A stretch of DNA of 64,000 bases from the NCBI GenBank assembly GCA_947499155.1, contig CANMND010000006.1, positions 1 to 64,000 of the forward strand, given 5' to 3'. Source of the DNA: an uncultured Sphingomonadales bacterium (GTDB lineage Bacteria; Pseudomonadota; Alphaproteobacteria; Sphingomonadales; Rhodothalassiaceae). The position numbers and the translations under genes are program-made. The notes under the pieces were generated by a model. That model was not told the DNA's origin and did not search any database. It worked only from the letters and a program-made list of their open reading frames with translations. Positions 1-64,000 of the stretch are shown here, piece after piece (the stretch's first letter is position 1; each line of letters starts with the position of its first letter).

Positions 1-66
1 GGAATCCATGGTGACGCTTGCGCGGGTGTCGGGCAGGTGGATCCCACGGTCAAGCCGTGGGATGAC
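1..66. repeat. Dispersed palindromic repeat, copy A (cut by window edge)
   Basis: These bases match 191-256 with a single difference (base 55 versus 245). The right half is a hairpin of the form ATCCCACGG-TCAAG-CCGTGGGAT followed by GAC. The left half of the element lies before the window. The same modules recur at 170-256, 6061-6088 and 33693-33781, always between genes, which fits a REP/BIME-type repeat family. Confidence 0.85.
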
Positions 67-82
67 AGGAGGGGGTGTTCTC

Positions 83-125
83 GCCTCTCGCCTCTCACCT
101 CTCACCTCTCGCCTCTCACCATCTC
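83..125. repeat. Heptamer tandem repeat (RCCTCTC)n
   Basis: Five consecutive units of a 7-base motif, GCCTCTC or ACCTCTC, are followed by a degenerate sixth (ACCATCTC). The tract is pure pyrimidine apart from the first base of each unit. It sits between repeat copies A and B and is non-coding. Seven is not a multiple of three and no credible reading frame uses it. Its copy number may vary between strains. Confidence 0.8.
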
Positions 126-169
126 ACGATTGTTCCTGCCTTCGCCATTTCCTGACTTGTATTTACTTC

Positions 170-256
170 GTCATTCCCCGACTTGATCGGGGAATCCATG
201 GTGACGCTTGCGCGGGTGTCGGGCAGGTGGATCCCACGGTCAAGTCGTGGGATGAC
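170..256. repeat. Dispersed palindromic repeat, copy B (complete)
   Basis: The complete element has two palindromes. The left is GTCATTCCCCGA-CTTGA-TCGGGGAATCC and the right is GGATCCCACGGTCAAGTCGTGGGATGAC. They are joined by a spacer of about 30 bases. The outer ends are mutually inverted (GTCATTCC and GGGATGAC), so the whole unit is also a long imperfect inverted repeat, like a BIME. Bases 257-327, up to the end of ruvX, hold nothing else recognisable. Confidence 0.85.
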
Positions 257-327
257 GGCGGAGGGGGTGGTAACGCGGAGTGTTGTGGATTGGAGTGAGG
301 GAGGGAGCGTCGCTGGTTGACGCACAC

Positions 328-786
328 TCACCCGCCCATACGGTCCAACGCCCCTTGCAGGATATAGGCGGCGGCCAGTTTGTCCACCAGTTCGGCACGG
401 CGTTTGCGGCTGCGGTCGGCGTCAATCAGCATGCGCTCGATTGCTGCCGTTGACAGTCGTTCATCCCAGAAAACCGTGGGAAGGGGCAGGCGTTCTTCCA
501 GATTTTTGGCAAACTGCCGTACGCCCTGACAGCGCGGACCTTCGGTGCCATCCATATTGACCGGCAGGCCGATGACAAAAGCTCCCACCTTGTGTTGCTC
601 CACAAGTGCGCGGAGGATTTCCACGTCCTTGCCGAACTTGGTACGGCGGATGGTATCCAGCGGTGTTGCAATGGTGAATGAGATATCCGAAAGCGCAAGG
701 CCGATGGTTTTCGTCCCCACATCAAAGCCAAGGATACGCTGGCCACGCTTCAGATGCTCTTTTAGGGATTTAATATCATCTGTCAT
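328..786 (-). CDS. ruvX: Holliday junction resolvase-like / pre-16S rRNA nuclease RuvX (YqgF)
   Basis: The 152-residue protein has the RNase H-like fold signature of the YqgF family: [15 protein letters not shown] near residues 20-34 with the first acidic residue at D22, an FWDERLST motif near 107, and a late acidic residue in [10 protein letters not shown]. YqgF/RuvX homologues act in 5' maturation of 16S rRNA; Holliday junction cleavage is the older assignment. Its ATG overlaps the stop of the upstream hydrolase gene as ATGA, so the two are probably translationally coupled. The length is typical of the family. Confidence 0.93.
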
Positions 787-1946
787 TGTGCGTGCCCGGA
801 CTTTGTTTCGGTAGTGTTATGAGATTGAAGCCAGGCACTGGCCCGTTCGCGGACATTGGCCCTGATATCCATCGAGAACAGATGAATGTCATAGGCATGG
901 TAGTTGCTGCCAGGCAGAAGAAGGCGTGTGAAGGGGGCATCTGGTGCAGGGCTGACATATAGAAATCCGTCGTCCTTACACCGGGCAGCGAGCGCCTGCG
1001 GGATGGGTGCTGGCAAGGGGTCGTCGATAGAGGGGATCGGGGGCACGGAACCCAGGTGCATGGCCTTGTCCGACGCGCCGTTATGTATCCAGGTCACAGG
1101 GTTGTGGCACAGTTTGGCGCTTGTCAGCTTTTCCCGGCCATCAAGCCCTGTTTGGTGAGCATATGTTATCTCAAGATAGTCTGGGTTGCCGTCCTCACCA
1201 AAGGTCTGCCAGCTTATCAGGCATCCGGTATCGGTTTTTGTCGCACAGGCACCAATATCCTGAAGTGCGCCCACATCATGGCTGAGGGATAAGGGCCAGC
1301 CGGGCAGGTAGGCTGCAATCAACTGCTTTGTCATCTCTGTACCGCTAATGCGGCGTTTCAGCAGCATACTTCCCAAAAGCGCACCCTGACTGTGACCAGC
1401 CACAATAAACGGACGGCCATCATTGTGGATGTTCATATAATGATCAAAGGCGGCCTCGATATCGGTATAAGCTGTGACCAGTGCCTTTTTTGTATCGTCA
1501 TTATTTGCAATGAAGGCACCGAAGGCGGCCTGTCTGTAACGCGGGACGAACAGGCGGGCTGTGGCACCAAATGGGCTGGCTTGTGAGGCAAGGATGCGCG
1601 GCAGGGTGCGTGTGGCTTCCGGGTCATCTATGGCAGCGTTCCAGTGGGCATGGCCCAGATAACTGGTGGGATGAATGAAAAACACATCCACTGCCAGTTT
1701 TTCTTGTTGCGCCACACCTTGGGGGGTGATTTCGGCAAAGGGGTCGTGACCGGGTAGGGCGGCCCAGCTTTCCGTCAGATTATAATCAGGAACAGGCGGG
1801 GATCTATCCTCAGCATAGGGGTGGTCTGGCACCATCATTCGAAGGGCTGCCATTTGTGCTTGGTCCCAAAAAATATAAAGACCCGCGAGGCCAAGCAGCA
1901 AAAGCCCGATCACGCCTGCAATGCTATAAAGAAAAATCCGTGCCAT
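783..1946 (-). CDS. DUF3089 alpha/beta-hydrolase-like membrane-anchored protein
   Basis: This 387-residue protein begins with one hydrophobic segment (about residues 4-26), suggesting a signal anchor that places the body in the periplasm. The body matches the DUF3089 family: [11 protein letters not shown] near 90 and a GHSQGA nucleophile elbow near 183, with the Ser as probable nucleophile. The substrate is unknown. The start has an AGGA close upstream. It lies between a GNAT gene 21 bases upstream and ruvX, which it overlaps by four bases. The family call is confident, but an enzymatic role is inferred only from the Ser motif. Confidence 0.85.
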
Positions 1947-1967
1947 TATCCTGATTACTCATTTTCG

Positions 1968-2558
1968 TCATCCGCCTTCACCCTCGTTCTTGCCTGAACG
2001 TGTGGACAACGCAAGACTCATGACGATTTCATTCATATATCGGCCATCCTCATAAAGAATGGCATCCTTGAATTCTCCCTCAACCAGAAACCCCGCCCGA
2101 TGATAGAGGGTGCGGGCATGGACGTTTTTTGCATGGACATGAAGCCTGATGCGTGTGAGCACAGGATGGGTCTTCGCCCAGTCTATAAAGGCGGTTAATA
2201 GCGCATGCCCCACTCCTTTGCCCTGCCAGTCCGGTGCGACAGTCAGGCCAAAGCGGGTGAGATGTTGCAGACGCTTGCGCGGGTCTGTTGCCGTATCAAG
2301 CACGGCAATGAGGGTCGAGTCGTGCTCTGCCAATAGAACAAGCTCGTTTTCAGACGCCCTTTTGCGTTTGATCCAGCGTTTTGTCTGGGCGTTATTGCCG
2401 TGATAATCCTGCGGTGTTGAGATGAGATAAGGACTTTTTGCAAGAATGTCGGCTGTATAGCGTGTAAGTGCCTTTGCATCGGCGGGTTTGGCATAACGAA
2501 TCTGGACTGTGAGGCCACTTTTGGCGATATGTACGGTTTGCGGGTCGTATTGGGCCAT
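1968..2558 (-). CDS. GNAT-family N-acetyltransferase
   Basis: The 196-residue protein has a GNAT acyl-CoA-binding core. The segment around VAPDWQGKGVGHALL carries the Q/RxxGxG/A loop, followed by RIRLHVHAKNVHARTLYHRAGF, the usual final strand and helix. The acceptor substrate cannot be told from the sequence. The start at 2558 is chosen because AAAGGA lies 8 bases upstream; an in-frame ATG at 2591 has no ribosome binding site. It is divergent from gatC and first in a leftward trio with the DUF3089 gene and ruvX. Confidence 0.85.
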   Translation of the reverse strand: MAQYDPQTVHIAKSGLTVQIRYAKPADAKALTRYTADILAKSPYLISTPQDYHGNNAQTKRWIKRKRASENELVLLAEHDSTLIAVLDTATDPRKRLQHLTRFGLTVAPDWQGKGVGHALLTAFIDWAKTHPVLTRIRLHVHAKNVHARTLYHRAGFLVEGEFKDAILYEDGRYMNEIVMSLALSTRSGKNEGEGG

Positions 2559-2671
2559 TGATTTGTCCTTTGCGCCTTCTTGCACAAACATTGGTCAAAG
2601 TGTAGCGTCCGGCGCGAACGCGTTTGGCGCGCGTCACTTCACAAGACACACGAATTAAAGACAGGAACATC

Positions 2672-2959
2672 ATGTCGGTTGACAAGGCGACGGTAAAGCG
2701 GATCGCAAATCTTGCACGGTTCCGCATCGAAGACGAGAGGCTTGAGCCTCTGGCCGGAGAGTTGAACAATATTCTGGATTGGATCGAGCAGCTTTCGCAA
2801 GTGGACACCGATGGGGTAAAACCCATGACCAGCGTTGTGGACCATGCATTGCACTGGCGTGCTGACGAGGTAACGGACGGTGGCAAGCGTGACGCCATCC
2901 TGTCCAATGCGCCCGCATCCGAATTCGGCTTTTTCGCCGTTCCGAAAGTGATCGAATAA
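2672..2959 (+). CDS. gatC: Asp-tRNA(Asn)/Glu-tRNA(Gln) amidotransferase subunit C
   Basis: The 95-residue protein starts [17 protein letters not shown] and has the GatC features: an N-terminal helix, [23 protein letters not shown] in the middle, and LSNAPA near the end. GatC stabilises the GatA-GatB interface. The ATG at 2672 follows an AGGAA; an in-frame upstream start at 2624 would add residues not typical of the family. It is first in gatC-gatA-gatB, with one base between its stop and gatA. Confidence 0.95.
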
Positions 2960-2960
2960 T

Positions 2961-4436
2961 ATGACTGATCTGACAGACCTCACTATCGCTGAGGCGCGCG
3001 ACAAGCTTGCTGCCCGCGAAATTTCCGCCCGTGATTTGACCAAAGCCGCCATTGACGCCATGGAAGGCGCGCGAGCGCTGAATGCCTTTGTTACTGAAAC
3101 GCCGGATCGTGCACTTGCCATGGCCGATGAGGCGGATAAGCGTTTGGCATCGGGTGACGCCCAGCCGATGACCGGCATTCCCGTGGCGGTAAAAGACCTG
3201 TTTTGCACCAAAGATGTGCGCACAACAGCCGGCAGTCACATGCTGGAGCCATTTACGCCGCCTTATGAAAGCACTGTTACCGCCAATCTGTGGGCCAATG
3301 GCGCAGTGATGATTGGCAAGGCGAATATGGACGAGTTCGCCATGGGCTCATCCAATGAAAGCAGTTATTTCGGAGCGGTGAAAAATCCCTGGCGCCTTGG
3401 TGACACCGATCTGGTCCCCGGCGGGTCGTCTGGTGGCTCGGTTGCAGCCATCGCCGCCCGCATCGCACAAGGGGCGACGGGTTCTGATACAGGTGGATCC
3501 ATCCGCCAGCCAGCGGCCTTTACAGGCACTGTCGGTTTGAAACCGACTTATGGGCGCTGTTCGCGCTATGGCATGGTAGCGTTTGCATCGTCACTGGACC
3601 AGGCGGGACCATTGACCCGCACAGTCCGTGACAGCGCCATCATGCTGGGAGCCATGGCGGGCTATGATGCAAAAGACAGCACGTCTGTCGATACGCCGAT
3701 ACCGGATTATGAAAAAGCGCTGACGGGCGATATCCGGGGCCTTAAAATCGGAATTCCTAAAGAATATCATTCAGATGATACGCCTAAGGAAATCGAGGCA
3801 CTGTGGCAGCAGGGCAAGGAATGGCTGCGTGAGGCGGGCGCCGAGATTGTCGATATCTCACTGCCACACACCCGCTTTGCCCTTCCCACCTACTATATCG
3901 TGGCACCGGCTGAGGCATCGTCCAATCTGGCGCGCTATGATGGTGTGCGTTACGGCCATCGGGCCACTTTGGAAAAAGGCGATGACCTGAATGAAATGTA
4001 CGAGGCCACCCGTGCGGAAGGCTTTGGCGCGGAAGTCATAAGACGGATCATGATCGGAACCTATGTGCTGTCCGCAGGCTATTACGATGCCTATTATCTG
4101 AAAGCCCAGAAGCTCCGCACCCTGATAGCCGACGACTTCCACAAAGCCTATGAAAAGGTCGATGTCATCCTGACGCCAACAACACCAAATCCTGCCTTTG
4201 CCGTTGGCGCAAAGCTCGATCCCATCGCCATGTACTATAACGATGTGTTCACAGTGCCTGCGTCCCTGGCTGGCTTGCCGGGTATATCGGTTCCGGCGGG
4301 TCTGTCGTCAGATGGACTGCCGCTGGGCTTGCAGATTCTTGGTCGTGCCTTTGACGAGGAAACCGTCCTGAAGGTGGCTGATGTGATGGAGCAGGCCGCA
4401 GGCTTTACGGCCCGGCCCGGTGTCTGGTGGAAATGA
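2961..4436 (+). CDS. gatA: Asp-tRNA(Asn)/Glu-tRNA(Gln) amidotransferase subunit A
   Basis: The 491-residue protein is the glutaminase subunit that releases ammonia for transamidation of mischarged Glu-tRNA(Gln) or Asp-tRNA(Asn). The amidase-signature triad is visible: K78 in VAVKDLF, the cis-Ser S156 in PGGSSGGS and the nucleophile S180 in SDTGGSIRQ. The length is normal. The organism therefore probably uses the indirect pathway for at least one of these aminoacyl-tRNAs. Its stop overlaps the gatB start as ATGA. Confidence 0.97.
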
Positions 4437-5944
4437 GCATTATGAACAAAGACATGTCCAATAAATATATCATCAAGGGCGCAACCGGGGATTGGGAAAT
4501 CGTCGTGGGGCTTGAGATTCATGCCCAGGTGACCTCGAATGCAAAACTGTTTTCCGGTGCATCCACAGAATTCGGATCAGAGCCTAACAGTAATGTCAGC
4601 CTTGTGGACGCGGCATTCCCTGGCATGCTGCCTGTGATCAATGGCGAGTGTGTGCGTCAGGCGGTTCGCACTGGTCTGGCCCTTGGGGCAGAGATCAACA
4701 AGTTTTCACGCTTTGACCGCAAGAACTATTTTTATGCTGACCTGCCTCAGGGTTATCAAATCAGCCAGTTCGCCCATCCCATAGTGGGTGAAGGCGAAGT
4801 GGTGGTGGAGCTGGAAGGTGGCATAACCAAAACCATCGGAATAGAACGTCTGCATCTGGAGCAGGATGCGGGAAAATCCATCCATGACCAGCACCCGTCA
4901 TTTACTCTTGTGGACCTCAACCGATCCGGTGTGGCCTTGATGGAAATTGTCTCAAAGCCTGATATGCGTTCACCAGAAGAAGCAGGCGCTTATTTGCGGA
5001 AAATCCGCACGCTGTTGCGCTATATCGGCTCTTGCGACGGCAATATGGAACAAGGCTCGATGCGTGCGGATGTGAACGTGTCCGTTCGTCGGTCTGGCGA
5101 GCCGTTCGGCACCCGTTGCGAGATCAAGAATGTGAACTCGGTACGCTTTGTCATGCAGGCCATTGACTATGAGGCGCGCCGTCAGGTGGATATTCTGGAA
5201 GATGGCGGAACCATCGATCAGGAAACCCGTCTGTTTGATCCCGGCAAGGGTGAAACCCGGTCAATGCGCTCCAAGGAAGAAGCGCATGATTACCGCTATT
5301 TTCCTGATCCCGATCTGTTGCCATTGGAATTTGATGACGCCTTCATAGATGAGGCGCGGGAAAGTCTGCCGGAATTGCCCGATGCAAAGCTTGCACGCTT
5401 TGTAGGGGAGTGGGGCTTGCCAGCCTATAATGCGGCAACTCTTGTCGGTGAAAAGGAAAGCGCCCTGTGGTTTGAAGACCTGATGGGACACCTTGTGAAG
5501 CAGACGGGAAAACCGGCTGAGGCCATTGCATCACGAGCATCAAACTGGATGCTGTCCGACCTGTTTGGCCATCTCAATAAAGTGGGCAAGTCCTTGACGG
5601 ATAGTCCGGTCTCCGCTGAACAGGGTGCAAAGCTTTTGGCGCTGGTACTGGATGACACGATTTCCGGTTCTGCTGCCAAGGATGTCTTGGATGACATGAT
5701 TGAAACCGGGCGTGATCCGGCTGTGATTGTGGAGGAAAAGGGCCTGAAGCAGGTGTCTGACACAGGCGCACTGGAAGCCATGGTTGATAAGATCATGGAA
5801 GCAAATCCCGCTCAGGTGGCGCAATTCAGAGAAGGCAAGACCAAGGTTCTTGGCTTTTTTGTCGGACAGGTGATGAAGGAAAGTCGTGGCCAGGCCAATC
5901 CGGCTGTCGTCAATAAAATTCTGGCGGAAAAGCTTAAAGGGTAG
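4433..5944 (+). CDS. gatB: Asp-tRNA(Asn)/Glu-tRNA(Gln) amidotransferase subunit B
   Basis: The 503-residue protein carries the GatB kinase/transamidase domain: [12 protein letters not shown] early, then [13 protein letters not shown] and [16 protein letters not shown]-terminal YqeY-like helical tail ends in [16 protein letters not shown]. GatB phosphorylates the misacylated tRNA and accepts ammonia channelled from GatA. The ATG at 4433 overlaps the gatA stop; GTG 4427 and ATG 4442 are in-frame alternatives. The usual N-terminal family sequence begins about 15 residues in, so the exact start is open by a few codons. Confidence 0.96.
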
Positions 5945-6060
5945 GTCCTGAAACTGGTATGGGGTGATGTGAGGGCAAAGCTTAGGCTGATGCCCTTGCA
6001 GCCCCGGCCTGCAAGTACATAGGTGGGGATGCACCTTCTGGCAGTGTCTTCTCTTGTTTC

Positions 6061-6088
6061 GTCATCCCGCAACTTGATCGTGGGATTC
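6061..6088. repeat. Dispersed palindromic repeat, half element (copy C)
   Basis: GTCATCCCGC-AACTTGATC-GTGGGATTC is the right-hand palindrome of the repeat family seen at 170-256, here in reverse orientation and alone. It lies between gatB and trmL, 55 bases before the trmL start. It could double as a weak transcription barrier after gatB, but no T-tract follows. Confidence 0.75.
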
Positions 6089-6142
6089 ACAATTACGGGC
6101 TTGCCGACCGAAGATTGCCATATATGAGCCAGAGACCTGTTC

Positions 6143-6607
6143 ATGGACATTGCCCTTTACCAGCCTGACATTCCGCAAAACACCGGTACAATCCTGCGCC
6201 TTGGTGCGTGTATGGGGGTGGATATACACATTATCGAGCCTGCGGGCTTTCCCTTTTCGGAAAAAGCACTGAGGCGGGCGGGCATGGACTATATCGGCCA
6301 GGTCACGATCATGCGTCATCTGGATTGGGAGGCATTCTCGCGCTGGCGTACGGAAAACGGGCGTCGACTGGTTCTGCTAAGTACCAAAGCCGCGACATTT
6401 TACCCGGATTTGACCTATCGCAAGGATGATATCCTTTTGGTAGGGCAAGAGAGCTGTGGCGTACCAGAAGCGGTTCATATGGCGGCTGACGAGCGTGTAC
6501 TGGTGCCGATGAGGGCAGGTTTGCGTTCGCTTAATGTGGCGGTGGCGGCATCGATGGTGCTAGGAGAGGCCCTGCGCCAGATTGATGGGTTTCCTTCTGC
6601 TGAATAG
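6143..6607 (+). CDS. trmL: tRNA (cytidine/uridine-34-2'-O)-methyltransferase TrmL
   Basis: The 154-residue protein is a minimal SPOUT (trefoil-knot) methyltransferase. It opens with IALYQPDIPQNTG. The SAM-binding knot is shown by LLVGQESCGVPEAV and VPMRAGLRSLNVAVAASMVLGEALRQ. TrmL methylates the ribose of the wobble base in tRNA-Leu isoacceptors in E. coli. The length and all three conserved blocks are typical. It is a single gene 38 bases ahead of hemF in the same direction. Confidence 0.94.
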   Translation: MDIALYQPDIPQNTGTILRLGACMGVDIHIIEPAGFPFSEKALRRAGMDYIGQVTIMRHLDWEAFSRWRTENGRRLVLLSTKAATFYPDLTYRKDDILLVGQESCGVPEAVHMAADERVLVPMRAGLRSLNVAVAASMVLGEALRQIDGFPSAE

Positions 6608-6645
6608 GCTGAGGGCTGACATGAATAGAATGGGAAAGACTGACC

Positions 6646-7530
6646 ATGATCCTTGAAAACGGGGTTGATCCGATGACTGAACGCAAAAATCGTACAGAAA
6701 CATGGTTTAAGGATTTGCGCGACCGGATCTGCGCCGAGTTTGAGGCAATCGAAGATGCGCTGGAAGGGCCGTTGTCCGACCGCCCGGCAGGACGCTTTGA
6801 ACGCACATCATGGGTGCGGGACTGCGAAGTGGGAGAAAGTGACACCGGTGGCGGCGTCATGTCGATCATGCGTGGTCGCGTCTTTGAAAAGGTGGGGGTC
6901 AACGTCTCTACCGTTTATGGTCGCTTCAAGGAGCCGTTTAACAAGCAAATCCCCGGTGCTGAAGACGACCCGAGGTTTTGGGCGTCGGGTATCTCTCTTG
7001 TTGCCCATATGCAGTCGCCTCTGGTTCCGGCAGTCCATATGAACACGCGGATGATCGCGACAACTAAGTCTTGGTTTGGGGGCGGTGCGGACCTGACACC
7101 GGTCTTTCCAGAGGACAAGGATACGCAGGACTTCCACAATACTTTAAAAGCTGCCTGTGACGCCCATGACCCTGACTATTATGAAAGATATCGCGACTGG
7201 TGTGATGAATATTTTTTCCTACCTCACAGGAACGAAGCCCGCGGCGTGGGTGGGATATTTTATGATCAGCTGGCATCAGATAATTGGGAGGATGATTTTG
7301 CCTTTACCCGCGATGTGGGAGAGGCGTTTTTGGATATCTATCCAAAGATTGCCCGCCGTCACATGAATAAAAACTGGACCGACGAGCAAAGAGAAGCCCA
7401 GCTTATAAAACGCGGACGTTATGTGGAGTTCAATCTGGTCTATGATCGGGGAACGAAATTCGGCCTGCAAACAGGGGGTAATACGGACGCCATCCTGATG
7501 TCTTTACCACCAGAAGCTAAATGGCCCTGA
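6646..7530 (+). CDS. hemF: Oxygen-dependent coproporphyrinogen III oxidase
   Basis: The 294-residue protein catalyses oxidative decarboxylation of coproporphyrinogen III to protoporphyrinogen IX using O2. Family blocks are evident: [54 protein letters not shown] and [11 protein letters not shown]. An [24 protein letters not shown] segment closes the active site. The start at 6646 has GGGAAAG seven bases upstream; ATG 6673 is possible but has no clear ribosome binding site. The enzyme implies aerobic haem synthesis. Confidence 0.97.
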
Positions 7531-7590
7531 GGCTGTTGTTTTAATGTTTGTTCTTGATTTGTTCTGCTTTGCGGGCTTACAATCTGCTGT

Positions 7591-8739
7591 ATGGAACGCA
7601 TCTTTGAGGGCGAATTGTTGAGCGGGACAGAAGAAGACGGGACCTCCCGTGTTCGAATATCTGCACGACGTGGACGCGGGGCGTACTCTAACGCATCGGG
7701 GCGGCATGAGAGAGAAACCCGCCTCGTCTGTGATGATGGCTGGCATCATGATCATGACGAGCCATTGCCGCCATTCCGCACGACGGTCACGGCTGAAAAC
7801 GCACGCACGATTATCACAAAAAACACGTCTCCAGATGTGCCCTTCGATCGTTCCATCAATCCTTATCGCGGGTGCGAACATGGCTGCATTTACTGCTATG
7901 CGCGGCCCAGTCATGCCAATATGGGGCTGTCACCGGGGCTTGATTTTGAAACAAGACTGTTTGCCAAGCCCGATGCAGCAAATCTTTTGCGACAAGAGCT
8001 TGCGCGGCCCCGTTATCGTCCGCGTCCCATTGCCATAGGGACCAACACCGACCCCTATCAGCCCATAGAGCGTGAATATCAGATCATGCGGTCCATTCTG
8101 GAAGTGCTGGATGAGGTCTCTCACCCGGTGACTATTGTCACTAAATCAGCCCTGGTCTGTCGGGATATTGATATTCTGGCGTCGCTCGCGAAGCGCAATC
8201 TGGTGAAGGTTGCCTTGTCGGTGACAACCCTTGACCGGCATCTGGCCCGGCGCATGGAGCCACGTGCCAGTACGCCAAAACGCCGCCTGGAAGCCATTGC
8301 TGCCTTGTCTCAGGCCGGTGTGCCCACGGGCATAATGGTGGCCCCGATCATTCCCGCACTGACTGACCATGAGTTGGAAGCAATATTGACTGCTGCCAGA
8401 CGACACGGTGCGACAGAAGCAGGTTGGGTCATGTTACGTCTGCCTTTGGAAGTTGTAGACCTGTTTACTGAATGGCTGGATGAGGAATTACCTGACCGCG
8501 CTGCGCGGATAATGGGATTGTTGAGGGGCATGAGGGGCGGCAAGGCCAATGACCCGCGCTTTAGATACCGCATGCGTGGGGATGGGCCTTATGCGGACAT
8601 GATTAAAAAGCGCTTTCAACTGGCGACTGCGCGCCTTCATCTCAACCAGGAACGAACAATGCTCGATTGTGCTGCTTTTTTGCCGCCAAGGGCTGACAAA
8701 AGTCAGGGCGACCTGTTTTTACAGGCTGAAATTCGATGA
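7591..8739 (+). CDS. PA0069/Rv2578c-family radical SAM protein
   Basis: The 382-residue protein has a radical SAM cluster motif CEHGCIYC (CxxxCxxC) inside SINPYRGCEHGCIYCYARPSH, with a preceding SPDVPFDRS. A TIM-barrel-like body follows: IGTNTDPYQPIER, IVTKSALVCRD, VALSVTTLD, and PTGIMVAPIIPALTDHE. This is the PA0069 family, distantly related to spore photoproduct lyase, with no established reaction. No clear ribosome binding site precedes ATG 7591. A strong hairpin terminator lies 140 bases after its stop. Confidence 0.88.
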   Translation: MERIFEGELLSGTEEDGTSRVRISARRGRGAYSNASGRHERETRLVCDDGWHHDHDEPLPPFRTTVTAENARTIITKNTSPDVPFDRSINPYRGCEHGCIYCYARPSHANMGLSPGLDFETRLFAKPDAANLLRQELARPRYRPRPIAIGTNTDPYQPIEREYQIMRSILEVLDEVSHPVTIVTKSALVCRDIDILASLAKRNLVKVALSVTTLDRHLARRMEPRASTPKRRLEAIAALSQAGVPTGIMVAPIIPALTDHELEAILTAARRHGATEAGWVMLRLPLEVVDLFTEWLDEELPDRAARIMGLLRGMRGGKANDPRFRYRMRGDGPYADMIKKRFQLATARLHLNQERTMLDCAAFLPPRADKSQGDLFLQAEIR

Positions 8740-8878
8740 AGCGTGCTGCATATGCGACAGGCTGTCTGTCCGTATCAGGCTTTGTGACATACAATGGTTT
8801 TACTGGACCGGGGCAAACCATAATTGCATCCCGCTTTCGGCCCAAAAGTCGAAGACGCTCCGATCCGGCAATGCGACC

Positions 8879-8916
8879 AAGACGTCTTCTGGCCCCCCTC
8901 CGGAAGACGTCTTTTA
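8879..8916 (+). terminator. Rho-independent terminator after radical SAM gene
   Basis: An 11-base perfect stem, AAGACGTCTTC ... GAAGACGTCTT, closes a GC-rich loop and runs into TTTT. It lies between the convergent radical SAM gene (+) and YbjN-like gene (-). The T-tract follows on the plus strand, so it mainly serves the radical SAM gene. Confidence 0.85.
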
Positions 8917-8968
8917 TCGTTTAGGCGACGCTTTGTATTTTTTTGTCATTGAAGCCCCAGATTTTCGC

Positions 8969-9475
8969 TTAGGCCTCACCCATGGTTTCAAGCATGGCGG
9001 AATCCATAGCCTCTTGCGGGGTTTTATTGGCCCAAAGGACGAATTGAAACACGGGGTAAAAGCGTTCGCATTCGCTTAAGGCCGTTTCAACGATGGTGGC
9101 CAGATGATTGCCGGATATTCCGTGACCATCTTCATCGGCTATGGTTGCATGCCGATACATCAACAGCCCTTCATCAGCCCACATTTCAAAATGACCCAGC
9201 CACAATCGCTCGTTGATGAGTCCGATTGTTTCATAGATGGCAGAGCGTTTTGCCGTCGGTGCCCGACCATCGAAAACACAGGCCAGTTGCAAGACGCGCT
9301 CCTCTTCGCGCCAGAAAAAGCGAAGCTGATACTCACAATAGTTACCGGTAACAGCTGCTGTCAGTTCATCATCGGTGCGGTCAAAGAGCCAATCATTGGC
9401 GTTGGCCAGCTCTTCTACCAGATCAAGAGGATCGTTGATTGAGGTGGTGAATTCATCCGCAATGAGGGTGGTCAT
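8969..9475 (-). CDS. YbjN domain-containing protein
   Basis: This 168-residue acidic protein resembles the alphaproteobacterial YbjN family (type III secretion chaperone-like fold). Family marks include the initial DPLDLVEELANANDWLFDR, the LRFFWREEERVLQLACVFD strand pair, and INERLWLGHFEMWADEGLLMYRH. It ends with a predicted helix after AEANKTPQEA-like sequence. Its function is unknown; E. coli YbjN is linked to stress and motility regulation. ATG 9475 is chosen because AGAGGA sits nine bases upstream; GTG 9484 directly abuts that site. Confidence 0.85.
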   Translation of the reverse strand: MTTLIADEFTTSINDPLDLVEELANANDWLFDRTDDELTAAVTGNYCEYQLRFFWREEERVLQLACVFDGRAPTAKRSAIYETIGLINERLWLGHFEMWADEGLLMYRHATIADEDGHGISGNHLATIVETALSECERFYPVFQFVLWANKTPQEAMDSAMLETMGEA

Positions 9476-9727
9476 GCTCGTCACTCCTCTGACTTGTCCC
9501 TCGGGCTATCGGGCCGAGGTTCATTACAGATTTCCGGGTCAGTTGCCAGCTATTTGCCTTTGCGGCAGAAGTGTCGGCGTCCGCCTGGAACAACAGGTAC
9601 CTGCTGTCACAAGCGTGCCACCATGAATGGGGAGTAGCAAGGGACGACATCAGACATCTCTCAATATCTTGTGGATAACTACGACCTGTTGTGATGGAAT
9701 ATTCCACAGGCGCAAGATTTTGTGAAT

Positions 9728-10093
9728 TTAATCACCAGTTTTGGGTGCCGGAGCTTTCTTTGGCGCGGCCTTTGTGGGTCTGGCTGATTTTGATGCAGCT
9801 GTCTTTGCGGCTTTTGCCGGCGCACCCGCTTCGACCTTGGTATCAGCTTTGGTAATTAAGGCCTCCAGTTTGGCGACTTTTTCCGCCAGACGCTCATTTT
9901 CCTTGCGGGCATTGGCTGCCATTTCCCGGACAGCGTCAAATTCCTCGCGCGTTACAAGGTCCATGGCGCCCAATCTGCGGTCAAGCCATGCCTTGAACGT
10001 GCCCTCAGCCTCAGAGCGTACCGATGTGAGGGCACCAGCAGCGCCAGTGGCCAGTTTTGCAAGATCATCGAAAAAACGATTGTCGGTCTGCAT
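9728..10093 (-). CDS. ubiK: Accessory factor UbiK family protein (BMFP domain)
   Basis: The 121-residue protein begins MQTDNRFFDDLAKLATGAAGAL and continues with a coiled-coil region rich in Glu, Arg and Ala (about 30-80), as in the UbiK/YqiC family. UbiK assists aerobic ubiquinone biosynthesis with UbiJ in E. coli. The tail is an Ala/Lys/Pro-rich low-complexity segment (AKAAKTAASKSARPTKAAPKKAPAP), a common disordered end in alphaproteobacterial members. The start at 10093 matches the family; ATGs at 10123 and 10129 lack good binding sites, whereas GGAAAG lies 12 bases before 10093. It is divergent from lgt. Confidence 0.85.
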   Translation of the reverse strand: MQTDNRFFDDLAKLATGAAGALTSVRSEAEGTFKAWLDRRLGAMDLVTREEFDAVREMAANARKENERLAEKVAKLEALITKADTKVEAGAPAKAAKTAASKSARPTKAAPKKAPAPKTGD

Positions 10094-10164
10094 GATGGGG
10101 TCGATCTTTCCAAAAACAGTCATTACCATTCTGGAATATGGAGTGTGACCATACCGAATGCAAA

Positions 10165-10184
10165 GCCTGATTTTAAAATCAGGC
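10165..10184. promoter_or_regulatory. Perfect 20-bp palindrome between ubiK and lgt
   Basis: GCCTGATTTTAAAATCAGGC is a perfect 20-base inverted repeat with no spacer. It lies in the divergent intergenic region, 72 bases from the ubiK start and 91 bases from the lgt start. The lack of a loop argues against a terminator and for a dimer-binding operator. The binding protein is not known. Confidence 0.55.
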
Positions 10185-10274
10185 CCGTCTCTTCTTAAAA
10201 TCCGCTTGTATCGCAGCTTGACAGCGCGTGTCAGCTAAAGATGATGACCATCCTGAAGCCAGAGGAGAAAGCAA

Positions 10275-11114
10275 GTGATGCTGGATATGAGCATGATGGG
10301 TGTACTGGCCTATCCGCAGATCGATCCTGTCCTGATAACGATCTTTGGCGTGCCGGTCAGATGGTATTCCCTTGCCTATCTTGGGGGCCTGCTTCTGGGC
10401 TGGTGGTGGGCGCGCCGGGTGGCGGTTCGTCTGGCAGTTCCGGTCACGCGTTTGCAGATTGACGATTTTCTGATGTGGGCGACATTTGGGGTCATTCTTG
10501 GCGGACGACTGGGTTATGTCCTGTTCTACAAGCCAATGACTTATCTAAGTGATCCGATGGCGATTTTACGTCTGTGGGACGGCGGCATGTCCTTTCATGG
10601 CGGATTGCTTGGCGTGGTCCTTGCGGTCATCCTGTTTTGCAGGAAGAACAGGATTTCCCTGTTCCGCTTTTCAGACATGATCGCAACTGTAGCTCCCATC
10701 GGATTGTTGTTGGGTCGTTTGGCCAACTTCATCAATGGTGAATTATGGGGCAGGGCAACGGATCTGCCATGGGCGATGGTATTCCCATATGACCCGTTAC
10801 AGGTGGCACGCCATCCCAGCCAGCTTTATGAAGCGGCTCTGGAGGGGCTTTTGCTGCTTCTGGTGCTTAATTTCGTTGTCTGGCGGACGTCTGTGGCCCA
10901 AAGGCGACCTGGGCTGGTCAGCGGCCTGTTCTTCATAGGCTATGGCCTGTCGCGTTATGTGGTGGAATTTGCCCGTGAGCCTGATGCCCATTTGGGCCTG
11001 CTTGCCGATTTCATCAGCATGGGACAGGTCCTGAGCCTGCCGATGATTGCCTTTGGTCTCTGGCTGGTCTGGCAATCTGGTCGACAGGATGCGAGCGGGA
11101 GTCTGGCCAAGTGA
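10275..11114 (+). CDS. lgt: Prolipoprotein diacylglyceryl transferase
   Basis: The 279-residue inner-membrane enzyme transfers diacylglycerol from phosphatidylglycerol to the lipobox Cys of prelipoproteins. Visible Lgt features are RWYSLAYLGG near residues 29-38, the GGRLGYVLFYKP segment, and HGGLLGV followed later by GRLANFINGELWGR, the Lgt signature. About seven hydrophobic segments are seen. GTG 10275 and ATG 10278 are adjacent starts, both served by AGGAG at 10263. It overlaps the next gene as GTGA, opening a three-gene run with the methyltransferase and pgeF. Confidence 0.96.
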   Translation: MMLDMSMMGVLAYPQIDPVLITIFGVPVRWYSLAYLGGLLLGWWWARRVAVRLAVPVTRLQIDDFLMWATFGVILGGRLGYVLFYKPMTYLSDPMAILRLWDGGMSFHGGLLGVVLAVILFCRKNRISLFRFSDMIATVAPIGLLLGRLANFINGELWGRATDLPWAMVFPYDPLQVARHPSQLYEAALEGLLLLLVLNFVVWRTSVAQRRPGLVSGLFFIGYGLSRYVVEFAREPDAHLGLLADFISMGQVLSLPMIAFGLWLVWQSGRQDASGSLAK

Positions 11115-12187
11115 CACCATTGGAGGCGCATCTTCGTGAGGTGATCAGCAAGGATGGCCCAATCAGCGTGCACCGCTTCATGGCCGAGGCCCTGATGCAC
11201 CCTGATCATGGCTATTATCGCAAAAATGATCCTCTGGGTCGGGACAGGGATTTTATTACAGCACCGGAAATATCACAGATATTTGGTGAACTGATCGGCC
11301 TGTGGCTTGCTGATCGCTGGGAGGCGATGGGACGGCCAAGCCCGGTAAATCTTGTAGAGCTTGGCCCGGGTCGGGGAACCTTGATGGCTGATGCCATTCG
11401 CGCCTTGTCAGTGGTCCCCAGCCTGCGCAAAGCCATTGATGTTCATTTTGTCGAATCAAATGTGACGCTGCGGGCGGCCCAGGCAAAACACACAAAGGCT
11501 ATCTGGCATGACCACCTGTCTGATGTCCCACCCGGACCCACCTTGCTGATCGCCAATGAGTTTTTTGACGCCTTGCCCATCCGGCAGTTTGTCAGGTCAG
11601 CTTCAGGCTGGTCGGAACGACTGGTTGCCATGGGCGAGAAGGGGTTTGAGTTCAGTCTGGGGCCAGACGACATAGAAAGTCTGTTAATTCCTGACAGCCT
11701 TCACAATGCCGCAGCTGGCTCAATTGTGGAGGTGTGCCCCGATGGTCTGGACGTTGCTGCAATGATTGGCCACAGGTTGTTTAAATACGGTGGCGCAGCG
11801 CTGGTGATCGATTACGGCTACGGGAAAAGTGCGGTTGGTGACAGCCTGCAGGCAATCCGGCGGCATCAGTGTGTGGATGTGTTCCACCGCCCGGGGGAAA
11901 GCGACCTGACCGCTCATGTGAATTTTGAAGAACTTGCAAGGGCAGCAGAGACAGCCGGGGTGCGGGTGCTTGGGCCTGTCACACAAGGGGAATTTTTGCG
12001 AACTCTGGGCATTGAGCTGCGTGCTGCCATGCTGAAACGGCGTGCGACCCAAAAACAAGGTGCGGATATTGATGCCGCTGTCCGTCGCCTGACCGCACCT
12101 GACATGATGGGGGATCTGTTCAAGGTGATGGCCATACAGGTTATGGACGATGCTCCCCCCGGATTTGAGGACGCTGAAGATGGCTGA
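11111..12187 (+). CDS. MidA/NDUFAF7-like class I SAM-dependent methyltransferase
   Basis: The 358-residue protein belongs to the COG1565 family. It shows ISVHRFMAEALMHPDHGYY and DFITAPEISQIFGELIGLW at the N-terminus, the SAM-binding LVELGPGRGTLMAD near 80, and IANEFFDALPIRQFV. Human NDUFAF7 methylates an arginine of complex I subunit NDUFS2, and bacterial members are candidates for the same job, though this is inferred here. The GTG start overlaps the lgt stop. Sitting between lgt and pgeF is a common alphaproteobacterial arrangement. Confidence 0.9.
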   Translation: MTPLEAHLREVISKDGPISVHRFMAEALMHPDHGYYRKNDPLGRDRDFITAPEISQIFGELIGLWLADRWEAMGRPSPVNLVELGPGRGTLMADAIRALSVVPSLRKAIDVHFVESNVTLRAAQAKHTKAIWHDHLSDVPPGPTLLIANEFFDALPIRQFVRSASGWSERLVAMGEKGFEFSLGPDDIESLLIPDSLHNAAAGSIVEVCPDGLDVAAMIGHRLFKYGGAALVIDYGYGKSAVGDSLQAIRRHQCVDVFHRPGESDLTAHVNFEELARAAETAGVRVLGPVTQGEFLRTLGIELRAAMLKRRATQKQGADIDAAVRRLTAPDMMGDLFKVMAIQVMDDAPPGFEDAEDG

Positions 12188-12947
12188 ACGAATAGAAGCC
12201 TCGTTGTTGACGGACTGCAAGGCTATATCGCACGGGTTTTTTACCCGCAGGGGCGGTGTATCTTGTGACGTCTATGAGAGCCTGAATGCCGGACGGGGAT
12301 CAGATGACAATCCAGACTCTGTTAAAGAGAATCGCGCACGAATCATCACAACACTTGGTGCAGAACGGCTGGCCACGCCTTATCAGGTTCATGGCGCGCG
12401 CGCTGTAGTGGTGGACGAGACGTTTGACTTTGAGGCGCCGCCAAAAGCCGATGGCCTTGTCACCGACAGGCGCGGTCTTGCTGTCGGTATCGTCACAGCC
12501 GATTGCGCACCTGTATTGCTGGCGGACAGTGAGAGGGGCGTCATTGCCGCCTGTCATGCGGGTTGGCGTGGCGCTGCGTCCGGTATTATCGAGGCAACAG
12601 TCGCCTGCATGGAAAGTCTTGGGGCAAGGCGTGACAATATCACTGCAGCTCTTGGGCCGATGATCGGGCAGGAATCATATGAAGTTGGCCCGGAAGTGCG
12701 TGCTGCCTTTTTGACTATAGAGCCGTTTTTTGCCAATTTTTTTGCCGATGGCATCCAGGCTGATAAATATTGGTTTGATCTGGAAGGGGCCGTAGCTGGC
12801 TGCCTTGCGGTCAGCGGAGTGGCGATGGTTGAGCCTTTGGGGCGCGACACTTACCGTGAATCTGGTCATTTTTACAGCTACCGTCGCGCGACCCACGAGC
12901 ATCATCCAGATTATGGCCGTCAACTCTCGGCAATCATGCTGCGATGA
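12180..12947 (+). CDS. pgeF: Peptidoglycan editing factor PgeF (YfiH, multicopper-polyphenol-oxidase fold)
   Basis: The 255-residue protein has the YfiH/DUF152 pattern: HGFFTRRGGVS, LNAGRGSDD, QVHGARAVVVD, VTADCAPVLLAD, ACHAGWRGAASG and a late TYRESGHFYSYRR. The Cys and His residues in TADCAP, CHAGWRG and QVHG form the metal/substrate site. Known members act as purine nucleoside phosphorylase/adenosine deaminase-like enzymes or in peptidoglycan precursor editing. ATG 12180 overlaps the upstream gene by eight bases. Confidence 0.9.
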   Translation: MAERIEASLLTDCKAISHGFFTRRGGVSCDVYESLNAGRGSDDNPDSVKENRARIITTLGAERLATPYQVHGARAVVVDETFDFEAPPKADGLVTDRRGLAVGIVTADCAPVLLADSERGVIAACHAGWRGAASGIIEATVACMESLGARRDNITAALGPMIGQESYEVGPEVRAAFLTIEPFFANFFADGIQADKYWFDLEGAVAGCLAVSGVAMVEPLGRDTYRESGHFYSYRRATHEHHPDYGRQLSAIMLR

Positions 12948-13078
12948 GCTTGCAGGCGCCGGGACAGTTTACAGAGATGTTTTCACTTGCTAAGAGCACG
13001 CCATCCGCGCGGGCCAAGGGAGACGGTTCCCGGAAGCGCATATGGATTTTGGGATAAACCGTGCAGACGGAGCCGCAG

Positions 13079-14011
13079 ATGAAGATTCTCACCGGCAATT
13101 CAAATCAGCCATTGGCTGAAGCCATTGCCTCGTACCTCAATATTCCTTTGACGAAAGCCAGTGTAAAACGCTTTTCTGATCAGGAGATATTCGTAGAAAT
13201 TCATGAGAATGTGCGGGGTGAGGACGTCTTTGTCTCTCAGTCGACCAGCTATCCCGCAAATGATCACCTGATGGAACTTCTGGTCTGTATTGACGCTTTG
13301 CGTCGCGCATCCGCCAGACGTATCACTGCTGTTCTTCCTTATTTCGGCTATGCAAGACAAGACAGAAAGCCTGGACCGCGGACACCGATCTCAGCCAAGC
13401 TCGTGGCTAACCTCATTACCACAGCAGGTGCTGACAGGGTTCTCACCATGGATCTTCATGCGGGTCAGATTCAGGGCTTTTTCGATATTCCGACGGACAA
13501 TCTTTATGCCCTTCCGGTTTTGGGCCGTGACCTGAAAGAACATTACAGCCCAGACGATCTGATGATTGTCTCTCCTGATGTGGGGGGCGTTGTGCGGGCG
13601 CGGGCCTATGCCAAACGCGTTGGTGCCCCTCTGGCCATCGTTGATAAGCGGCGCGAGGCTGCAGGTGTATCCGAGGTCATGAACATCATCGGCGACGTTG
13701 AAGGCAAAGTCTGCGTGCTGGTTGACGATATTGTCGATTCTGCCGGGACTTTGTGCAATGCGGCGGCTGCCATGATGCAGGCCGGTGCCAAAGCTGTGTC
13801 AGCCTATGTCAGTCATGGCGTCCTGTCAGGTGGAGCGGTTGCGCGGGTTGATGCATCTGTCCTTAAGGAACTGGTCATAACCGATTCGATCCAGGCAACC
13901 GAAGAAGTGCAGAAATCGGAGAAAATCCGCAGGATCAGCATTGCACCGCTTATTGCAGAAGCGATGAATCGTATCAGTCATGAAACATCCGTCTCAAGCC
14001 TGTTTGATTAA
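13079..14011 (+). CDS. prs: Ribose-phosphate pyrophosphokinase
   Basis: The 310-residue enzyme makes PRPP from ribose-5-phosphate and ATP for nucleotide, His and Trp synthesis. Diagnostic blocks are [18 protein letters not shown], the flexible-loop region [21 protein letters not shown], the cation-binding [14 protein letters not shown] and the PRPP-binding [16 protein letters not shown] 13079 has GGAG five bases upstream; GTG 13061 is in frame but would extend the conserved N-terminus. Its product links functionally to the nucleoside island further right. A weak hairpin (about 14022-14049) follows. Confidence 0.96.
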
Positions 14012-14164
14012 CTTCCAAGTAATTTAATGGCGCCAACGTGGCGTTAAATGTAACTTTTGCCGCAATTTTGCTGTAAAATACACTTATCCTGTGTGAATTG
14101 TGCAGTCTGGGACACCGGCTTTGTCGATGATCTGCATTGCACTCCATAACAGGAGATAAAGAAC

Positions 14165-14893
14165 ATGCGTCTATTTATTGCACTAACTGCACTTATAGCA
14201 TTATTTCTATCGGCAACGGTGCAAGCCAGTTCACATGGCTCCAAAGAGTACGGGTCAAAGACAGTCGTTGAAACTCTGGCCTCCAACGATAATTATTCTA
14301 CGCTAGTCAAGGCCGTAAAGGCGGCAGGATTGGCGGAAACCTTGTCAGGTGAAGGCCCGTTTACCGTTTTTGCGCCAACCAACGACGCATTTGACGCATT
14401 GCCAAGTGGCAAGCTGGAATCCTTGCTGGATCCTGAAAACCGTGACGAGTTGGTGGAAATTCTTACCTATCATGTAATCGCAGGCAAGGTGATGTCTGCG
14501 GACATCATGGGTAAGACCATGGACAAGGAAACCGTCGAGGGCAGCGATATATCCATTGTAAGGAGCTCTGGTGATCGAACTGGACAAGAAGCCGATGCCC
14601 ATATGGGTGACCGTTCTGTGGACCGGATGGATGATCGTATGGATGATCGTATGGATGATCGCATGGATCAGGCCAAGCGGGATCGTGCATACGACCGCAC
14701 GGATGAAGTCAAGACGGATCATTCCTATGACCGTGATGATGACCGGACTGGCAAGAAAGCTTATGATCGTAAAGATAATAAGCACATGCAGAATACAGGC
14801 ATAATGGTTAATGATGCCAGGGTAATCAAGGCTGATATCAAGGCCTCAAATGGCGTTGTCCATGGGATTGACAAGGTTCTGATCCCCGATTGA
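14165..14893 (+). CDS. Secreted fasciclin-domain protein with Asp/Arg-rich insert
   Basis: The 242-residue protein has a signal peptide (about residues 1-22, cleavage near VQA-SS). It carries one fasciclin/FAS1 domain: TVVETLASNDNYSTLVKAV, GPFTVFAPTNDAF and LTYHVIAGKV up to about 133. A highly charged stretch (about 134-211) follows, rich in Asp, Arg and Lys with three exact MDDR units at 155-166, and the FAS1 fold resumes with MVNDARVIKADI and GVVHGIDKVLIP. Ordinary single FAS1 proteins lack this insert of about 75 residues. AGGAG precedes the ATG. FAS1 domains usually mediate adhesion; the insert's role is unknown. Confidence 0.88.
   Translation: MRLFIALTALIALFLSATVQASSHGSKEYGSKTVVETLASNDNYSTLVKAVKAAGLAETLSGEGPFTVFAPTNDAFDALPSGKLESLLDPENRDELVEILTYHVIAGKVMSADIMGKTMDKETVEGSDISIVRSSGDRTGQEADAHMGDRSVDRMDDRMDDRMDDRMDQAKRDRAYDRTDEVKTDHSYDRDDDRTGKKAYDRKDNKHMQNTGIMVNDARVIKADIKASNGVVHGIDKVLIPD
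14627..14671. repeat. 12-base tandem repeat inside the fasciclin gene
   Basis: Three units of ATGGATGATCGY run head to tail at 14627-14662 and are followed by a partial unit (ATGGATCAG). The frame is kept, so each unit encodes Met-Asp-Asp-Arg. Near identity at the DNA level implies recent slippage expansion within the insert. Confidence 0.9.
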
Positions 14894-14967
14894 TCCAGAA
14901 GTCTTGTTTGCCGGTAAATTATAGGCGGGAGGTTGTTTGGCCTCCCGCTGTTTTGTCAGGCGCTGCT

Positions 14968-16083
14968 TTACTCAGTCCGAATAAGAGGGGCAGACGGTGC
15001 ATCTGCCTGCAAGAGACGCGCTACAGTTTTTGCTATCTCACCATAGACTTTTGCCTGCGGGCTATCGGGCGCACTTGCAGTAATAGGCGTACCCGCGTCC
15101 GATGTTTCGCGAATAGTCATGTGGAGGGGGACTTCACCAAGAAAGTCTGCATTTAAGGTTCTGGCGGTTTCCCGCGCACCGCCATGTCCGAATATATCAG
15201 ACCGCTCGCCACAGCTTGGGCAAAGAAAATAGCTCATATTCTCAATAATCCCGAAAACCGGGACGTCTACCTGCCGGAACATGGCCAGCCCCTTGCGGGC
15301 GTCAATGAGGGCAATATCTTGCGGTGTTGAGACAATGACGGCCCCTTTAAGCGGTACGCGCTGGGCCATGGTAAGTTGGGCGTCACCGGTGCCGGGTGGC
15401 ATATCCACAATCAGAACATCAAGCGCACCCCATTTCACATCGCCAAGAAGTTGCGCGATGGCGGACGCTACCATCGGCCCGCGCCAGACCATGGCTTTTT
15501 CCTCGTCTACCAGATAGCCGATCGACATGGTTTTTATGCCGTGGGCTACCATCGGTTCGATGATCTTGCCGCTAACCTCGGGTTTGCCATGAAGGCCGAC
15601 CAGCCTGGGGACGGACGGGCCATATATATCAGCGTCCATCAATCCGGTGGCCAGGCCAAGCCGGGAAAGGGCGATAGCAAGATTGACAGCCGTAGTTGAT
15701 TTTCCGACGCCACCTTTGCCGCTGGCTACAGCAATCACGGCCTTAACATCACGGATACCTGCAAGCGGCGCGGGCGCTGTACGGGCGTGCCCACTCTTTC
15801 CGCCAGAATGTCCACCAGTTGCGGGCGGGCGCTCCGATGTCATGACCACAGTTGCTGACAAGACGCCGGGCAGGGATTTCAATCTGGTTTCAGCAGCTTT
15901 GCGCAATGGTTCTTTGTCTGCAGGGTGGGAATCAGTCCCTATATCGAAGGCAAAGCCAATATTTCCGTCTTTCACCACCAGACCGCTGACATAGCCCATT
16001 TGAACTATATTTTTGCCTGTCTTAGGGTCAATAATGCTTTCAAGGGTTTGAAGAACCCGCTCTTTTGTAAGGCTCATAATCAT
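14968..16083 (-). CDS. apbC: Mrp/NBP35-family P-loop ATPase, Fe-S cluster carrier
   Basis: The 371-residue protein has an N-terminal MIP18-like (DUF59) domain of about 90 residues, a linker rich in Gly, Pro and Ala, then a deviant Walker A ASGKGGVGKST at about 120-130, typical of MinD/Mrp ATPases. A CPSC motif in YFLCPSCGERSDIFG probably holds a bridging Fe-S cluster in the dimer. It is a scaffold or carrier for Fe-S cluster delivery. The start is ATG 16083 or 16077. The frame stays open upstream to 16650, but that part is antisense to hflK and is not family sequence. It is divergent from hflK. Confidence 0.92.
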   Translation of the reverse strand: MIMSLTKERVLQTLESIIDPKTGKNIVQMGYVSGLVVKDGNIGFAFDIGTDSHPADKEPLRKAAETRLKSLPGVLSATVVMTSERPPATGGHSGGKSGHARTAPAPLAGIRDVKAVIAVASGKGGVGKSTTAVNLAIALSRLGLATGLMDADIYGPSVPRLVGLHGKPEVSGKIIEPMVAHGIKTMSIGYLVDEEKAMVWRGPMVASAIAQLLGDVKWGALDVLIVDMPPGTGDAQLTMAQRVPLKGAVIVSTPQDIALIDARKGLAMFRQVDVPVFGIIENMSYFLCPSCGERSDIFGHGGARETARTLNADFLGEVPLHMTIRETSDAGTPITASAPDSPQAKVYGEIAKTVARLLQADAPSAPLIRTE

Positions 16084-16260
16084 ATTCGTCCGGGTTGATG
16101 CGCGATGACCTGTGCCAAAATTGCGGCTTATAGCATCATGGCGGCGTTGCGGTTGGGCGCTCACTCCCATATATAGCGAGACGGATGTTTTTTGCAAAAG
16201 CGCAGATCGCCACAGGGCGTATGTGTTTTTGTGCAGGTTACATAGGGGAGAGATGATCTT

Positions 16261-17379
16261 ATGCCTTGGCAGAATACCGGCGGTGGCGGTGGCGGTGGCG
16301 GACGTGGCCCATGGGGCAGCGGTCCGCAGGGGCCGCGCGGTCCTCAAGGACCACAGCCCAATCTGGATGAACTCATGCGCAAGGGCCAGGATCGTCTGAA
16401 ACAGATCCTTCCTGGTGGTGCTGGTGGTAAAAGTGGAATCATGCTTTTGATCATTGGCGCGCTCTTGTTGTGGGCGGCATCTGGTATTTATCGCGTTAAT
16501 ACGGATGAACAAGGTGTCGTCTTGCGCTTTGGAAAGGCCGCTGAGCAGCCGACATTGCCCGGTCTTCACTGGCATCTTCCCTGGCCGATTGAGACAGCGC
16601 TTACACCGGCTGTAACCGTTGTGAACCGTGTTGATGTGGGCTTTCGGCAAGGTATGACCCAGCGGGGTCGCCCGGCCAATCTGCTGAATGAAAGCCTGAT
16701 GTTGACTGGCGATGAAAATATCGTCGATGTTGCTTTCACAGTTTTCTGGCAGATCAAGGACGCCAAGCGTTATTTGTTTAATATTCAGTCACCACAGGAA
16801 GACACGGTTAAAGCTGTTGCAGAAAGTGTTATGCGCGAGATCGTCGGCAAAACACCGATATCGCGTGTCCTGACCGAAGGCCGTGGAGAAATTCAGCGAG
16901 AAGTAACTGCGCGCCTGCAGAATGCTTTGGATGAATATGGTGCCGGCATTCTGGTCCGAGAGGTGAAGCTTGAGAAGGTTGACCCACCTGCACAGGTGAT
17001 TGATGCCTTTCGGGATGTTCAGGCGGCTGAAGCTGACCGTGAACGCTTCCGCAACGAAGCAGAACGTTATGCCAACCAGATTATTCCAGAAGCTCGCGGC
17101 AAGGCAAATCAGCTTTTACAAGAAGCAGAAGCCTATAAAGAACAGATCATTGCGGAATCACAGGGTGATGCTGCACGCTTCATGTCAGTTTATGAAGAGT
17201 ACAAGCAGGCACGTGATGTGACGACGCAGCGTATCTATCTGGAAACCATGGAAACTATCCTGAAGGATATGAATAAGGTGATCATGGATGAAAACGCCGG
17301 AACTGGCGTAGTTCCTTATATGGCCCTTCCAGAAATTAAGCGTAAAAGCGGAACTCCCGCGTCAGGAGGCAGGCCATGA
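16261..17379 (+). CDS. hflK: FtsH protease regulator subunit HflK
   Basis: The 372-residue protein has a Gly/Pro/Gln-rich cytosolic N-terminus (eight consecutive Gly near residues 7-14), one transmembrane helix (about 58-78), then a SPFH/band-7 domain (YRVNTDEQGVVLRFGK onward) and a long Ala/Glu/Gln coiled coil. HflK forms the large periplasmic-facing cage with HflC around FtsH and modulates membrane protein turnover. The ATG follows GGGGAGAG. Its stop overlaps hflC as ATGA. Confidence 0.95.
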   Translation: MPWQNTGGGGGGGGRGPWGSGPQGPRGPQGPQPNLDELMRKGQDRLKQILPGGAGGKSGIMLLIIGALLLWAASGIYRVNTDEQGVVLRFGKAAEQPTLPGLHWHLPWPIETALTPAVTVVNRVDVGFRQGMTQRGRPANLLNESLMLTGDENIVDVAFTVFWQIKDAKRYLFNIQSPQEDTVKAVAESVMREIVGKTPISRVLTEGRGEIQREVTARLQNALDEYGAGILVREVKLEKVDPPAQVIDAFRDVQAAEADRERFRNEAERYANQIIPEARGKANQLLQEAEAYKEQIIAESQGDAARFMSVYEEYKQARDVTTQRIYLETMETILKDMNKVIMDENAGTGVVPYMALPEIKRKSGTPASGGRP

Positions 17380-18239
17380 GTACCCGTTCCATTATATTGC
17401 TTGTTCTGGCCGTCGTTCTGGTGGCGGTAGCAAGCACAGGTCTGTTCACTATTCGGGAAACTCAGCAAGTCATCGTTATGCAGTTTGGTGACCCGCGTAA
17501 AGTGGTGCAAGAGCCTGGGCTGCACTGGAAAATACCTTTCCTTCAGCAGGCAAGCTATTTCGATTCCCGCATCCTTAATCTTGATATCCCGGAACAGGAA
17601 GTGATCGCATCGGACCAAAAGCGTCTTGAGGTGGATGCTTTTGCCCGGTTCCGGATAACACAACCACTTCTGACCTATCAGACGGTCCGTAATGAACAGG
17701 GTGCGAAAAGCCGGATTGAAACCATTCTGGTGTCCAACATGCGCGAGGTTCTTGCGTCTGAAGCATTCAGGACAATTGTATCTGGCGACCGCTTTATGCT
17801 GATGAACCAGATCAGGGACACTGTGAACGCCAATGCTAAGGATTTCGGGATTGAGATCATCGATGTCCGTCTGCGCCGTGTGGACCTGCCAGAAGCGAAC
17901 TCACAGAAAATCTACGACCGCATGCGGACAGAACGTGAGCGAGAGGCTGAAGAAGCCCGCGCAGAAGGCCGTGAACAGGCAGCACGCATCAGGGCACAGG
18001 CTGAACGTGAGCGGACGGTTCTGATTGCTGAGGCCGCAAGAGATGCGCAGGTCCTGCGTGGTGAAGGCGATGGGTCTGCCGTCAAGATCTTTGCCGATGC
18101 CTATAGCACCGATGTGGAGTTTTTTGAATTCTACCGCACCATGGAAGCCTATCGTAATTCCCTGGGTGGTGAAGATACGACATTGGTTATGACGCCTGAT
18201 ACCGGCTTTCTGAACTATCTGAAAGGATTGAAGAAATAG
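17376..18239 (+). CDS. hflC: FtsH protease regulator subunit HflC
   Basis: The 287-residue partner of HflK has an N-terminal transmembrane helix (about 5-25), a band-7 domain with TIRETQQVIVMQFGDPRKV and GLHWKIPF, and a Glu/Arg/Ala coiled-coil stretch (MRTEREREAEEARAEG). It ends with SPFH-typical YRTMEAYRNSL. It is translationally coupled to hflK. The downstream DUF2065 gene and degP make a membrane-quality-control cluster, a frequent order in alphaproteobacteria. Confidence 0.95.
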   Translation: MSTRSIILLVLAVVLVAVASTGLFTIRETQQVIVMQFGDPRKVVQEPGLHWKIPFLQQASYFDSRILNLDIPEQEVIASDQKRLEVDAFARFRITQPLLTYQTVRNEQGAKSRIETILVSNMREVLASEAFRTIVSGDRFMLMNQIRDTVNANAKDFGIEIIDVRLRRVDLPEANSQKIYDRMRTEREREAEEARAEGREQAARIRAQAERERTVLIAEAARDAQVLRGEGDGSAVKIFADAYSTDVEFFEFYRTMEAYRNSLGGEDTTLVMTPDTGFLNYLKGLKK

Positions 18240-18261
18240 TTGTGTTTCAGGCGATAATACT

Positions 18262-18462
18262 ATGATCGGGATTGAGTGGACTGATCTGGGGGTGGCGCTT
18301 GGCCTTGTCCTTGCTATTGAGGGCGCGGCCTATGCGCTGGTCCCGGATCTGGTCCGCCGGATGTATGCGACATTGCTTATGGAACCAGTGCCCAGATTGC
18401 GCATTATGGGTGCTGTGGCTCTGGCGCTTGGTGTCCTGATCGTATGGGCAATCCGAGGATAG
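18262..18462 (+). CDS. DUF2065 small membrane protein
   Basis: The 66-residue protein is almost entirely two hydrophobic helices (about 8-27 and 45-63) joined by a short basic loop with PDLVRRMYATLL. This matches the DUF2065/YjeT family, which is commonly coded next to hflKC. Its function is not established; the location suggests a link to the HflKC-FtsH complex or envelope stress. It lies 22 bases after hflC. Confidence 0.88.
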   Translation: MIGIEWTDLGVALGLVLAIEGAAYALVPDLVRRMYATLLMEPVPRLRIMGAVALALGVLIVWAIRG

Positions 18463-18553
18463 GATAATGGGTGAAGTGTCAGGTTTTGAGTCGGAGCGGG
18501 ATGCAGTCTGTCTCCAATATCAAAAAATAAACCAGCCTGGAAAGGAGTGGCCA

Positions 18554-20032
18554 ATGAGCCATTTATCAACGACAGTCGGGACCACTTTGAAATCAGACGG
18601 CAACAGAACTGTCATGGTGGGGTCCTTTTTCCTTACCCTGTTTGCCAGTCTGTTTTTTCTTGTACAAGGCGCTGATGCCCGGCCCGCACCAGACGGCTTT
18701 GCTGATCTGGTAGAGGAACTTTCACCAGCGGTAGTGAATATATCGACAGTTCAAACGGTGAAACAGGGAGCCGGGCGTTCGCCCTTTCCACAGGGTTCAC
18801 CATTTGACCAGTTCTTTGATGAATTTTTCAACCGCAACCAGCCTAACCAACAAGGGCAAGAGGCACCGCCCATGCGTCGGATGCACAGCCTTGGGTCCGG
18901 CTTTATTATCGATGCCAGTGGTCTCGTCGTTACAAATAACCATGTAATTGATGAAGCTGATGAGGTGACTGTCCGCACCGTCGATGGTGAGGAGTATGAA
19001 GCTGATATCATCGGGCGCGATGTCGAAGGTGATATCGCCCTGCTTCGGATTAAATCCGACAAGAAATTCCCCTTTGTCAAATGGGGCAGCAGTGAAAAAG
19101 CCCGTGTTGGTGATTGGGTGCTGAGCATTGGCAACCCATTTGGTCTCGGTGGCTCGGTCACGGCAGGTATTGTGTCAGCCCATCATCGTGAGATCAGCGG
19201 CGGACCGTTTGATGATTTCATCCAGACAGATGCATCCATCAATCGGGGTAATTCCGGTGGTCCGTTGTTTAATCTGGATGGAGAAGTGATCGGCGTTAAT
19301 ACGGCTATCTTTAGCCCCACCGGTGGTAATGTAGGCATTGCTTTTGCCATACCGTCCAATCAGGCTCGAAACATCGTCGAGCAAATCGAGAAATACGGCT
19401 ATGCGCGTCGTGGTTTTCTGGGTGTCACTATCCAGCCTGTGGACAAGATGACGGCAGAGGCCCTTGGTCTTGCAGAGGCTGAAGGGGCTTTGGTCAATTC
19501 AGTTACGCCTGACAGTCCGGCTGACAAGGCCGGTATTCAGGATGGCGATATCATTGTTGCTTTCAATGGCAAAAAGGTCAAAAGCAGCACTGAACTTGTC
19601 AAAGTCGTCAGTTCTCTTGGTGTTGATGAAAAAGCGACCATTGAAGTACTGCGTGGTGGTGACCGCAAGACCTTGTCCGCCGTAACAGGTGAGCGTCCTC
19701 GCCCTGACAGTCCCGAAGATGTAACTGCGCCAAGTGTCAGTCAGGAACTGGGCATGGAGCTGTCCGACCTTAGCGCTGTATTGCGCCAGCAGTATTCCGT
19801 GCCGGACGATGTGAACGGTGCACTTGTATTGCGTGTTGCCCCCAATTTGAGACAAAGGGTGTCGCGCGGCGATGTGATAGTCGAGGTCAACCGTCAAGTT
19901 GTTAATAGTGCTTCTGATGTCAGCGCCGCCATTGCCACAGTCCGGGAAGAGGGACGGACAGCAGCGCTGTTGCGACTATACAGGAATGGAGACTTCTATT
20001 TCATCCCGATCCCGCTGGATGGTTCAGAATAA
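18554..20032 (+). CDS. degP: Periplasmic Do-like serine protease (DegP/DegQ/MucD)
   Basis: The 492-residue protein has an N-terminal signal segment (about 19-42, cleavage near ADA-RP). Its trypsin-like domain carries the catalytic triad H130 (VVTNNHVID), D160 (GDIALLRI) and S234 (RGNSGGPL), and two PDZ domains follow (about 290-375 and 400-485). It degrades or refolds misfolded envelope proteins. ATG 18554 is strongly supported by AAAGGAG six bases upstream; an in-frame start at 18467 would bury the signal peptide. A GC-rich hairpin terminator follows directly. Confidence 0.95.
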   Translation: MSHLSTTVGTTLKSDGNRTVMVGSFFLTLFASLFFLVQGADARPAPDGFADLVEELSPAVVNISTVQTVKQGAGRSPFPQGSPFDQFFDEFFNRNQPNQQGQEAPPMRRMHSLGSGFIIDASGLVVTNNHVIDEADEVTVRTVDGEEYEADIIGRDVEGDIALLRIKSDKKFPFVKWGSSEKARVGDWVLSIGNPFGLGGSVTAGIVSAHHREISGGPFDDFIQTDASINRGNSGGPLFNLDGEVIGVNTAIFSPTGGNVGIAFAIPSNQARNIVEQIEKYGYARRGFLGVTIQPVDKMTAEALGLAEAEGALVNSVTPDSPADKAGIQDGDIIVAFNGKKVKSSTELVKVVSSLGVDEKATIEVLRGGDRKTLSAVTGERPRPDSPEDVTAPSVSQELGMELSDLSAVLRQQYSVPDDVNGALVLRVAPNLRQRVSRGDVIVEVNRQVVNSASDVSAAIATVREEGRTAALLRLYRNGDFYFIPIPLDGSE

Positions 20033-20060
20033 GGTTTCTGCAACTGCTTAAAATACAGGG

Positions 20061-20087
20061 AAAGGCCGGCATTTTGCCGGCCTTTTT
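20061..20087. terminator. Bidirectional terminator between degP and serB
   Basis: The ten-base stem AAAGGCCGGC / GCCGGCCTTT with a five-base loop is followed by Ts on the plus strand and by Ts on the minus strand. It lies between convergent degP and serB, so it can serve both. Confidence 0.92.
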
Positions 20088-20986
20088 CATTTGTCTTCAA
20101 TGATTTCGTGCTGATGGTAACCCTGGATAAACAATAATGTTTGCAGGTTCGTATGACGAATGGAGATGGCTGCCGCATTTTCGGTCTTTGGTTTGGCGTG
20201 ATAAGCAACGCCCAGCCCGGCTGTCTCCAGCATGGGAATGTCATTGGCACCGTCACCCACAGCCATGGTGTCTGACACTTCGAACCCATGATGCTTTATG
20301 AGATCAAGCAAGGTTTGACGCTTTGTTTCACCACTGACAATCGATCCAAGGATCGTGCCAGTAAGGCGCCCGGATTTTATGCCCAGAACATTGGCCCTGT
20401 GTCCATGAAAGCCAAGGAGAGCGGCAACCCTTTCTGTAAAGAAAGTAAACCCGCCTGAAACCAGCTTCGTGTAAGCTCCATTGGCGGCCATGGTTTGGAT
20501 CAGGGATCGGGCACCTGATGTTGCTTCTACCCTTTCATTATAGCAACGCAGTAAAACGGATTCGTCCAGACCTTCCAAAAGCGCGACACGTTTTTGCAAG
20601 GATTGCGTAAAATCCAGTTCGCCTTGCATGGCGGCTTCTGTGATGGCTGCGACTTTTTCCTTTACCCCTGCATAGTCGGCCAGTTCATCCACGCATTCGA
20701 TTGTGATCATTGTGGAATCCATATCTGCCAGCAGAAGCTTTTTGCGACGGCCTTCCACTGATTGCACCGCTATATCAACTGGCAAACCCGCCATGTGCCG
20801 TACAAGCGACGCTGAGAGGCCTGTGCGATCATGACAGGAGAATGTGATATCCAAGGCTTTGGAAGGAGCGAGGATATTTTCGCTTAATGTTCCGTACTGT
20901 GACCCAAGAAACGATACGGCTTTTGTCCGTACGGTCTCAAAAAGACGATCAGATGGCTTGACGATAAAGGTAACGACACTATTCAT
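20087..20986 (-). CDS. serB: Phosphoserine phosphatase SerB
   Basis: The 299-residue HAD-superfamily enzyme catalyses the last step of serine synthesis. The nucleophile motif is DMDST (88-92, nucleophile D88, acid/base D90). Motif II lies in KLVSGGFTFF, and motif III is MAVGDGANDIPML. An N-terminal region of about 80 residues resembles the ACT-like domain of longer SerB proteins. ATG 20986 agrees with family length. It is divergent from miaA with only 36 bases between starts, so promoters must overlap the coding ends or be compact. Confidence 0.94.
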   Translation of the reverse strand: MNSVVTFIVKPSDRLFETVRTKAVSFLGSQYGTLSENILAPSKALDITFSCHDRTGLSASLVRHMAGLPVDIAVQSVEGRRKKLLLADMDSTMITIECVDELADYAGVKEKVAAITEAAMQGELDFTQSLQKRVALLEGLDESVLLRCYNERVEATSGARSLIQTMAANGAYTKLVSGGFTFFTERVAALLGFHGHRANVLGIKSGRLTGTILGSIVSGETKRQTLLDLIKHHGFEVSDTMAVGDGANDIPMLETAGLGVAYHAKPKTENAAAISIRHTNLQTLLFIQGYHQHEIIEDK

Positions 20987-21022
20987 GGGCGCATCCGAAC
21001 ATGTTGCGAGGACTGATAATCG

Positions 21023-21976
21023 ATGAACGGGGCGATCCTTATTGCAGGACCGACAGCAAGCGGCAAGTCGTCGCTGGCCATGACGCTCGCCCGACATCAC
21101 GATGGCGTGATCATAAATGCGGACTCGATGCAGATATACAAGGATCTCACGGTTTTAAGTGCACGTCCGCATAAAGATCAGCAAGGAGACATACCACACC
21201 GGCTTTATGGTGCACTTGATGGCCGCGAACTTTGTTCGGCCGCCCGCTGGCATGATCTGGCCATGGGCGAGATCGACAAAGCACATGCCAAGGGACGGTT
21301 GCCGATTCTGGTTGGCGGCACGGGACTTTACTTTCGTACGCTTCTGGAGGGGCTTGCCCCGGTACCGCCCATACCTGATGAAGTCCGTGTCAAAGTCAGA
21401 ACAGATATGTCACTATCCGGCCCTCAGGCCATGCACCAGGCCTTGTTGGAACGCGATCCTGTTATGGCAGCCAGACTGGCACCAGCGGACAGTCAGCGCA
21501 TTGCACGAGCATTGGAAGTGGTTATAGCCACCGGTCGCTCACTGGCAGACTATCAAAAGGAAAAAGTGCCTGGCGGTCTTGCCGAAGCTGACGCGGCGGG
21601 GCGGCTTGTCAAGGCCGTTCTCGATTTGCCGAGAGATACACTTTATGCGCGATGTGACACACGCTTTCTGGAGATGATGGAGCAAGGGGCGCTTGCGGAG
21701 GTGGAAAGGTTGATCGCGCGCAATCTGGCCCCTGATTTGCCAGTCATGAAGGCGCTTGGTGTGCCGGCGCTTGCCCGATATCTGACGGGTACGGTTGCCA
21801 AGGACGATGCCATAAAAGAGGCACAGCAGCAGACACGAAATTACGCCAAACGCCAGATGACGTGGTTGCGAACCCAGTTCAAGGACTGGACAAGGCTTGA
21901 TGCACTGAATGTGAGCCAGGCGTTGCAAACGCTTGAAGACCTGATTGATGAAAGGAAACCATTGATATGCCGATGA
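21023..21976 (+). CDS. miaA: tRNA dimethylallyltransferase MiaA
   Basis: The 317-residue enzyme adds dimethylallyl to A37 of tRNAs reading UNN codons. It has the P-loop GPTASGKSSLA (8-18), NADSMQIYKDL with the catalytic Asp, IPHRLYG, and LVGGTGLYFRTL. A later RQMTWLRTQFKDW block gives tRNA contacts. It ends inside the ilvC start (ten-base overlap), so the two genes are co-transcribed. Confidence 0.96.
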   Translation: MNGAILIAGPTASGKSSLAMTLARHHDGVIINADSMQIYKDLTVLSARPHKDQQGDIPHRLYGALDGRELCSAARWHDLAMGEIDKAHAKGRLPILVGGTGLYFRTLLEGLAPVPPIPDEVRVKVRTDMSLSGPQAMHQALLERDPVMAARLAPADSQRIARALEVVIATGRSLADYQKEKVPGGLAEADAAGRLVKAVLDLPRDTLYARCDTRFLEMMEQGALAEVERLIARNLAPDLPVMKALGVPALARYLTGTVAKDDAIKEAQQQTRNYAKRQMTWLRTQFKDWTRLDALNVSQALQTLEDLIDERKPLICR

Positions 21977-22965
21977 AAGTCTTTACCGATAAGGACGTGG
22001 ATTGGTCGGTGTTTGACAAGCGGCGTGTTGCCATACTTGGCTATGGCAATCAAGGACATGCCCATGCGCTTAATTTGCGGGACAGTGGTGCAAAAGTGAT
22101 CGTCGGCGCACGTGCGGATTCACCGTCTGGTGACAAGGCAAAAGCAGCGGGTTTTGATGTCTACAGCTATGGTGAGGCAACGGCCTTGGCTGATGTGGTG
22201 ATGATGACCCTGCCTGATGAACATATTCCGGCCGTTTATAAAGCAGACGTGGCGCCTAATTTAAAGGCCGGTTCAGCTCTTGGCTTTGCCCACGGGCTGG
22301 CCGTCCATTTTGGCCATATAACTGTCAGAAAGGATGTAGATCTCTTTCTGATTGGCCCCAAAGGTGCAGGACGCTGGCTACGGGCTGAGTTTGAAGCCGG
22401 GCGCGGCCTTGCCTGTCTGTTTGCTGTGGAGCAGGACACAACCGGGCATGGGCGGGCCATTGCTCTTGCCTATGCCTCAGGTCTTGGCTGTGGGCGGGCA
22501 GGGATGGTGGAAACCAGTTTTGCAGAGGAATGCGAAACTGATTTGTTTGGTGAGCAGGCCGTTTTGTGTGGCGGCATACCGGCATTGATTGAAGCAGGCT
22601 ACGAAACACTTGTGGAAGCTGGTTACGCACCGGAAGTCGCCTATTTTGAGTGTCTGCATGAAGCAAAGCTCATTGTGGACCTGATGTTTGAGGCAGGACC
22701 AACTGCCATGCGTCATGCAATTTCCAATACGGCAGAATACGGGGGCTATCTGGCTGCAGATCGCCTGGTGACGGATGAGACCAGGGCGGAAATGCGGGCG
22801 ATTCTGGCTGAAATCCGCTCGGGTGCATTCGCTGACAGGTTGATGAAAGATACGCTGGCTGGCAGTCCGGAACTGGGCCGTTTTCGCGCGAAGCAAAACC
22901 AGGAGATCGAACCCGTGGGTGAAAGCGTACGCGGCCTGATGCCCTGGCTCGCACGGAAAGTTTAG
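21967..22965 (+). CDS. ilvC: Ketol-acid reductoisomerase (NADP+)
   Basis: The 332-residue protein is the second enzyme of valine/isoleucine synthesis. The Rossmann motif is GYGNQGHAHALNL (about 19-31). The Mg-binding and catalytic block appears as ETDLFGEQAVLCGG and YFECLHEAKLIVDLM, with a downstream SNTAEYGGY. The central part around GPKGAGRWLRAEFEAG departs from the usual GPGHTVRREYEEG sequence, so the enzyme is somewhat divergent. It begins inside miaA; the acetolactate synthase genes often found between them are absent here. Confidence 0.93.
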   Translation: MPMKVFTDKDVDWSVFDKRRVAILGYGNQGHAHALNLRDSGAKVIVGARADSPSGDKAKAAGFDVYSYGEATALADVVMMTLPDEHIPAVYKADVAPNLKAGSALGFAHGLAVHFGHITVRKDVDLFLIGPKGAGRWLRAEFEAGRGLACLFAVEQDTTGHGRAIALAYASGLGCGRAGMVETSFAEECETDLFGEQAVLCGGIPALIEAGYETLVEAGYAPEVAYFECLHEAKLIVDLMFEAGPTAMRHAISNTAEYGGYLAADRLVTDETRAEMRAILAEIRSGAFADRLMKDTLAGSPELGRFRAKQNQEIEPVGESVRGLMPWLARKV

Positions 22966-23145
22966 GGTGCGCCTGTCGTTTATGCGACTGATACGTTGTT
23001 AGAAATATTAACCTTCTTGATCCATCGTCTATAAAACGTACGCAAATGGTCAATCTGGGCACTTGCGGTTGGATAATAACTGTGCTCAAACGCCTATGGT
23101 GAACGGGCTCGCTTGAGTGCGGATCATATGGTATGGCGCGATTAA

Positions 23146-24201
<1,056 letters not shown>

Positions 24202-24282
24202 TCTGCTCGATCTGTTTGGTCACCTGAAAGCAGAATATATACTCTGCTCCATGTGTATCACGCACCATGAGAGGCTATTGAC

Positions 24283-25176
24283 TTGAAAACACCGCTCGCC
24301 AAAACCTCCAGAGGAATACTGGCGGGACGTGCCGGGCGATGGATATTTTCTGGACTCCTTTTCCTGTCAATGGTCATGCTTGTTCTGGGGAGAGTGAATC
24401 ATCCGGTGGTCGAGCGCATGCGGGCGAATGTCATTGATGTGACGAGCCCGTTTCTTGCCGTTCTCTCGCGTCCTATAGATCAGATTGATGCGGCGATGGA
24501 CTGGTTTGGCACGGTCTTGACGATGGTCTCTGAAAATTCCCGTCTTAAGGTTGAAAACGAGCGTTTGCGTCAATGGCAGGCGGCAGCCCTTGCACTTGAA
24601 CGTGAAAATGAACGCTTGCGTATTCAGCTTAATGCTCCGGTTCTTATGTCTAAACGTGTTGCAACCCCCCGAGTGATTGGGGTGGCGGGTGGTCCTTTCG
24701 TCAAAAGTGTGATGGTCAATGCCGGAACGCGTCAAGGCGTAATGCGGGATTTTCCAGTGGTGGACGAGCGTGGTCTTGTTGGACGTGTATTTGAGGCCGG
24801 TGCTTATTCTGCTCGTGTCTTGCTGATCACGGACCTTAACAGTCGCGTCCCGGTGCGCATTCAGCGAACAGGCGACCCTGCAATTGCACGTGGTCGCAAT
24901 GAGACTCTCCTTGAGATGTCATTCTTGCCCCATGATGCAGATCCTCAGATTGGTGATGCTATCGTGACATCAGGTGACGGGGGCATATTTTCTCCTGACA
25001 TTCTGGTTGGCCATATTATTTCCATAGAGACGGGAGACATCCGCATCCGTCCGGTCTCCCTGCTTGACAGGTTGGAGTTCGTGCAGGTGCTGATGCCTTT
25101 GTCGCGCGTGCTTCAAGAAGGCCTTGTTTCAGATGAGAACACTGTCCCGGCAACGCTGGAACAGGCAGAGCCATGA
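24283..25176 (+). CDS. mreC: Rod shape-determining protein MreC
   Basis: The 297-residue bitopic protein has an N-terminal transmembrane helix (about 20-37), a coiled coil (SRLKVENERLRQWQAAALALERENERLR, about 85-112), then the MreC beta domain (VVDERGLVGRVFEAGAYSARVLLITD). It bridges MreB filaments and PBP2 in the periplasm. The start is TTG 24283, with GAGG nine bases upstream. It overlaps mreD as ATGA. Confidence 0.95.
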   Translation: MKTPLAKTSRGILAGRAGRWIFSGLLFLSMVMLVLGRVNHPVVERMRANVIDVTSPFLAVLSRPIDQIDAAMDWFGTVLTMVSENSRLKVENERLRQWQAAALALERENERLRIQLNAPVLMSKRVATPRVIGVAGGPFVKSVMVNAGTRQGVMRDFPVVDERGLVGRVFEAGAYSARVLLITDLNSRVPVRIQRTGDPAIARGRNETLLEMSFLPHDADPQIGDAIVTSGDGGIFSPDILVGHIISIETGDIRIRPVSLLDRLEFVQVLMPLSRVLQEGLVSDENTVPATLEQAEP

Positions 25177-25682
25177 CTGATTTTCAAAGTGCAGTTCTGG
25201 CAAGTCTGAAGGCCATGGTGCCGGCACTTCTGGCACTGGTTCTGGCTACTTTGACCAAATTGCCATTGGGGGACGGGACGGGCGGTGTTCCAATGCCGCA
25301 TCTTACACTTATGCTGGTTTATTACTGGTCAATTCACAGGCCGGAACTTTTGCCGATGCCTGTGGTGGTTGGTATTGGCCTGTATCAGGACCTGATTTGG
25401 GGAGGTCCGCCGGGTCTCAATATGCTGGTACTTCTGATTGCGCAGGTGATACTGTCCAATCAACAATCGTTGTTTACCAGGCGGGATTTCATAGTCGGAT
25501 GGATGGGATTTGTCCCTGTGACGGTTCTTGCCATGGGATTGTCCTGGATCGTCGCCAGTCTTTATTATGGGGTTATAGCGCCTGGATATCCCCTTCTTAC
25601 ACATGGACTGACGACACTTGCCGCCTATCCGTTATTGGGCTGGCTATTTGGCCGGGTTGACCGTGTGTTAAAAAGAAACTGA
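25173..25682 (+). CDS. mreD: Rod shape-determining protein MreD
   Basis: The 169-residue protein is highly hydrophobic with about five membrane segments. It contains the MreD-like stretch GLYQDLIWGGPPGLNMLVLL (about 70-89) and a final TLAAYPLLGWLFGRV. It is the least conserved elongasome subunit, and the call rests on hydrophobic pattern plus its place between mreC and the PBP2 gene. Confidence 0.92.
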   Translation: MTDFQSAVLASLKAMVPALLALVLATLTKLPLGDGTGGVPMPHLTLMLVYYWSIHRPELLPMPVVVGIGLYQDLIWGGPPGLNMLVLLIAQVILSNQQSLFTRRDFIVGWMGFVPVTVLAMGLSWIVASLYYGVIAPGYPLLTHGLTTLAAYPLLGWLFGRVDRVLKRN

Positions 25683-25697
25683 ACGAAAGCGTTTTTG

Positions 25698-27581
25698 ATG
25701 ACACAACAGATGTCGCGATACAAAACCTTTACCCGCCGGGCAGCATTGCTTGCCGGGGCGCAAGGTTTGCTGGCGACAGCGCTTGCTGGGCGCCTTTATT
25801 ATCTGGGTGTGATTGAAGCAGATCAATATGAAATGCTGGCGGAAGATAACCGGATTTCCATTCGACTTCTGGCTCCTCGCCGGGGAGAAATTGTGGATCG
25901 CTATGGGGAAGCGATTGCGACGAACCGACAGGATTACCGGGTTTTTCTAATCCCTGAACAAGCGCATGACATCCGTGAGACCCTGGTAAGTCTTGGCCAA
26001 ATCATCGAGCTGAATGCACGGGACCATCAAAGAATTGAACGACAGATCAGTCGGCAGCGCTCGTTTTTGCCAGTGACGGTTGCACAGGGGCTTTCCTGGG
26101 AAGACTTTGCCAGACTTAATGTTGAAACCCCGGAGCTTCCGGGTATCCAGCCTGATAGTGGCCTGACCCGGTGGTATCCCGATGCGGCAACCGCAAGTCA
26201 GGTTGTGGGCTATGTTGGTACCGCCAGTGAAGATGATCTGGATGGAGACCCCTTGTTAAGTATTCCCGGTTTCAAGGTTGGCAAAAGTGGTCTGGAAAGT
26301 ACCTTTGACCGGCAATTGCGTGGCCGGGCAGGATCACGTCGGGTTGAGGTCAATGCCTATGGCCGCACCATTCGCGAACTGGCGCGGACTGAAGGCCTGG
26401 CGGGCGATGATGTAACCCTGACCCTTGATATGGGCTTGCAACGGGCTATTGCTGAACGGGTAGGGGAAGAAGCCGCCGGTGTCGTCGTGATGGATGTGGA
26501 GGCGGGCGACATCTACGGTTATGTTTCAAGTCCTGCCTATGACCCCAATGTCTTTAATCATGGCATTAGCCGGGAAAACTGGCAGGCCTTGTTGCAGGAT
26601 CCACGCAAACCTCTGGTAGATAAATGCGTATCAGGCCAATATCCACCTGGCTCCACTTTCAAGATGGTTGTGGCGCTGGCGGCGCTGCATCATGGGATAA
26701 TCGGACCAAAGAAAACGATCTACTGCAATGGCCGGCACAGATTGGGGGATAATGTCTGGCACTGCTGGCGACGGGGTGGCCATGGCGCCATGGATATGGA
26801 AGCGGCCCTTGCACAGTCTTGTGACGTTTATTTCTATCAGATTGCCCTTGAATTGGGGATTGAGCGGATTGCCAGCTGGGCCGAGCGCTTTGGCTTGGGC
26901 GAGGTTTTTGATCTTGGAGTAGGGGGTGAGGCCAAGGGCCTTGTTCCCACTCCGGGCTGGAAATTTGCTACAACAGGCCAGCGTTGGGTTGGCGGTGAAA
27001 CACTTAATGTGGGGATCGGACAGGGCGCGTTACTTGCAACACCGTTGCAGTTGGCAGTCATGACGTCACGACTGGCCAATGGCGGCCACATGGTGGTACC
27101 ACGTTTGGTCCATGCGATTGGAACGGTCCCTTTTCCACAGAACCCTGTGTGGCCGAAGCTCGACATTGATTCTGGTCATCTTGCGATCATCAGGCGAGGT
27201 ATGGAAAAGGTGATGGAGCAGCGCGGAACAGCTTATGGCTCGCGTCTGAATATCGATGGGGTGACAATGGCGGGTAAAACCGGCACCTCTCAAGTGCGGC
27301 GTATTACTCAGGCTCATCGTGACAGTAATGTCCAACAGGCCGACCTACCGTGGAAAGAGCGCCATCACGCCTTGTTCGTTGCATATGCGCCCGCTGACAA
27401 GCCGCGCTATGCCGTTTCCGTGTTAATTGAGCATGGTGGTGGAGGGTCAAGTGCAGCAGCACCTGTTGGCCGCGATGTAATGGCCGAAGTTTTGAAGAGA
27501 GACCCGGCGAACAGGCCTGCCATTGATTTGCGGCTAGCCCATAACCGGCCTGCAGGCGGACTGGGGGCAAGCAATGAGTGA
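25698..27581 (+). CDS. mrdA: Penicillin-binding protein 2 (peptidoglycan transpeptidase)
   Basis: The 627-residue class B PBP has an N-terminal membrane anchor (about 12-32), a pedestal domain (RGEIVDRYGEAIATNRQDYRVFL) and a transpeptidase domain. The catalytic SxxK is in PPGSTFKMV, the SxN-type motif lies around AQSCDVYFYQIA, and KTGTS is in MAGKTGTSQ. It crosslinks lateral wall peptidoglycan with RodA. ATG 25698 directly follows an in-frame TTG 25695. It overlaps rodA by eight bases. Confidence 0.95.
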   Translation: MTQQMSRYKTFTRRAALLAGAQGLLATALAGRLYYLGVIEADQYEMLAEDNRISIRLLAPRRGEIVDRYGEAIATNRQDYRVFLIPEQAHDIRETLVSLGQIIELNARDHQRIERQISRQRSFLPVTVAQGLSWEDFARLNVETPELPGIQPDSGLTRWYPDAATASQVVGYVGTASEDDLDGDPLLSIPGFKVGKSGLESTFDRQLRGRAGSRRVEVNAYGRTIRELARTEGLAGDDVTLTLDMGLQRAIAERVGEEAAGVVVMDVEAGDIYGYVSSPAYDPNVFNHGISRENWQALLQDPRKPLVDKCVSGQYPPGSTFKMVVALAALHHGIIGPKKTIYCNGRHRLGDNVWHCWRRGGHGAMDMEAALAQSCDVYFYQIALELGIERIASWAERFGLGEVFDLGVGGEAKGLVPTPGWKFATTGQRWVGGETLNVGIGQGALLATPLQLAVMTSRLANGGHMVVPRLVHAIGTVPFPQNPVWPKLDIDSGHLAIIRRGMEKVMEQRGTAYGSRLNIDGVTMAGKTGTSQVRRITQAHRDSNVQQADLPWKERHHALFVAYAPADKPRYAVSVLIEHGGGGSSAAAPVGRDVMAEVLKRDPANRPAIDLRLAHNRPAGGLGASNE

Positions 27582-28716
27582 AGGCGCTTTATTCGGGCCT
27601 CGGCGGATGAAAAGCACTTTGCCGCAAAAGCTCGCCAACCTGAACTGGTTTGTAATCTTGTTGCTTGTGGCTATCGCTTGTGTCGGTTTTGCGATGCTTT
27701 ATTCCGTCGGTGGCGGGCGGTTTGATCCGTGGGCCAAAAATCAGGCAATCCGGTTTGGCGTGGCAATTATTCTGATGCTGGGCATCGCTCTTGTCGATCT
27801 GCGTTACATTCTGGCACTTGCATGGCCTGCTTATCTATGTGGTCTTGCCCTGCTTGTCGCTGTTGAATTTATTGGTGTCGTTGGGATGGGCGGCCAGAGA
27901 TGGCTTGATATCGGGTTTATGCGCATTCAGCCATCGGAACCCATGAAAATTGCACTGGTGATCCTGCTCGCCCGCTATTATCACGGACTGAACCAGTGGC
28001 AGGCCAGTCGGCTTTATTATCTTATCGTGCCGATCTGTCTGACTGCTTTGCCTCTTCTCCTGATTATCCGTCAACCTGACCTGGGAACGGCCTTGATGTT
28101 GGCTGCGGGGGGCATTGTGGTGGTGTTTTTGGCTGGGGCATCGAAATGGCTGTTTATCGGCGGCGGCCTTGCCGGACTTGCTGCAATTCCAATTGGCTGG
28201 GGCTTTCTGCATGATTACCAGCGCCAGCGTATTTTAACCTTTCTCAGTCCGGAAAGCGACCCATTGGGGGCAGGCTATCAGATCATGCAATCGAAGATCG
28301 CACTTGGGTCCGGCGGCGTGTCTGGTAAAGGCTTTCTGATGGGCACACAAAGTCACCTGAATTTTCTGCCAGAAATGAAAACCGACTTTATCTTTACAGT
28401 GCTTGCAGAAGAATTTGGCCTGGTTGGTGGTCTGACAATTCTTAGCCTTTATATGGTGGTATTGTTCTATGCGCTTTATGTGGCAATGACCTGTCGTAAC
28501 CAGTTTGGGCGACTGCTGGCCTCGGGCCTTGCATTCACTTTATTTTTATATGTGTTCATTAATATCGCCATGGTGATGGGAATGTTGCCGGTCGTTGGCG
28601 TCCCTCTGCCCATGATTTCCTATGGCGGGTCAGCCATGTTGACCATGATGGTCTCATTCGGGCTGATTTTATCGGTATCACTTAACCGCAAGCTGGTCAT
28701 ACCGCGCGGACAGTGA
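27574..28716 (+). CDS. rodA: Peptidoglycan glycosyltransferase RodA (SEDS family)
   Basis: The 380-residue polytopic protein has about ten membrane segments and the SEDS signatures GGQRWLDIGFMRIQPSEPMKIAL and FLPEMKTDFIFTVLAEEFGL. It ends with GVPLPMISYGGSAMLT. RodA polymerises lipid II glycan strands in partnership with PBP2, encoded immediately upstream. It is the last gene of the elongasome operon. Confidence 0.96.
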   Translation: MSEGALFGPRRMKSTLPQKLANLNWFVILLLVAIACVGFAMLYSVGGGRFDPWAKNQAIRFGVAIILMLGIALVDLRYILALAWPAYLCGLALLVAVEFIGVVGMGGQRWLDIGFMRIQPSEPMKIALVILLARYYHGLNQWQASRLYYLIVPICLTALPLLLIIRQPDLGTALMLAAGGIVVVFLAGASKWLFIGGGLAGLAAIPIGWGFLHDYQRQRILTFLSPESDPLGAGYQIMQSKIALGSGGVSGKGFLMGTQSHLNFLPEMKTDFIFTVLAEEFGLVGGLTILSLYMVVLFYALYVAMTCRNQFGRLLASGLAFTLFLYVFINIAMVMGMLPVVGVPLPMISYGGSAMLTMMVSFGLILSVSLNRKLVIPRGQ

Positions 28717-28835
28717 CGACAGACCTGGCGCTGAATGACGTATTTTGAACAAAGTATTCTAATAGGAGAGCGCGACAAGTGCGCAGCATCGGGCGATACA
28801 CTTGCAGGTTTTTCTTGGATCAGGGGCAGTTCAGG

Positions 28836-29255
28836 ATGACGCGGATTGCGATCATACATTTGGTTATCTTCGGCTTTATTTTCGTGCTGGCACCTATGGG
28901 CCAGGCACATGACGTGCCGGTATATGGTGTCTGGGAGACTGAAGGCGGCAAGTCTCAGGTCCAGATTTACCCTTGTGACGATGATGAGCTTATTTGTGGC
29001 CGGCTTGTCTGGACGCCGGAGGGCAAGCGCGTGGGCGAGCCAATCTTAAGTGATTTTTCGTCCAATGGTTCACGATTAAGTGGTGGTCGGATACACGATC
29101 CCCGTACTGGTAAGACCTATAAGGCCAAGCTGGAAGTGGCAGCGCCAGACGAACTCAAAGTCAAAGGTTGCTGGTTCGTCTTTTGCGGCAGCCAAAGCTG
29201 GACCCGCGTATCTGATGACGAAGCGGACCAGTCGCAACAGATCGAAGCGGACTGA
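28836..29255 (+). CDS. Secreted DUF2147 domain protein
   Basis: The 139-residue protein has a clean signal peptide (MTRIAIIHLVIFGFIFVLAP, cleavage near GQA-HD). The DUF2147 core has VYGVWETEGGKSQVQIYPC, GRLVWTPEG, GGRIHDPRTGKTYKAKL and LKVKGCWFVFCGSQSWTRV. It resembles a small lipocalin-like barrel of unknown ligand. The ATG at 28836 puts the signal peptide at the N-terminus; GTG 28779 is in frame but unlikely. It converges with putA. Confidence 0.88.
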   Translation: MTRIAIIHLVIFGFIFVLAPMGQAHDVPVYGVWETEGGKSQVQIYPCDDDELICGRLVWTPEGKRVGEPILSDFSSNGSRLSGGRIHDPRTGKTYKAKLEVAAPDELKVKGCWFVFCGSQSWTRVSDDEADQSQQIEAD

Positions 29256-29256
29256 T

Positions 29257-29287
29257 TAAAAGCCGGGACACTATCCTTGCCCCGACT
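29257..29287 (-). terminator. Terminator of putA
   Basis: On the minus strand AGTCGGGGCA / TGTCCCGGCT form a ten-base stem with two G-U wobbles and a seven-base loop, followed by TTTT. The wobbles pair only in the minus-strand RNA, supporting use by putA, whose stop is 32 bases upstream. Confidence 0.75.
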
Positions 29288-29318
29288 CTAAAAGTGTTTG
29301 GCTTAAGCTTTTGAATAT

Positions 29319-32300
29319 TCAGCCCTGTAGGCGGAACAGGTCCGTATTACCGCCGATAGCGGCTGTGTTGACTGTCTTCACCCGTTCTGTCGCAAAACGC
29401 AGCAGATAGTGAGGTCCGCCAGCCTTGAAACCGGTCCCGGAAAGGCCGCTTCCACCAAAGGGTTGAACGCCGACAACGGCTCCCACCATATTGCGGTTTA
29501 CATAGACATTGCCCGCCAGTGATTTTTCATAAAGCGCGTTCCAGCGTCCTTCCAGTCGGGAATGGATGCCGCAGGTAAGTCCGTAACCTGTTGCAGCCAG
29601 TTGCTCCATCAAGCTATCCAGCTTGTCACCCTTGTAGCGCAAGACGTGGAGGACAGGTCCAAATACTTCGCGCTCCAACTGATCAATGGATGAAATCTCA
29701 ATGATCACAGGCGCAAAGAAGCATCCCTGTGACAGGGTGTGGGACAAGGGTGCCCGTGCAATGACGTGGGCTTCCTTCTCCATACGATCCACATGTTTTT
29801 GAAGAGTTGTTCTGGCCGCTTCGTCGATGATTGGGCCAATGTCGGTTGCGGGATCAATGGGGTCGCCCACTGCCCGTTCGGCCAGTGCACCTTTAATCAT
29901 GGCGATTGTCTCATCTGCCACTTCTTCTTGTACACACAGAATTCTCAGGGCGGAACAGCGTTGTCCGGCTGACCCGAAGGCGCTGTCCACCACCGCGTCT
30001 GTTACCTGTTCAGACAAGGCGGTGGTGTCAACGATCATGGCATTCTGGCCACCGGTTTCTGCGATCAGGGGCACGATGGCACCTTCCCGCGCGGCAAGCT
30101 GCCTGTTGATCAGCTTTGCCGTCTCGGTCGAGCCTGTAAATGCAACGCCAGCTATCCGTTCATCAGCAATCAGCGGCCCTGCTACATCGGGGCCATTGCC
30201 GATAAGCAGGTGAAGAACATCTACCGGCAGCCCGGCCTTGTGGAAAAGCGATGTGGCATAAGATCCGATGAGAGACGTTTGTTCAGCGGGCTTTGCAATG
30301 ACTGTATTCCCTGCCGCCAGAGCAGCTGCAACCTGCCCAGTGAAGATCGCCAGGGGAAAGTTCCATGGTGAGATACACAAAAAGACGCCACGGCCTTCCA
30401 GATAAAGCTCATTACTCTCGCCGGTCGGACCGGGCAATTGGGTCGGCTCTCCGAAGTCTTTTTCAGCGCGGTCTGCGTAATAACGGCAAAAGTCCACGGC
30501 TTCCCGAACTTCTGCAATGCCATCACCAAGGGTTTTGCCGGCTTCACGCGCCATCAGGCCAAGGAGGGCAGTCGTTTCCTCTTCAAGTGCGTCCCCCATC
30601 CTGCGCAGGATTTTTGCCCGTTCCGGCCCACCAAGTTTGTTCCAGCCCGGATAGGCATTGGTTGCAGCATCAAGAGCTGCCTTGCGCTCGGCGTTGCCGG
30701 CCTCGCGGATTTCACCCACGGTCAAACGACGATCCACGGGCGACATGACAGCGACAGGCTCATCGCCTGCGGGTTTGCCTGAAACAAGGCTTGGGCCGAT
30801 GAAGCGGCGATCCTTTTCTTTTTCAAGAGCAGCTACAAGTGTCTGTAATTGATGTGTGTCCATAAGATTGATGCCCGCTGAATTAAGTCGTGAGGTGCCA
30901 TAAATATGTGGGGGCAGGGGAATGCCGGAATGCCGCCCCACAGGATCATTTTCGATCACTGTTATTGGATCAAACGCTACTTCTTCTATCGGAACCTTCA
31001 TGTCCATGAAGCGGTTGACGAAGCTTGAGTTAGCCCCGTTTTCCAGCAGACGCCGCACCAGATAAGGCAAGAGATCCCGATGAACGCCGACTGGCGCATA
31101 TGTACGGACCTTTACCGGGTGCCCCACAATCTTTCCGACCGCGCGATAAAGCAGGTCCCCCATGCCGTGCAGACGCTGAAATTCATAATCTGCATCATGG
31201 CCCATCTCCACAATTGCAGCGATACTGTGCGCATTATGGGTGGCAAACATTGGGTAAAACGCATCGCCCCCCTCGATCAGCTTGTGTGCACAAACCAGAT
31301 AGGACAGGTCAGTTGCAGCTTTCCGCGTCCAGACCGGATAGTCAGGCATACCCAGTTCCTGCGAGATCTTGATCTCAGTATCCCAATAGGCCCCTTTTAC
31401 CAGTCGCACCGGAATGCGGCGGTTGGTCTCAATAGCAAGGTGCCTTAACCAGTCGATGACATGCCGGGCACGCTTCTGATAAGCCTGAATGGCGATACTA
31501 AGGCCGGGCCAGCCCATCAGTTCCGGTGAGCGGGCAAGAAATTCAAAGAGGTCAAGAGACAGGTCGAGCCGATCAGCTTCTTCGGCGTCAAGCGTAAGCT
31601 GGATGTCATATCTTTTAGCCAACATAGCCAGTTCAAGCAGCTTTGGGCATAGATCATCCATAAGCCGTTGACGGTTTGTCTGTTCATAGCGGGGATGAAG
31701 GGCAGACATTTTGATTGAGACCGACGAATGAGAATTGGGTCCGCCAGGCCGCTTGTTTTCGTGCGAGCCAACAGTCTCGATTGCATCGTGATAAAGTTTG
31801 AAATAACGATCAGCGGCTGCCTTGGTGCGCGCACCTTCACCCAGCATGTCAAAGCTCATAAGCTGCTTGTTCTCAGGCATGCGGCTCATGCGTTTTAGTG
31901 CTTCAGAAATGGTGCGGCCAAAAACAAACTGTCGCCCCATGATCCGCATGGCCTGGTTGACGGCCTGACGGATGACGGGTTCACCGGTACGTTTCACCAG
32001 CCTGTCGATAAAATCAGCAGGATTGTTCCTGATGACAGGATCTACTTTGACGATACGTCCGGTCAGCATCAAGGCCCAGACACTGGCATTGACGAAAGGG
32101 CTATGGGATTTACCCAGATGGCTTGACCAGTCGCCGGTCCGGATTTTTTCTGCGATCAAGGCATCTTGTGTATCAACGTCGGGAATCCGCAAAAGCGCCT
32201 CCGCAAGACACATCAGGGCGACGCCTTCCTGATTGGACAGACCAAATTCCTGCAAAAAAGCGTCAAGCGTTCCCTGTTGTGAGCTCAATGCCCGGGATTG

Positions 32301-32492
32301 TTTGATAATTGCTTCCGCGCGTTCACTGATCCGTTCTCGTTCACCATCAGACAAAACCTTGGCATCCAGAAGGATGCGGCTCGCATCCAGCTCATTTTCA
32401 TAAGAAGCCAGACGCAAGGCATCGCGTGCAGATGAAAGACTTGACGAGGAAGAGAGAGACCGGACGGAATGCGCCATCACTTGACCCTTCAT
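29319..32492 (-). CDS. putA: Bifunctional proline dehydrogenase / delta-1-pyrroline-5-carboxylate dehydrogenase
   Basis: The 1057-residue enzyme oxidises proline to glutamate. The FAD-dependent proline dehydrogenase half (about 150-460) shows SVKIMSALHPRYE-like sequence, LTLDAEEADRLDLSLDLFE, and RIPVRLVKGAYWDTEIK. The aldehyde dehydrogenase half (about 560-1000) has ISPWNFPLAIFTGQVAAALAAGN, ETGGQNAMIVD and the catalytic Cys in GSAGQRCSALR. It lacks an N-terminal ribbon-helix-helix domain, so it is a short, non-DNA-binding PutA. It is divergent from maiA. Confidence 0.96.
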   Translation of the reverse strand: MKGQVMAHSVRSLSSSSSLSSARDALRLASYENELDASRILLDAKVLSDGERERISERAEAIIKQSRALSSQQGTLDAFLQEFGLSNQEGVALMCLAEALLRIPDVDTQDALIAEKIRTGDWSSHLGKSHSPFVNASVWALMLTGRIVKVDPVIRNNPADFIDRLVKRTGEPVIRQAVNQAMRIMGRQFVFGRTISEALKRMSRMPENKQLMSFDMLGEGARTKAAADRYFKLYHDAIETVGSHENKRPGGPNSHSSVSIKMSALHPRYEQTNRQRLMDDLCPKLLELAMLAKRYDIQLTLDAEEADRLDLSLDLFEFLARSPELMGWPGLSIAIQAYQKRARHVIDWLRHLAIETNRRIPVRLVKGAYWDTEIKISQELGMPDYPVWTRKAATDLSYLVCAHKLIEGGDAFYPMFATHNAHSIAAIVEMGHDADYEFQRLHGMGDLLYRAVGKIVGHPVKVRTYAPVGVHRDLLPYLVRRLLENGANSSFVNRFMDMKVPIEEVAFDPITVIENDPVGRHSGIPLPPHIYGTSRLNSAGINLMDTHQLQTLVAALEKEKDRRFIGPSLVSGKPAGDEPVAVMSPVDRRLTVGEIREAGNAERKAALDAATNAYPGWNKLGGPERAKILRRMGDALEEETTALLGLMAREAGKTLGDGIAEVREAVDFCRYYADRAEKDFGEPTQLPGPTGESNELYLEGRGVFLCISPWNFPLAIFTGQVAAALAAGNTVIAKPAEQTSLIGSYATSLFHKAGLPVDVLHLLIGNGPDVAGPLIADERIAGVAFTGSTETAKLINRQLAAREGAIVPLIAETGGQNAMIVDTTALSEQVTDAVVDSAFGSAGQRCSALRILCVQEEVADETIAMIKGALAERAVGDPIDPATDIGPIIDEAARTTLQKHVDRMEKEAHVIARAPLSHTLSQGCFFAPVIIEISSIDQLEREVFGPVLHVLRYKGDKLDSLMEQLAATGYGLTCGIHSRLEGRWNALYEKSLAGNVYVNRNMVGAVVGVQPFGGSGLSGTGFKAGGPHYLLRFATERVKTVNTAAIGGNTDLFRLQG

Positions 32493-32769
32493 GCTAGGGA
32501 ATCACAACACTTACTACGCATGTACTGCTTTGGAACGAACTTGGAAAGCTAAGTGTACACGCGGTGATAAAATTTCAATTACGTGATTTTATGTAGAATA
32601 AAAGTATCAATTAAAGGAATGTATGGGAATATATAACCCTGCTTGCGCCGGGCCTCTGACTGCTTATGCTTGGCGTCGTGCCAGCCTCTGGTGCCTGCGC
32701 CGCCAGTGTGGCGGGAGGGACTGGCGGGACCTATCTCAAGAGATGTGCCGGGCAGTCAGTGGGGTGAAG

Positions 32770-33408
32770 ATGAAGCTTTATACATATTATCGAAGTTCTG
32801 CATCATATCGTGTGCGAATTGCATTGAATATGAAAAATCTGGCGTGCGAGCTGGTTCCTGTTCATTTGGCTCAGGGGCGCCAGCATGACCCGGACTTTCT
32901 GGCCATCAACCCGCAAGGACTGGTGCCTGCATTGGTTACCGAAAGTGGACATGTGATCAGCCAGTCCTTGGCCATTATAGACTATCTTGATGAGATAAGT
33001 CCAAAGCCTGCCCTTTTGCCAGGGGACCCGGAATCCCGCGCTCTGGCCCGTGCCATGGCGGCACTGGTCGCCTGTGATATTCATCCATTGAATAATCTGC
33101 GGGTTCTAAAATATCTTAAAGGTACACTGGGCCAGGACCAGACTGCCGTGGATCATTGGTATAGCCATTGGGTCAGTGAAGGATTTGCAGCATTAGAGAC
33201 GCTTGTAAGCCAACACGGCAGTGACAAGGCCTGTTTTGGGGACAAGCCCACGGTTGCGGATATCTGTCTTGTGCCGCAAATGTGGAACGCCCGGCGCTTC
33301 AATGTTGATCTGTCACCATTCCCCAATCTGGTGCGGATTGATGCGCATTTGTGCGGTCTTGAGGCCTTTGCCGATGCCGCACCCGAGGTTCAGCCCGACG
33401 CGACCTGA
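32770..33408 (+). CDS. maiA: Maleylacetoacetate isomerase (zeta-class glutathione S-transferase)
   Basis: The 212-residue protein opens MKLYTYYRSSASYRVRIALN, with the SSxSxRVR glutathione site of zeta GSTs near 9-16. It continues with INPQGLVPALV and QSLAIIDYLDE, then an all-helical C-terminal domain with FGDKPTVADICLVPQMWNA. It isomerises maleylacetoacetate in Phe/Tyr or gentisate breakdown, though no partner enzymes are nearby. ATG 32770 is preferred. The frame stays open to an ATG at 32623 behind AAAGGA, which would add a Cys/Arg/Trp-rich 49-residue leader. Confidence 0.9.
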   Translation: MKLYTYYRSSASYRVRIALNMKNLACELVPVHLAQGRQHDPDFLAINPQGLVPALVTESGHVISQSLAIIDYLDEISPKPALLPGDPESRALARAMAALVACDIHPLNNLRVLKYLKGTLGQDQTAVDHWYSHWVSEGFAALETLVSQHGSDKACFGDKPTVADICLVPQMWNARRFNVDLSPFPNLVRIDAHLCGLEAFADAAPEVQPDAT

Positions 33409-33541
33409 CAGGAAAAAGCAAGAAGGGGCTTGCGAGACAGGCACAGCCCGTATATATGGTCTTTCCCGCTGGTTCCCTTCCCATTTCCGGAACCACAGCC
33501 TGATATTTGCCTTTTATACAACTGGCAAAATAAAAGATCGG

Positions 33542-33616
33542 GGGCGCGTAGCTCAGTGGGAGAGCACTACGTTGACATCGTAGGGGTCGCAAGTTCAATC
33601 CTTGCCGCGCCCACCA
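33542..33616 (+). tRNA. tRNA-Val (anticodon GAC)
   Basis: A 75-base cloverleaf: acceptor GGGCGCG/CGCGCCC, D-arm around AGCTCAGTGGGAGAGC, anticodon stem CTACG/CGTAG with loop TTGACAT giving anticodon GAC, T-arm GCAAG-TTCAATC-CTTGC, discriminator A and an encoded CCA. It reads GUC and GUU valine codons. Confidence 0.97.
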
Positions 33617-34015
33617 TTTTTTCCAGATAATACAACACGTTAAATTTTTTGCCCTTGGGGCAAACGTGGGTCATTGCACCCGCCTTCCCCCTGTCATTCC
33701 ATGGTTCAACCATGGAATCCATCGCGTCATTTGCTTTGGCGATTGGGGCCTATGGATCCCACGATCAAGTCGTGGGATGACGAGGCAGTTAAGGGCGCAG
33801 GATGATGGCGTGCAGGAGCGCTGGCTTTGGCTGGTCATGTTGAGGCTGAAAGTGCGCAGGTTCGGTCATATTCTGTAAAGTGATGCAGTCGTCTGATAGC
33901 AAATATCGATCTTCGCCAACTTATTCTTGGAGTTGGAGCAACACTTGTTCCAGGCTGTCATGCGGAATGTCCATATTACAGCTAATACGCGAAATATCTG
34001 ATAGGTAGTAACAAG
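33617..34015. other. Gene-free stretch after tRNA-Val
   Basis: These 399 bases hold repeat copy D (33693-33781) and otherwise no convincing gene. AT content rises towards 34015. No duplicate of the tRNA 3' end (CCGCGCCCACCA) is seen here or before 35515, so an integration remnant is not demonstrated. Confidence 0.7.
33693..33781. repeat. Dispersed palindromic repeat, copy D (complete)
   Basis: Left palindrome GTCATTCCATGGTTCAACCATGGAATCC and right palindrome GGATCCCACGATCAAGTCGTGGGATGAC flank a spacer different from that of copy B. Arms are conserved as hairpins while the stem sequence has changed on both sides (compensated), which points to selection or copying of the structure. Confidence 0.82.
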
Positions 34016-35077
34016 TTATCTCAGCCTTTTGACTGCTTCCTCAAATCGGGCTCCTACATCCGCATTTGAAAGGCATATGCGCTCGTTCAATCCTGTATTG
34101 CTTGTAAGGTCTATATAGCTGTACTCAACAATTGGAATTTCAGGATTACTGCCAAATCGTCTGTCAGGACCGCCATCTTTATTTACATATCTCCACGTCA
34201 TGCCAACAATGACTGAATCCGATGGCACATGTTCTTCTTCAATAAAATTTCTTACATCTGAATTTATATCCAAATCTCTGTAAGACACAGCCCCTACAGC
34301 ATTCTTCTTAAATATAAGTAGTCTATCAGGAAAAAAGAGCAACGTCTGTTGCCCTACCCCGATAGCAGGTACAGCAATGTTGGTTTTAATAAAAGGAAGC
34401 GGCTTTTTGTTGATAAAGGTTGTATTGCGTTTTTCCAATCTGTCGGCACCGGCATGATATTTTCTATCATATACTGCGCCCTGTGCTTCGATATGCCATA
34501 TCTTATTACTGGACGACATTTTATCTATTGCACGGTGTAGGGCTTCATATAGCGGCTTTACATCGCTTTCCAATTCATAGAAAAGAACGGTGGTCTTTCG
34601 CATCAAGTCATAATAATAGAATGTGCCAGTTATGATGGCTGTCAGAATAAATCCGATAACCGGCCAAGCCATCCAAGCAGTTAAAACAATCCCAAAAACA
34701 AGTGAAAATGGCCAAATGGTCAGTTTCTTCTGCTTATTATTCAGTTCATTCAGCAATTCTGCGGAATCCGAGTCACACATAGAAAAGACACTGCCACTTT
34801 CTATGTCTTCCAAAGGTGCGTGTGTGCCATCCGTCATCTCCGGTGATAATGGCCCGGCACCGTTACAGGGTGCCGGACTTCTTTCACTGCTGACGGATGG
34901 TGCGGATGGTAAGGTCTTGCGGTAGTATAGGCCGCCTCTACCCAAATGAACGTAGTTGCCGCGTGGGCCAGCACCTAAGCGCAGTCCTTTAATCCCGGCA
35001 GAAACACCTACGCCGGATTTGGAAAGGTTGAACCGTAGCGGTCCAACACTGATGCTTTTTCTAAGATAAAACCCCAT
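34016..35077 (-). CDS. DUF4236 domain membrane protein
   Basis: The 353-residue protein has an N-terminal DUF4236 domain: MGFYLRKSISVGPLRFNLSKSGVG, then GLRLGAGPRGNYVHLGRGGLYYRKTL (residues 1-56). Two adjacent hydrophobic segments follow at about 125-165. The remainder is a cytosolic-looking domain ending in AVKRLR. The function of DUF4236 is unknown; it occurs in mobile and accessory regions. The gene is clearly AT-richer than its neighbours and flanked by AT-rich non-coding DNA, suggesting acquisition. ATG 35077 fits the family start; an in-frame ATG at 35089 adds four residues. Confidence 0.85.
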   Translation of the reverse strand: MGFYLRKSISVGPLRFNLSKSGVGVSAGIKGLRLGAGPRGNYVHLGRGGLYYRKTLPSAPSVSSERSPAPCNGAGPLSPEMTDGTHAPLEDIESGSVFSMCDSDSAELLNELNNKQKKLTIWPFSLVFGIVLTAWMAWPVIGFILTAIITGTFYYYDLMRKTTVLFYELESDVKPLYEALHRAIDKMSSSNKIWHIEAQGAVYDRKYHAGADRLEKRNTTFINKKPLPFIKTNIAVPAIGVGQQTLLFFPDRLLIFKKNAVGAVSYRDLDINSDVRNFIEEEHVPSDSVIVGMTWRYVNKDGGPDRRFGSNPEIPIVEYSYIDLTSNTGLNERICLSNADVGARFEEAVKRLR

Positions 35078-35515
35078 AATAACCTGCAATATATAGCGAA
35101 TATTTCGTTATAGCCAGACATAGTAAAAAAAACTTCATACAAATAGACTAATCTGCTGGACGACGGTTTTTATTGCGCATAGTGCGCTAAAGCGTTTCTT
35201 ATTATATTCAACTGGATGCTCCAAGTACTTCTTCAGTGCAGATCACTAGATGCTCATGTTTATATAACATCTGACTGTTGTGAATTTGTCTTTCATAAGT
35301 TGATTTGCAATCTATAACTTATACATTTAATTTCTGTAATTAATCTCTGGAATTTAAACAGGTATAAAATTTGACTAGTTAATAAAAAACCTGTCTATTT
35401 TTCCGAATGCTTCAAACTGGTTTGCTATAACTGGCGATGGAATTGCGGTCCCTATGCCTGTTACATACGCGGGCCGGTTTTTTGGTTGTGAGATAGTCGG
35501 GACGGAGAGGCGGAA
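35078..35515. other. AT-rich non-coding region upstream of deoA
   Basis: There are 438 bases with no coding potential. It presumably holds the promoter of the DUF4236 gene at its left end and that of the deoA operon at its right end. Six-base arms ACAGGT (35358) and ACCTGT (35389) flank the putative deoA promoter. Nothing else recognisable is present. Confidence 0.6.
35371..35399 (+). promoter_or_regulatory. Possible sigma-70-type promoter of the deoA operon
   Basis: TTGACT (5 of 6 to the -35 consensus), a 17-base spacer and TCTATT (4 of 6 to the -10 consensus) lie about 117 bases before the deoA start. The -35 overlaps TTGACTAGTTAATAAA, which matches 10 of 14 fixed positions of the RutR operator consensus, only a weak resemblance. 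Confidence 0.35.
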
Positions 35516-36838
35516 ATGCTGTTCAAGGATGTGATCTGCAAAAAGCGGGATGGTGGAACTTTGTCGGCTGAGGAGATCGACATGTTCGTCACCGGCCTTG
35601 CCGACGGCAGTCTCCCGGCTGAGCAGGTGTCGGCGCTGGCCATGGCGATTTTCCTGAAATCCATGAACTTTGAAGAAGCGGGTGCCTTGACCCTGGCTAT
35701 GGCGAAGTCCGGTGTGATGCTGGATTGGAGCGAGGAAGGACTGGATGGCCCGGTTGTGGACAAGCACTCCACCGGTGGCGTGGGCGACAAGGTGAGCTTT
35801 ATGCTGGCCGCCATCGCCGCAAGCTGTGGCTGTTATGTGCCGATGATCTCAGGACGCGGGCTTGGTCACACGGGCGGCACTCTTGATAAAATCGTCAGTA
35901 TTCCGGGATATAATCCAACGCCAGGCCTTGATGTATTTCGCAAAGTCACGAAAGAGGTGGGTTGTGCCATTATCGGCCAGACATCGGATTTGGCCCCGGC
36001 CGACCGTCGGCTTTATTCCATCCGCGACATTTCGGGCACCGTAGAATCCATCCCGTTGATCACTGCCTCAATCCTGTCCAAGAAAATCGCCGCGGGCAAT
36101 CGCGCTTTGGTTATGGATGTGAAGGTGGGGACAGGGGCCTTCATGAAAAATATTGAAGAGGCCCGCGCCCTGGCTCGCAGCATTATCGGGACCGCCAAAG
36201 CCGCTGATCTTCCAACCCATGCCTTGATCACTGACATGTCGCAGGTTTTGGGCGACACAGCAGGTAATTCCGTCGAAATTGAAGAGACCGTGCAATATCT
36301 TACCAATAACCGTCGTGATCCCCGGTTGGATGAGGTGGTACTGGCTCTGGCTGCGGAAATGCTGGTCACTGGCGGTCTTGCCGATAATCGCGATGTGGCT
36401 TTGGAACGTGCCGATGAGGCGGTGACATCAGGTCGCGCGGTAGAGGTGTTCGGCAAAATGGTAGCGGCTTTGGGTGGACCTGTAGACTTTATCGAGCGTT
36501 ATGATCACTTTCTGCCCAAGGCGCCGGTGGTGGTCCCAGTTCTGCCTGAAATGGAAGGCTATGTGTCTTTTGTGGATGCGCGGGCCATCGGTAATGCCAT
36601 CATCGAACTGGGCGGCGGGCGCAAGGTGGCGAATGATGTGCTGGATTTATCGGTGGGCTTTGATCGCATTGCACCCATTGGCGCAAAAGTAGGGCCGGAC
36701 CGACCTTTGGCTTTTGTTCATGCCGCCAGCAAGGATGCCGCTGACCGTGCAGCCAAAAGCCTGCGTGCCGCCAATCGCATTTCAGATCGGAAACCGGCTG
36801 ACAGCGTGGTAATTCATGATATTCTGACCAGCGCCTGA
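35516..36838 (+). CDS. deoA: Thymidine phosphorylase
   Basis: The 440-residue enzyme cleaves thymidine or deoxyuridine with phosphate to give base and 2-deoxyribose-1-phosphate. Family marks are the helical start with RDGGTLSAEEIDMFV, VDKHSTGGVGDKVSF (phosphate site, about 81-95), MISGRGLGHTGGTLDK (signature) and LVMDVKVGTGAFM. A GGAGAGGCGGAA site precedes the ATG. It heads a rightward run with the nucleoside transporter, nucleoside hydrolase and ribokinase; its product feeds DeoB and DeoC encoded on the other strand. Confidence 0.96.
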   Translation: MLFKDVICKKRDGGTLSAEEIDMFVTGLADGSLPAEQVSALAMAIFLKSMNFEEAGALTLAMAKSGVMLDWSEEGLDGPVVDKHSTGGVGDKVSFMLAAIAASCGCYVPMISGRGLGHTGGTLDKIVSIPGYNPTPGLDVFRKVTKEVGCAIIGQTSDLAPADRRLYSIRDISGTVESIPLITASILSKKIAAGNRALVMDVKVGTGAFMKNIEEARALARSIIGTAKAADLPTHALITDMSQVLGDTAGNSVEIEETVQYLTNNRRDPRLDEVVLALAAEMLVTGGLADNRDVALERADEAVTSGRAVEVFGKMVAALGGPVDFIERYDHFLPKAPVVVPVLPEMEGYVSFVDARAIGNAIIELGGGRKVANDVLDLSVGFDRIAPIGAKVGPDRPLAFVHAASKDAADRAAKSLRAANRISDRKPADSVVIHDILTSA

Positions 36839-36902
36839 AAACATTAAAATAAAATGTCGGCGATAAGGCCAAAACAAAAGCGGCCATAAAGGGATAGAGA
36901 GT

Positions 36903-38132
36903 TTGGGGAATTTCATAAGCCTGCTGGGTATTGCGGCCATTCTGGGTTTGGCCGTTGCTCTTTCAACCAATTGGCGGGCCATCCGTCTGCGTATCGTACT
37001 GAGTGCTTTTGGATTGCAGGCGGCTATTGCGGCTTTTGTGCTGTATATCCCGGCTGGCAAAGCCATGATCCAGACACTGTCGGGCGGGGTACAGGCCATT
37101 CTCGATTTTTCCAATGTCGGGATTAATATGGTTTTTGGCGGGCTGGCCGCCGGTGACAGCTTGTTCAGTTTCGCCATTAACGTCCTCCCGATCATCATCT
37201 TCTTCTCTTCGCTGATGTCGGTGATGTATCACCTGCATATCATGCAATGGGTCGTGAAGATTTTTGGCAGGATGTTGCGCCGCATAATCGGAACGCAAGA
37301 GATCGAGTCCATGAATGCTGCGGCCAATATGTTTGTCGGGCAAACCGAAGCGCCTCTGGTTATCCGTCCGTATCTGGGACGACTGACTGATGCCCAGCTG
37401 TTCACAGTGATGGTCTCGGGGCTGGCATCCGTTGCGGGCACGGTTCTGGCTGCTTATGCGCAAATGGGCATTCGGCTGGATTATCTTTTGGCGGCAAGCT
37501 TCATGGCAGCCCCCGGCGGGCTGTTGATGGCCAAACTGCTTATGCCAGATGAAGAGGAAAACAATGACGCCTCACTTGATCAGGAAGCCATAGTTGAAGT
37601 AGATCACAAGCCCCATGCCAATGTGATATTGGCAGCAGCGGTGGGTGCGCAGGATGGCATGAAGCTGGCCGTGAATATCGGGGCGATGTTGCTGGCTTTT
37701 GTGGCCTTGATCGCCTTGTTTAATGGCCTTGTTGGAGGCATTGGCGGTTGGTTTGGTCATGGCGACCTGACCGCGGAAGCCATACTTGGCTATCTGTTTG
37801 CACCCATGATGTATTTATTGTCGATCCCGTGGTCCGAGGCGCAAATTGCTGGTGCACTGTTTGGGGAAAAGCTGATCCTCAACGAATTTGTGGCCTATGC
37901 GCATCTGGGTGAGATTATTGACACGATCGGCCCGCGAACAGAGGCTGTGGTAACATTTTCCCTGTGCGGCTTTGCCAATGTGTCCTCCATCGCCATTTTG
38001 CTGGGGGGGCTTGGTAGCCTGATCCCCGAAAAACGGGATTTGATCGCCCGTTATGGCATGCGTGCAGTGGCAGCCGGATCTTTGTCAAACCTGATGAGCG
38101 CTGCCATGGCAAGCCTGCTTTTGCCATTTTAA
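36903..38132 (+). CDS. nupC: Concentrative nucleoside transporter (NupC/CNT family)
   Basis: The 409-residue inner-membrane symporter has eight or more hydrophobic segments. CNT motifs are seen: VFGGLAAGDSLFSFAINVLPIIIFF, the substrate-binding FVGQTEAPLVIRPYL, NEFVAYAHLGEII and FSLCGFANVSSIAILLGG. It imports nucleosides with H+ or Na+. The start is TTG 36903 behind GGGATAGAGAG. It lies 64 bases after deoA and 15 before the nucleoside hydrolase, giving a tight catabolic operon. Confidence 0.94.
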   Translation: MGNFISLLGIAAILGLAVALSTNWRAIRLRIVLSAFGLQAAIAAFVLYIPAGKAMIQTLSGGVQAILDFSNVGINMVFGGLAAGDSLFSFAINVLPIIIFFSSLMSVMYHLHIMQWVVKIFGRMLRRIIGTQEIESMNAAANMFVGQTEAPLVIRPYLGRLTDAQLFTVMVSGLASVAGTVLAAYAQMGIRLDYLLAASFMAAPGGLLMAKLLMPDEEENNDASLDQEAIVEVDHKPHANVILAAAVGAQDGMKLAVNIGAMLLAFVALIALFNGLVGGIGGWFGHGDLTAEAILGYLFAPMMYLLSIPWSEAQIAGALFGEKLILNEFVAYAHLGEIIDTIGPRTEAVVTFSLCGFANVSSIAILLGGLGSLIPEKRDLIARYGMRAVAAGSLSNLMSAAMASLLLPF

Positions 38133-38147
38133 ACGAAAGGACTAGGG

Positions 38148-39113
38148 ATGCGCTCGATCATCATGGATTGCGATCCCGGCCAGGATGATGCGGTGAGCTT
38201 GCTTATGGCGCTGGCATCTCCTGAAGACTTTAACATCCTTGGCATTACTGCGGTGGCGGGCAATGTGGGCCTGGAGCGGACGGAACGAAATGCCCGCATG
38301 ATCTGCCAATTGGCGGGGCGCGGCGATATCCCGGTTTATGCAGGCTGTGACCGGCCCCTGATGCGTCCTTTGATTACTGCTGAAAGTGTGCACGGGCAAA
38401 CCGGTATAGACGGAATTGACGTGTTTAATCCCATTGCTCCCTTGGCGGACGGCCATGGGGTGGATTTTATCATTGAGACCCTTTTGGCAGCGGAAGATGA
38501 CAGCATTACGTTGGTTCCCAGCGGGCCTTTAACCAATCTGGCCCTGGCCATGATACACGCTCCTGAGATTTTGCCGAAAATCCGTGAAATTGTGGCCATG
38601 GGCGGGGCCATGCGCGAAGGCGGGAATTTCTCGCCATCGGCTGAATTCAATATTCTGGTGGACCCGGAGGCTGCTCAAATCGTTTTTGATTGCGGACGCC
38701 CTGTGACTTTGGCGGGACTGGATGTGACCCACAAGGTGCTCGCCACCCATGAACGACTGACCGCCATAAAGGCGCTGAATGGTGCGGTGCCGGAAGCCGT
38801 TTACAACATGCTGACTTTTTTCAATCGTTTCGATACGCAAAAATATGGCTCAGGCGGTGCGCCCTTGCATGATCCGTGTACAATTGTCTGGCTTTTGCAG
38901 CCCGGCCTGTTCCAATCGAAAATGTGCAATGTGTCGGTGGAAACTCACTCTGAGCTCACATTGGGTCATACGGCGGTGGATTTCTGGCATGTGACCGACC
39001 GGTCGAAAAATGTTCGTTGGCTTTATGACGTGGATACGGATGGATTTTTTGCTTTGCTAGCCGAACGCCTTGCACGTTTTCCTCTTAAAGAGACCGGAAA
39101 TGGCCGAAACTGA
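38148..39113 (+). CDS. Inosine/uridine-preferring nucleoside hydrolase
   Basis: The 321-residue protein has the calcium-binding nucleoside hydrolase motif DCDPGQDDA (residues 7-15), followed by GITAVAGNVGLERTERNA, VHGQTGIDG and LVPSGPLTNLALA. MGGAMREGGNFSPSAEFNILVDPEAA and HDPCTIVWLL complete the site. It hydrolyses ribonucleosides to base and free ribose, which fits the ribokinase gene overlapping its end. It resembles RihA/RihB; purine versus pyrimidine preference cannot be told from the sequence. Confidence 0.94.
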   Translation: MRSIIMDCDPGQDDAVSLLMALASPEDFNILGITAVAGNVGLERTERNARMICQLAGRGDIPVYAGCDRPLMRPLITAESVHGQTGIDGIDVFNPIAPLADGHGVDFIIETLLAAEDDSITLVPSGPLTNLALAMIHAPEILPKIREIVAMGGAMREGGNFSPSAEFNILVDPEAAQIVFDCGRPVTLAGLDVTHKVLATHERLTAIKALNGAVPEAVYNMLTFFNRFDTQKYGSGGAPLHDPCTIVWLLQPGLFQSKMCNVSVETHSELTLGHTAVDFWHVTDRSKNVRWLYDVDTDGFFALLAERLARFPLKETGNGRN

Positions 39114-39963
39114 CATGAAAAATCGACCGCCACGGCTGACGGTTCTGGGGTCGGTCAATCTGGATATTGTGACACGGGTCAATCGCTTGCCAGTGGCGGG
39201 TGAAACGGTGACCGGGGCAGAACTAAGCCGTTTTCCCGGTGGCAAGGGGGGCAATCAGGCTCTGGCGGCCCGGCGCTTGGGTGCGGAGGTTTATCTGTGC
39301 GCGCGGGTTGGCAAAGATGCAGAAGCGGACGAAGCTTTAGCCTTTCTGCGTGCAGATGGGGTGGACGTTTCACACTGCATTGCCTTGAGTGACTGCCCTA
39401 CAGGGGTGGCGCTGGTGATTGTGGATCAGGGTGGTGAAAACCAGATTGTGGTCGCCCCCGGCGCCAATCGCTGCTTTGCACCGGAAAGCCTGGTATTGCC
39501 TCAAGCAGAAGCGCTTTTGTGCCAGCTTGAAGTGCCGATGGCAGTAATTGAAGCAGCAGTGGAACAGCGATCAACCGGCTTATTCGTGTTGAATGCTGCC
39601 CCGGTGGCACCTATCCCGCCTGCAGTCCTTCGCAGGGTAGATGTGTTGATCTTGAACGAAACCGAAGCGAAGGCTCTGGAAGGCCATTTAGATGGCTTTA
39701 AGGGCTTAAAGGCGCTGACGTTAGGGGCCAAGGGAGCCATCTTGATGAAAGGCGATGACATAATAGCCCGCGCCACTCCGCCAATTGTCCAAGTGGTGGA
39801 CAGCACCGGTGCAGGCGATGCTTTTTCTGCTGCCCTGACCATTGCATTTATGTCCTCTGTTGAATATCAGAAGGCCCTTGATTTTGCCTGCAAGGTGGGG
39901 GCGCTTGCCACAACCCGGCATGGTGCACAGCCCAGCATGCCGTATCTGGGTGAACTTGACTAG
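39100..39963 (+). CDS. rbsK: Ribokinase-like PfkB-family sugar kinase
   Basis: The 287-residue PfkB kinase has VLGSVNLDIVTRV near the start, then FPGGKGGNQALAARRLGAEV (signature 1) and VDSTGAGDAFSAALTIAF (signature 2, catalytic Asp in GAGD). It would phosphorylate ribose released by the hydrolase to ribose-5-phosphate. ATG 39100 overlaps the preceding gene by 14 bases; ATG 39115 is an alternative. Ribokinase is preferred over another PfkB specificity because of context and signature 1. Confidence 0.88.
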   Translation: MAETDMKNRPPRLTVLGSVNLDIVTRVNRLPVAGETVTGAELSRFPGGKGGNQALAARRLGAEVYLCARVGKDAEADEALAFLRADGVDVSHCIALSDCPTGVALVIVDQGGENQIVVAPGANRCFAPESLVLPQAEALLCQLEVPMAVIEAAVEQRSTGLFVLNAAPVAPIPPAVLRRVDVLILNETEAKALEGHLDGFKGLKALTLGAKGAILMKGDDIIARATPPIVQVVDSTGAGDAFSAALTIAFMSSVEYQKALDFACKVGALATTRHGAQPSMPYLGELD

Positions 39964-40087
39964 CTAGACCATTGTTTGGTGATTATCGTCAACGCGGCGA
40001 AAGAGCTAGCGAGTTGGTTGTAAAGCGGGAGTGTTATGGTATCGCGATCAGGGTCACGGTATATCAAGGGGAAGGTTGAGACGATTT

Positions 40088-40804
40088 ATGGGTGACGAAA
40101 TCCTTCCGATACAGCCAGATAATGGAGCGGACGAAGTGGTAAAAACCCGCATACAGGCACGCAATGAAAAGCGCATTCTGGATGCGGCACAAGAGGTATT
40201 CGCAGCCTATGGCTTTCATGGGGCTACCATTGATAAGGTGGCTGAGAAAGCAGATATATCAAAGCCCAATCTGCATTATTACTTTAAGCGCAAAGCCGAT
40301 CTTTATGTGGCGGTGTTGCGCCGCACACTGAAAACCTGGCTGATCCCTTTAACCAATCTTGATCCTGAAGGCGATCCTGAGAAGGAATTAGGTCGCTTTA
40401 TCCGTTTCAAGGTGGAGATGTCGCGTCGGTCACCTATCGCATCAAAAGTGTTTGCAAATGAAATGTTACAGGGCGCACCTTTTTTGCGTGATTATCTGGA
40501 GACGGACCTGAGGATGATGGTGGAAAGCAAATCCGGCGTCATTCGTGCCTGGATCGCGGACGGGAAATTGCAACCAGTGGATCCTTATCACCTGATTTTT
40601 TTGATCTGGGCGGCCACGCAACATTATGCCGACTTCCAGCCACAGATTAAAGCGGTGATGGGCATGCCGCGTTTGACAAAAGATTATTTTACAAGCGTGT
40701 CTGACAGTCTGATCCAAATCATCCTGCGCGGTGTCTTGCCCGATAAGACGGAAAGCGCGGGCACAGCTGCGGCAAAACTAACTTTGCCACTGGAAAGCGG
40801 ATAA
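40088..40804 (+). CDS. TetR-family regulator, RutR-like
   Basis: The 238-residue protein has an N-terminal TetR helix-turn-helix (about 19-70): RILDAAQEVFAAYGFHGATIDKVAEKADISKPNLHYYFKRKADLY. The C-terminal part (FANEMLQGAPFLRDYLETDL, WIADGKLQPVDPYHLIFLIWAATQHYADF) resembles the RutR ligand-binding domain, which senses uracil/thymine in E. coli. ATG 40088 is chosen on family length and an upstream GAAGGTTGAG. It probably controls the flanking nucleoside genes; a RutR-like site lies before deoB. The actual ligand is unproven. Confidence 0.88.
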   Translation: MGDEILPIQPDNGADEVVKTRIQARNEKRILDAAQEVFAAYGFHGATIDKVAEKADISKPNLHYYFKRKADLYVAVLRRTLKTWLIPLTNLDPEGDPEKELGRFIRFKVEMSRRSPIASKVFANEMLQGAPFLRDYLETDLRMMVESKSGVIRAWIADGKLQPVDPYHLIFLIWAATQHYADFQPQIKAVMGMPRLTKDYFTSVSDSLIQIILRGVLPDKTESAGTAAAKLTLPLESG

Positions 40805-40865
40805 GTCTCGCCGTATCCTGCCCTACTCCCTTGCGCAAAAGTCACCAATATATGGATCGCCATAA

Positions 40866-40902
40866 CAAAAAAGACCTGGCCCTTTTTGTGAAAGGCCAGG
40901 TC
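40866..40902 (-). terminator. Terminator of the TonB-dependent receptor gene
   Basis: GACCTGGCC / GGCCAGGTC form a nine-base stem with a 12-base loop and, on the minus strand, run into TTTTTT. The receptor stop is 46 bases upstream on that strand. It may also limit read-through from the convergent regulator gene. Confidence 0.88.
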
Positions 40903-40948
40903 GTTAAATCATGGTGCCATCCCTATGATGGAGAGGGCACCGAAATGC

Positions 40949-43258
40949 TTAGAAGCGCTTGGAGAACTTTACGCCAAATTCGCTGCGATCATTATTGCGG
41001 ATAATCTCGGTAAAGCCTGAAAATGGCTGATCCAGACGACCCACATCATATTTTTCGTTGAATACGTTATCGCCATAGATGGTAGCCGACCAGTTGTTTG
41101 CCGCATTTTCATAACGGATCGAGAAATTCACCAGATCACGGGAATCCAGCCTGTTTTCGGCGTTATTAATCGATTGGCCGAACATGGAACTGCGATAGGA
41201 ATAGTCAGCCCGCATGGTGACCAGATCACCATTACCCATGAAATACTGATATTGCGGCCCAATATTGACGGTCCATTTTGGCGTCAAGGACGGGGTATCA
41301 CCTACGGCCACACCTACTGTCCCTGGATTGATCTTTTTAATCTCGCTGTCCAGATACCCGACAGAGGTTTGAAGGCTGAAACCGCCCAACTGGAGGGTAT
41401 TCTCAAACTCGAACCCGAGAGCTTCGGATTTCCCGGCATTGGCTGTAATCGTTACAAAGCCGGCAGGCGACGGGCTGGAGAACGGTAAGGCGAGGTCAGT
41501 ATATTCAGTGAAGAACAACGCGACCGAAGATTGCATAAAATCAAATGGACGGCCCTTGAAGCCCACTTCATGATTGCGGGCGATGGTGGGGTCGAAGTTT
41601 ACAAAAGTATTGGGTCCACCAAACGGACGCGGCGGGAAGCCACCACTTTGATAGCCCTTGGATTCTGAATAATAGACATTGAGCCGATCAGTCAGGTCAA
41701 AGGTGGCAGATGCATTCCACGTCACTTCATTCCAGTTTTCCGACCGGAATACACGCTGGGCCGATCCCGGAACACCCGTGCCCGTTCCGTCAGGAGCCGG
41801 CAAGAACCATGGGAAGTTGGTGAACAGTGCGTCGGCACTCTTTTTATCATAGGTATAGCGAATGCCACCAGCCAGCTTCAGGCGATTTGTGACCTGATAA
41901 CCTGCATGAGCGAAAGCGGCATAGCTGTTCGTCGTCTGGTTAATGTCGAAGGTGTCACCCGGCGTGATGAAAGTGTTAGGGCCGGAGAAGGTGTCGCCTT
42001 CTTCGTAGAAATAATACAAAGCCGTGACGAAATCGAACTTGTCAAATTCGCCGTTTAACTGGGCTTCAAAGGATAGCTGATCTGCTTCACCCTCTTCGGG
42101 GAAGGACTGGAAATCCTGGAATGCGGTTTCATCATCCAGGCCGCCCTTGTAATCCGAGTAGCGATAGCTGCCCAACAGCTTGAGGCTGAGATTGTCATCA
42201 ATGAGATAATCAGCGGTCAAAGATGTGCCAAAGCCTGAATTGGACTGATTGAGCAGGTTGCCCTCAGCGGTGTTGGTGTCATCAGGGTTTGATGCGATAT
42301 CACCGGCTTTAAGAGGTCCACCGGGCAGATCAACAGCCGGGCCGATGGGATCGGTAAAGAAGCCAAGACCGGTTTCAGCAAACACGCCAGCGCGATCAAG
42401 ACCGGGGATGATTTCTGCCGTGGATGGTGATTGCCCATTTTCGCCCTGAACCGCATCGGCGGTTAACAAGAAGGACAAGCGGTCGCTGGCTTTCCAGTCG
42501 ATGGCAACACGGCCTGATGCCTCAAATAATTCGCCGATTTCTCGGGTAGGTTCAACAATCTTGAGTGCTTTGCCAAAGCCGTCGCGCCGGGTGATATTGC
42601 CCGTCACCGACATTCCCAGATTGTCTGCCAGTTCGAAATTGCCGTAGAAATTGCCAGCGACACGGGCGCGCGTGCCAGCCTGGATTTCAAACTGGAATGT
42701 TTCTTCATCACCGGGCTTCTTGGTGATGATATTCACCGCTCCACCGATAGTGTTTCGGCCATAAAGCGTACCTTGCGGGCCGCGCAATACTTCGATGCGT
42801 TCCACATTGGTGAGGTCCAGATTGGCGCCCATCTGGCGACCAAGATATACCCCGTCTACATAGACGCCAACGCCCGGATCGGTTGTGATAATATGATCTT
42901 GCAGGCCAATGCCGCGAATGAAAATAGCAGCATGAGCGGGGTTTCCAACGCCAAAGCGGGTAACATTAAGGTTGGGAACTGCGCGGTCGATATCAGACAC
43001 GCTGTCGAGTCCGCGCATGGTCATCTCGTCACCAGAAATCGCAGTGATGGCCATGGGCGTTGAATACACGCCTTCTGATCGACGCTGCGCAGTTACAACA
43101 ATTTCTTCCAACACGAAGGCTTTGGGTGCGTCAGGCGCTTCGCCCTGTTGAGCCATTGCTCCATCTGTAGTGGCCAATCCGGCAATTAACAGGCTGGCGG
43201 AGGCAACCGATCCCAGCAACGCACAGCGCAAGGCGTGCTGCGCAGCAAATGTCTTCAT
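40949..43258 (-). CDS. TonB-dependent outer-membrane receptor
   Basis: The 769-residue protein has a signal peptide (cleavage near residues 38-40, GAMA-QQ) and a TonB box-like LEEIVVTAQRR. A plug domain (about 50-170) shows FIRGIGLQDH, VERIEVLRGPQGTLYGRNTIGGAVNI, and a 22-strand-type barrel ends in an aromatic residue (GVKFSKRF). GGGAGAAA precedes ATG 43258. Receptors like this import scarce, large or charged substrates using the proton motive force. Flanked by nucleoside genes, it is a candidate outer-membrane nucleoside/oligonucleotide importer, an inference from context only. Confidence 0.93.
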   Translation of the reverse strand: MKTFAAQHALRCALLGSVASASLLIAGLATTDGAMAQQGEAPDAPKAFVLEEIVVTAQRRSEGVYSTPMAITAISGDEMTMRGLDSVSDIDRAVPNLNVTRFGVGNPAHAAIFIRGIGLQDHIITTDPGVGVYVDGVYLGRQMGANLDLTNVERIEVLRGPQGTLYGRNTIGGAVNIITKKPGDEETFQFEIQAGTRARVAGNFYGNFELADNLGMSVTGNITRRDGFGKALKIVEPTREIGELFEASGRVAIDWKASDRLSFLLTADAVQGENGQSPSTAEIIPGLDRAGVFAETGLGFFTDPIGPAVDLPGGPLKAGDIASNPDDTNTAEGNLLNQSNSGFGTSLTADYLIDDNLSLKLLGSYRYSDYKGGLDDETAFQDFQSFPEEGEADQLSFEAQLNGEFDKFDFVTALYYFYEEGDTFSGPNTFITPGDTFDINQTTNSYAAFAHAGYQVTNRLKLAGGIRYTYDKKSADALFTNFPWFLPAPDGTGTGVPGSAQRVFRSENWNEVTWNASATFDLTDRLNVYYSESKGYQSGGFPPRPFGGPNTFVNFDPTIARNHEVGFKGRPFDFMQSSVALFFTEYTDLALPFSSPSPAGFVTITANAGKSEALGFEFENTLQLGGFSLQTSVGYLDSEIKKINPGTVGVAVGDTPSLTPKWTVNIGPQYQYFMGNGDLVTMRADYSYRSSMFGQSINNAENRLDSRDLVNFSIRYENAANNWSATIYGDNVFNEKYDVGRLDQPFSGFTEIIRNNDRSEFGVKFSKRF

Positions 43259-43627
43259 AGCGTTTTTCTCCCATGAACGTTTCTGGCGGCGGTTAAAAGC
43301 GTTTAAATAATTTTTCGCCACTTTTTTGATGGCTTTGCCAGCAAAGCCACAGCGATTAAAGCCATAGCATTTACTTATTTTACGAGCAATAATTTTATCA
43401 ATTAGTAAAAAAATTCAAATGGAAAAATACACAGGCCGAATATCCCCAGATGCCAGAATAGAAGTGCCTTTTTAATCCATAAAGGAGAAGTGCTTCTGCA
43501 TCACTTTCTGATCAAACAAACAAAATTATTCGTGACTATGATAGAGAGCTACCAGCCGCCACTTGTTGATACAGGGACTGATGTCAAACAATATCGCGTT
43601 GTTAGTCGGCAGGAGGATTGTCTTATA
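43259..43627. other. Intergenic region between cdd and TonB-receptor gene
   Basis: These 369 bases carry no convincing gene. They contain the palindrome at 43331-43348 and an AT-rich stretch (43378-43432) upstream of it on the minus strand, where the receptor promoter is most likely. Confidence 0.6.
43331..43348. promoter_or_regulatory. 18-bp palindrome upstream of the TonB receptor gene
   Basis: GGCTTTGC-CA-GCAAAGCC is a perfect eight-base inverted repeat with a two-base centre, 73 bases before the receptor start. The short centre suits a dimeric regulator rather than an RNA hairpin. It does not resemble the RutR-type site found before deoB, so a second regulator is possible. Confidence 0.5.
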
Positions 43628-44026
43628 CTAAAGCCGGAAGGATTCCGGGAGCAGGTCATTGATTTTGAAGTTGCGGCGCTGGCCGTTTTCGCCTTCCAGT
43701 ATAATCACTGTTTCATTATCGGCGAATTCCAGAATTTTCTGACGGCAGCCGCCGCAGGGCGTGCAGGTTTCAAGACCCTTGCCAGCCTTCCCGCCAACAA
43801 TGGCTATGCGCCTGATGCGAGTGCCGCCTTCCGTCACCATGGACCCGATGGCATTGGCCTCAGCGCAGATACCTTCGGGATAAGCGGCATTTTCAACATT
43901 GCAGCCCATATGGATGTGGCCGTGTTCATCCAGAACGGCGGCCCCCACATGAAAGCTGGAATAGGGGGCATGGGCTTTGTCTCGGGCGCGTTTCGCGCTG
44001 GCAAACAAACTGTCGTCACTGGTCAT
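43628..44026 (-). CDS. cdd: Cytidine deaminase
   Basis: The 132-residue homotetrameric-type enzyme converts (deoxy)cytidine to (deoxy)uridine. The zinc site is C54 in CAEANAI (with catalytic E56) and C91/C94 in PCGGC. NVENAAYPEGICAE is the standard active-site block. ATG 44026 has AAAGG nine bases upstream; ATG 44035 is in frame. It is fourth in the leftward deoB-deoC-aldehyde dehydrogenase-cdd order and supplies substrates for DeoA and the nucleoside hydrolase. Confidence 0.95.
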   Translation of the reverse strand: MTSDDSLFASAKRARDKAHAPYSSFHVGAAVLDEHGHIHMGCNVENAAYPEGICAEANAIGSMVTEGGTRIRRIAIVGGKAGKGLETCTPCGGCRQKILEFADNETVIILEGENGQRRNFKINDLLPESFRL

Positions 44027-44061
44027 GATCGCCATCCTTTGAGCGTTCCGTTTTTATGGTT

Positions 44062-44087
44062 GGCGGGCATGTTTGATCATACCCGCC
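44062..44087 (-). other. Hairpin between aldehyde dehydrogenase gene and cdd
   Basis: In the minus-strand RNA GGCGGGUAUG pairs with CAUGCCCGCC, including one U-G wobble, around a six-base loop. No U-tract follows. It could act as a partial terminator or mRNA-stability element that sets cdd expression below that of the upstream genes. Confidence 0.55.
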
Positions 44088-44103
44088 TTGCACTGAAAGG
44101 TTC

Positions 44104-46494
44104 TTAGTCGCCGTAGGGGAGCCAGACGTTTTTCACCTGGGTTGCTTCGCGCAGGAACTGGCGACCTTCGCCCTGGGTGCTTGAGGCCCAGTCACGGGCT
44201 TTGCCATTATTGACCCAGGTGCGCTTCAGGTTATCAGCGGAAAGCCGTTCGACCATTTCACTGCCCGCAGCACTGCCGAAATACCAGATGCCATCCAGTT
44301 GATCATGCTGTGCCATGACTTTAGCCAGCCCGTCACGGTCGCCGGTGACGATATTTACGGCCCCACCGGGCACATCGGACGTTTCCAGAACCTGATAGAA
44401 GTCGGTGGCGATGAGCGGATAACGCTGCGACGGGATCACGACTGAGCGGTTGCCCATAGCCAGATGTGGTGCGATCAGCGAAATGAAGCTCAAAAGCGGT
44501 GCTTTATCGGGGCAAACGACCCCCACAACACCCAAAGGCTCGTTCATGGCAAGAGCGATATTGCGCATGGGCGGTGTATGCACCAATCCATCAAACTTGT
44601 CGGCCCAGGCGCCATAGCTGAACAGGCGGGATATGGATGCTTCCACCTCTGTCTTGGCCACTTTGGCAGATACACCGGTCAATTGGCTTAAGCGGCGCGC
44701 GAACTCTTCTTCGCGGATCGACAGATTTTCCGCTATGTAATACAGGATCTGCGCGCGATTATGGGCTGTGGTTTTCGACCAGCCCTCAGCCTTAAAGGCT
44801 GATTCCACAGCGTCGCGGATGTCTTTGCGGTTGCCATCGCCAACACGACCCATAAACTTTCCATCATGGTCTGCAACAGCTTGGCTATTACCCCCATCGG
44901 GACGCTTTTGCTTGCCGCCTATATAGTTTTTCGGCGTGCGGTCGATCATATCCACGTGCTTTGCGGAGATTTCCGGGGCTTTAATATCTTCAACTATGTC
45001 AGACCCGGAACTGCGCCATTCATCTGATCGTTTGAGATATTCAAACATGCCTTCCCGACCACCTTCACGACCAAAGCCGCTTTCCCGGTAGCCGCCAAAG
45101 CCGCAGGCGGCGTCAAACTGGTTGGTGCAATTGATCCATACAATACCCGTCTTCACCTGACTGGCAATTTCCAGTGCCCGGTTGATATTTTCTGACCAGA
45201 TGCTGGCGGACAGGCCATAGCGGGAATTATTGGCAAGCTCGGTTGCTTCTGCCAAGGTACGGAAGGTGGTGACAGTGAGAACCGGGCCGAAAATTTCTTT
45301 CTGTGCGGCGACATTGGCAGGCGACACATCGGTCAGAAGGGTGGGCAGATAATAGCAGCCGTCAGTCGGGCAAGGCACATCCGGTTGCCATTTGGTTGCA
45401 CCTTCTGCAACTGACTGGCTGACCAGGCTGTCAATCCGGTCCCGCTGAACGGGATCGACTATGGCCCCCATGTCCACGGCTTTATCCAGCGGTGGACCAA
45501 GCCGGAAATTATTAAGCCGGAGTTTTACCTTTTCAATCAGACGGTCGGCCACGCCTTCTTCGACGATCAGCCGCGATCCGGCGCAGCACACCTCGCCCTG
45601 ATTGAACCAGATGGCATCCACAAGTCCCTCAACGGTACTGTCGAGATCCGCGTCATCGAAGACCAGAAATGGCGACTTTCCACCCAGTTCCAGAGTCAGC
45701 TTCTTGCCGCTACCGGCGGTAGTTCTGCGGATCAGGCGGCCCACTTCGGTGGAGCCAGTGAAGGCGATTTTGGCAATCTCTTCATGCCGGACAAGCAGTT
45801 CGCCGGTGTCGCCGGCGCCTGTTATGATATTCACAACGCCATCGGGCAGGCCTGCCTCACGACACAAGTCGGCAAAATAAAGCGCGGTGAGGCTGGTATA
45901 CTCAGCGGGCTTCAAGACCACGCAATTTCCTGCGGCAATGGCGGGTGCAATTTTCCACGCCAGCATCAACAGTGGGAAATTCCACGGGATCACCTGACCA
46001 ACAACACCCAGCGGTTCATAGCCGGTGAGTTCGCTGTCCATCAATTGCGCCCAGCCCGCGTGATGATAGAAATGACGGGCGACGAGCGGAATATCCAGAT
46101 CGCGGGATTCACGGATCGGCTTTCCATTGTCCATGCTTTCCAGAACGCTGATAAAACGGCTGTTCTTCTGGATCAGGCGTGCCAGTGCATAAAGATGGCG
46201 CGCCCGCCCATGGCCGGACAGTTTCGACCATTTGCCATAAGCTTTTTTGGCGGCTTCAACGGCTTTATCAACTTCCGCCTGTCCGGCAATGGACAAGCGT
46301 GCCAGCAGCTTTCCAGTAGCCGGGTCACGGCTTTCAAAGGTTTTTTTCTCGCCCTCTGGCGCTACCCATTTGCCGCCAATGAACAAATCGAAACCATCAG
46401 GATGGCTATCAAGCCATTCCTGCACATAATCCGACTGTTCCGGCGCGGGGCCATAGGACATGGTCTCAAAAATTTCGGCTACTTTTGTGGACAT
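44104..46494 (-). CDS. Two-domain aldehyde dehydrogenase, ALDH16-like
   Basis: The 796-residue protein has a full aldehyde dehydrogenase domain (about 30-510) and a second, ALDH-derived domain (about 520-790). The first has N172 in PWNFP, E269 in LELGGKSP and catalytic C303 in FNQGEVCCAGSR. In the second, the catalytic-Cys region reads WVNNGKARDW, so the nucleophile is missing. This matches the ALDH16 architecture, with an active first and a vestigial second domain. Located between deoC and cdd, it probably oxidises the acetaldehyde made by DeoC to acetate. Confidence 0.88.
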   Translation of the reverse strand: MSTKVAEIFETMSYGPAPEQSDYVQEWLDSHPDGFDLFIGGKWVAPEGEKKTFESRDPATGKLLARLSIAGQAEVDKAVEAAKKAYGKWSKLSGHGRARHLYALARLIQKNSRFISVLESMDNGKPIRESRDLDIPLVARHFYHHAGWAQLMDSELTGYEPLGVVGQVIPWNFPLLMLAWKIAPAIAAGNCVVLKPAEYTSLTALYFADLCREAGLPDGVVNIITGAGDTGELLVRHEEIAKIAFTGSTEVGRLIRRTTAGSGKKLTLELGGKSPFLVFDDADLDSTVEGLVDAIWFNQGEVCCAGSRLIVEEGVADRLIEKVKLRLNNFRLGPPLDKAVDMGAIVDPVQRDRIDSLVSQSVAEGATKWQPDVPCPTDGCYYLPTLLTDVSPANVAAQKEIFGPVLTVTTFRTLAEATELANNSRYGLSASIWSENINRALEIASQVKTGIVWINCTNQFDAACGFGGYRESGFGREGGREGMFEYLKRSDEWRSSGSDIVEDIKAPEISAKHVDMIDRTPKNYIGGKQKRPDGGNSQAVADHDGKFMGRVGDGNRKDIRDAVESAFKAEGWSKTTAHNRAQILYYIAENLSIREEEFARRLSQLTGVSAKVAKTEVEASISRLFSYGAWADKFDGLVHTPPMRNIALAMNEPLGVVGVVCPDKAPLLSFISLIAPHLAMGNRSVVIPSQRYPLIATDFYQVLETSDVPGGAVNIVTGDRDGLAKVMAQHDQLDGIWYFGSAAGSEMVERLSADNLKRTWVNNGKARDWASSTQGEGRQFLREATQVKNVWLPYGD

Positions 46495-46503
46495 AATGAG
46501 CCT

Positions 46504-47553
46504 CTATCCCATGGGATGACGGTGAGCGGCCGAATAGCGGCCAGTGACAAAATGTTCGAGCTGCCGCTCGATATCAGTGAGCAGACGAGAGGCGCCAAAG
46601 CGGAACAGGTCCGGATCAAGCCAGTCATTGCCCAGTTCCTCCTTGACCATGATCAGATATTGTACCGCATCCTTGGCCGTGGAAATGCCGCCTGCAGGCT
46701 TGTATCCTACCTTGAATCCAGTGCGCTCATAATAGTCGCGAATGGCGCGCATCATAATCAGGCTTACTGGCTGCGTGGCGTTGACTTTTTCCATCCCTGT
46801 GGATGTCTTGATGAAATCAGCGCCAGCCATCATCGCTACCATTGAGGCTTTTGCCACTTTGCTGGCGGAACCCAATTCGCCGGTCGCGAGGATGGCCTTG
46901 ATATGGGCATCGCCACAGGCTTCCCGGAAGGCTTTTACCTCGTCATAAAGAGCTTCCCAGTTGCTGCTCAGCACGTGGCGACGAGAGATGACGATATCAA
47001 TTTCCCGCGCTCCTGCGGCGACAGATTCCCTGATTTCAGCCAAACGCAGGCGAAAGGGCGAAAGCCCCGCCGGAAAGCCGGTGGAAACGGCCGCTACCGG
47101 GATGTTGGTGCCAGCCAGAGCCTTAACCGCAGTATCGATCATTTCATGATAAACGCAGACGGCGCCAACAGTGATATTCTTGTCGGCAACTCCCAGGGCT
47201 TCCATAAGGTCGGCGCGTACGGGCGCCTTGGCCTTGGCACATAGACGGCGGACCCGGCCCGGCGTGTCGTCCCCCGACAAGGTGGTAAGGTCGATGCAGC
47301 TTATGGCTTTCAAAAGCCATGCCGCCTGCCAGTCCTTCTTGACGGTGCGGCGGCCTTTCAGACTTGTCACCCGGCGTTCCACTGCCGACAGATTGATACG
47401 GATATCTTCCACAAGACCAGCGTCAAACGGCATGCCTTCATTGCGGGCAATATGGTTATGTCCCGCGCCATAGGGCGGGCGTTCATCATGTGGTGTCAGA
47501 TGTGTGACCTTTTGTTCACTCACGAAAGCAGGCCTTTCCTTGGCAGTCGTCAC
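46504..47553 (-). CDS. deoC: Deoxyribose-phosphate aldolase
   Basis: The 349-residue class I aldolase splits 2-deoxyribose-5-phosphate into glyceraldehyde-3-phosphate and acetaldehyde. The Schiff-base lysine is K249 in [12 protein letters not shown]219 ([11 protein letters not shown]) and the lysine in KPAGGIST complete the site. It is longer than the roughly 260-residue E. coli enzyme owing to an N-terminal extension of about 80 residues, as in eukaryotic-type DeoC. It overlaps deoB by four bases and precedes the aldehyde dehydrogenase gene. Confidence 0.95.
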
Positions 47554-48761
47554 AAAAAGCTTTTACCTGCGGCGAGTGGCGGCAGGTCAAGATGCTGGCT
47601 TAAAGATTGTCCGATATCGGCAAAGCTGTCACGCAAGCCAATATCAGCAGGAGCTATATTCGGCCCAAAGGCAATCACCGGAACATATTCGCGGGTATGG
47701 TCCGAGCCGGGCCATGTGGGGTCGCAGCCATGATCGGCGGTCAGTACTGCAATGTCGTCCTCCCGCATGGCGGCTTTTAATATGGGCAATTGCTTGTCAA
47801 AGGCTTCCAAAGCCGCGGCATAACCCGCCACATTGCGCCTGTGGCCGTAAAGCATGTCAAAGTCGACAAAATTGGCAAAAATGATCGAGCCATCGGGGGC
47901 GGTTTCCATTTCCGCCATCAAGGCATCAAAGACCGCATCATTGCCGTGGGCCTTCACGGACCGAGTGATACCGGAGCCTGCGAATATATCACTGATCTTG
48001 CCGATGGAAATCACCTCGCGGCCCGCCCGCTTGCCAATATCAAGAAGTGTATCGCCATGGGGCGGTGTGGCAAGATCACGGCGATTTCCGGTGCGCTCGA
48101 ATGTCTCAGGGTTTTCTCCCAGAAACGGGCGGGCGATCACACGACCGATATTATTGTCATCCACCAGTCTTCTGGCGATAGCACATAGCTCATAAAGCCG
48201 TTCCAACCCGAAATGGGTTTCATGGGCGGCAATCTGGAACACACTATCGGCTGAGGTGTAAACGATGGGCTTGCCGGTATTGATGTGTTCTTCGCCCAGT
48301 TCGGCAATGATGGTGGTGCCGGACGCATGGCAATTGCCCAAAACGCCAGGAAGATTGCCCTCGCGTACCAGCGCCTCAATCAGCGCATTGGGAAAACAGG
48401 GGGTTTCTTTTGGGAAGTAGCCCCAGTCGAACAACACGGGCAGGCCCATCATTTCCCAATGGCCGCTAGGTGTGTCTTTGCCCCGGCTCAGCTCGGCTGC
48501 AGCTCCATAGCGGGCTTTGGGAGTTGAAGGCAAAGAAAAGGGCACATGGCCGCCCGCGTTTTTGGCGGCATGACCCAGGCCAAGCTTCAGTAAATTGGGA
48601 ATTACCAAGGGGCCATGTCGCAAGCCAGCCTGGTCGGCGCGGCCATCAGCGCAATGGGCGGCAATATGACAAAAGGTATTTGCCCCAGCATCGCCGAACT
48701 GGGCAGCGTCTGGTGCTTCGCCGATGCCAAATGAGTCGAGTACAGCCACGATCGCGCGCAC
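47550..48761 (-). CDS. deoB: Phosphopentomutase
   Basis: The 403-residue alkaline-phosphatase-superfamily enzyme interconverts (deoxy)ribose-1- and 5-phosphates. The N-terminal [15 protein letters not shown] carries the metal-binding Asp, [11 protein letters not shown] and [11 protein letters not shown] are family blocks, and [13 protein letters not shown] and [21 protein letters not shown] give the second metal set. The start is GTG 48761 with AAGGAA six bases upstream. It is first of the leftward operon and sits 54 bases downstream of a RutR-like site. Confidence 0.95.
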
Positions 48762-48815
48762 GTTAATTCCTTGCAGCGAGAGAAATGTAGAAACGATAAC
48801 AAACAGTGCTTAAAT

Positions 48816-48831
48816 TTGACCAAAAAGTCAA
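48816..48831 (-). promoter_or_regulatory. RutR-type operator upstream of deoB
   Basis: TTGACCAAAAAGTCAA matches 12 of 14 fixed positions of the published E. coli RutR consensus TTGACCA-nn-TGGTCAA, in the right length and symmetry. On the coding (minus) strand it reads TTGACTTTTTGGTCAA, so it also contains a -35-like TTGACT; no strong -10 is seen at 17 bases. It lies 54 bases from the deoB start. A RutR-like TetR regulator is encoded 8 kb away at 40088. Binding is inferred. Confidence 0.6.
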
Positions 48832-49029
48832 AATTGAGTTTGCAAGCCAGAGTAGATGGCAAACCCACGATAATTCACCAAATGTGCGCTCAAAACCCAA
48901 GACTTGTCCAGAGTGCGGTATTATTTGTGAACATTCTTTGGGAATTTTGACGGCAAAGTGATCTGCGAATGCCTCCATCGTCTTATCAGTTGGATTATGT
49001 GATGGCTGATCGCGGTTTGGCGCACGCAG

Positions 49030-49061
49030 AGCAAAGGCCCAGCCGGTGCCGACTGGGCCTT
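49030..49061 (-). terminator. Terminator of the 49117-49698 gene
   Basis: AAGGCCCAG / CTGGGCCTT form a nine-base perfect stem around a ten-base loop, 56 bases past the stop of the minus-strand gene. Only TTTG follows on the minus strand, so termination may be partial. Confidence 0.65.
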
Positions 49062-49116
49062 GTTGTACTTGTCATCACTAAGGCTCAGGCGAACCTGATT
49101 GCCTGTTTTCTGACGG

Positions 49117-49698
49117 TTAATTTAAGCGAGGAGTCGGGGCGGAAATGGGATTTTTCAGGTCAAACTCAACACGCACATTATATGCCGGGCGTGTCAGATC
49201 ATATGCAAAAGTCTTCTGGTCAACAATTTCAAGAGTCCAAACATTTTGAAGTGATGGCAGTATTCCGGCTTTAGTAAACAGGTCCTTTGAATACTCATCA
49301 GCCGGAAATTCCTGATGCCATTCCGAGCCATTTGAATTTGCCATGCCGCCGTAGTAGCTCAGCAATTCTGGGGTGCCATCTTCTTCCAGATGGATATGCT
49401 TCAACTGCAGACCACTATCCATTTGCGTCACTATCCATGTACGCGAACGGTCATTTCCAACATCGAATGAGATCTTTATTTCGCTGTCTGAGCATTCCCG
49501 CACATGCATGACAAGCCGTTCCTGGCCAAATGGACCTGCCGCATCATCGTCCTCGACAGCCTGGCCGACATAAGTCTGGTCACACAGATTCGACAGGTTT
49601 TGAAAAAAACGATCACCCGTATTGTCCGTATGTCCGGCCGCATTAGCTCCGGTCAGGCTCAAAGCAACAGAAAACATTGATATGTATAGCATGTTCAA
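49117..49698 (-). CDS. Secreted protein of unknown function
   Basis: The 193-residue protein has a signal peptide (about 1-20, cleavage near ANA-AG). The mature part has a Cys pair (C39, C69), and strand-rich sequence: FGQERLVMHVRECSDSEIKISF, RSRTWIVTQMDSGLQLKHIHLEEDG, VWTLEIVDQKTFAYDL and NVRVEFDL. The pattern suggests a small beta-barrel or lipocalin-like fold, perhaps binding a lipid or other ligand. I do not recognise the family. An ATG at 49692 is an alternative start. A hairpin terminator follows. Confidence 0.7.
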   Translation of the reverse strand: MNMLYISMFSVALSLTGANAAGHTDNTGDRFFQNLSNLCDQTYVGQAVEDDDAAGPFGQERLVMHVRECSDSEIKISFDVGNDRSRTWIVTQMDSGLQLKHIHLEEDGTPELLSYYGGMANSNGSEWHQEFPADEYSKDLFTKAGILPSLQNVWTLEIVDQKTFAYDLTRPAYNVRVEFDLKNPISAPTPRLN

Positions 49699-49983
49699 TT
49701 CCCATTAACCGATTTTATTTGGCCCCAACTCACTTTGCTGGCCTCGCCATCAATAGAATTATTCGCCGATCTTTCTCAAAAGCAGGTTTGCTTCAGAGTC
49801 TTCATAGCAAGGCACAGTAGAGTGTGCCATTCGGCATCACAAGGTCGACTTTATCCAAATACTTAAAGAAAAAGCGACCAAGTGAAATTGCCGACTTGTT
49901 GTGTACTTGTTTTTGTCAAAAGTTCAGATGCGACGAAAAAGACAAGACAAATTATCAAGCGAATGAATGGGCTTTAATATCAG
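49699..49983. other. Intergenic, no recognised feature
   Basis: The 285 bases between the unknown secreted protein and the cytochrome P460 gene presumably carry the promoter of the former. I see no gene, repeat or clear operator. Confidence 0.5.
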
Positions 49984-50484
49984 CTATGGCAGTTTGACGG
50001 GTTTGGTGAAAACATAGTCATGATCTTTGACAGGGATGTGACATGAGTAGCATTCCTGCGCAAAGTTTGCGTCCTGGCCATAGGGCTTTTGGTCCAGACC
50101 AATCCAGCGTGCGTAGCCCCAGCCGCCGGTATCACCGAATTTTGTGGCATTCTTGACCATAAATTCGGCCAGAATGAAGTCACCTGGAACAGTGGCGGTG
50201 TCCCAGCTTTCATGTTGTGCGTCTTTCCAGACCAGCTTGCCAAGGATTGCGCCATCAGGCCATGGGTTCGTCTCACCGGCACGCGCGGCTTCAACTGCGG
50301 CGTCATTGCCAACGATGACACGGATGGTGTTGTTGTCTGTGCGATGCGACGGCGCGATCACCCTCCAGTCTTTATAATTTTCGGGCAGGTCTATGCCATT
50401 TGGTGCAGGCGCGGGGCTATCGGCAGCGGCCATTACGGCCAGTGCGAAGACGGATCCTGCAAGCAGGCGTAAAGTTCGGATCAT
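49984..50484 (-). CDS. Cytochrome P460-family c-type haem protein
   Basis: The 166-residue protein has a signal peptide (about 1-20, cleavage near MAA-AD). It has a single haem-attachment site CYSCH (145-149) near the C-terminus, and P460-family features such as YKDWRVIAPSHRTDNNTIRVIVGN and WPDGAILGKLVWK. GGWGYARWIGLDQKPYG precedes the haem. Family members range from hydroxylamine/NO-oxidising cytochrome P460 to cytochrome c'-beta, which binds NO and CO. The haem-crosslinking Lys cannot be assigned here, so the activity is open. Confidence 0.88.
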   Translation of the reverse strand: MIRTLRLLAGSVFALAVMAAADSPAPAPNGIDLPENYKDWRVIAPSHRTDNNTIRVIVGNDAAVEAARAGETNPWPDGAILGKLVWKDAQHESWDTATVPGDFILAEFMVKNATKFGDTGGWGYARWIGLDQKPYGQDANFAQECYSCHIPVKDHDYVFTKPVKLP

Positions 50485-50733
50485 TCGCTGAATCTCCTGT
50501 GTTCAAGGTGATGCTGACTATGACCGGCCAGAGTGCAGGTAAACGTTTGCGTGTGGGAATATGGCCTCACCTCTGCGGTACCGGGTACTCCACTGATATC
50601 ACAATTTATCTCGCTCTGGTAGAAACTACTGGACACCATTCTCTCATTGGATAGGATACCCGTCTAACAAGAGTTATAGAATATTTATTCTATCAATTAG
50701 ACGTAAAATTGCGTCCAAATGGGGGTAGTGATA

Positions 50734-51744
50734 ATGCTACGGTTCATCTTGATATTATCGGCTGCTGTCAGCATGGCATTTATAATGATGGCATCTGCGG
50801 CATCTGCTGCACCATGCCTTATTTTTGTCCATGGCAAGCAGACCAATACGGGGACATTCACCAACTGGAGCACGGCCAGAAATTATTGGACGAAAGGGTC
50901 CAATGACTTCGTGCGGACGGCAACGAAGAATTTCAGCACGTCCTATTATGTTGTCGGGTATAATGGAACGCGGCCATTTTGGGATGCGCCTGCAGCCGGA
51001 GAAGTAGCGACAGAGATCATCAGGGCCACAAATGGTTCAACAGATGGTGGTGGAAACAGATGTGCCAAATCCTGGTCACAGGGTGGTACTTTCTGGGTCG
51101 TCGCGCACAGCATGGGCGGTACCGTGATGGATTTTATCCTCGGCAACTCCCAGTCAACGGACCCCAATTTCAACCTCAATGGTTCTTATGATCTTGTGGC
51201 CCAAAGATTGTCGCTCGTGGTCACAACTGGCGGCGCTCATCGTGGTAGTCAGGGAGCGGACGCGGTATGTGGTGATTCATCAGGGGGATGCAATTTTATT
51301 GCCTCGTTCATACAAAGTTGTGACGATGCAACATTCTGGCTGCGCAGTTCCGATGATGTTCAGGTCCGGTCTTTTGCCAACTCCCCAAGTCGCAATGTGT
51401 ATTTGACTGGCGGCTATGAAGCCATATTTGGTGCCAGTTTATGTCTTGCGGGTGAAGATGATGGTGTCGTTCAATACGCTTCCATTTTTGCCTGTGGGGG
51501 AAGCGCTACAGCCAGTTATAATAACAGCAATGTTTGTGGCAATTCGTTCAAGCAGGAAGCGTCAGGCTTTTTCAATCTTGATGCCGCACACGAAAATCAT
51601 AGCGATGAGCGTGACGCGAGCGATTCCGACACCCGTAGACAGGTTCCTGATGGGATATGGACGTGTAACGGTGTAAAATGCGCGCCTAATACGACAGTAC
51701 AAAGCAGCATGACCACCGCGAGCTTTATCAGCACTTTGTATTAA
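50734..51744 (+). CDS. Secreted alpha/beta-hydrolase (lipase-like)
   Basis: The 336-residue protein has a signal peptide (about 1-25, cleavage near ASA-AP). It has an oxyanion FVHGKQ at the first strand, a nucleophile elbow AHSMGG (S126), a probable acid in GEDDGVVQYAS (D242/D243) and a probable His in AAHENHSD (286/289). Several Cys residues suggest disulphides in an exported enzyme. GEDDGVV...S resembles the acid loop of lipases. ATG 50734 has a GGGGG run eight bases upstream, whereas ATG 50719 has no site. It lies 23 bases before the next gene; the two form a unit. Confidence 0.78.
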   Translation: MLRFILILSAAVSMAFIMMASAASAAPCLIFVHGKQTNTGTFTNWSTARNYWTKGSNDFVRTATKNFSTSYYVVGYNGTRPFWDAPAAGEVATEIIRATNGSTDGGGNRCAKSWSQGGTFWVVAHSMGGTVMDFILGNSQSTDPNFNLNGSYDLVAQRLSLVVTTGGAHRGSQGADAVCGDSSGGCNFIASFIQSCDDATFWLRSSDDVQVRSFANSPSRNVYLTGGYEAIFGASLCLAGEDDGVVQYASIFACGGSATASYNNSNVCGNSFKQEASGFFNLDAAHENHSDERDASDSDTRRQVPDGIWTCNGVKCAPNTTVQSSMTTASFISTLY

Positions 51745-51767
51745 GCAGGATTTGAGGAGTAGCGATC

Positions 51768-52850
51768 ATGAACATGATCAAATTTTCGATCGTTGTCGCC
51801 TGTTCACTCGGTCTTGCGGCAATGGCACATGCCCAGACAGATCAACTGGACCAGTCAAAACAGATAGCCGTTCCGGATCTGGCAGCTCATGCGGCTCAAA
51901 ATTACCGTGCCCAGGCACGTTTTCCTGCCTGGTCACAGCCGATTGTCAAGGGCCAGGCGGACCCTGTGCTGGCAAAACGTGAAGTCACCCGTCAAACCTT
52001 GCCACGGGGTGGTGGTGAAGACGGCCTGACCGTATGGCCGTCAGCGATGCGCTATGAGCGTGGTGAGACTGTCTATATCCATGCACAAGTCACGCCTGCC
52101 ATCGATGACGATGCTGACGCCATCATCATCGAGCGTCCGACTGATCGACTGGCAATGTGGAAAATGTCTGCGGTCGTCACAGGGAACCTGTCCGGTCATA
52201 TTGGTGATATCATCTTGCGTGATGATGGTCAGGATGGTGACAAAAAGGCACGCGACGGAATTTACACTGGTTCATTCGTACTGCCCGATACCTTTGAGCC
52301 TCTCATCGGCTATGCTGAGAATCTGGCCATTGTCATTACCGCTGAAAATAATCGTGGTGACACGGTAAAAGGTATCACAGGCGTCTTGTACAGCAATCCT
52401 GCAGGCCATTTGACCGGACGGTTTGAGCACCAGCTGGTGGACGGTAATCTGGTTGTCAGTGCTGAGGTTAATGTTGAGGCTGAGGGGCGCTTTCATCTAT
52501 CAGGCACGATTGATAATGCAAAGGGAGAGCCTTTGGTATCGTCACAAAATGCCCTGTTCCTCACGCCGGGCGTTGCCTGGGTGGATCTGACATTTTATGG
52601 ACTGGCTTTGCGCGAAAGAAGTGCGAATGGGGCGTTGAGGCTTGGCTCCATCACATTGTCGTCTGCTAATGGTCTGCCGAATGCATTGGGTCCTGTTCTG
52701 ACTAATTCTTATACTACGGGACCTTATGTGGCCAAAGAGTTCCACGCCCGCCCATTCGGTCGTACTGACCTGATAGAGCAGGCAGTAAGACTGGAAGCTG
52801 TATCGGCTGCGCGACAGCGTGCGCTTGAAAAGGGCAAGAAGCCAAACTGA
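51768..52850 (+). CDS. Secreted beta-rich protein, partner of the hydrolase
   Basis: The 360-residue protein has a signal peptide (about 1-22, cleavage near AHA-QT). The middle has an Ig-like region with GETVYIHAQVTP and the Asp-rich LRDDGQDGDKKARDGIYTGSF, a pattern I associate with choice-of-anchor X/Ig-like domains that bind Ca2+. A second beta-rich unit (GRFEHQLVDGNLVVSAEVNVEAEGRFHLSG) follows. The C-terminus is basic and helical (VRLEAVSAARQRALEKGKK). I do not recognise a named family. It directly follows the hydrolase gene, so a joint role such as folding helper, inhibitor or surface tether is plausible but unproven. Confidence 0.72.
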   Translation: MNMIKFSIVVACSLGLAAMAHAQTDQLDQSKQIAVPDLAAHAAQNYRAQARFPAWSQPIVKGQADPVLAKREVTRQTLPRGGGEDGLTVWPSAMRYERGETVYIHAQVTPAIDDDADAIIIERPTDRLAMWKMSAVVTGNLSGHIGDIILRDDGQDGDKKARDGIYTGSFVLPDTFEPLIGYAENLAIVITAENNRGDTVKGITGVLYSNPAGHLTGRFEHQLVDGNLVVSAEVNVEAEGRFHLSGTIDNAKGEPLVSSQNALFLTPGVAWVDLTFYGLALRERSANGALRLGSITLSSANGLPNALGPVLTNSYTTGPYVAKEFHARPFGRTDLIEQAVRLEAVSAARQRALEKGKKPN

Positions 52851-52877
52851 CTTTGTACGTTTTCAAACGAAGGCAAT

Positions 52878-52906
52878 CGGGCCTGGAGACACCCTCTCCA
52901 GGCCCG
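52878..52906 (+). terminator. Terminator of the hydrolase/partner unit
   Basis: CGGGCCTGGAGA / TCTCCAGGCCCG is a perfect 12-base stem with a five-base loop, 27 bases after the stop. The following TAGTTATTCT is only moderately T-rich. Confidence 0.85.
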
Positions 52907-53070
52907 TAGTTATTCTCGCTGTTCCCTTTTGGCCGCTGAAGTGAAAGTGTGCCTCGTGTCAGTCCAATGTGGCAGTGCCAATAAGGAAGGCTTTACCGCA
53001 CACATCGAATTGACTAGAAACCTTCGATACCGTCATATCGCATGTGGCGGGTGATATTAGCGGGGCGTTT

Positions 53071-54060
53071 ATGGCAGACGGACAGGAAATTTATCTGAGC
53101 GACATTTTTGCCGCTTTGGGACGACGGAAACGTCTTATTTTAGGCGTTGTGGTCGCAACTACGTTTATTGGTCTGATATATGCGATATTTGCAACGCCAT
53201 TATATACCGCCACTGTTGTAATTAGACCTGCCGAAGAAGCAAATGGGAGAGGCAGTCTCGGAGGCGGACTGAGTGCGGCCGCTGCAATGGCGGGGATTAA
53301 TCTGGGTGGCGGTGCATCCGACAAGGAAGAATATCTGGCAATTCTCCGTTCGCGTGGACTGGCTGAGCAGTTCATCAGGGAAAATGCCTTGATGCCCCAT
53401 TTGTTTCCTGATGCGTGGGATGCCGAAAAGGATGCATGGAGGGAAAGTGACGGGTCCGGCGCCATCTTGTGGATGAAAAGCCGTTTGTCCGGTCTGATTG
53501 CATCCTTGTCAGGTGACGAGGGCTATAATGAGGGGCCAAGAGAGAGTGAACCGGGTCCCAGAATGTGGGACGCATACAAGGTTTTTAACAACAGTATTCG
53601 ACGGGTCTCCGAAGATCTCCAGACGGGTATTGTGACCTTGTCGTTTGAGTTTCGCGATCCGAGACTGGCGGCTGAATGGGCGAATGCCTATGTCACGATG
53701 GCCAATCGGGAAATCCGTGAAAACGCAGTTCAAGAGGCGACGCGGGCATTGAATTATCTGAACACCGAGGTCGACAAGACATCCGTCTCCGGCCTTCGGG
53801 ATACCATATATGGGCTTGTCCAGGCCCAGCTTGAAAAAATCACACTGGCCAATGCCCGCCCGGACTATGCTTTTAGGGTAATCGACAAGGCCGTGGTGCC
53901 AGAAGAAAAATCACGTCCAAAACGTTCTCTTATTGTTATATTGTCTTTTATTTTTGGCAGTATGCTGGGCATTACTATTGCTTTGGGGCGGGAAGCCTGG
54001 CTTGGCACTTTTCGTGACAATGAGCCAACGGTCCGTGCCGGGCGCCTTGATGTCGAATAG
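53071..54060 (+). CDS. Wzz/Wzc-type polysaccharide chain-length determinant
   Basis: The 329-residue protein has two membrane helices (about 28-48 and 285-306) flanking a periplasmic helical domain, the topology of polysaccharide co-polymerases. It shows EIYLSDIFAALGRRKRLILGVV before the first helix, YTATVVIRPAEEANGR after it, and VIDKAVVPEEKSRPKRSL before the second. There is no tyrosine-kinase domain. ATG 53071 has GGGG six bases upstream. It opens the rightward half of the exopolysaccharide locus and overlaps the flippase gene. Confidence 0.88.
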   Translation: MADGQEIYLSDIFAALGRRKRLILGVVVATTFIGLIYAIFATPLYTATVVIRPAEEANGRGSLGGGLSAAAAMAGINLGGGASDKEEYLAILRSRGLAEQFIRENALMPHLFPDAWDAEKDAWRESDGSGAILWMKSRLSGLIASLSGDEGYNEGPRESEPGPRMWDAYKVFNNSIRRVSEDLQTGIVTLSFEFRDPRLAAEWANAYVTMANREIRENAVQEATRALNYLNTEVDKTSVSGLRDTIYGLVQAQLEKITLANARPDYAFRVIDKAVVPEEKSRPKRSLIVILSFIFGSMLGITIALGREAWLGTFRDNEPTVRAGRLDVE

Positions 54061-55408
54061 CCTCTTTTCCGTATTTGGCCGTATTGGCTCCTTGCTGAAA
54101 GGAGATGGCCTGCGCGCCCAGCTCCTGCGTGGTGGAGCGGGCAGTGTTGGTGTAAAAGTCGTGGCAACCGGACTGTCCTTCATGGTGGCCGTTGCGCTCG
54201 CCCGTACGCTGGGCCCCGAAGGATACGGCATTTACTCATATGCATTTGCCCTGATATCTGTATTGGCCATTCCTGCACAATTCGGATTGCCAAGTCTGGT
54301 AATCAGAGAAACAGCCAAGGCCCATGCCAAACAGCAATGGGGCCTGATGCGTGGTATCTGGCGGTGGTCTAATGGGATAGTCTTACTTCTTTCAGGAGGT
54401 CTGGCGCTTTTGGCGGGTGTTGCTGTCTGGCTGTGGTCGGACAGCTTTACGGATGCGCAAAAAGCCACATTCATGTGGGGCATATTACTGATACCCCTCA
54501 TCTCCCTTGGGAATTTGCGAGGAGCAGCCTTACGAGGCCTGAGACACGTTGTGACCGGACAACTACCGGAATCCGTCATCCGGCCGGCGTTGCTCCTGTT
54601 GGCCTTGCTCTTTTCAGGTTGGTTTTTTGGCGGTGAAGTCCTTACACCCTCGTTTGCAATGGCACTACATGTAGCTGCAGCCGCCAGCGCATTCGGGATT
54701 GGTGCCGCATTGCTTTGGAAGGCACGGCCACAACCGCTTCGCGAGATGACGGTTTCTGCTTACCAGTCGCGGGACTGGTTAAAGGCGGCCTTGCCGATGG
54801 CTGTCATTGCGGGAATGTCCGTCGTCAACACTCAGACGGATATCATCATGCTTGGCCTGTTTTCGACCAACGAGGATGTGGGTATCTATCGAGTTGCCGT
54901 CACCGGCGCTTCGCTGGTGTCATTTGGGCTTGTCGCTATTGGTATGGTTACCATGCCGTATTTTGCACGATTTTATGCCCGCGACGATATGGATTCATTT
55001 CGCAGGCTTGCAACTACAGGTGCGCGGGTCATGTTCGTGTTGGCGTTACCAGTCGCAATCCTTTTTGCCTTTTTTGGTGATGTCCTGCTTAAATATGTCT
55101 TTGGTGAAAAGTACATAGGCGCATATCTGCCTTTGGTGCTGCTAACTTTAGCGCATTTGATCCATGCCGGATTCGGCACTGTGGGACCGTTACTGAACAT
55201 GACAGGGCATGAGAAAAAGACTGCCAAAAGCATCGTCATTGCGGCCGGATGCAACATAACTCTTAACTTGATCTTGATTCCTGCATATGGGATGAGTGGC
55301 GCGGCCACCGCTACCGCGATCACTTTTCTCATCTGGAATTATGTGTTGTGGAGGGAGGTGCGCAAGCACCTGAAAACAGACAGCTCAATCCTCAATTTGC
55401 CAAACTGA
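54050..55408 (+). CDS. Polysaccharide flippase (MATE/MOP superfamily, Wzx-like)
   Basis: The 452-residue protein is hydrophobic with 12 or so predicted membrane helices. It has the RfbX/Wzx-like opening LLRGGAGSVGVKVVATGLSFMVAVALARTLGPEGYGIYSYA. It would flip the undecaprenyl-linked repeat unit across the inner membrane. ATG 54050 overlaps wzz by 11 bases; ATG 54020 is an alternative. Substrate specificity cannot be read from the sequence. Confidence 0.9.
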   Translation: MSNSLFSVFGRIGSLLKGDGLRAQLLRGGAGSVGVKVVATGLSFMVAVALARTLGPEGYGIYSYAFALISVLAIPAQFGLPSLVIRETAKAHAKQQWGLMRGIWRWSNGIVLLLSGGLALLAGVAVWLWSDSFTDAQKATFMWGILLIPLISLGNLRGAALRGLRHVVTGQLPESVIRPALLLLALLFSGWFFGGEVLTPSFAMALHVAAAASAFGIGAALLWKARPQPLREMTVSAYQSRDWLKAALPMAVIAGMSVVNTQTDIIMLGLFSTNEDVGIYRVAVTGASLVSFGLVAIGMVTMPYFARFYARDDMDSFRRLATTGARVMFVLALPVAILFAFFGDVLLKYVFGEKYIGAYLPLVLLTLAHLIHAGFGTVGPLLNMTGHEKKTAKSIVIAAGCNITLNLILIPAYGMSGAATATAITFLIWNYVLWREVRKHLKTDSSILNLPN

Positions 55409-55477
55409 TTAGTGTGCAGACCTGCTTAAGTGCAATGGCCACTAACTTCCATTAACGGATTCAAAGGACCTGTAAAA

Positions 55478-56221
55478 ATGGGTATCACGACAAGCTCAAG
55501 AGAATTGTACCAGCCAAGTATTGATGAGCATGGAAATTTCGTTGGTGGAGAGCGGGACTATCAGGGTCGCCTTGATATTATAGAGAGTGTTGTGGATTTC
55601 ACGGGCAAGCGTGTCCTTGATCTTGGCTGCTCGGGTGGATTTTTTTCATTCTCCATTGCGCGCAAGGCCAAGCATGTAACGGCTGTGGATGCCGACAGCC
55701 ACATGATCCAGAAGAATATTGAGAATGCCAAAAAATTAAAGATCGAGAATATAGATTTTATAAATAAAAAAATCGATGCGGAGTTCCTTAACGGGCTTGA
55801 AAATTATGATGTTGTTTTGTTTTTGTCTGTTTTCCATCACATTATAGTGGGGTCTTCAGTCTATGACTGGACCGAAGATAAAGAGCAGGGGGCGGCGATG
55901 GAATTGCTGGATGCCCTCAGAAATGTTGGAGATACACTGGTATTTGACATGGGACGACCGGAAGAAGGGTATCATTGGTGTGCCGACCTGAAACGGGCGA
56001 TCGGAGAACCGCGCGACTGGGTGCCATCGCACGTGTTTGGCAAAGATATTTATGACGATATCCGTATACTTCCCGGGTCTGCAGGCAAGAGATGGCCATT
56101 CAGCAGATTTCCTCATTTGGGACGCTTGCCTATCGGCGGCCGCATCGGGAGTAGATTGTACCGGCTTATTGGCGTTGATCGAAGGGATTTCCGAGAGATA
56201 TATATCGGGAAAAAAAGATGA
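55478..56221 (+). CDS. Class I SAM-dependent methyltransferase
   Basis: The 247-residue protein has motif I VLDLGCSGGFFSFSIAR (about 45-61) and the acidic post-I VTAVDADSHMI. A motif IV-like NYDVVLFLSVFHH follows. Context suggests methylation of a glycan or of a lipid-linked intermediate, possibly a chain-end cap. ATG 55478 has AAAGGA about ten bases upstream. It lies between the flippase and an unknown GQHR-motif gene, all rightward. Confidence 0.85.
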   Translation: MGITTSSRELYQPSIDEHGNFVGGERDYQGRLDIIESVVDFTGKRVLDLGCSGGFFSFSIARKAKHVTAVDADSHMIQKNIENAKKLKIENIDFINKKIDAEFLNGLENYDVVLFLSVFHHIIVGSSVYDWTEDKEQGAAMELLDALRNVGDTLVFDMGRPEEGYHWCADLKRAIGEPRDWVPSHVFGKDIYDDIRILPGSAGKRWPFSRFPHLGRLPIGGRIGSRLYRLIGVDRRDFREIYIGKKR

Positions 56222-56290
56222 AGTCCGTTTGAAAAACCCTTTTGAACATGACTGGGATATGTTGAAGGCGGGGGGCGTAGGTGGCGTACC

Positions 56291-57193
56291 ATGATGACAA
56301 GAAGAACAATTCGAAAAGCCCTGATGAGGGCCGGTCTTTATGTTCACAGGGCGTCAGTCCATAGACCAATAGACTTTTCCAGTATCGATAATGATCCGAT
56401 AAGCGCAGCGCATAAGGCACTCGGACGCAGTTTTTTTCTTCGCGTTCCGATTGAGAAATGTGTGCACTTTAATTTGATGGCGTTTCCTTGCCATAAGGAT
56501 AGCCCGTCTCCTTTTATCAGGACGTTGCGGGATTACGCAGACGGCAGATGTGCTCAATATAATGGGTCTCTGCTGGAGAGCTATTACATGCGCTGTCAGC
56601 CTAAATCGGCGGCGGATATGCTTGGCTTTGAAGTCATGCGACATGAAGAATTGAAACGATTGCCGCCGTCCGCCGCACCTCTTTTTTGGCGACCGGAATC
56701 GCCCGAGGAGCGGGCTCAAGTGCGGCCGGGGCAGTTGCAGGTGGAAAACCGTGAGCATGGGCACAGAATTAATTCTGACGAAGGGGACCAATTCTATGGG
56801 CCGGTTTCACAAAGAAAAGGGGAACTGGAGTTCCAAAGATTAATTTCGATATTTCAGTCAATCAGGGATAAAGGCCACATAATTGATTACAGTGGCCTGG
56901 ATACTTTAAAGGTGATGTGTTTGTTGAGAGAGGGGGAATATAGATTTATGGTCGTACAATCCGGCCAGCATCGGATAGCGGCATTGTCCGCATTGGATTA
57001 CAAAGAGATTATAGTTCACCTGGTCCCCTCTGAAGGTATAGGCGGTTTCTTGAGACGCGAGGAAGCTGAGCATTGGCCTCTGGTCAGGGATAGCATATTG
57101 ACCCAGGAAGAAGCCGAAAAGTCATTTGATCAGGTCTTTGATGGCCAACAGCCGTCAATCGGGAAAATTGAGAATTGGGGATCAGTCCTATGA
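56291..57193 (+). CDS. Unknown protein with ParB/sulfiredoxin-like GQHR motif
   Basis: This 300-residue protein has no signal peptide or membrane segment. Near residues 219-240 it has FMVVQSGQHRIAALSALDYKEI, which resembles the GxHRxxA phosphate/nucleotide loop of ParB/Srx-fold proteins, preceded by a helix-rich segment (178-210). The N-terminal half has several Cys and an LLESYYMRC patch of unknown meaning. It is coded between a methyltransferase and a GT4 gene, which it overlaps as ATGA. No function is assigned; a nucleotide-using role in glycan assembly or modification is speculation. Confidence 0.75.
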   Translation: MMTRRTIRKALMRAGLYVHRASVHRPIDFSSIDNDPISAAHKALGRSFFLRVPIEKCVHFNLMAFPCHKDSPSPFIRTLRDYADGRCAQYNGSLLESYYMRCQPKSAADMLGFEVMRHEELKRLPPSAAPLFWRPESPEERAQVRPGQLQVENREHGHRINSDEGDQFYGPVSQRKGELEFQRLISIFQSIRDKGHIIDYSGLDTLKVMCLLREGEYRFMVVQSGQHRIAALSALDYKEIIVHLVPSEGIGGFLRREEAEHWPLVRDSILTQEEAEKSFDQVFDGQQPSIGKIENWGSVL

Positions 57194-58317
57194 GAAGGGT
57201 CGCATTCTTCATTCCGTCTATGAGAGGTGGCGGAGGCGAAAAAGTCATTTTAAATCTTGTAACCGGGTTTGCGGAGCGGGGTCTTGATGTGGATTTGGTC
57301 CTGGTCAGTGCAGAAGGCCCATTTCTGGCGGATGTACCTGAAAATGTCCGTATCATTGATTTAAAGGGACGCCGTCTGATCACTTCCATTCCTGCACTTT
57401 TTCGCTATTTCCGCAAGGAAAGGCCGGAGGCATTTTTATCTGCTTTTATGGGATCCAATATCGCCTCGGTTCTTGTGCGCAAGCTTTCTGGTGCTCAGAC
57501 TAAACTGGTCTTGACCGAGCACAGCACGCGGAGCGCGGCTGCGGAAAATCTAAAGTCCTTGCGTGAAAGAGTGTATCCATTCTTTATGCGTTATACATAT
57601 CCCCGTGCGGATGATGTTGTTGCGGTTTCGGGTGGTGTGGCCGATGACTTGTCGAAACTGACTGGTATGGATCGCGAGCGTATAAAGGTTATCTACAATC
57701 CTGTCCTGACTGAGCAGATGTTCAAACGGGCGACTGAGCCTTTGGACCATCCCTGGTTCCGCGGAGAAGAACCACCGGTTATTCTTGGAGTTGGGCGCCT
57801 GACACGTCAAAAAGATTTTGCGACACTTATCCACGCGTTCGATATTGTAAGGCAGAAGCGCCCTGCGCGCCTCATGATCCTGGGCGAGGGTGAAGAGCGT
57901 GCAAAACTTGAGGCACTTATAAGGGAACTCGGGCTGGAAGAAAGTATCGCACTTCCTGGTTTCGATCCGAACCCCTATCGATATCTGAAGCGTACGGCTA
58001 TTTTTGCGCTCTCTTCAAGATGGGAAGGATTGCCAACCGTGCTTATTGAGGCCATGGCTTTCGGCACACCTGTTGTGAGTACTGATTGTCCAAGTGGCCC
58101 ACAAGAAATTCTTGAGGGTGGCAGCCATGGCCCGCTTGTTCCAGTTGGGGATCCTTCAGCGCTCGCCGAGGCAATTCTGCGCCAGCTTGAATCCCCCATG
58201 CGTGATACTCTTGAACAACGTTCAAATATATTTACTACCGAGGCAGCACTGCAGCCCTATGCTGATGTTCTGGGTATTACGCTTGATCGCGTTGATACGT
58301 GCATCAAGCTGTCTTGA
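57190..58317 (+). CDS. Glycosyltransferase family 4
   Basis: The 375-residue GT-B-fold enzyme has FFIPSMRGGGGEKVILNLV at the N-terminus, IYNPV before the linker, LGVGRLTRQKDFATLIHAF (C-domain start), LPGFDPNPYRYL, and the EX7E donor motif in LSSRWEGLPTVLIEAMAFGTPVV. It probably adds a hexose or similar sugar from a nucleotide donor to the repeat unit. The ATG overlaps the preceding stop. Its 3' end overlaps the convergent polymerase gene by 14 bases. Confidence 0.92.
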   Translation: MRRVAFFIPSMRGGGGEKVILNLVTGFAERGLDVDLVLVSAEGPFLADVPENVRIIDLKGRRLITSIPALFRYFRKERPEAFLSAFMGSNIASVLVRKLSGAQTKLVLTEHSTRSAAAENLKSLRERVYPFFMRYTYPRADDVVAVSGGVADDLSKLTGMDRERIKVIYNPVLTEQMFKRATEPLDHPWFRGEEPPVILGVGRLTRQKDFATLIHAFDIVRQKRPARLMILGEGEERAKLEALIRELGLEESIALPGFDPNPYRYLKRTAIFALSSRWEGLPTVLIEAMAFGTPVVSTDCPSGPQEILEGGSHGPLVPVGDPSALAEAILRQLESPMRDTLEQRSNIFTTEAALQPYADVLGITLDRVDTCIKLS

Positions 58318-59656
58318 CGGATTCAACACGTTGTTTCATTGGGCGAGTGGCTCGGGATTGGCCGGCAGACCATAGCCAGTACGTAATCATAAAGATAACA
58401 AGCGGTGTGCGTAATGGAATAAGTACTACCATAGCTCCTGCAAGATAAATACTTAGAAAAAAGAGTGCGAGTTTAAATTTGTTCCTCTTACGACTGAATA
58501 TGCCGAGCCCATTCATCAATAAAGGAACCAAGAGAAAGAAAAATGAAAGAAGAAACGGCCACTTTCCTTGGGCATAATATGTCAGATAGCCTGAATCTAT
58601 GACTCCAAATTTTTCCCCAGGTGGGGTCATTGTTCCAAGTGGATATTCTCTTAAACTGCTATATATGTGGGGCCATTTATCACGTGTTCTGGATGATAAG
58701 GATGAATCGGAAAGAACCTCGACGGATTCAAGGTTGTAAAATATTTCAAAACGTTTGGTGATTATATCCAAACCGATATAATAGTTAATTATAATCAATG
58801 CGACTGAAAACAATGCAGAGAAAGATATTATGAACCGAAGCGATTTATTCGTATTCGTTGTTAAAAGATAAGTCGTAAAAATAAGTATTAGCGCTAATAC
58901 TGTTGACCTGGATAATGTGAAAATAACAAGAATACTCGATAGTGTAATTATGATGAATAGAGTGCGTGAGGGCAGTTTTTCATATAAAGAAATAAAATGA
59001 ATAAATAATATTAATCCAAATATACCTAAAGTGTTTGCGGTACTAAAAAATCCAGAAGCTCGAAAGCCGTCAAATATACGATAATGTTCGTCAACAACAA
59101 ATGGTTCGATGTATTTTGTTATAATTAGTATATCACTAATTACACCCAGTTGTGAGAGGATTTGCATTATTCCAAGGATTAAATTTGCTAGTAGAGCAAA
59201 TATGAATATGCCATTTATACGTTTATGCGGAAATGTATTATATCTATGGCCAAATAGTAGAATATACATTGCCATCGGTGCCCAAATAAGGACCATACGC
59301 AGCGAGTTTGAAATACCTGCAACTCCAGCACCAGTAGCTATCACAGCAACCAGGGGGAATAGTATTTCGCATCCTGCCAGTGGAAAAATTGGCCAAATAT
59401 TTCGTATCCCCCGCGATAATCTGGGTCGGTGCAAAAGCGTGGCCACGCCCAGAAAGATGCAGGAAATGGAAAAAAGGTCTGGGACGCGAAGGGCAGCGCT
59501 CCCAAACAAGAAAAATCCGTGTGGATAAAAGAAGAGTATAGAAAACAAATAGCAAAGGAGAAGGACTTCATAAACGCGTCGGATATCGCCGATATGCACG
59601 GAATTGGTTATACCGGGATAAGGCGACGATACTGAAGGTGCAGCGGTCTTCGACAT
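58304..59656 (-). CDS. O-antigen ligase/polymerase-like membrane protein (Wzy/WaaL type)
   Basis: The 450-residue protein has ten or more hydrophobic helices and a larger periplasmic loop (about residues 310-365, with SLSSRTRDKWPHIYSSL and DSGYLTYYAQGKWPF). That is the pattern of Wzy polymerases and O-antigen ligases; no catalytic motif can be fixed. The gene is markedly AT-rich with runs of A and T, unlike its neighbours. It is last in a leftward GT2-GT4-polymerase order and converges on the rightward GT4 gene. ATG 59656 or 59698 may be the start; neither has a clear binding site. Confidence 0.82.
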   Translation of the reverse strand: MSKTAAPSVSSPYPGITNSVHIGDIRRVYEVLLLCYLFSILFFYPHGFFLFGSAALRVPDLFSISCIFLGVATLLHRPRLSRGIRNIWPIFPLAGCEILFPLVAVIATGAGVAGISNSLRMVLIWAPMAMYILLFGHRYNTFPHKRINGIFIFALLANLILGIMQILSQLGVISDILIITKYIEPFVVDEHYRIFDGFRASGFFSTANTLGIFGLILFIHFISLYEKLPSRTLFIIITLSSILVIFTLSRSTVLALILIFTTYLLTTNTNKSLRFIISFSALFSVALIIINYYIGLDIITKRFEIFYNLESVEVLSDSSLSSRTRDKWPHIYSSLREYPLGTMTPPGEKFGVIDSGYLTYYAQGKWPFLLSFFFLLVPLLMNGLGIFSRKRNKFKLALFFLSIYLAGAMVVLIPLRTPLVIFMITYWLWSAGQSRATRPMKQRVESVKTA

Positions 59657-59748
59657 GGTCAATTCGAACTCAGTTGTATGGTTGTTCGGGCAGCACATAC
59701 TCTGCTGTTGCTTTTACAGTGTCGTAGCGGAAACGCGGCGTAGGGTTC

Positions 59749-60870
59749 CTAAGCCAAATTCTCTATGAGTAACCGGTTATATATGTCTGCGTAACGATTG
59801 GCCATGCGTACTGCCGAGAACTCGTTTTTGGCAAGAGTGCGCGCCGCACGCGATACAGTCGTCCGGTCATGAGTCAACATCTCAACAATTTTAGTTGTAA
59901 AATCTTCTGGGTCATCCAGTTTAGCGATTAATCCCGCTCCGGCCGCCTCGACACCGAATTCCTTGTGAGGTTCGATATCAGAGAGAACTACCCCAAGACC
60001 AGCAGACAAGGACTCCATGACGGTGTTAGGGAGTCCTTCTGCGCAGGATGCTGATACGAAAAGGTCGGAACACTGGAGGTATTCGTTCACATTTTTAACA
60101 CGACCAGCATATTTTACTGCCGGGTTTCCTGCCGCATCATTCTCCAATTGTGTGCGCATGGCACCATCTCCGAGGAAAATTAGATCAGCATACTGGGATA
60201 GGTTACTATGAAGGAATGCATGCAGAATAATGTTGGGGCGTTTGCCTTGTGCAAGTTTACCAACGGAAATGATTAGGTGTCGGTTTGGGTCGAGCCCGAG
60301 TGACTGTCGCAATCGAGCGCGTTCGTTGCGGTCAGCAGGTCGAAATTCATCAGTGTCTACTCCGTTTTGGACAGACAATATGTCTGGCTGGATTGCGGTT
60401 AGCAGATCAGCGACGGCTTTGGAGCAGGCAATTGGACGCTGTGCCTTCCTGACCAGTCGCAAGTGCTGCCATGCCATTAACCCACCCTGGATTCTCCCAT
60501 ATCTATGTGGATAGTCATTCCAGGCATAATTATGCAGAGTGAGAATATGTGGGGTCGTGCCAGAAACCGCATGACATATGAAATCGCTCCTTATGCCATG
60601 GCTATGGATCACATGTGGAGCAATCTTCTGAACAACTTCTTTTGTTCTCGATTTTGCCAAAAATACTCCTGCCACTCTGGAAAGTCCCAAGGTGTGCAGT
60701 TTTATCTCGGCATCACGGAAATCGTCAGCAAGACTGTCTTGTGGGTCGGTTGACAGAGTCAGAACGTGTGGCGCATAGCCGAATTTCGGCAGGAACCGGC
60801 AAAGATTGAGCAACTGCCTGATCGGCCCGGATCGACCGGTCGTAGAGACAACGAAAAGAACTTTTTTCAT
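59749..60870 (-). CDS. Glycosyltransferase family 4
   Basis: The 373-residue GT-B enzyme has FVVSTTGRSGPIRQLLNLCRFL at the N-terminus, VIHSHGIRSDFI, SVQNGVDTDEFRP before the linker, then LISVGKLAQGKRPNI and YAGRVKNVNEYLQCSDLFVSAS. The donor motif EGLPNTVMESLSAGLGVVLSD follows. It follows the GT2 gene by 16 bases on the minus strand. Linkage and sugar are unknown. Confidence 0.92.
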   Translation of the reverse strand: MKKVLFVVSTTGRSGPIRQLLNLCRFLPKFGYAPHVLTLSTDPQDSLADDFRDAEIKLHTLGLSRVAGVFLAKSRTKEVVQKIAPHVIHSHGIRSDFICHAVSGTTPHILTLHNYAWNDYPHRYGRIQGGLMAWQHLRLVRKAQRPIACSKAVADLLTAIQPDILSVQNGVDTDEFRPADRNERARLRQSLGLDPNRHLIISVGKLAQGKRPNIILHAFLHSNLSQYADLIFLGDGAMRTQLENDAAGNPAVKYAGRVKNVNEYLQCSDLFVSASCAEGLPNTVMESLSAGLGVVLSDIEPHKEFGVEAAGAGLIAKLDDPEDFTTKIVEMLTHDRTTVSRAARTLAKNEFSAVRMANRYADIYNRLLIENLA

Positions 60871-60886
60871 CTCGGCCTTCCGCAGA

Positions 60887-61717
60887 TCACCGCAAACGAC
60901 TTTTGTAAAGAAAACGAGTCAGGGAAGATGGTGCCAGCCGGACGCCAAGCCGCAATATCGGATAGATCAATCGCCAGTTTAACCCGTGAGTTTCCCATAT
61001 ACCGCGTCTCCAGACCTGGAATTCCTTGTAGGCGCGTGCCCGGCCCCTTCGCTGAAAGAATGTGTCAGATACTGTCATTTCGACAAGAACCTCGTCCATA
61101 TTTGAGATCCTCAAGCCCAGTTTCAGACACTTAAACCAGAGTGCAACATCCTGGGCTACGGAATAGTCTGGGTAATTCTTGAACTGCTCTATTGCGGAAC
61201 GGCGGAAGCAGACTGTTGGATGCGCCAGGGGACTGCGTTTGGCAAAGCACTTGCGAATTTCTGCATCTTCTTTTGGATAGTGGATCGTCTTGAGGGTTTT
61301 TCCCTGCTCATTGACCTCGGTAATGGCACCACCCAGAATATCAATATCTGGCCGGTCGTGCATGACTTGAATTTGCCTCGCCACCCGATCCGGCCGTGAG
61401 AAATCATCACTGTCCATCCGGAACACGAATATTTCGTCTTCTAACGCGTCAATGAGCCGGTTTAGCGAGGCTGCAAGGCCGATATTGGTTGGATTGCGCA
61501 GCACTTTAAAAAGTGATGCCGCATGGGCATCAATCACACTATCAATTCCGTCCCCGACTGGCCCGTCGACACAAAGATAAATACGCACCTCCGTGTCGCT
61601 GCAATCTTGCTCCTCCATGGAGCAAAGTGCGCGGTCGAACAGGGCCGGATCATCTCCGCGATAGACGGACATGATGATGGCGACGGGGGATGCCGTTGAT
61701 GGTGATGGTGAGCTCAT
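60887..61717 (-). CDS. Glycosyltransferase family 2
   Basis: The 276-residue GT-A enzyme has IIMSVYRGDDPALFDRALCSM at the N-terminus, YLCVDGPVGDG, and NIGLAASLNRLID. A metal-binding FRMDSDDFSRPDRV (DSDD near 102-105) and AHPTVCFRRSAI follow. It most resembles amylovoran/EpsE-type GT2 enzymes of exopolysaccharide loci. ATG 61717 is used because the family motif starts about 13 residues later; an ATG at 61780 would add a poorly conserved leader. It is first in the leftward half of the locus. Confidence 0.9.
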   Translation of the reverse strand: MSSPSPSTASPVAIIMSVYRGDDPALFDRALCSMEEQDCSDTEVRIYLCVDGPVGDGIDSVIDAHAASLFKVLRNPTNIGLAASLNRLIDALEDEIFVFRMDSDDFSRPDRVARQIQVMHDRPDIDILGGAITEVNEQGKTLKTIHYPKEDAEIRKCFAKRSPLAHPTVCFRRSAIEQFKNYPDYSVAQDVALWFKCLKLGLRISNMDEVLVEMTVSDTFFQRRGRARAYKEFQVWRRGIWETHGLNWRLIYPILRLGVRLAPSSLTRFLYKSRLR

Positions 61718-62647
61718 GGTCGGGCACCATAATGTCAAGGGTGGTGCACGTCCAGAGATAATCCGTGGCCTGTGATTCACCTATAATTTCAGACCTGTTG
61801 CCCAAGCCAATCGCCCCAAACGGTACGGGTCAAACATATAGTAGAAACATTTCACTGTGGTTTGTTTGCCTGTATGTACGCAATGTCGAATGTTCTGTGT
61901 GGCGACGGCCACGATCCACCCGGCGCGGATGTATTATTGGGGCCCAACGCCTTTGCAATAGCGCTACTTTGAGAGGTTATGATCGCCTGGCAGATATTAA
62001 CAACAGTACAGGTGAGTATAGTCGGGTCTCAGTTCCCTAATAATTTCAGGCATAATCTTGTGGCGGGAATCGGTTTGCTGCTGTCAACATTTGATGCACC
62101 GAAAGAGGTGCGTCACAGAAGCCTCTTTTTCGCTCGACAATTCCAGCATAGCAATAAGGACAAAGTATACCTGCAGGTTGAATCCGGCTCTTGTCGTCTG
62201 ACCATGACGTATTGCTCTATTCAAATAACAGTAATGGCCCTTCCTGTGCGCGGTTAATGCTGGTCCGTTCTGCGCGCGGTAGTTAGGGAAATCGTTTAAA
62301 CGAGTGTCTTTTCACGTCAAAGAGAGAAGTACATGAATATATTAAAATATTAATTTCCAGCTTTATCGAATCATATTGGGGTGGCTCCAAAGTGTCATCG
62401 CGAAATGTGAGAAGTGGCCTCCTCCTGTCATCTCGCTTCAGGTCATCTCGCAATCTCGTCCGCAGAATTCTTTCAGGCTCGACAACCATATGCGCAGTTG
62501 TGGATTCACCGATCAGGTTGGAGAATGGCAGGAAGAGCAAGAGCGTGGGGAGTGGCGAAGGCGCGTTCAAGGTGCGCGAATTATTAATAGAAGGAGAGTG
62601 GGGCCAAGAAACAGGCGGCATGACTGGTGTTGCAATGTGAGCCGCGC
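61718..62647. other. Long gene-poor stretch at the edge of the exopolysaccharide locus
   Basis: These 930 bases hold several short open frames on both strands but none with family sequence, a good ribosome binding site or consistent codon use. An AT-rich palindromic patch lies at 62335-62355. Around 62415-62460 the minus strand reads GCGAGATGACCTGAAGCGAGATGACAGGAGG, resembling eroded ends of the dispersed repeat. The upstream promoter of the GT2-GT4-polymerase group should lie near 61720-61900. Confidence 0.55.
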
Positions 62648-63040
62648 ATGTCCCGTGACTTCTATATTGAGTGCGCATCGACAGAGCAGGCGGCAGAGGC
62701 TGAACGTATTCTGTCATCCGTGAAAGCATCAGATGGCACAATGTTGTTTGATGTGGATAATCGGGGGCGCGATCTGTTTGTCATGCTGGTTTGGTCACAT
62801 GACATAGGTGCGGACTATTCATATTTTGTCGGAAACCGTGCATTCGACGGGTTGCGGGATGACGTGGCGTTTGTTGCCATAAAGAATGGCCAGCATAACG
62901 GGATCGGTTATTTCCTCGATACGGGGACGTCGCCTGATGCTGAGCATGCTACATTCCCGCTGGCTGACATCCCGCAAAAGGTGTGTGAGGCACTGGGCGT
63001 TTCATGGAGAGAGCGGGCGCTGTCTCGTGAGTTTGCCTGA
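62648..63040 (+). CDS. Short protein of unknown function, possibly a 3' gene remnant
   Basis: The 130-residue reading frame has good codon usage and protein-like sequence: FYIECASTEQAAEAERIL, LFDVDNRGRDLFVMLVW, DIGADYSYFVGNRAF, and NGIGYFLDTG, with HATFPLADIPQKVCEALGV near the end. It has no signal peptide and the ATG at 62648 lacks a clear Shine-Dalgarno. The size and abrupt N-terminus would fit a C-terminal domain left from a longer gene whose 5' part decayed in the preceding 930 bases. I do not recognise the family. Confidence 0.55.
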   Translation: MSRDFYIECASTEQAAEAERILSSVKASDGTMLFDVDNRGRDLFVMLVWSHDIGADYSYFVGNRAFDGLRDDVAFVAIKNGQHNGIGYFLDTGTSPDAEHATFPLADIPQKVCEALGVSWRERALSREFA

Positions 63041-63258
63041 ACACATCATCACTACCAGCTATACAGCCCCGGCCTGGCATATGGAAAATTGCCAGCGACG
63101 TGATCCATCATAAATCTTGGCATTCTTTTCCTCGCCCTTGCGCAGGATGCACGGACTGTGAAATGATCGTCGGTCATGTATAAAAACAAAGACCACAATG
63201 GTATGGGGAAGTTTGGTGCATGCTTGATGCACAGACCTGTTTTCTTGGGGAAAATGTG

Positions 63259-64000
63259 ATGGAAAAGTCAGAAAAGAAGCAACAGAACACACAGGTTTTC
63301 CCTGTGCCAGAGCATATCCTGAAATCCACCAGGTGCGACCGCGCAAAATACGATGAGATGTATCGCCGCTCGGTCGAGGATCCGGACGGGTTCTGGGCCG
63401 AAGAGGGTAAAAGGCTCGACTGGATCAAGCCCTACAGCATCGTCAAAAACACCAGTTTTGAGGGCGATGTCTCGATCAGGTGGTTTGAGGACGGCACGCT
63501 GAACGCCAGTGTGAACTGTATCGACCGCCATCTCCCGCACAAGGCTAATGATGTCGCCCTGATCTGGGAAGGGGATAACCCTGCCTATCATTTCTCGATT
63601 ACCTATCAGCAGCTTTATAATCATGTCTGCCGCTTTGCGAATGTCTTGAAACGCATGGGCGTGAAAAAGGGTGATCGGGTGACACTTTATCTGCCGATGA
63701 TCCCGGAGACCGCCTATGCCATGCTGGCCTGTGCCCGTATTGGTGCGACACATTCCGTAGTGTTTGGTGGATTTTCGGCCGATGCTCTCGCGGGCCGCAT
63801 CAATGATTGCGACAGCCACTGGGTTGTCACAGCCGATGAAGGCGTTCGCGCTGGCCGCTCGGTTCCTTTGAAAGCGAACCTGGACAAGGCGGCTGAGAAA
63901 TGCCCGCATCTGGAAGGCGTTCTGGTGGTTCGCCATACCGGCGGCAAGGTGGATTGGTTTGAGGACCGCGACCACTGGTACCACGAAGAAGCGCTTAATG
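63259..64000 (+). CDS. acs: Acetyl-CoA synthetase (partial, runs off the window)
   Basis: The first 247 residues are present. They match acetate-CoA ligase: [66 protein letters not shown] and [20 protein letters not shown]. The ATP-binding core and catalytic Lys region lie beyond the window. Acs activates acetate to acetyl-CoA via acetyl-AMP. It gives a route for acetate made from DeoC-derived acetaldehyde, although it is 15 kb from that operon. GGGG lies just before ATG 63259. Confidence 0.93.

Follow-up and report, generated by a model that had tools for sequence, protein, structure and literature searches.

Nucleoside import and breakdown genes of an Iodidimonas-like alphaproteobacterium are probably controlled by a relative of RutR, the uracil-sensing regulator of E. 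coli, via three matching DNA sites. The genes lie in a stretch of 64,000 nucleotides that was analysed as a whole (the window). Specifically, we consider it likely that a RutR-like TetR protein encoded there binds a putative operator of the deoB-deoC-aldh-cdd operon as well as boxes upstream of deoA and of a TonB-dependent receptor gene, and that it acts as a repressor released by uracil or thymine. The best reading of the sequence comparisons is that a RutR-like repressor was extended to nucleoside catabolism and that its usual target, the operon for reductive pyrimidine-ring degradation (ring operon), was subsequently lost. The nearest genomes compared are those of I. muriae (G001) and strain Q-1 (G002), hereinafter the two congeners. 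The host is a marine, iodide-oxidising organism.

The nucleoside gene island

The genes of the island are as follows.

35516–36838, plus strand: deoA, thymidine phosphorylase (TIGR02643, 612 bits, above cut-off)
36903–38132, plus strand: nupC-type nucleoside transporter (TIGR00804, 450 bits, above cut-off)
38148–39113, plus strand: rih, RihA-like nucleoside hydrolase (PF01156, 331 bits; NF007761, 329 bits, under its cut-off)
39070–39963, plus strand: rbsK, ribokinase-like PfkB-family kinase (PF00294; TIGR02152, 227 bits, under its cut-off)
40088–40804, plus strand: tetR, RutR-like TetR regulator (PF08362, 166.8 bits; ATG at 40088 preferred, longest frame from GTG at 40031)
40949–43321, minus strand: tonB, TonB-dependent receptor (PF00593 and PF07715)
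43628–44035, minus strand: cdd, cytidine deaminase (TIGR01354, 134 bits, above cut-off; without a box of its own)
44104–46494, minus strand: aldh, double-domain aldehyde dehydrogenase (PF00171 in two stretches, 639 bits)
46504–47553, minus strand: deoC, deoxyribose-phosphate aldolase (TIGR00126, 164 bits, above cut-off)
47550–48761, minus strand: deoB, phosphopentomutase (TIGR01696, 482 bits, above cut-off)

The place of aldh after deoC suggests that the double aldehyde dehydrogenase probably acts on the acetaldehyde made by DeoC. The gap from aldh to cdd is 68 bases, and cdd probably also belongs to the regulon. The TonB receptor possibly takes nucleosides or pyrimidines as its substrate. In the PDB it matches chiefly receptors for metals, vitamins and siderophores, in their plug region, and in both congeners its gene is divergent from the ring operon.

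The regulator and its ligand pocket

The regulator is the sole PF08362 protein in its genome. It contains a YcdC-type C-terminal domain (PF08362, cut-off 25 bits) and a TetR_N domain (PF00440, 51.7 bits, cut-off 24), and its top three PDB matches are E. coli RutR, homologous over the whole chain. The RutR-like C-terminal sequence ascribed to this protein in an earlier note is thus borne out. The position of the start codon is common to I. muriae. Because the RutR equivalog cut-offs are not reached (TIGR03613, 233.4 versus 368 bits; NF011584, 210.7 versus 230 bits), we call the protein RutR-like and not RutR itself. In a tree that includes E. coli RutR, it groups with the proteins of I. muriae and Q-1 (97/81), followed by a protein from MAG locus L031, where hydA and deo genes both occur in the neighbourhood.

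K52 and K62, the DNA-contact residues of RutR (PMC10891134), are both lysine in the window regulator. In E. coli RutR, uracil is held by W77, Y97, W167, Q171 and Q179, with Y97 making its contact through a water (PMC10891134). Four of these five residues are kept in the window regulator, and the fifth, Y97, is replaced by phenylalanine. The conservation of the pocket points to uracil or thymine, in preference to deoxyribose-5-phosphate, as the probable effector.

An alternative is that the regulator binds the boxes but senses a nucleoside or deoxyribose phosphate and no longer a free pyrimidine base. The phenylalanine is found in this species only, with tyrosine in the other 22 of the 23 rows compared, and the substitution occurs in a genome where no ring-degradation pathway was detected. 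Set against this, W77, W167, Q171 and Q179 are unchanged, and both congeners have Y97 together with the same deo and tonB boxes. We therefore regard a change of effector as unlikely, and a free base as the better candidate.

Operator boxes in the window

The earlier note had reported a RutR-like operator before deoB. The element, TTGACCAAAAAGTCAA, is indeed present at 48816–48831. It lies 54 bases before deoB, whose minus-strand start codon is the GTG at 48761, and agrees with the E. coli RutR consensus TTGACCAnnTGGTCAA at 12 of 14 fixed positions. For comparison, TGGACTAAACGGTCAA, located between rutA and rutR in E. coli, agrees at 11 of 14. The deoB site is the only 12-of-14 match in the window, but dinucleotide shuffles yield a mean of 0.47 matches of this quality, and agreement with the E. 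coli consensus is therefore insufficient proof of the site by itself. The weaker deoA site, TTGACTAGTTAATAAA at 35371–35386, agrees at 10 of 14 positions, and matches of at least 10 of 14 number 49 in the window versus 23.6 expected. Since these numbers are too weak for the claim, judgement by the E. coli consensus alone was dropped and a motif was learned without the window.

A de novo palindromic EM search was run on the sequences preceding 74 related regulator genes from other Alphaproteobacteria, reduced to 49 non-redundant regions and excluding the window. The motif obtained was WTTTGACCRNYTGGWMAAA; its log-likelihood ratio was 448, compared with 19.5–38.7 in 20 shuffled sets. Most of the source regulators adjoin preA, preT or hydA, and none adjoin the deo genes searched for. 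In a scan of the window (~64,000 positions), the motif placed the TonB receptor promoter first, deoB second and deoA third; the three top positions, all upstream of island genes, have the form of a 16-bp TTGACC-type palindromic operator. Shuffled 350-bp upstream regions scored as high in 1 of 3000 cases for tonB, 1 of 3000 for deoB and 2 of 3000 for deoA. Shuffles were used as the null in place of random windows, because the random windows came from loci that contain boxes themselves. The boxes, to none of which a strand is assigned, are as follows.

35369–35388 (core 35371–35386): box before deoA, rank 3, 16.6 bits; TATAAAATTTGAC...TAAAAAA conserved in both congeners
43392–43411: box before the TonB receptor gene, rank 1, 20.9 bits; I. 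muriae keeps TTTTACTAATTGATAAA, and Q-1 has a weaker form
43506–43525: weak additional box between tonB and cdd, 10.5 bits, compared with 16.1 (I. muriae), 17.7 (Q-1) and 16.6 (G005) for its counterparts
48814–48833 (core 48816–48831): box before deoB, rank 2, 19.0 bits; TTTTGACTTTTYGGTCAA conserved in I. muriae and Q-1

Both sites of the earlier note are thereby recovered with an independent motif, and the best site in the window, that of the TonB receptor, had been missed. The proposed regulon reaches beyond deoxyribose catabolism, to the TonB receptor, the nucleoside transporter, the nucleoside hydrolase and the ribokinase.

A pattern composed after sight of the three boxes has four matches genome-wide, and the tonB, deoB and deoA boxes account for three. 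This count is not above that of the reversed control (six), so only the placement of the matches is telling. The fourth match (C4:244293) was discounted since it lies inside a reading frame.

In this species, according to the motif scan, neither tetR nor cdd is immediately preceded by a convincing box. A candidate directly before tetR, TTGACTAGCTAGACCA, which overlaps the rbsK stop codon, was rejected as too weak (rank 35); the matching place in I. muriae reads TTGACTAATTGGTCGC. The rank 4 sequence (38989–39008) is box-like and lies inside the nucleoside hydrolase gene. It was rejected as an operator because the top-scoring sites of the I. muriae and Q-1 loci do not include it.

Proposed mechanism of control

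The RutR-like regulator would bind the deoB box as the operator of the deoB-deoC-aldh-cdd operon, and would bind the other two boxes as operators of deoA-nupC-rih-rbsK-tetR and of the TonB receptor gene. Probable −35 elements lie within the boxes or next to them, which suggests that the regulator acts as a repressor, likely by occlusion. A promoter scan at the boxes gave no strong sigma-70 match. A free pyrimidine base, uracil or thymine, would release the regulator, as the conserved pocket residues suggest; the base would be made in the cell by DeoA and the nucleoside hydrolase. Because tetR is the last gene of the deoA operon, the circuit would limit itself. The same type of regulator appears to govern the ring operon elsewhere in the class and in the congeners, and in the window's genome only the nucleoside branch would have been retained.

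Boxes in related genomes

In I. muriae the target genes are dispersed, with deoB ~46 kb, tonB ~112 kb and cdd ~124 kb from the regulator, and in strain Q-1 these genes are spread over three contigs. Despite the dispersal, the deoB, deoA and tonB boxes are kept in both congeners (tonB weaker in Q-1). The whole deoB palindrome is kept, while its flanks have diverged. Further away, G029, G057 and G037 have boxes of 22.8–24.0 bits before deoB. G029 and G057 also have boxes before deoA and tetR, and G029 has one before a TonB receptor homologue. Conservation of the deoB site in relatives, on which the earlier note had staked its proposal, is found in these five genomes and not in G005 and G018, where no strong box precedes deoB. 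As to the proposal itself, the conserved deoB and deoA boxes support a RutR-like operator and regulator for deoxynucleoside catabolism, but the regulon is wider than had been suggested.

The boxes could be genuine but the target of a different regulator with a preference for TTGAC...GTCAA palindromes, with the linked tetR as a bystander. In favour of this, no strong box lies directly before tetR in this species, and in G018, whose assembly yielded no PF08362 regulator, deoA is preceded by a box of 19.1 bits. That assembly is fragmented into 800 contigs, however, so the regulator may be missing from the assembly only. Moreover, the motif derives from sequences upstream of relatives of this very regulator and finds these promoters, and in four genomes without a regulator-family match at E ≤ 0.001 (G003, G016, G035 and G043) the deo genes tested lack a comparable box. 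A different regulator is thus improbable. That the palindrome is a chance match, its TTGACT merely the −35 element of the deoB promoter, is scarcely credible: TTGACT does resemble a −35 hexamer and a 12-of-14 match is not rare in shuffled windows, but the site ranks second with an independent motif, is kept in two congeners with diverged flanks, and recurs at two other island promoters.

Several loci of relatives carry further genes near regulators of this family. In keeping with the proposed control, a gene for uracil phosphoribosyltransferase comes next, in the same orientation, after the f8 regulators of G057, G037 and G045 (L115 6512–7141, L117 8807–9457 and L118 10103–10732, respectively). 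In the G057 locus (L115), a different TonB-receptor-like gene (9531–12878; PF25183/PF00593) adjoins deoA and has its own box (9399–9418, 17.2 bits); outer-membrane receptors thus recur near the motif. A second, divergent PF08362 regulator (96 bits) is located beside tonB of strain Q-1 (L124 9864–10502, G002:C103). More distant PF08362 regulators of 35–40% identity (family f5; L119, L120, L122, L125 and L126) lie 4–6 kb from cdd-deoA-deoB clusters. We rejected the f5 regulators as instances of the same control, since no such box precedes the deoB genes tested and only G027 has one, before cdd.

Probable loss of the pyrimidine-ring operon

In I. muriae, preT, preA, an amidase gene, an NCS1 transporter gene, a dihydropyrimidinase gene and cdd form a ring operon on one strand, divergent from tonB. 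The gap between the ring operon and tonB holds two boxes, and the layout in Q-1 is the same. Control of a rut or pre/hyd ring operon is the usual mark of RutR. Both congeners have such an operon with a box, but in the window's genome PreA, RutA and an above-cut-off dihydropyrimidinase were not detected, and none of the five I. muriae ring-operon proteins has a match in the window.

The tonB-cdd gap of the window retains a strong box on the tonB side. The second box (43506–43525), whose counterpart in I. muriae and Q-1 precedes preT, scores 10.5 bits, versus 16.1 and 17.7 in the congeners, and is probably what remains of that operator. The simplest account would be that the ring operon was lost, leaving a decaying operator and leaving cdd behind the deoB operon. 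A gain of the ring operon in the two congeners is less likely; G005, of the same family, also has PreA and a box. With loss as the preferred account, the regulon that the earlier note called rewired is better described as "extended, then trimmed", since the congeners keep the ring operon with its box.

A bolder proposal, which we put forward tentatively and think rather doubtful, is that after the loss the RutR-like regulator, its pocket altered by Y97F, came to be devoted to switching the uptake and catabolism of nucleosides, the TonB receptor under its control serving as the outer-membrane importer of pyrimidine nucleosides or bases.

Comparison with known systems

The E. coli deo genes are under DeoR/CytR control. 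There, the same enzymes (deoA, deoB and deoC) are under a specific regulator, but the regulator families, effectors and operators differ. E. coli RutR governs rutABCDEFG and carAB (PMC10891134). The window regulator resembles it in its homologous chain, in K52 and K62, in most of the uracil contacts and in a 16-bp palindromic operator of the same form. Unlike in E. coli, the boxes here precede deo genes, a nucleoside transporter operon and a TonB receptor gene, and RutA was not found in the genome. The RutR-like regulators of alphaproteobacterial preT-preA-hydA operons share the motif and the family, and an operon of this kind, together with a box, is present in the congeners. The window's genome differs from these systems in having no detected PreA or above-cut-off dihydropyrimidinase, and its island holds (deoxy)nucleoside genes.

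RutR regulons for pyrimidine catabolism have been reconstructed across Proteobacteria (PMC5343134). In the papers searched, neither deo genes nor a TonB receptor are described as RutR targets, and an earlier prediction elsewhere is possible.

The targets of the regulator thus appear to shift from pyrimidine-ring degradation to nucleoside catabolism, with the DNA site and most of the ligand pocket retained. Both states of the regulon are visible among the relatives, namely in I. muriae, Q-1, L031 and L033, and in loci L031, L033 and L115 deo and ring-degradation genes both lie beside the regulator. The TonB receptor is in turn a candidate importer of pyrimidines or nucleosides.
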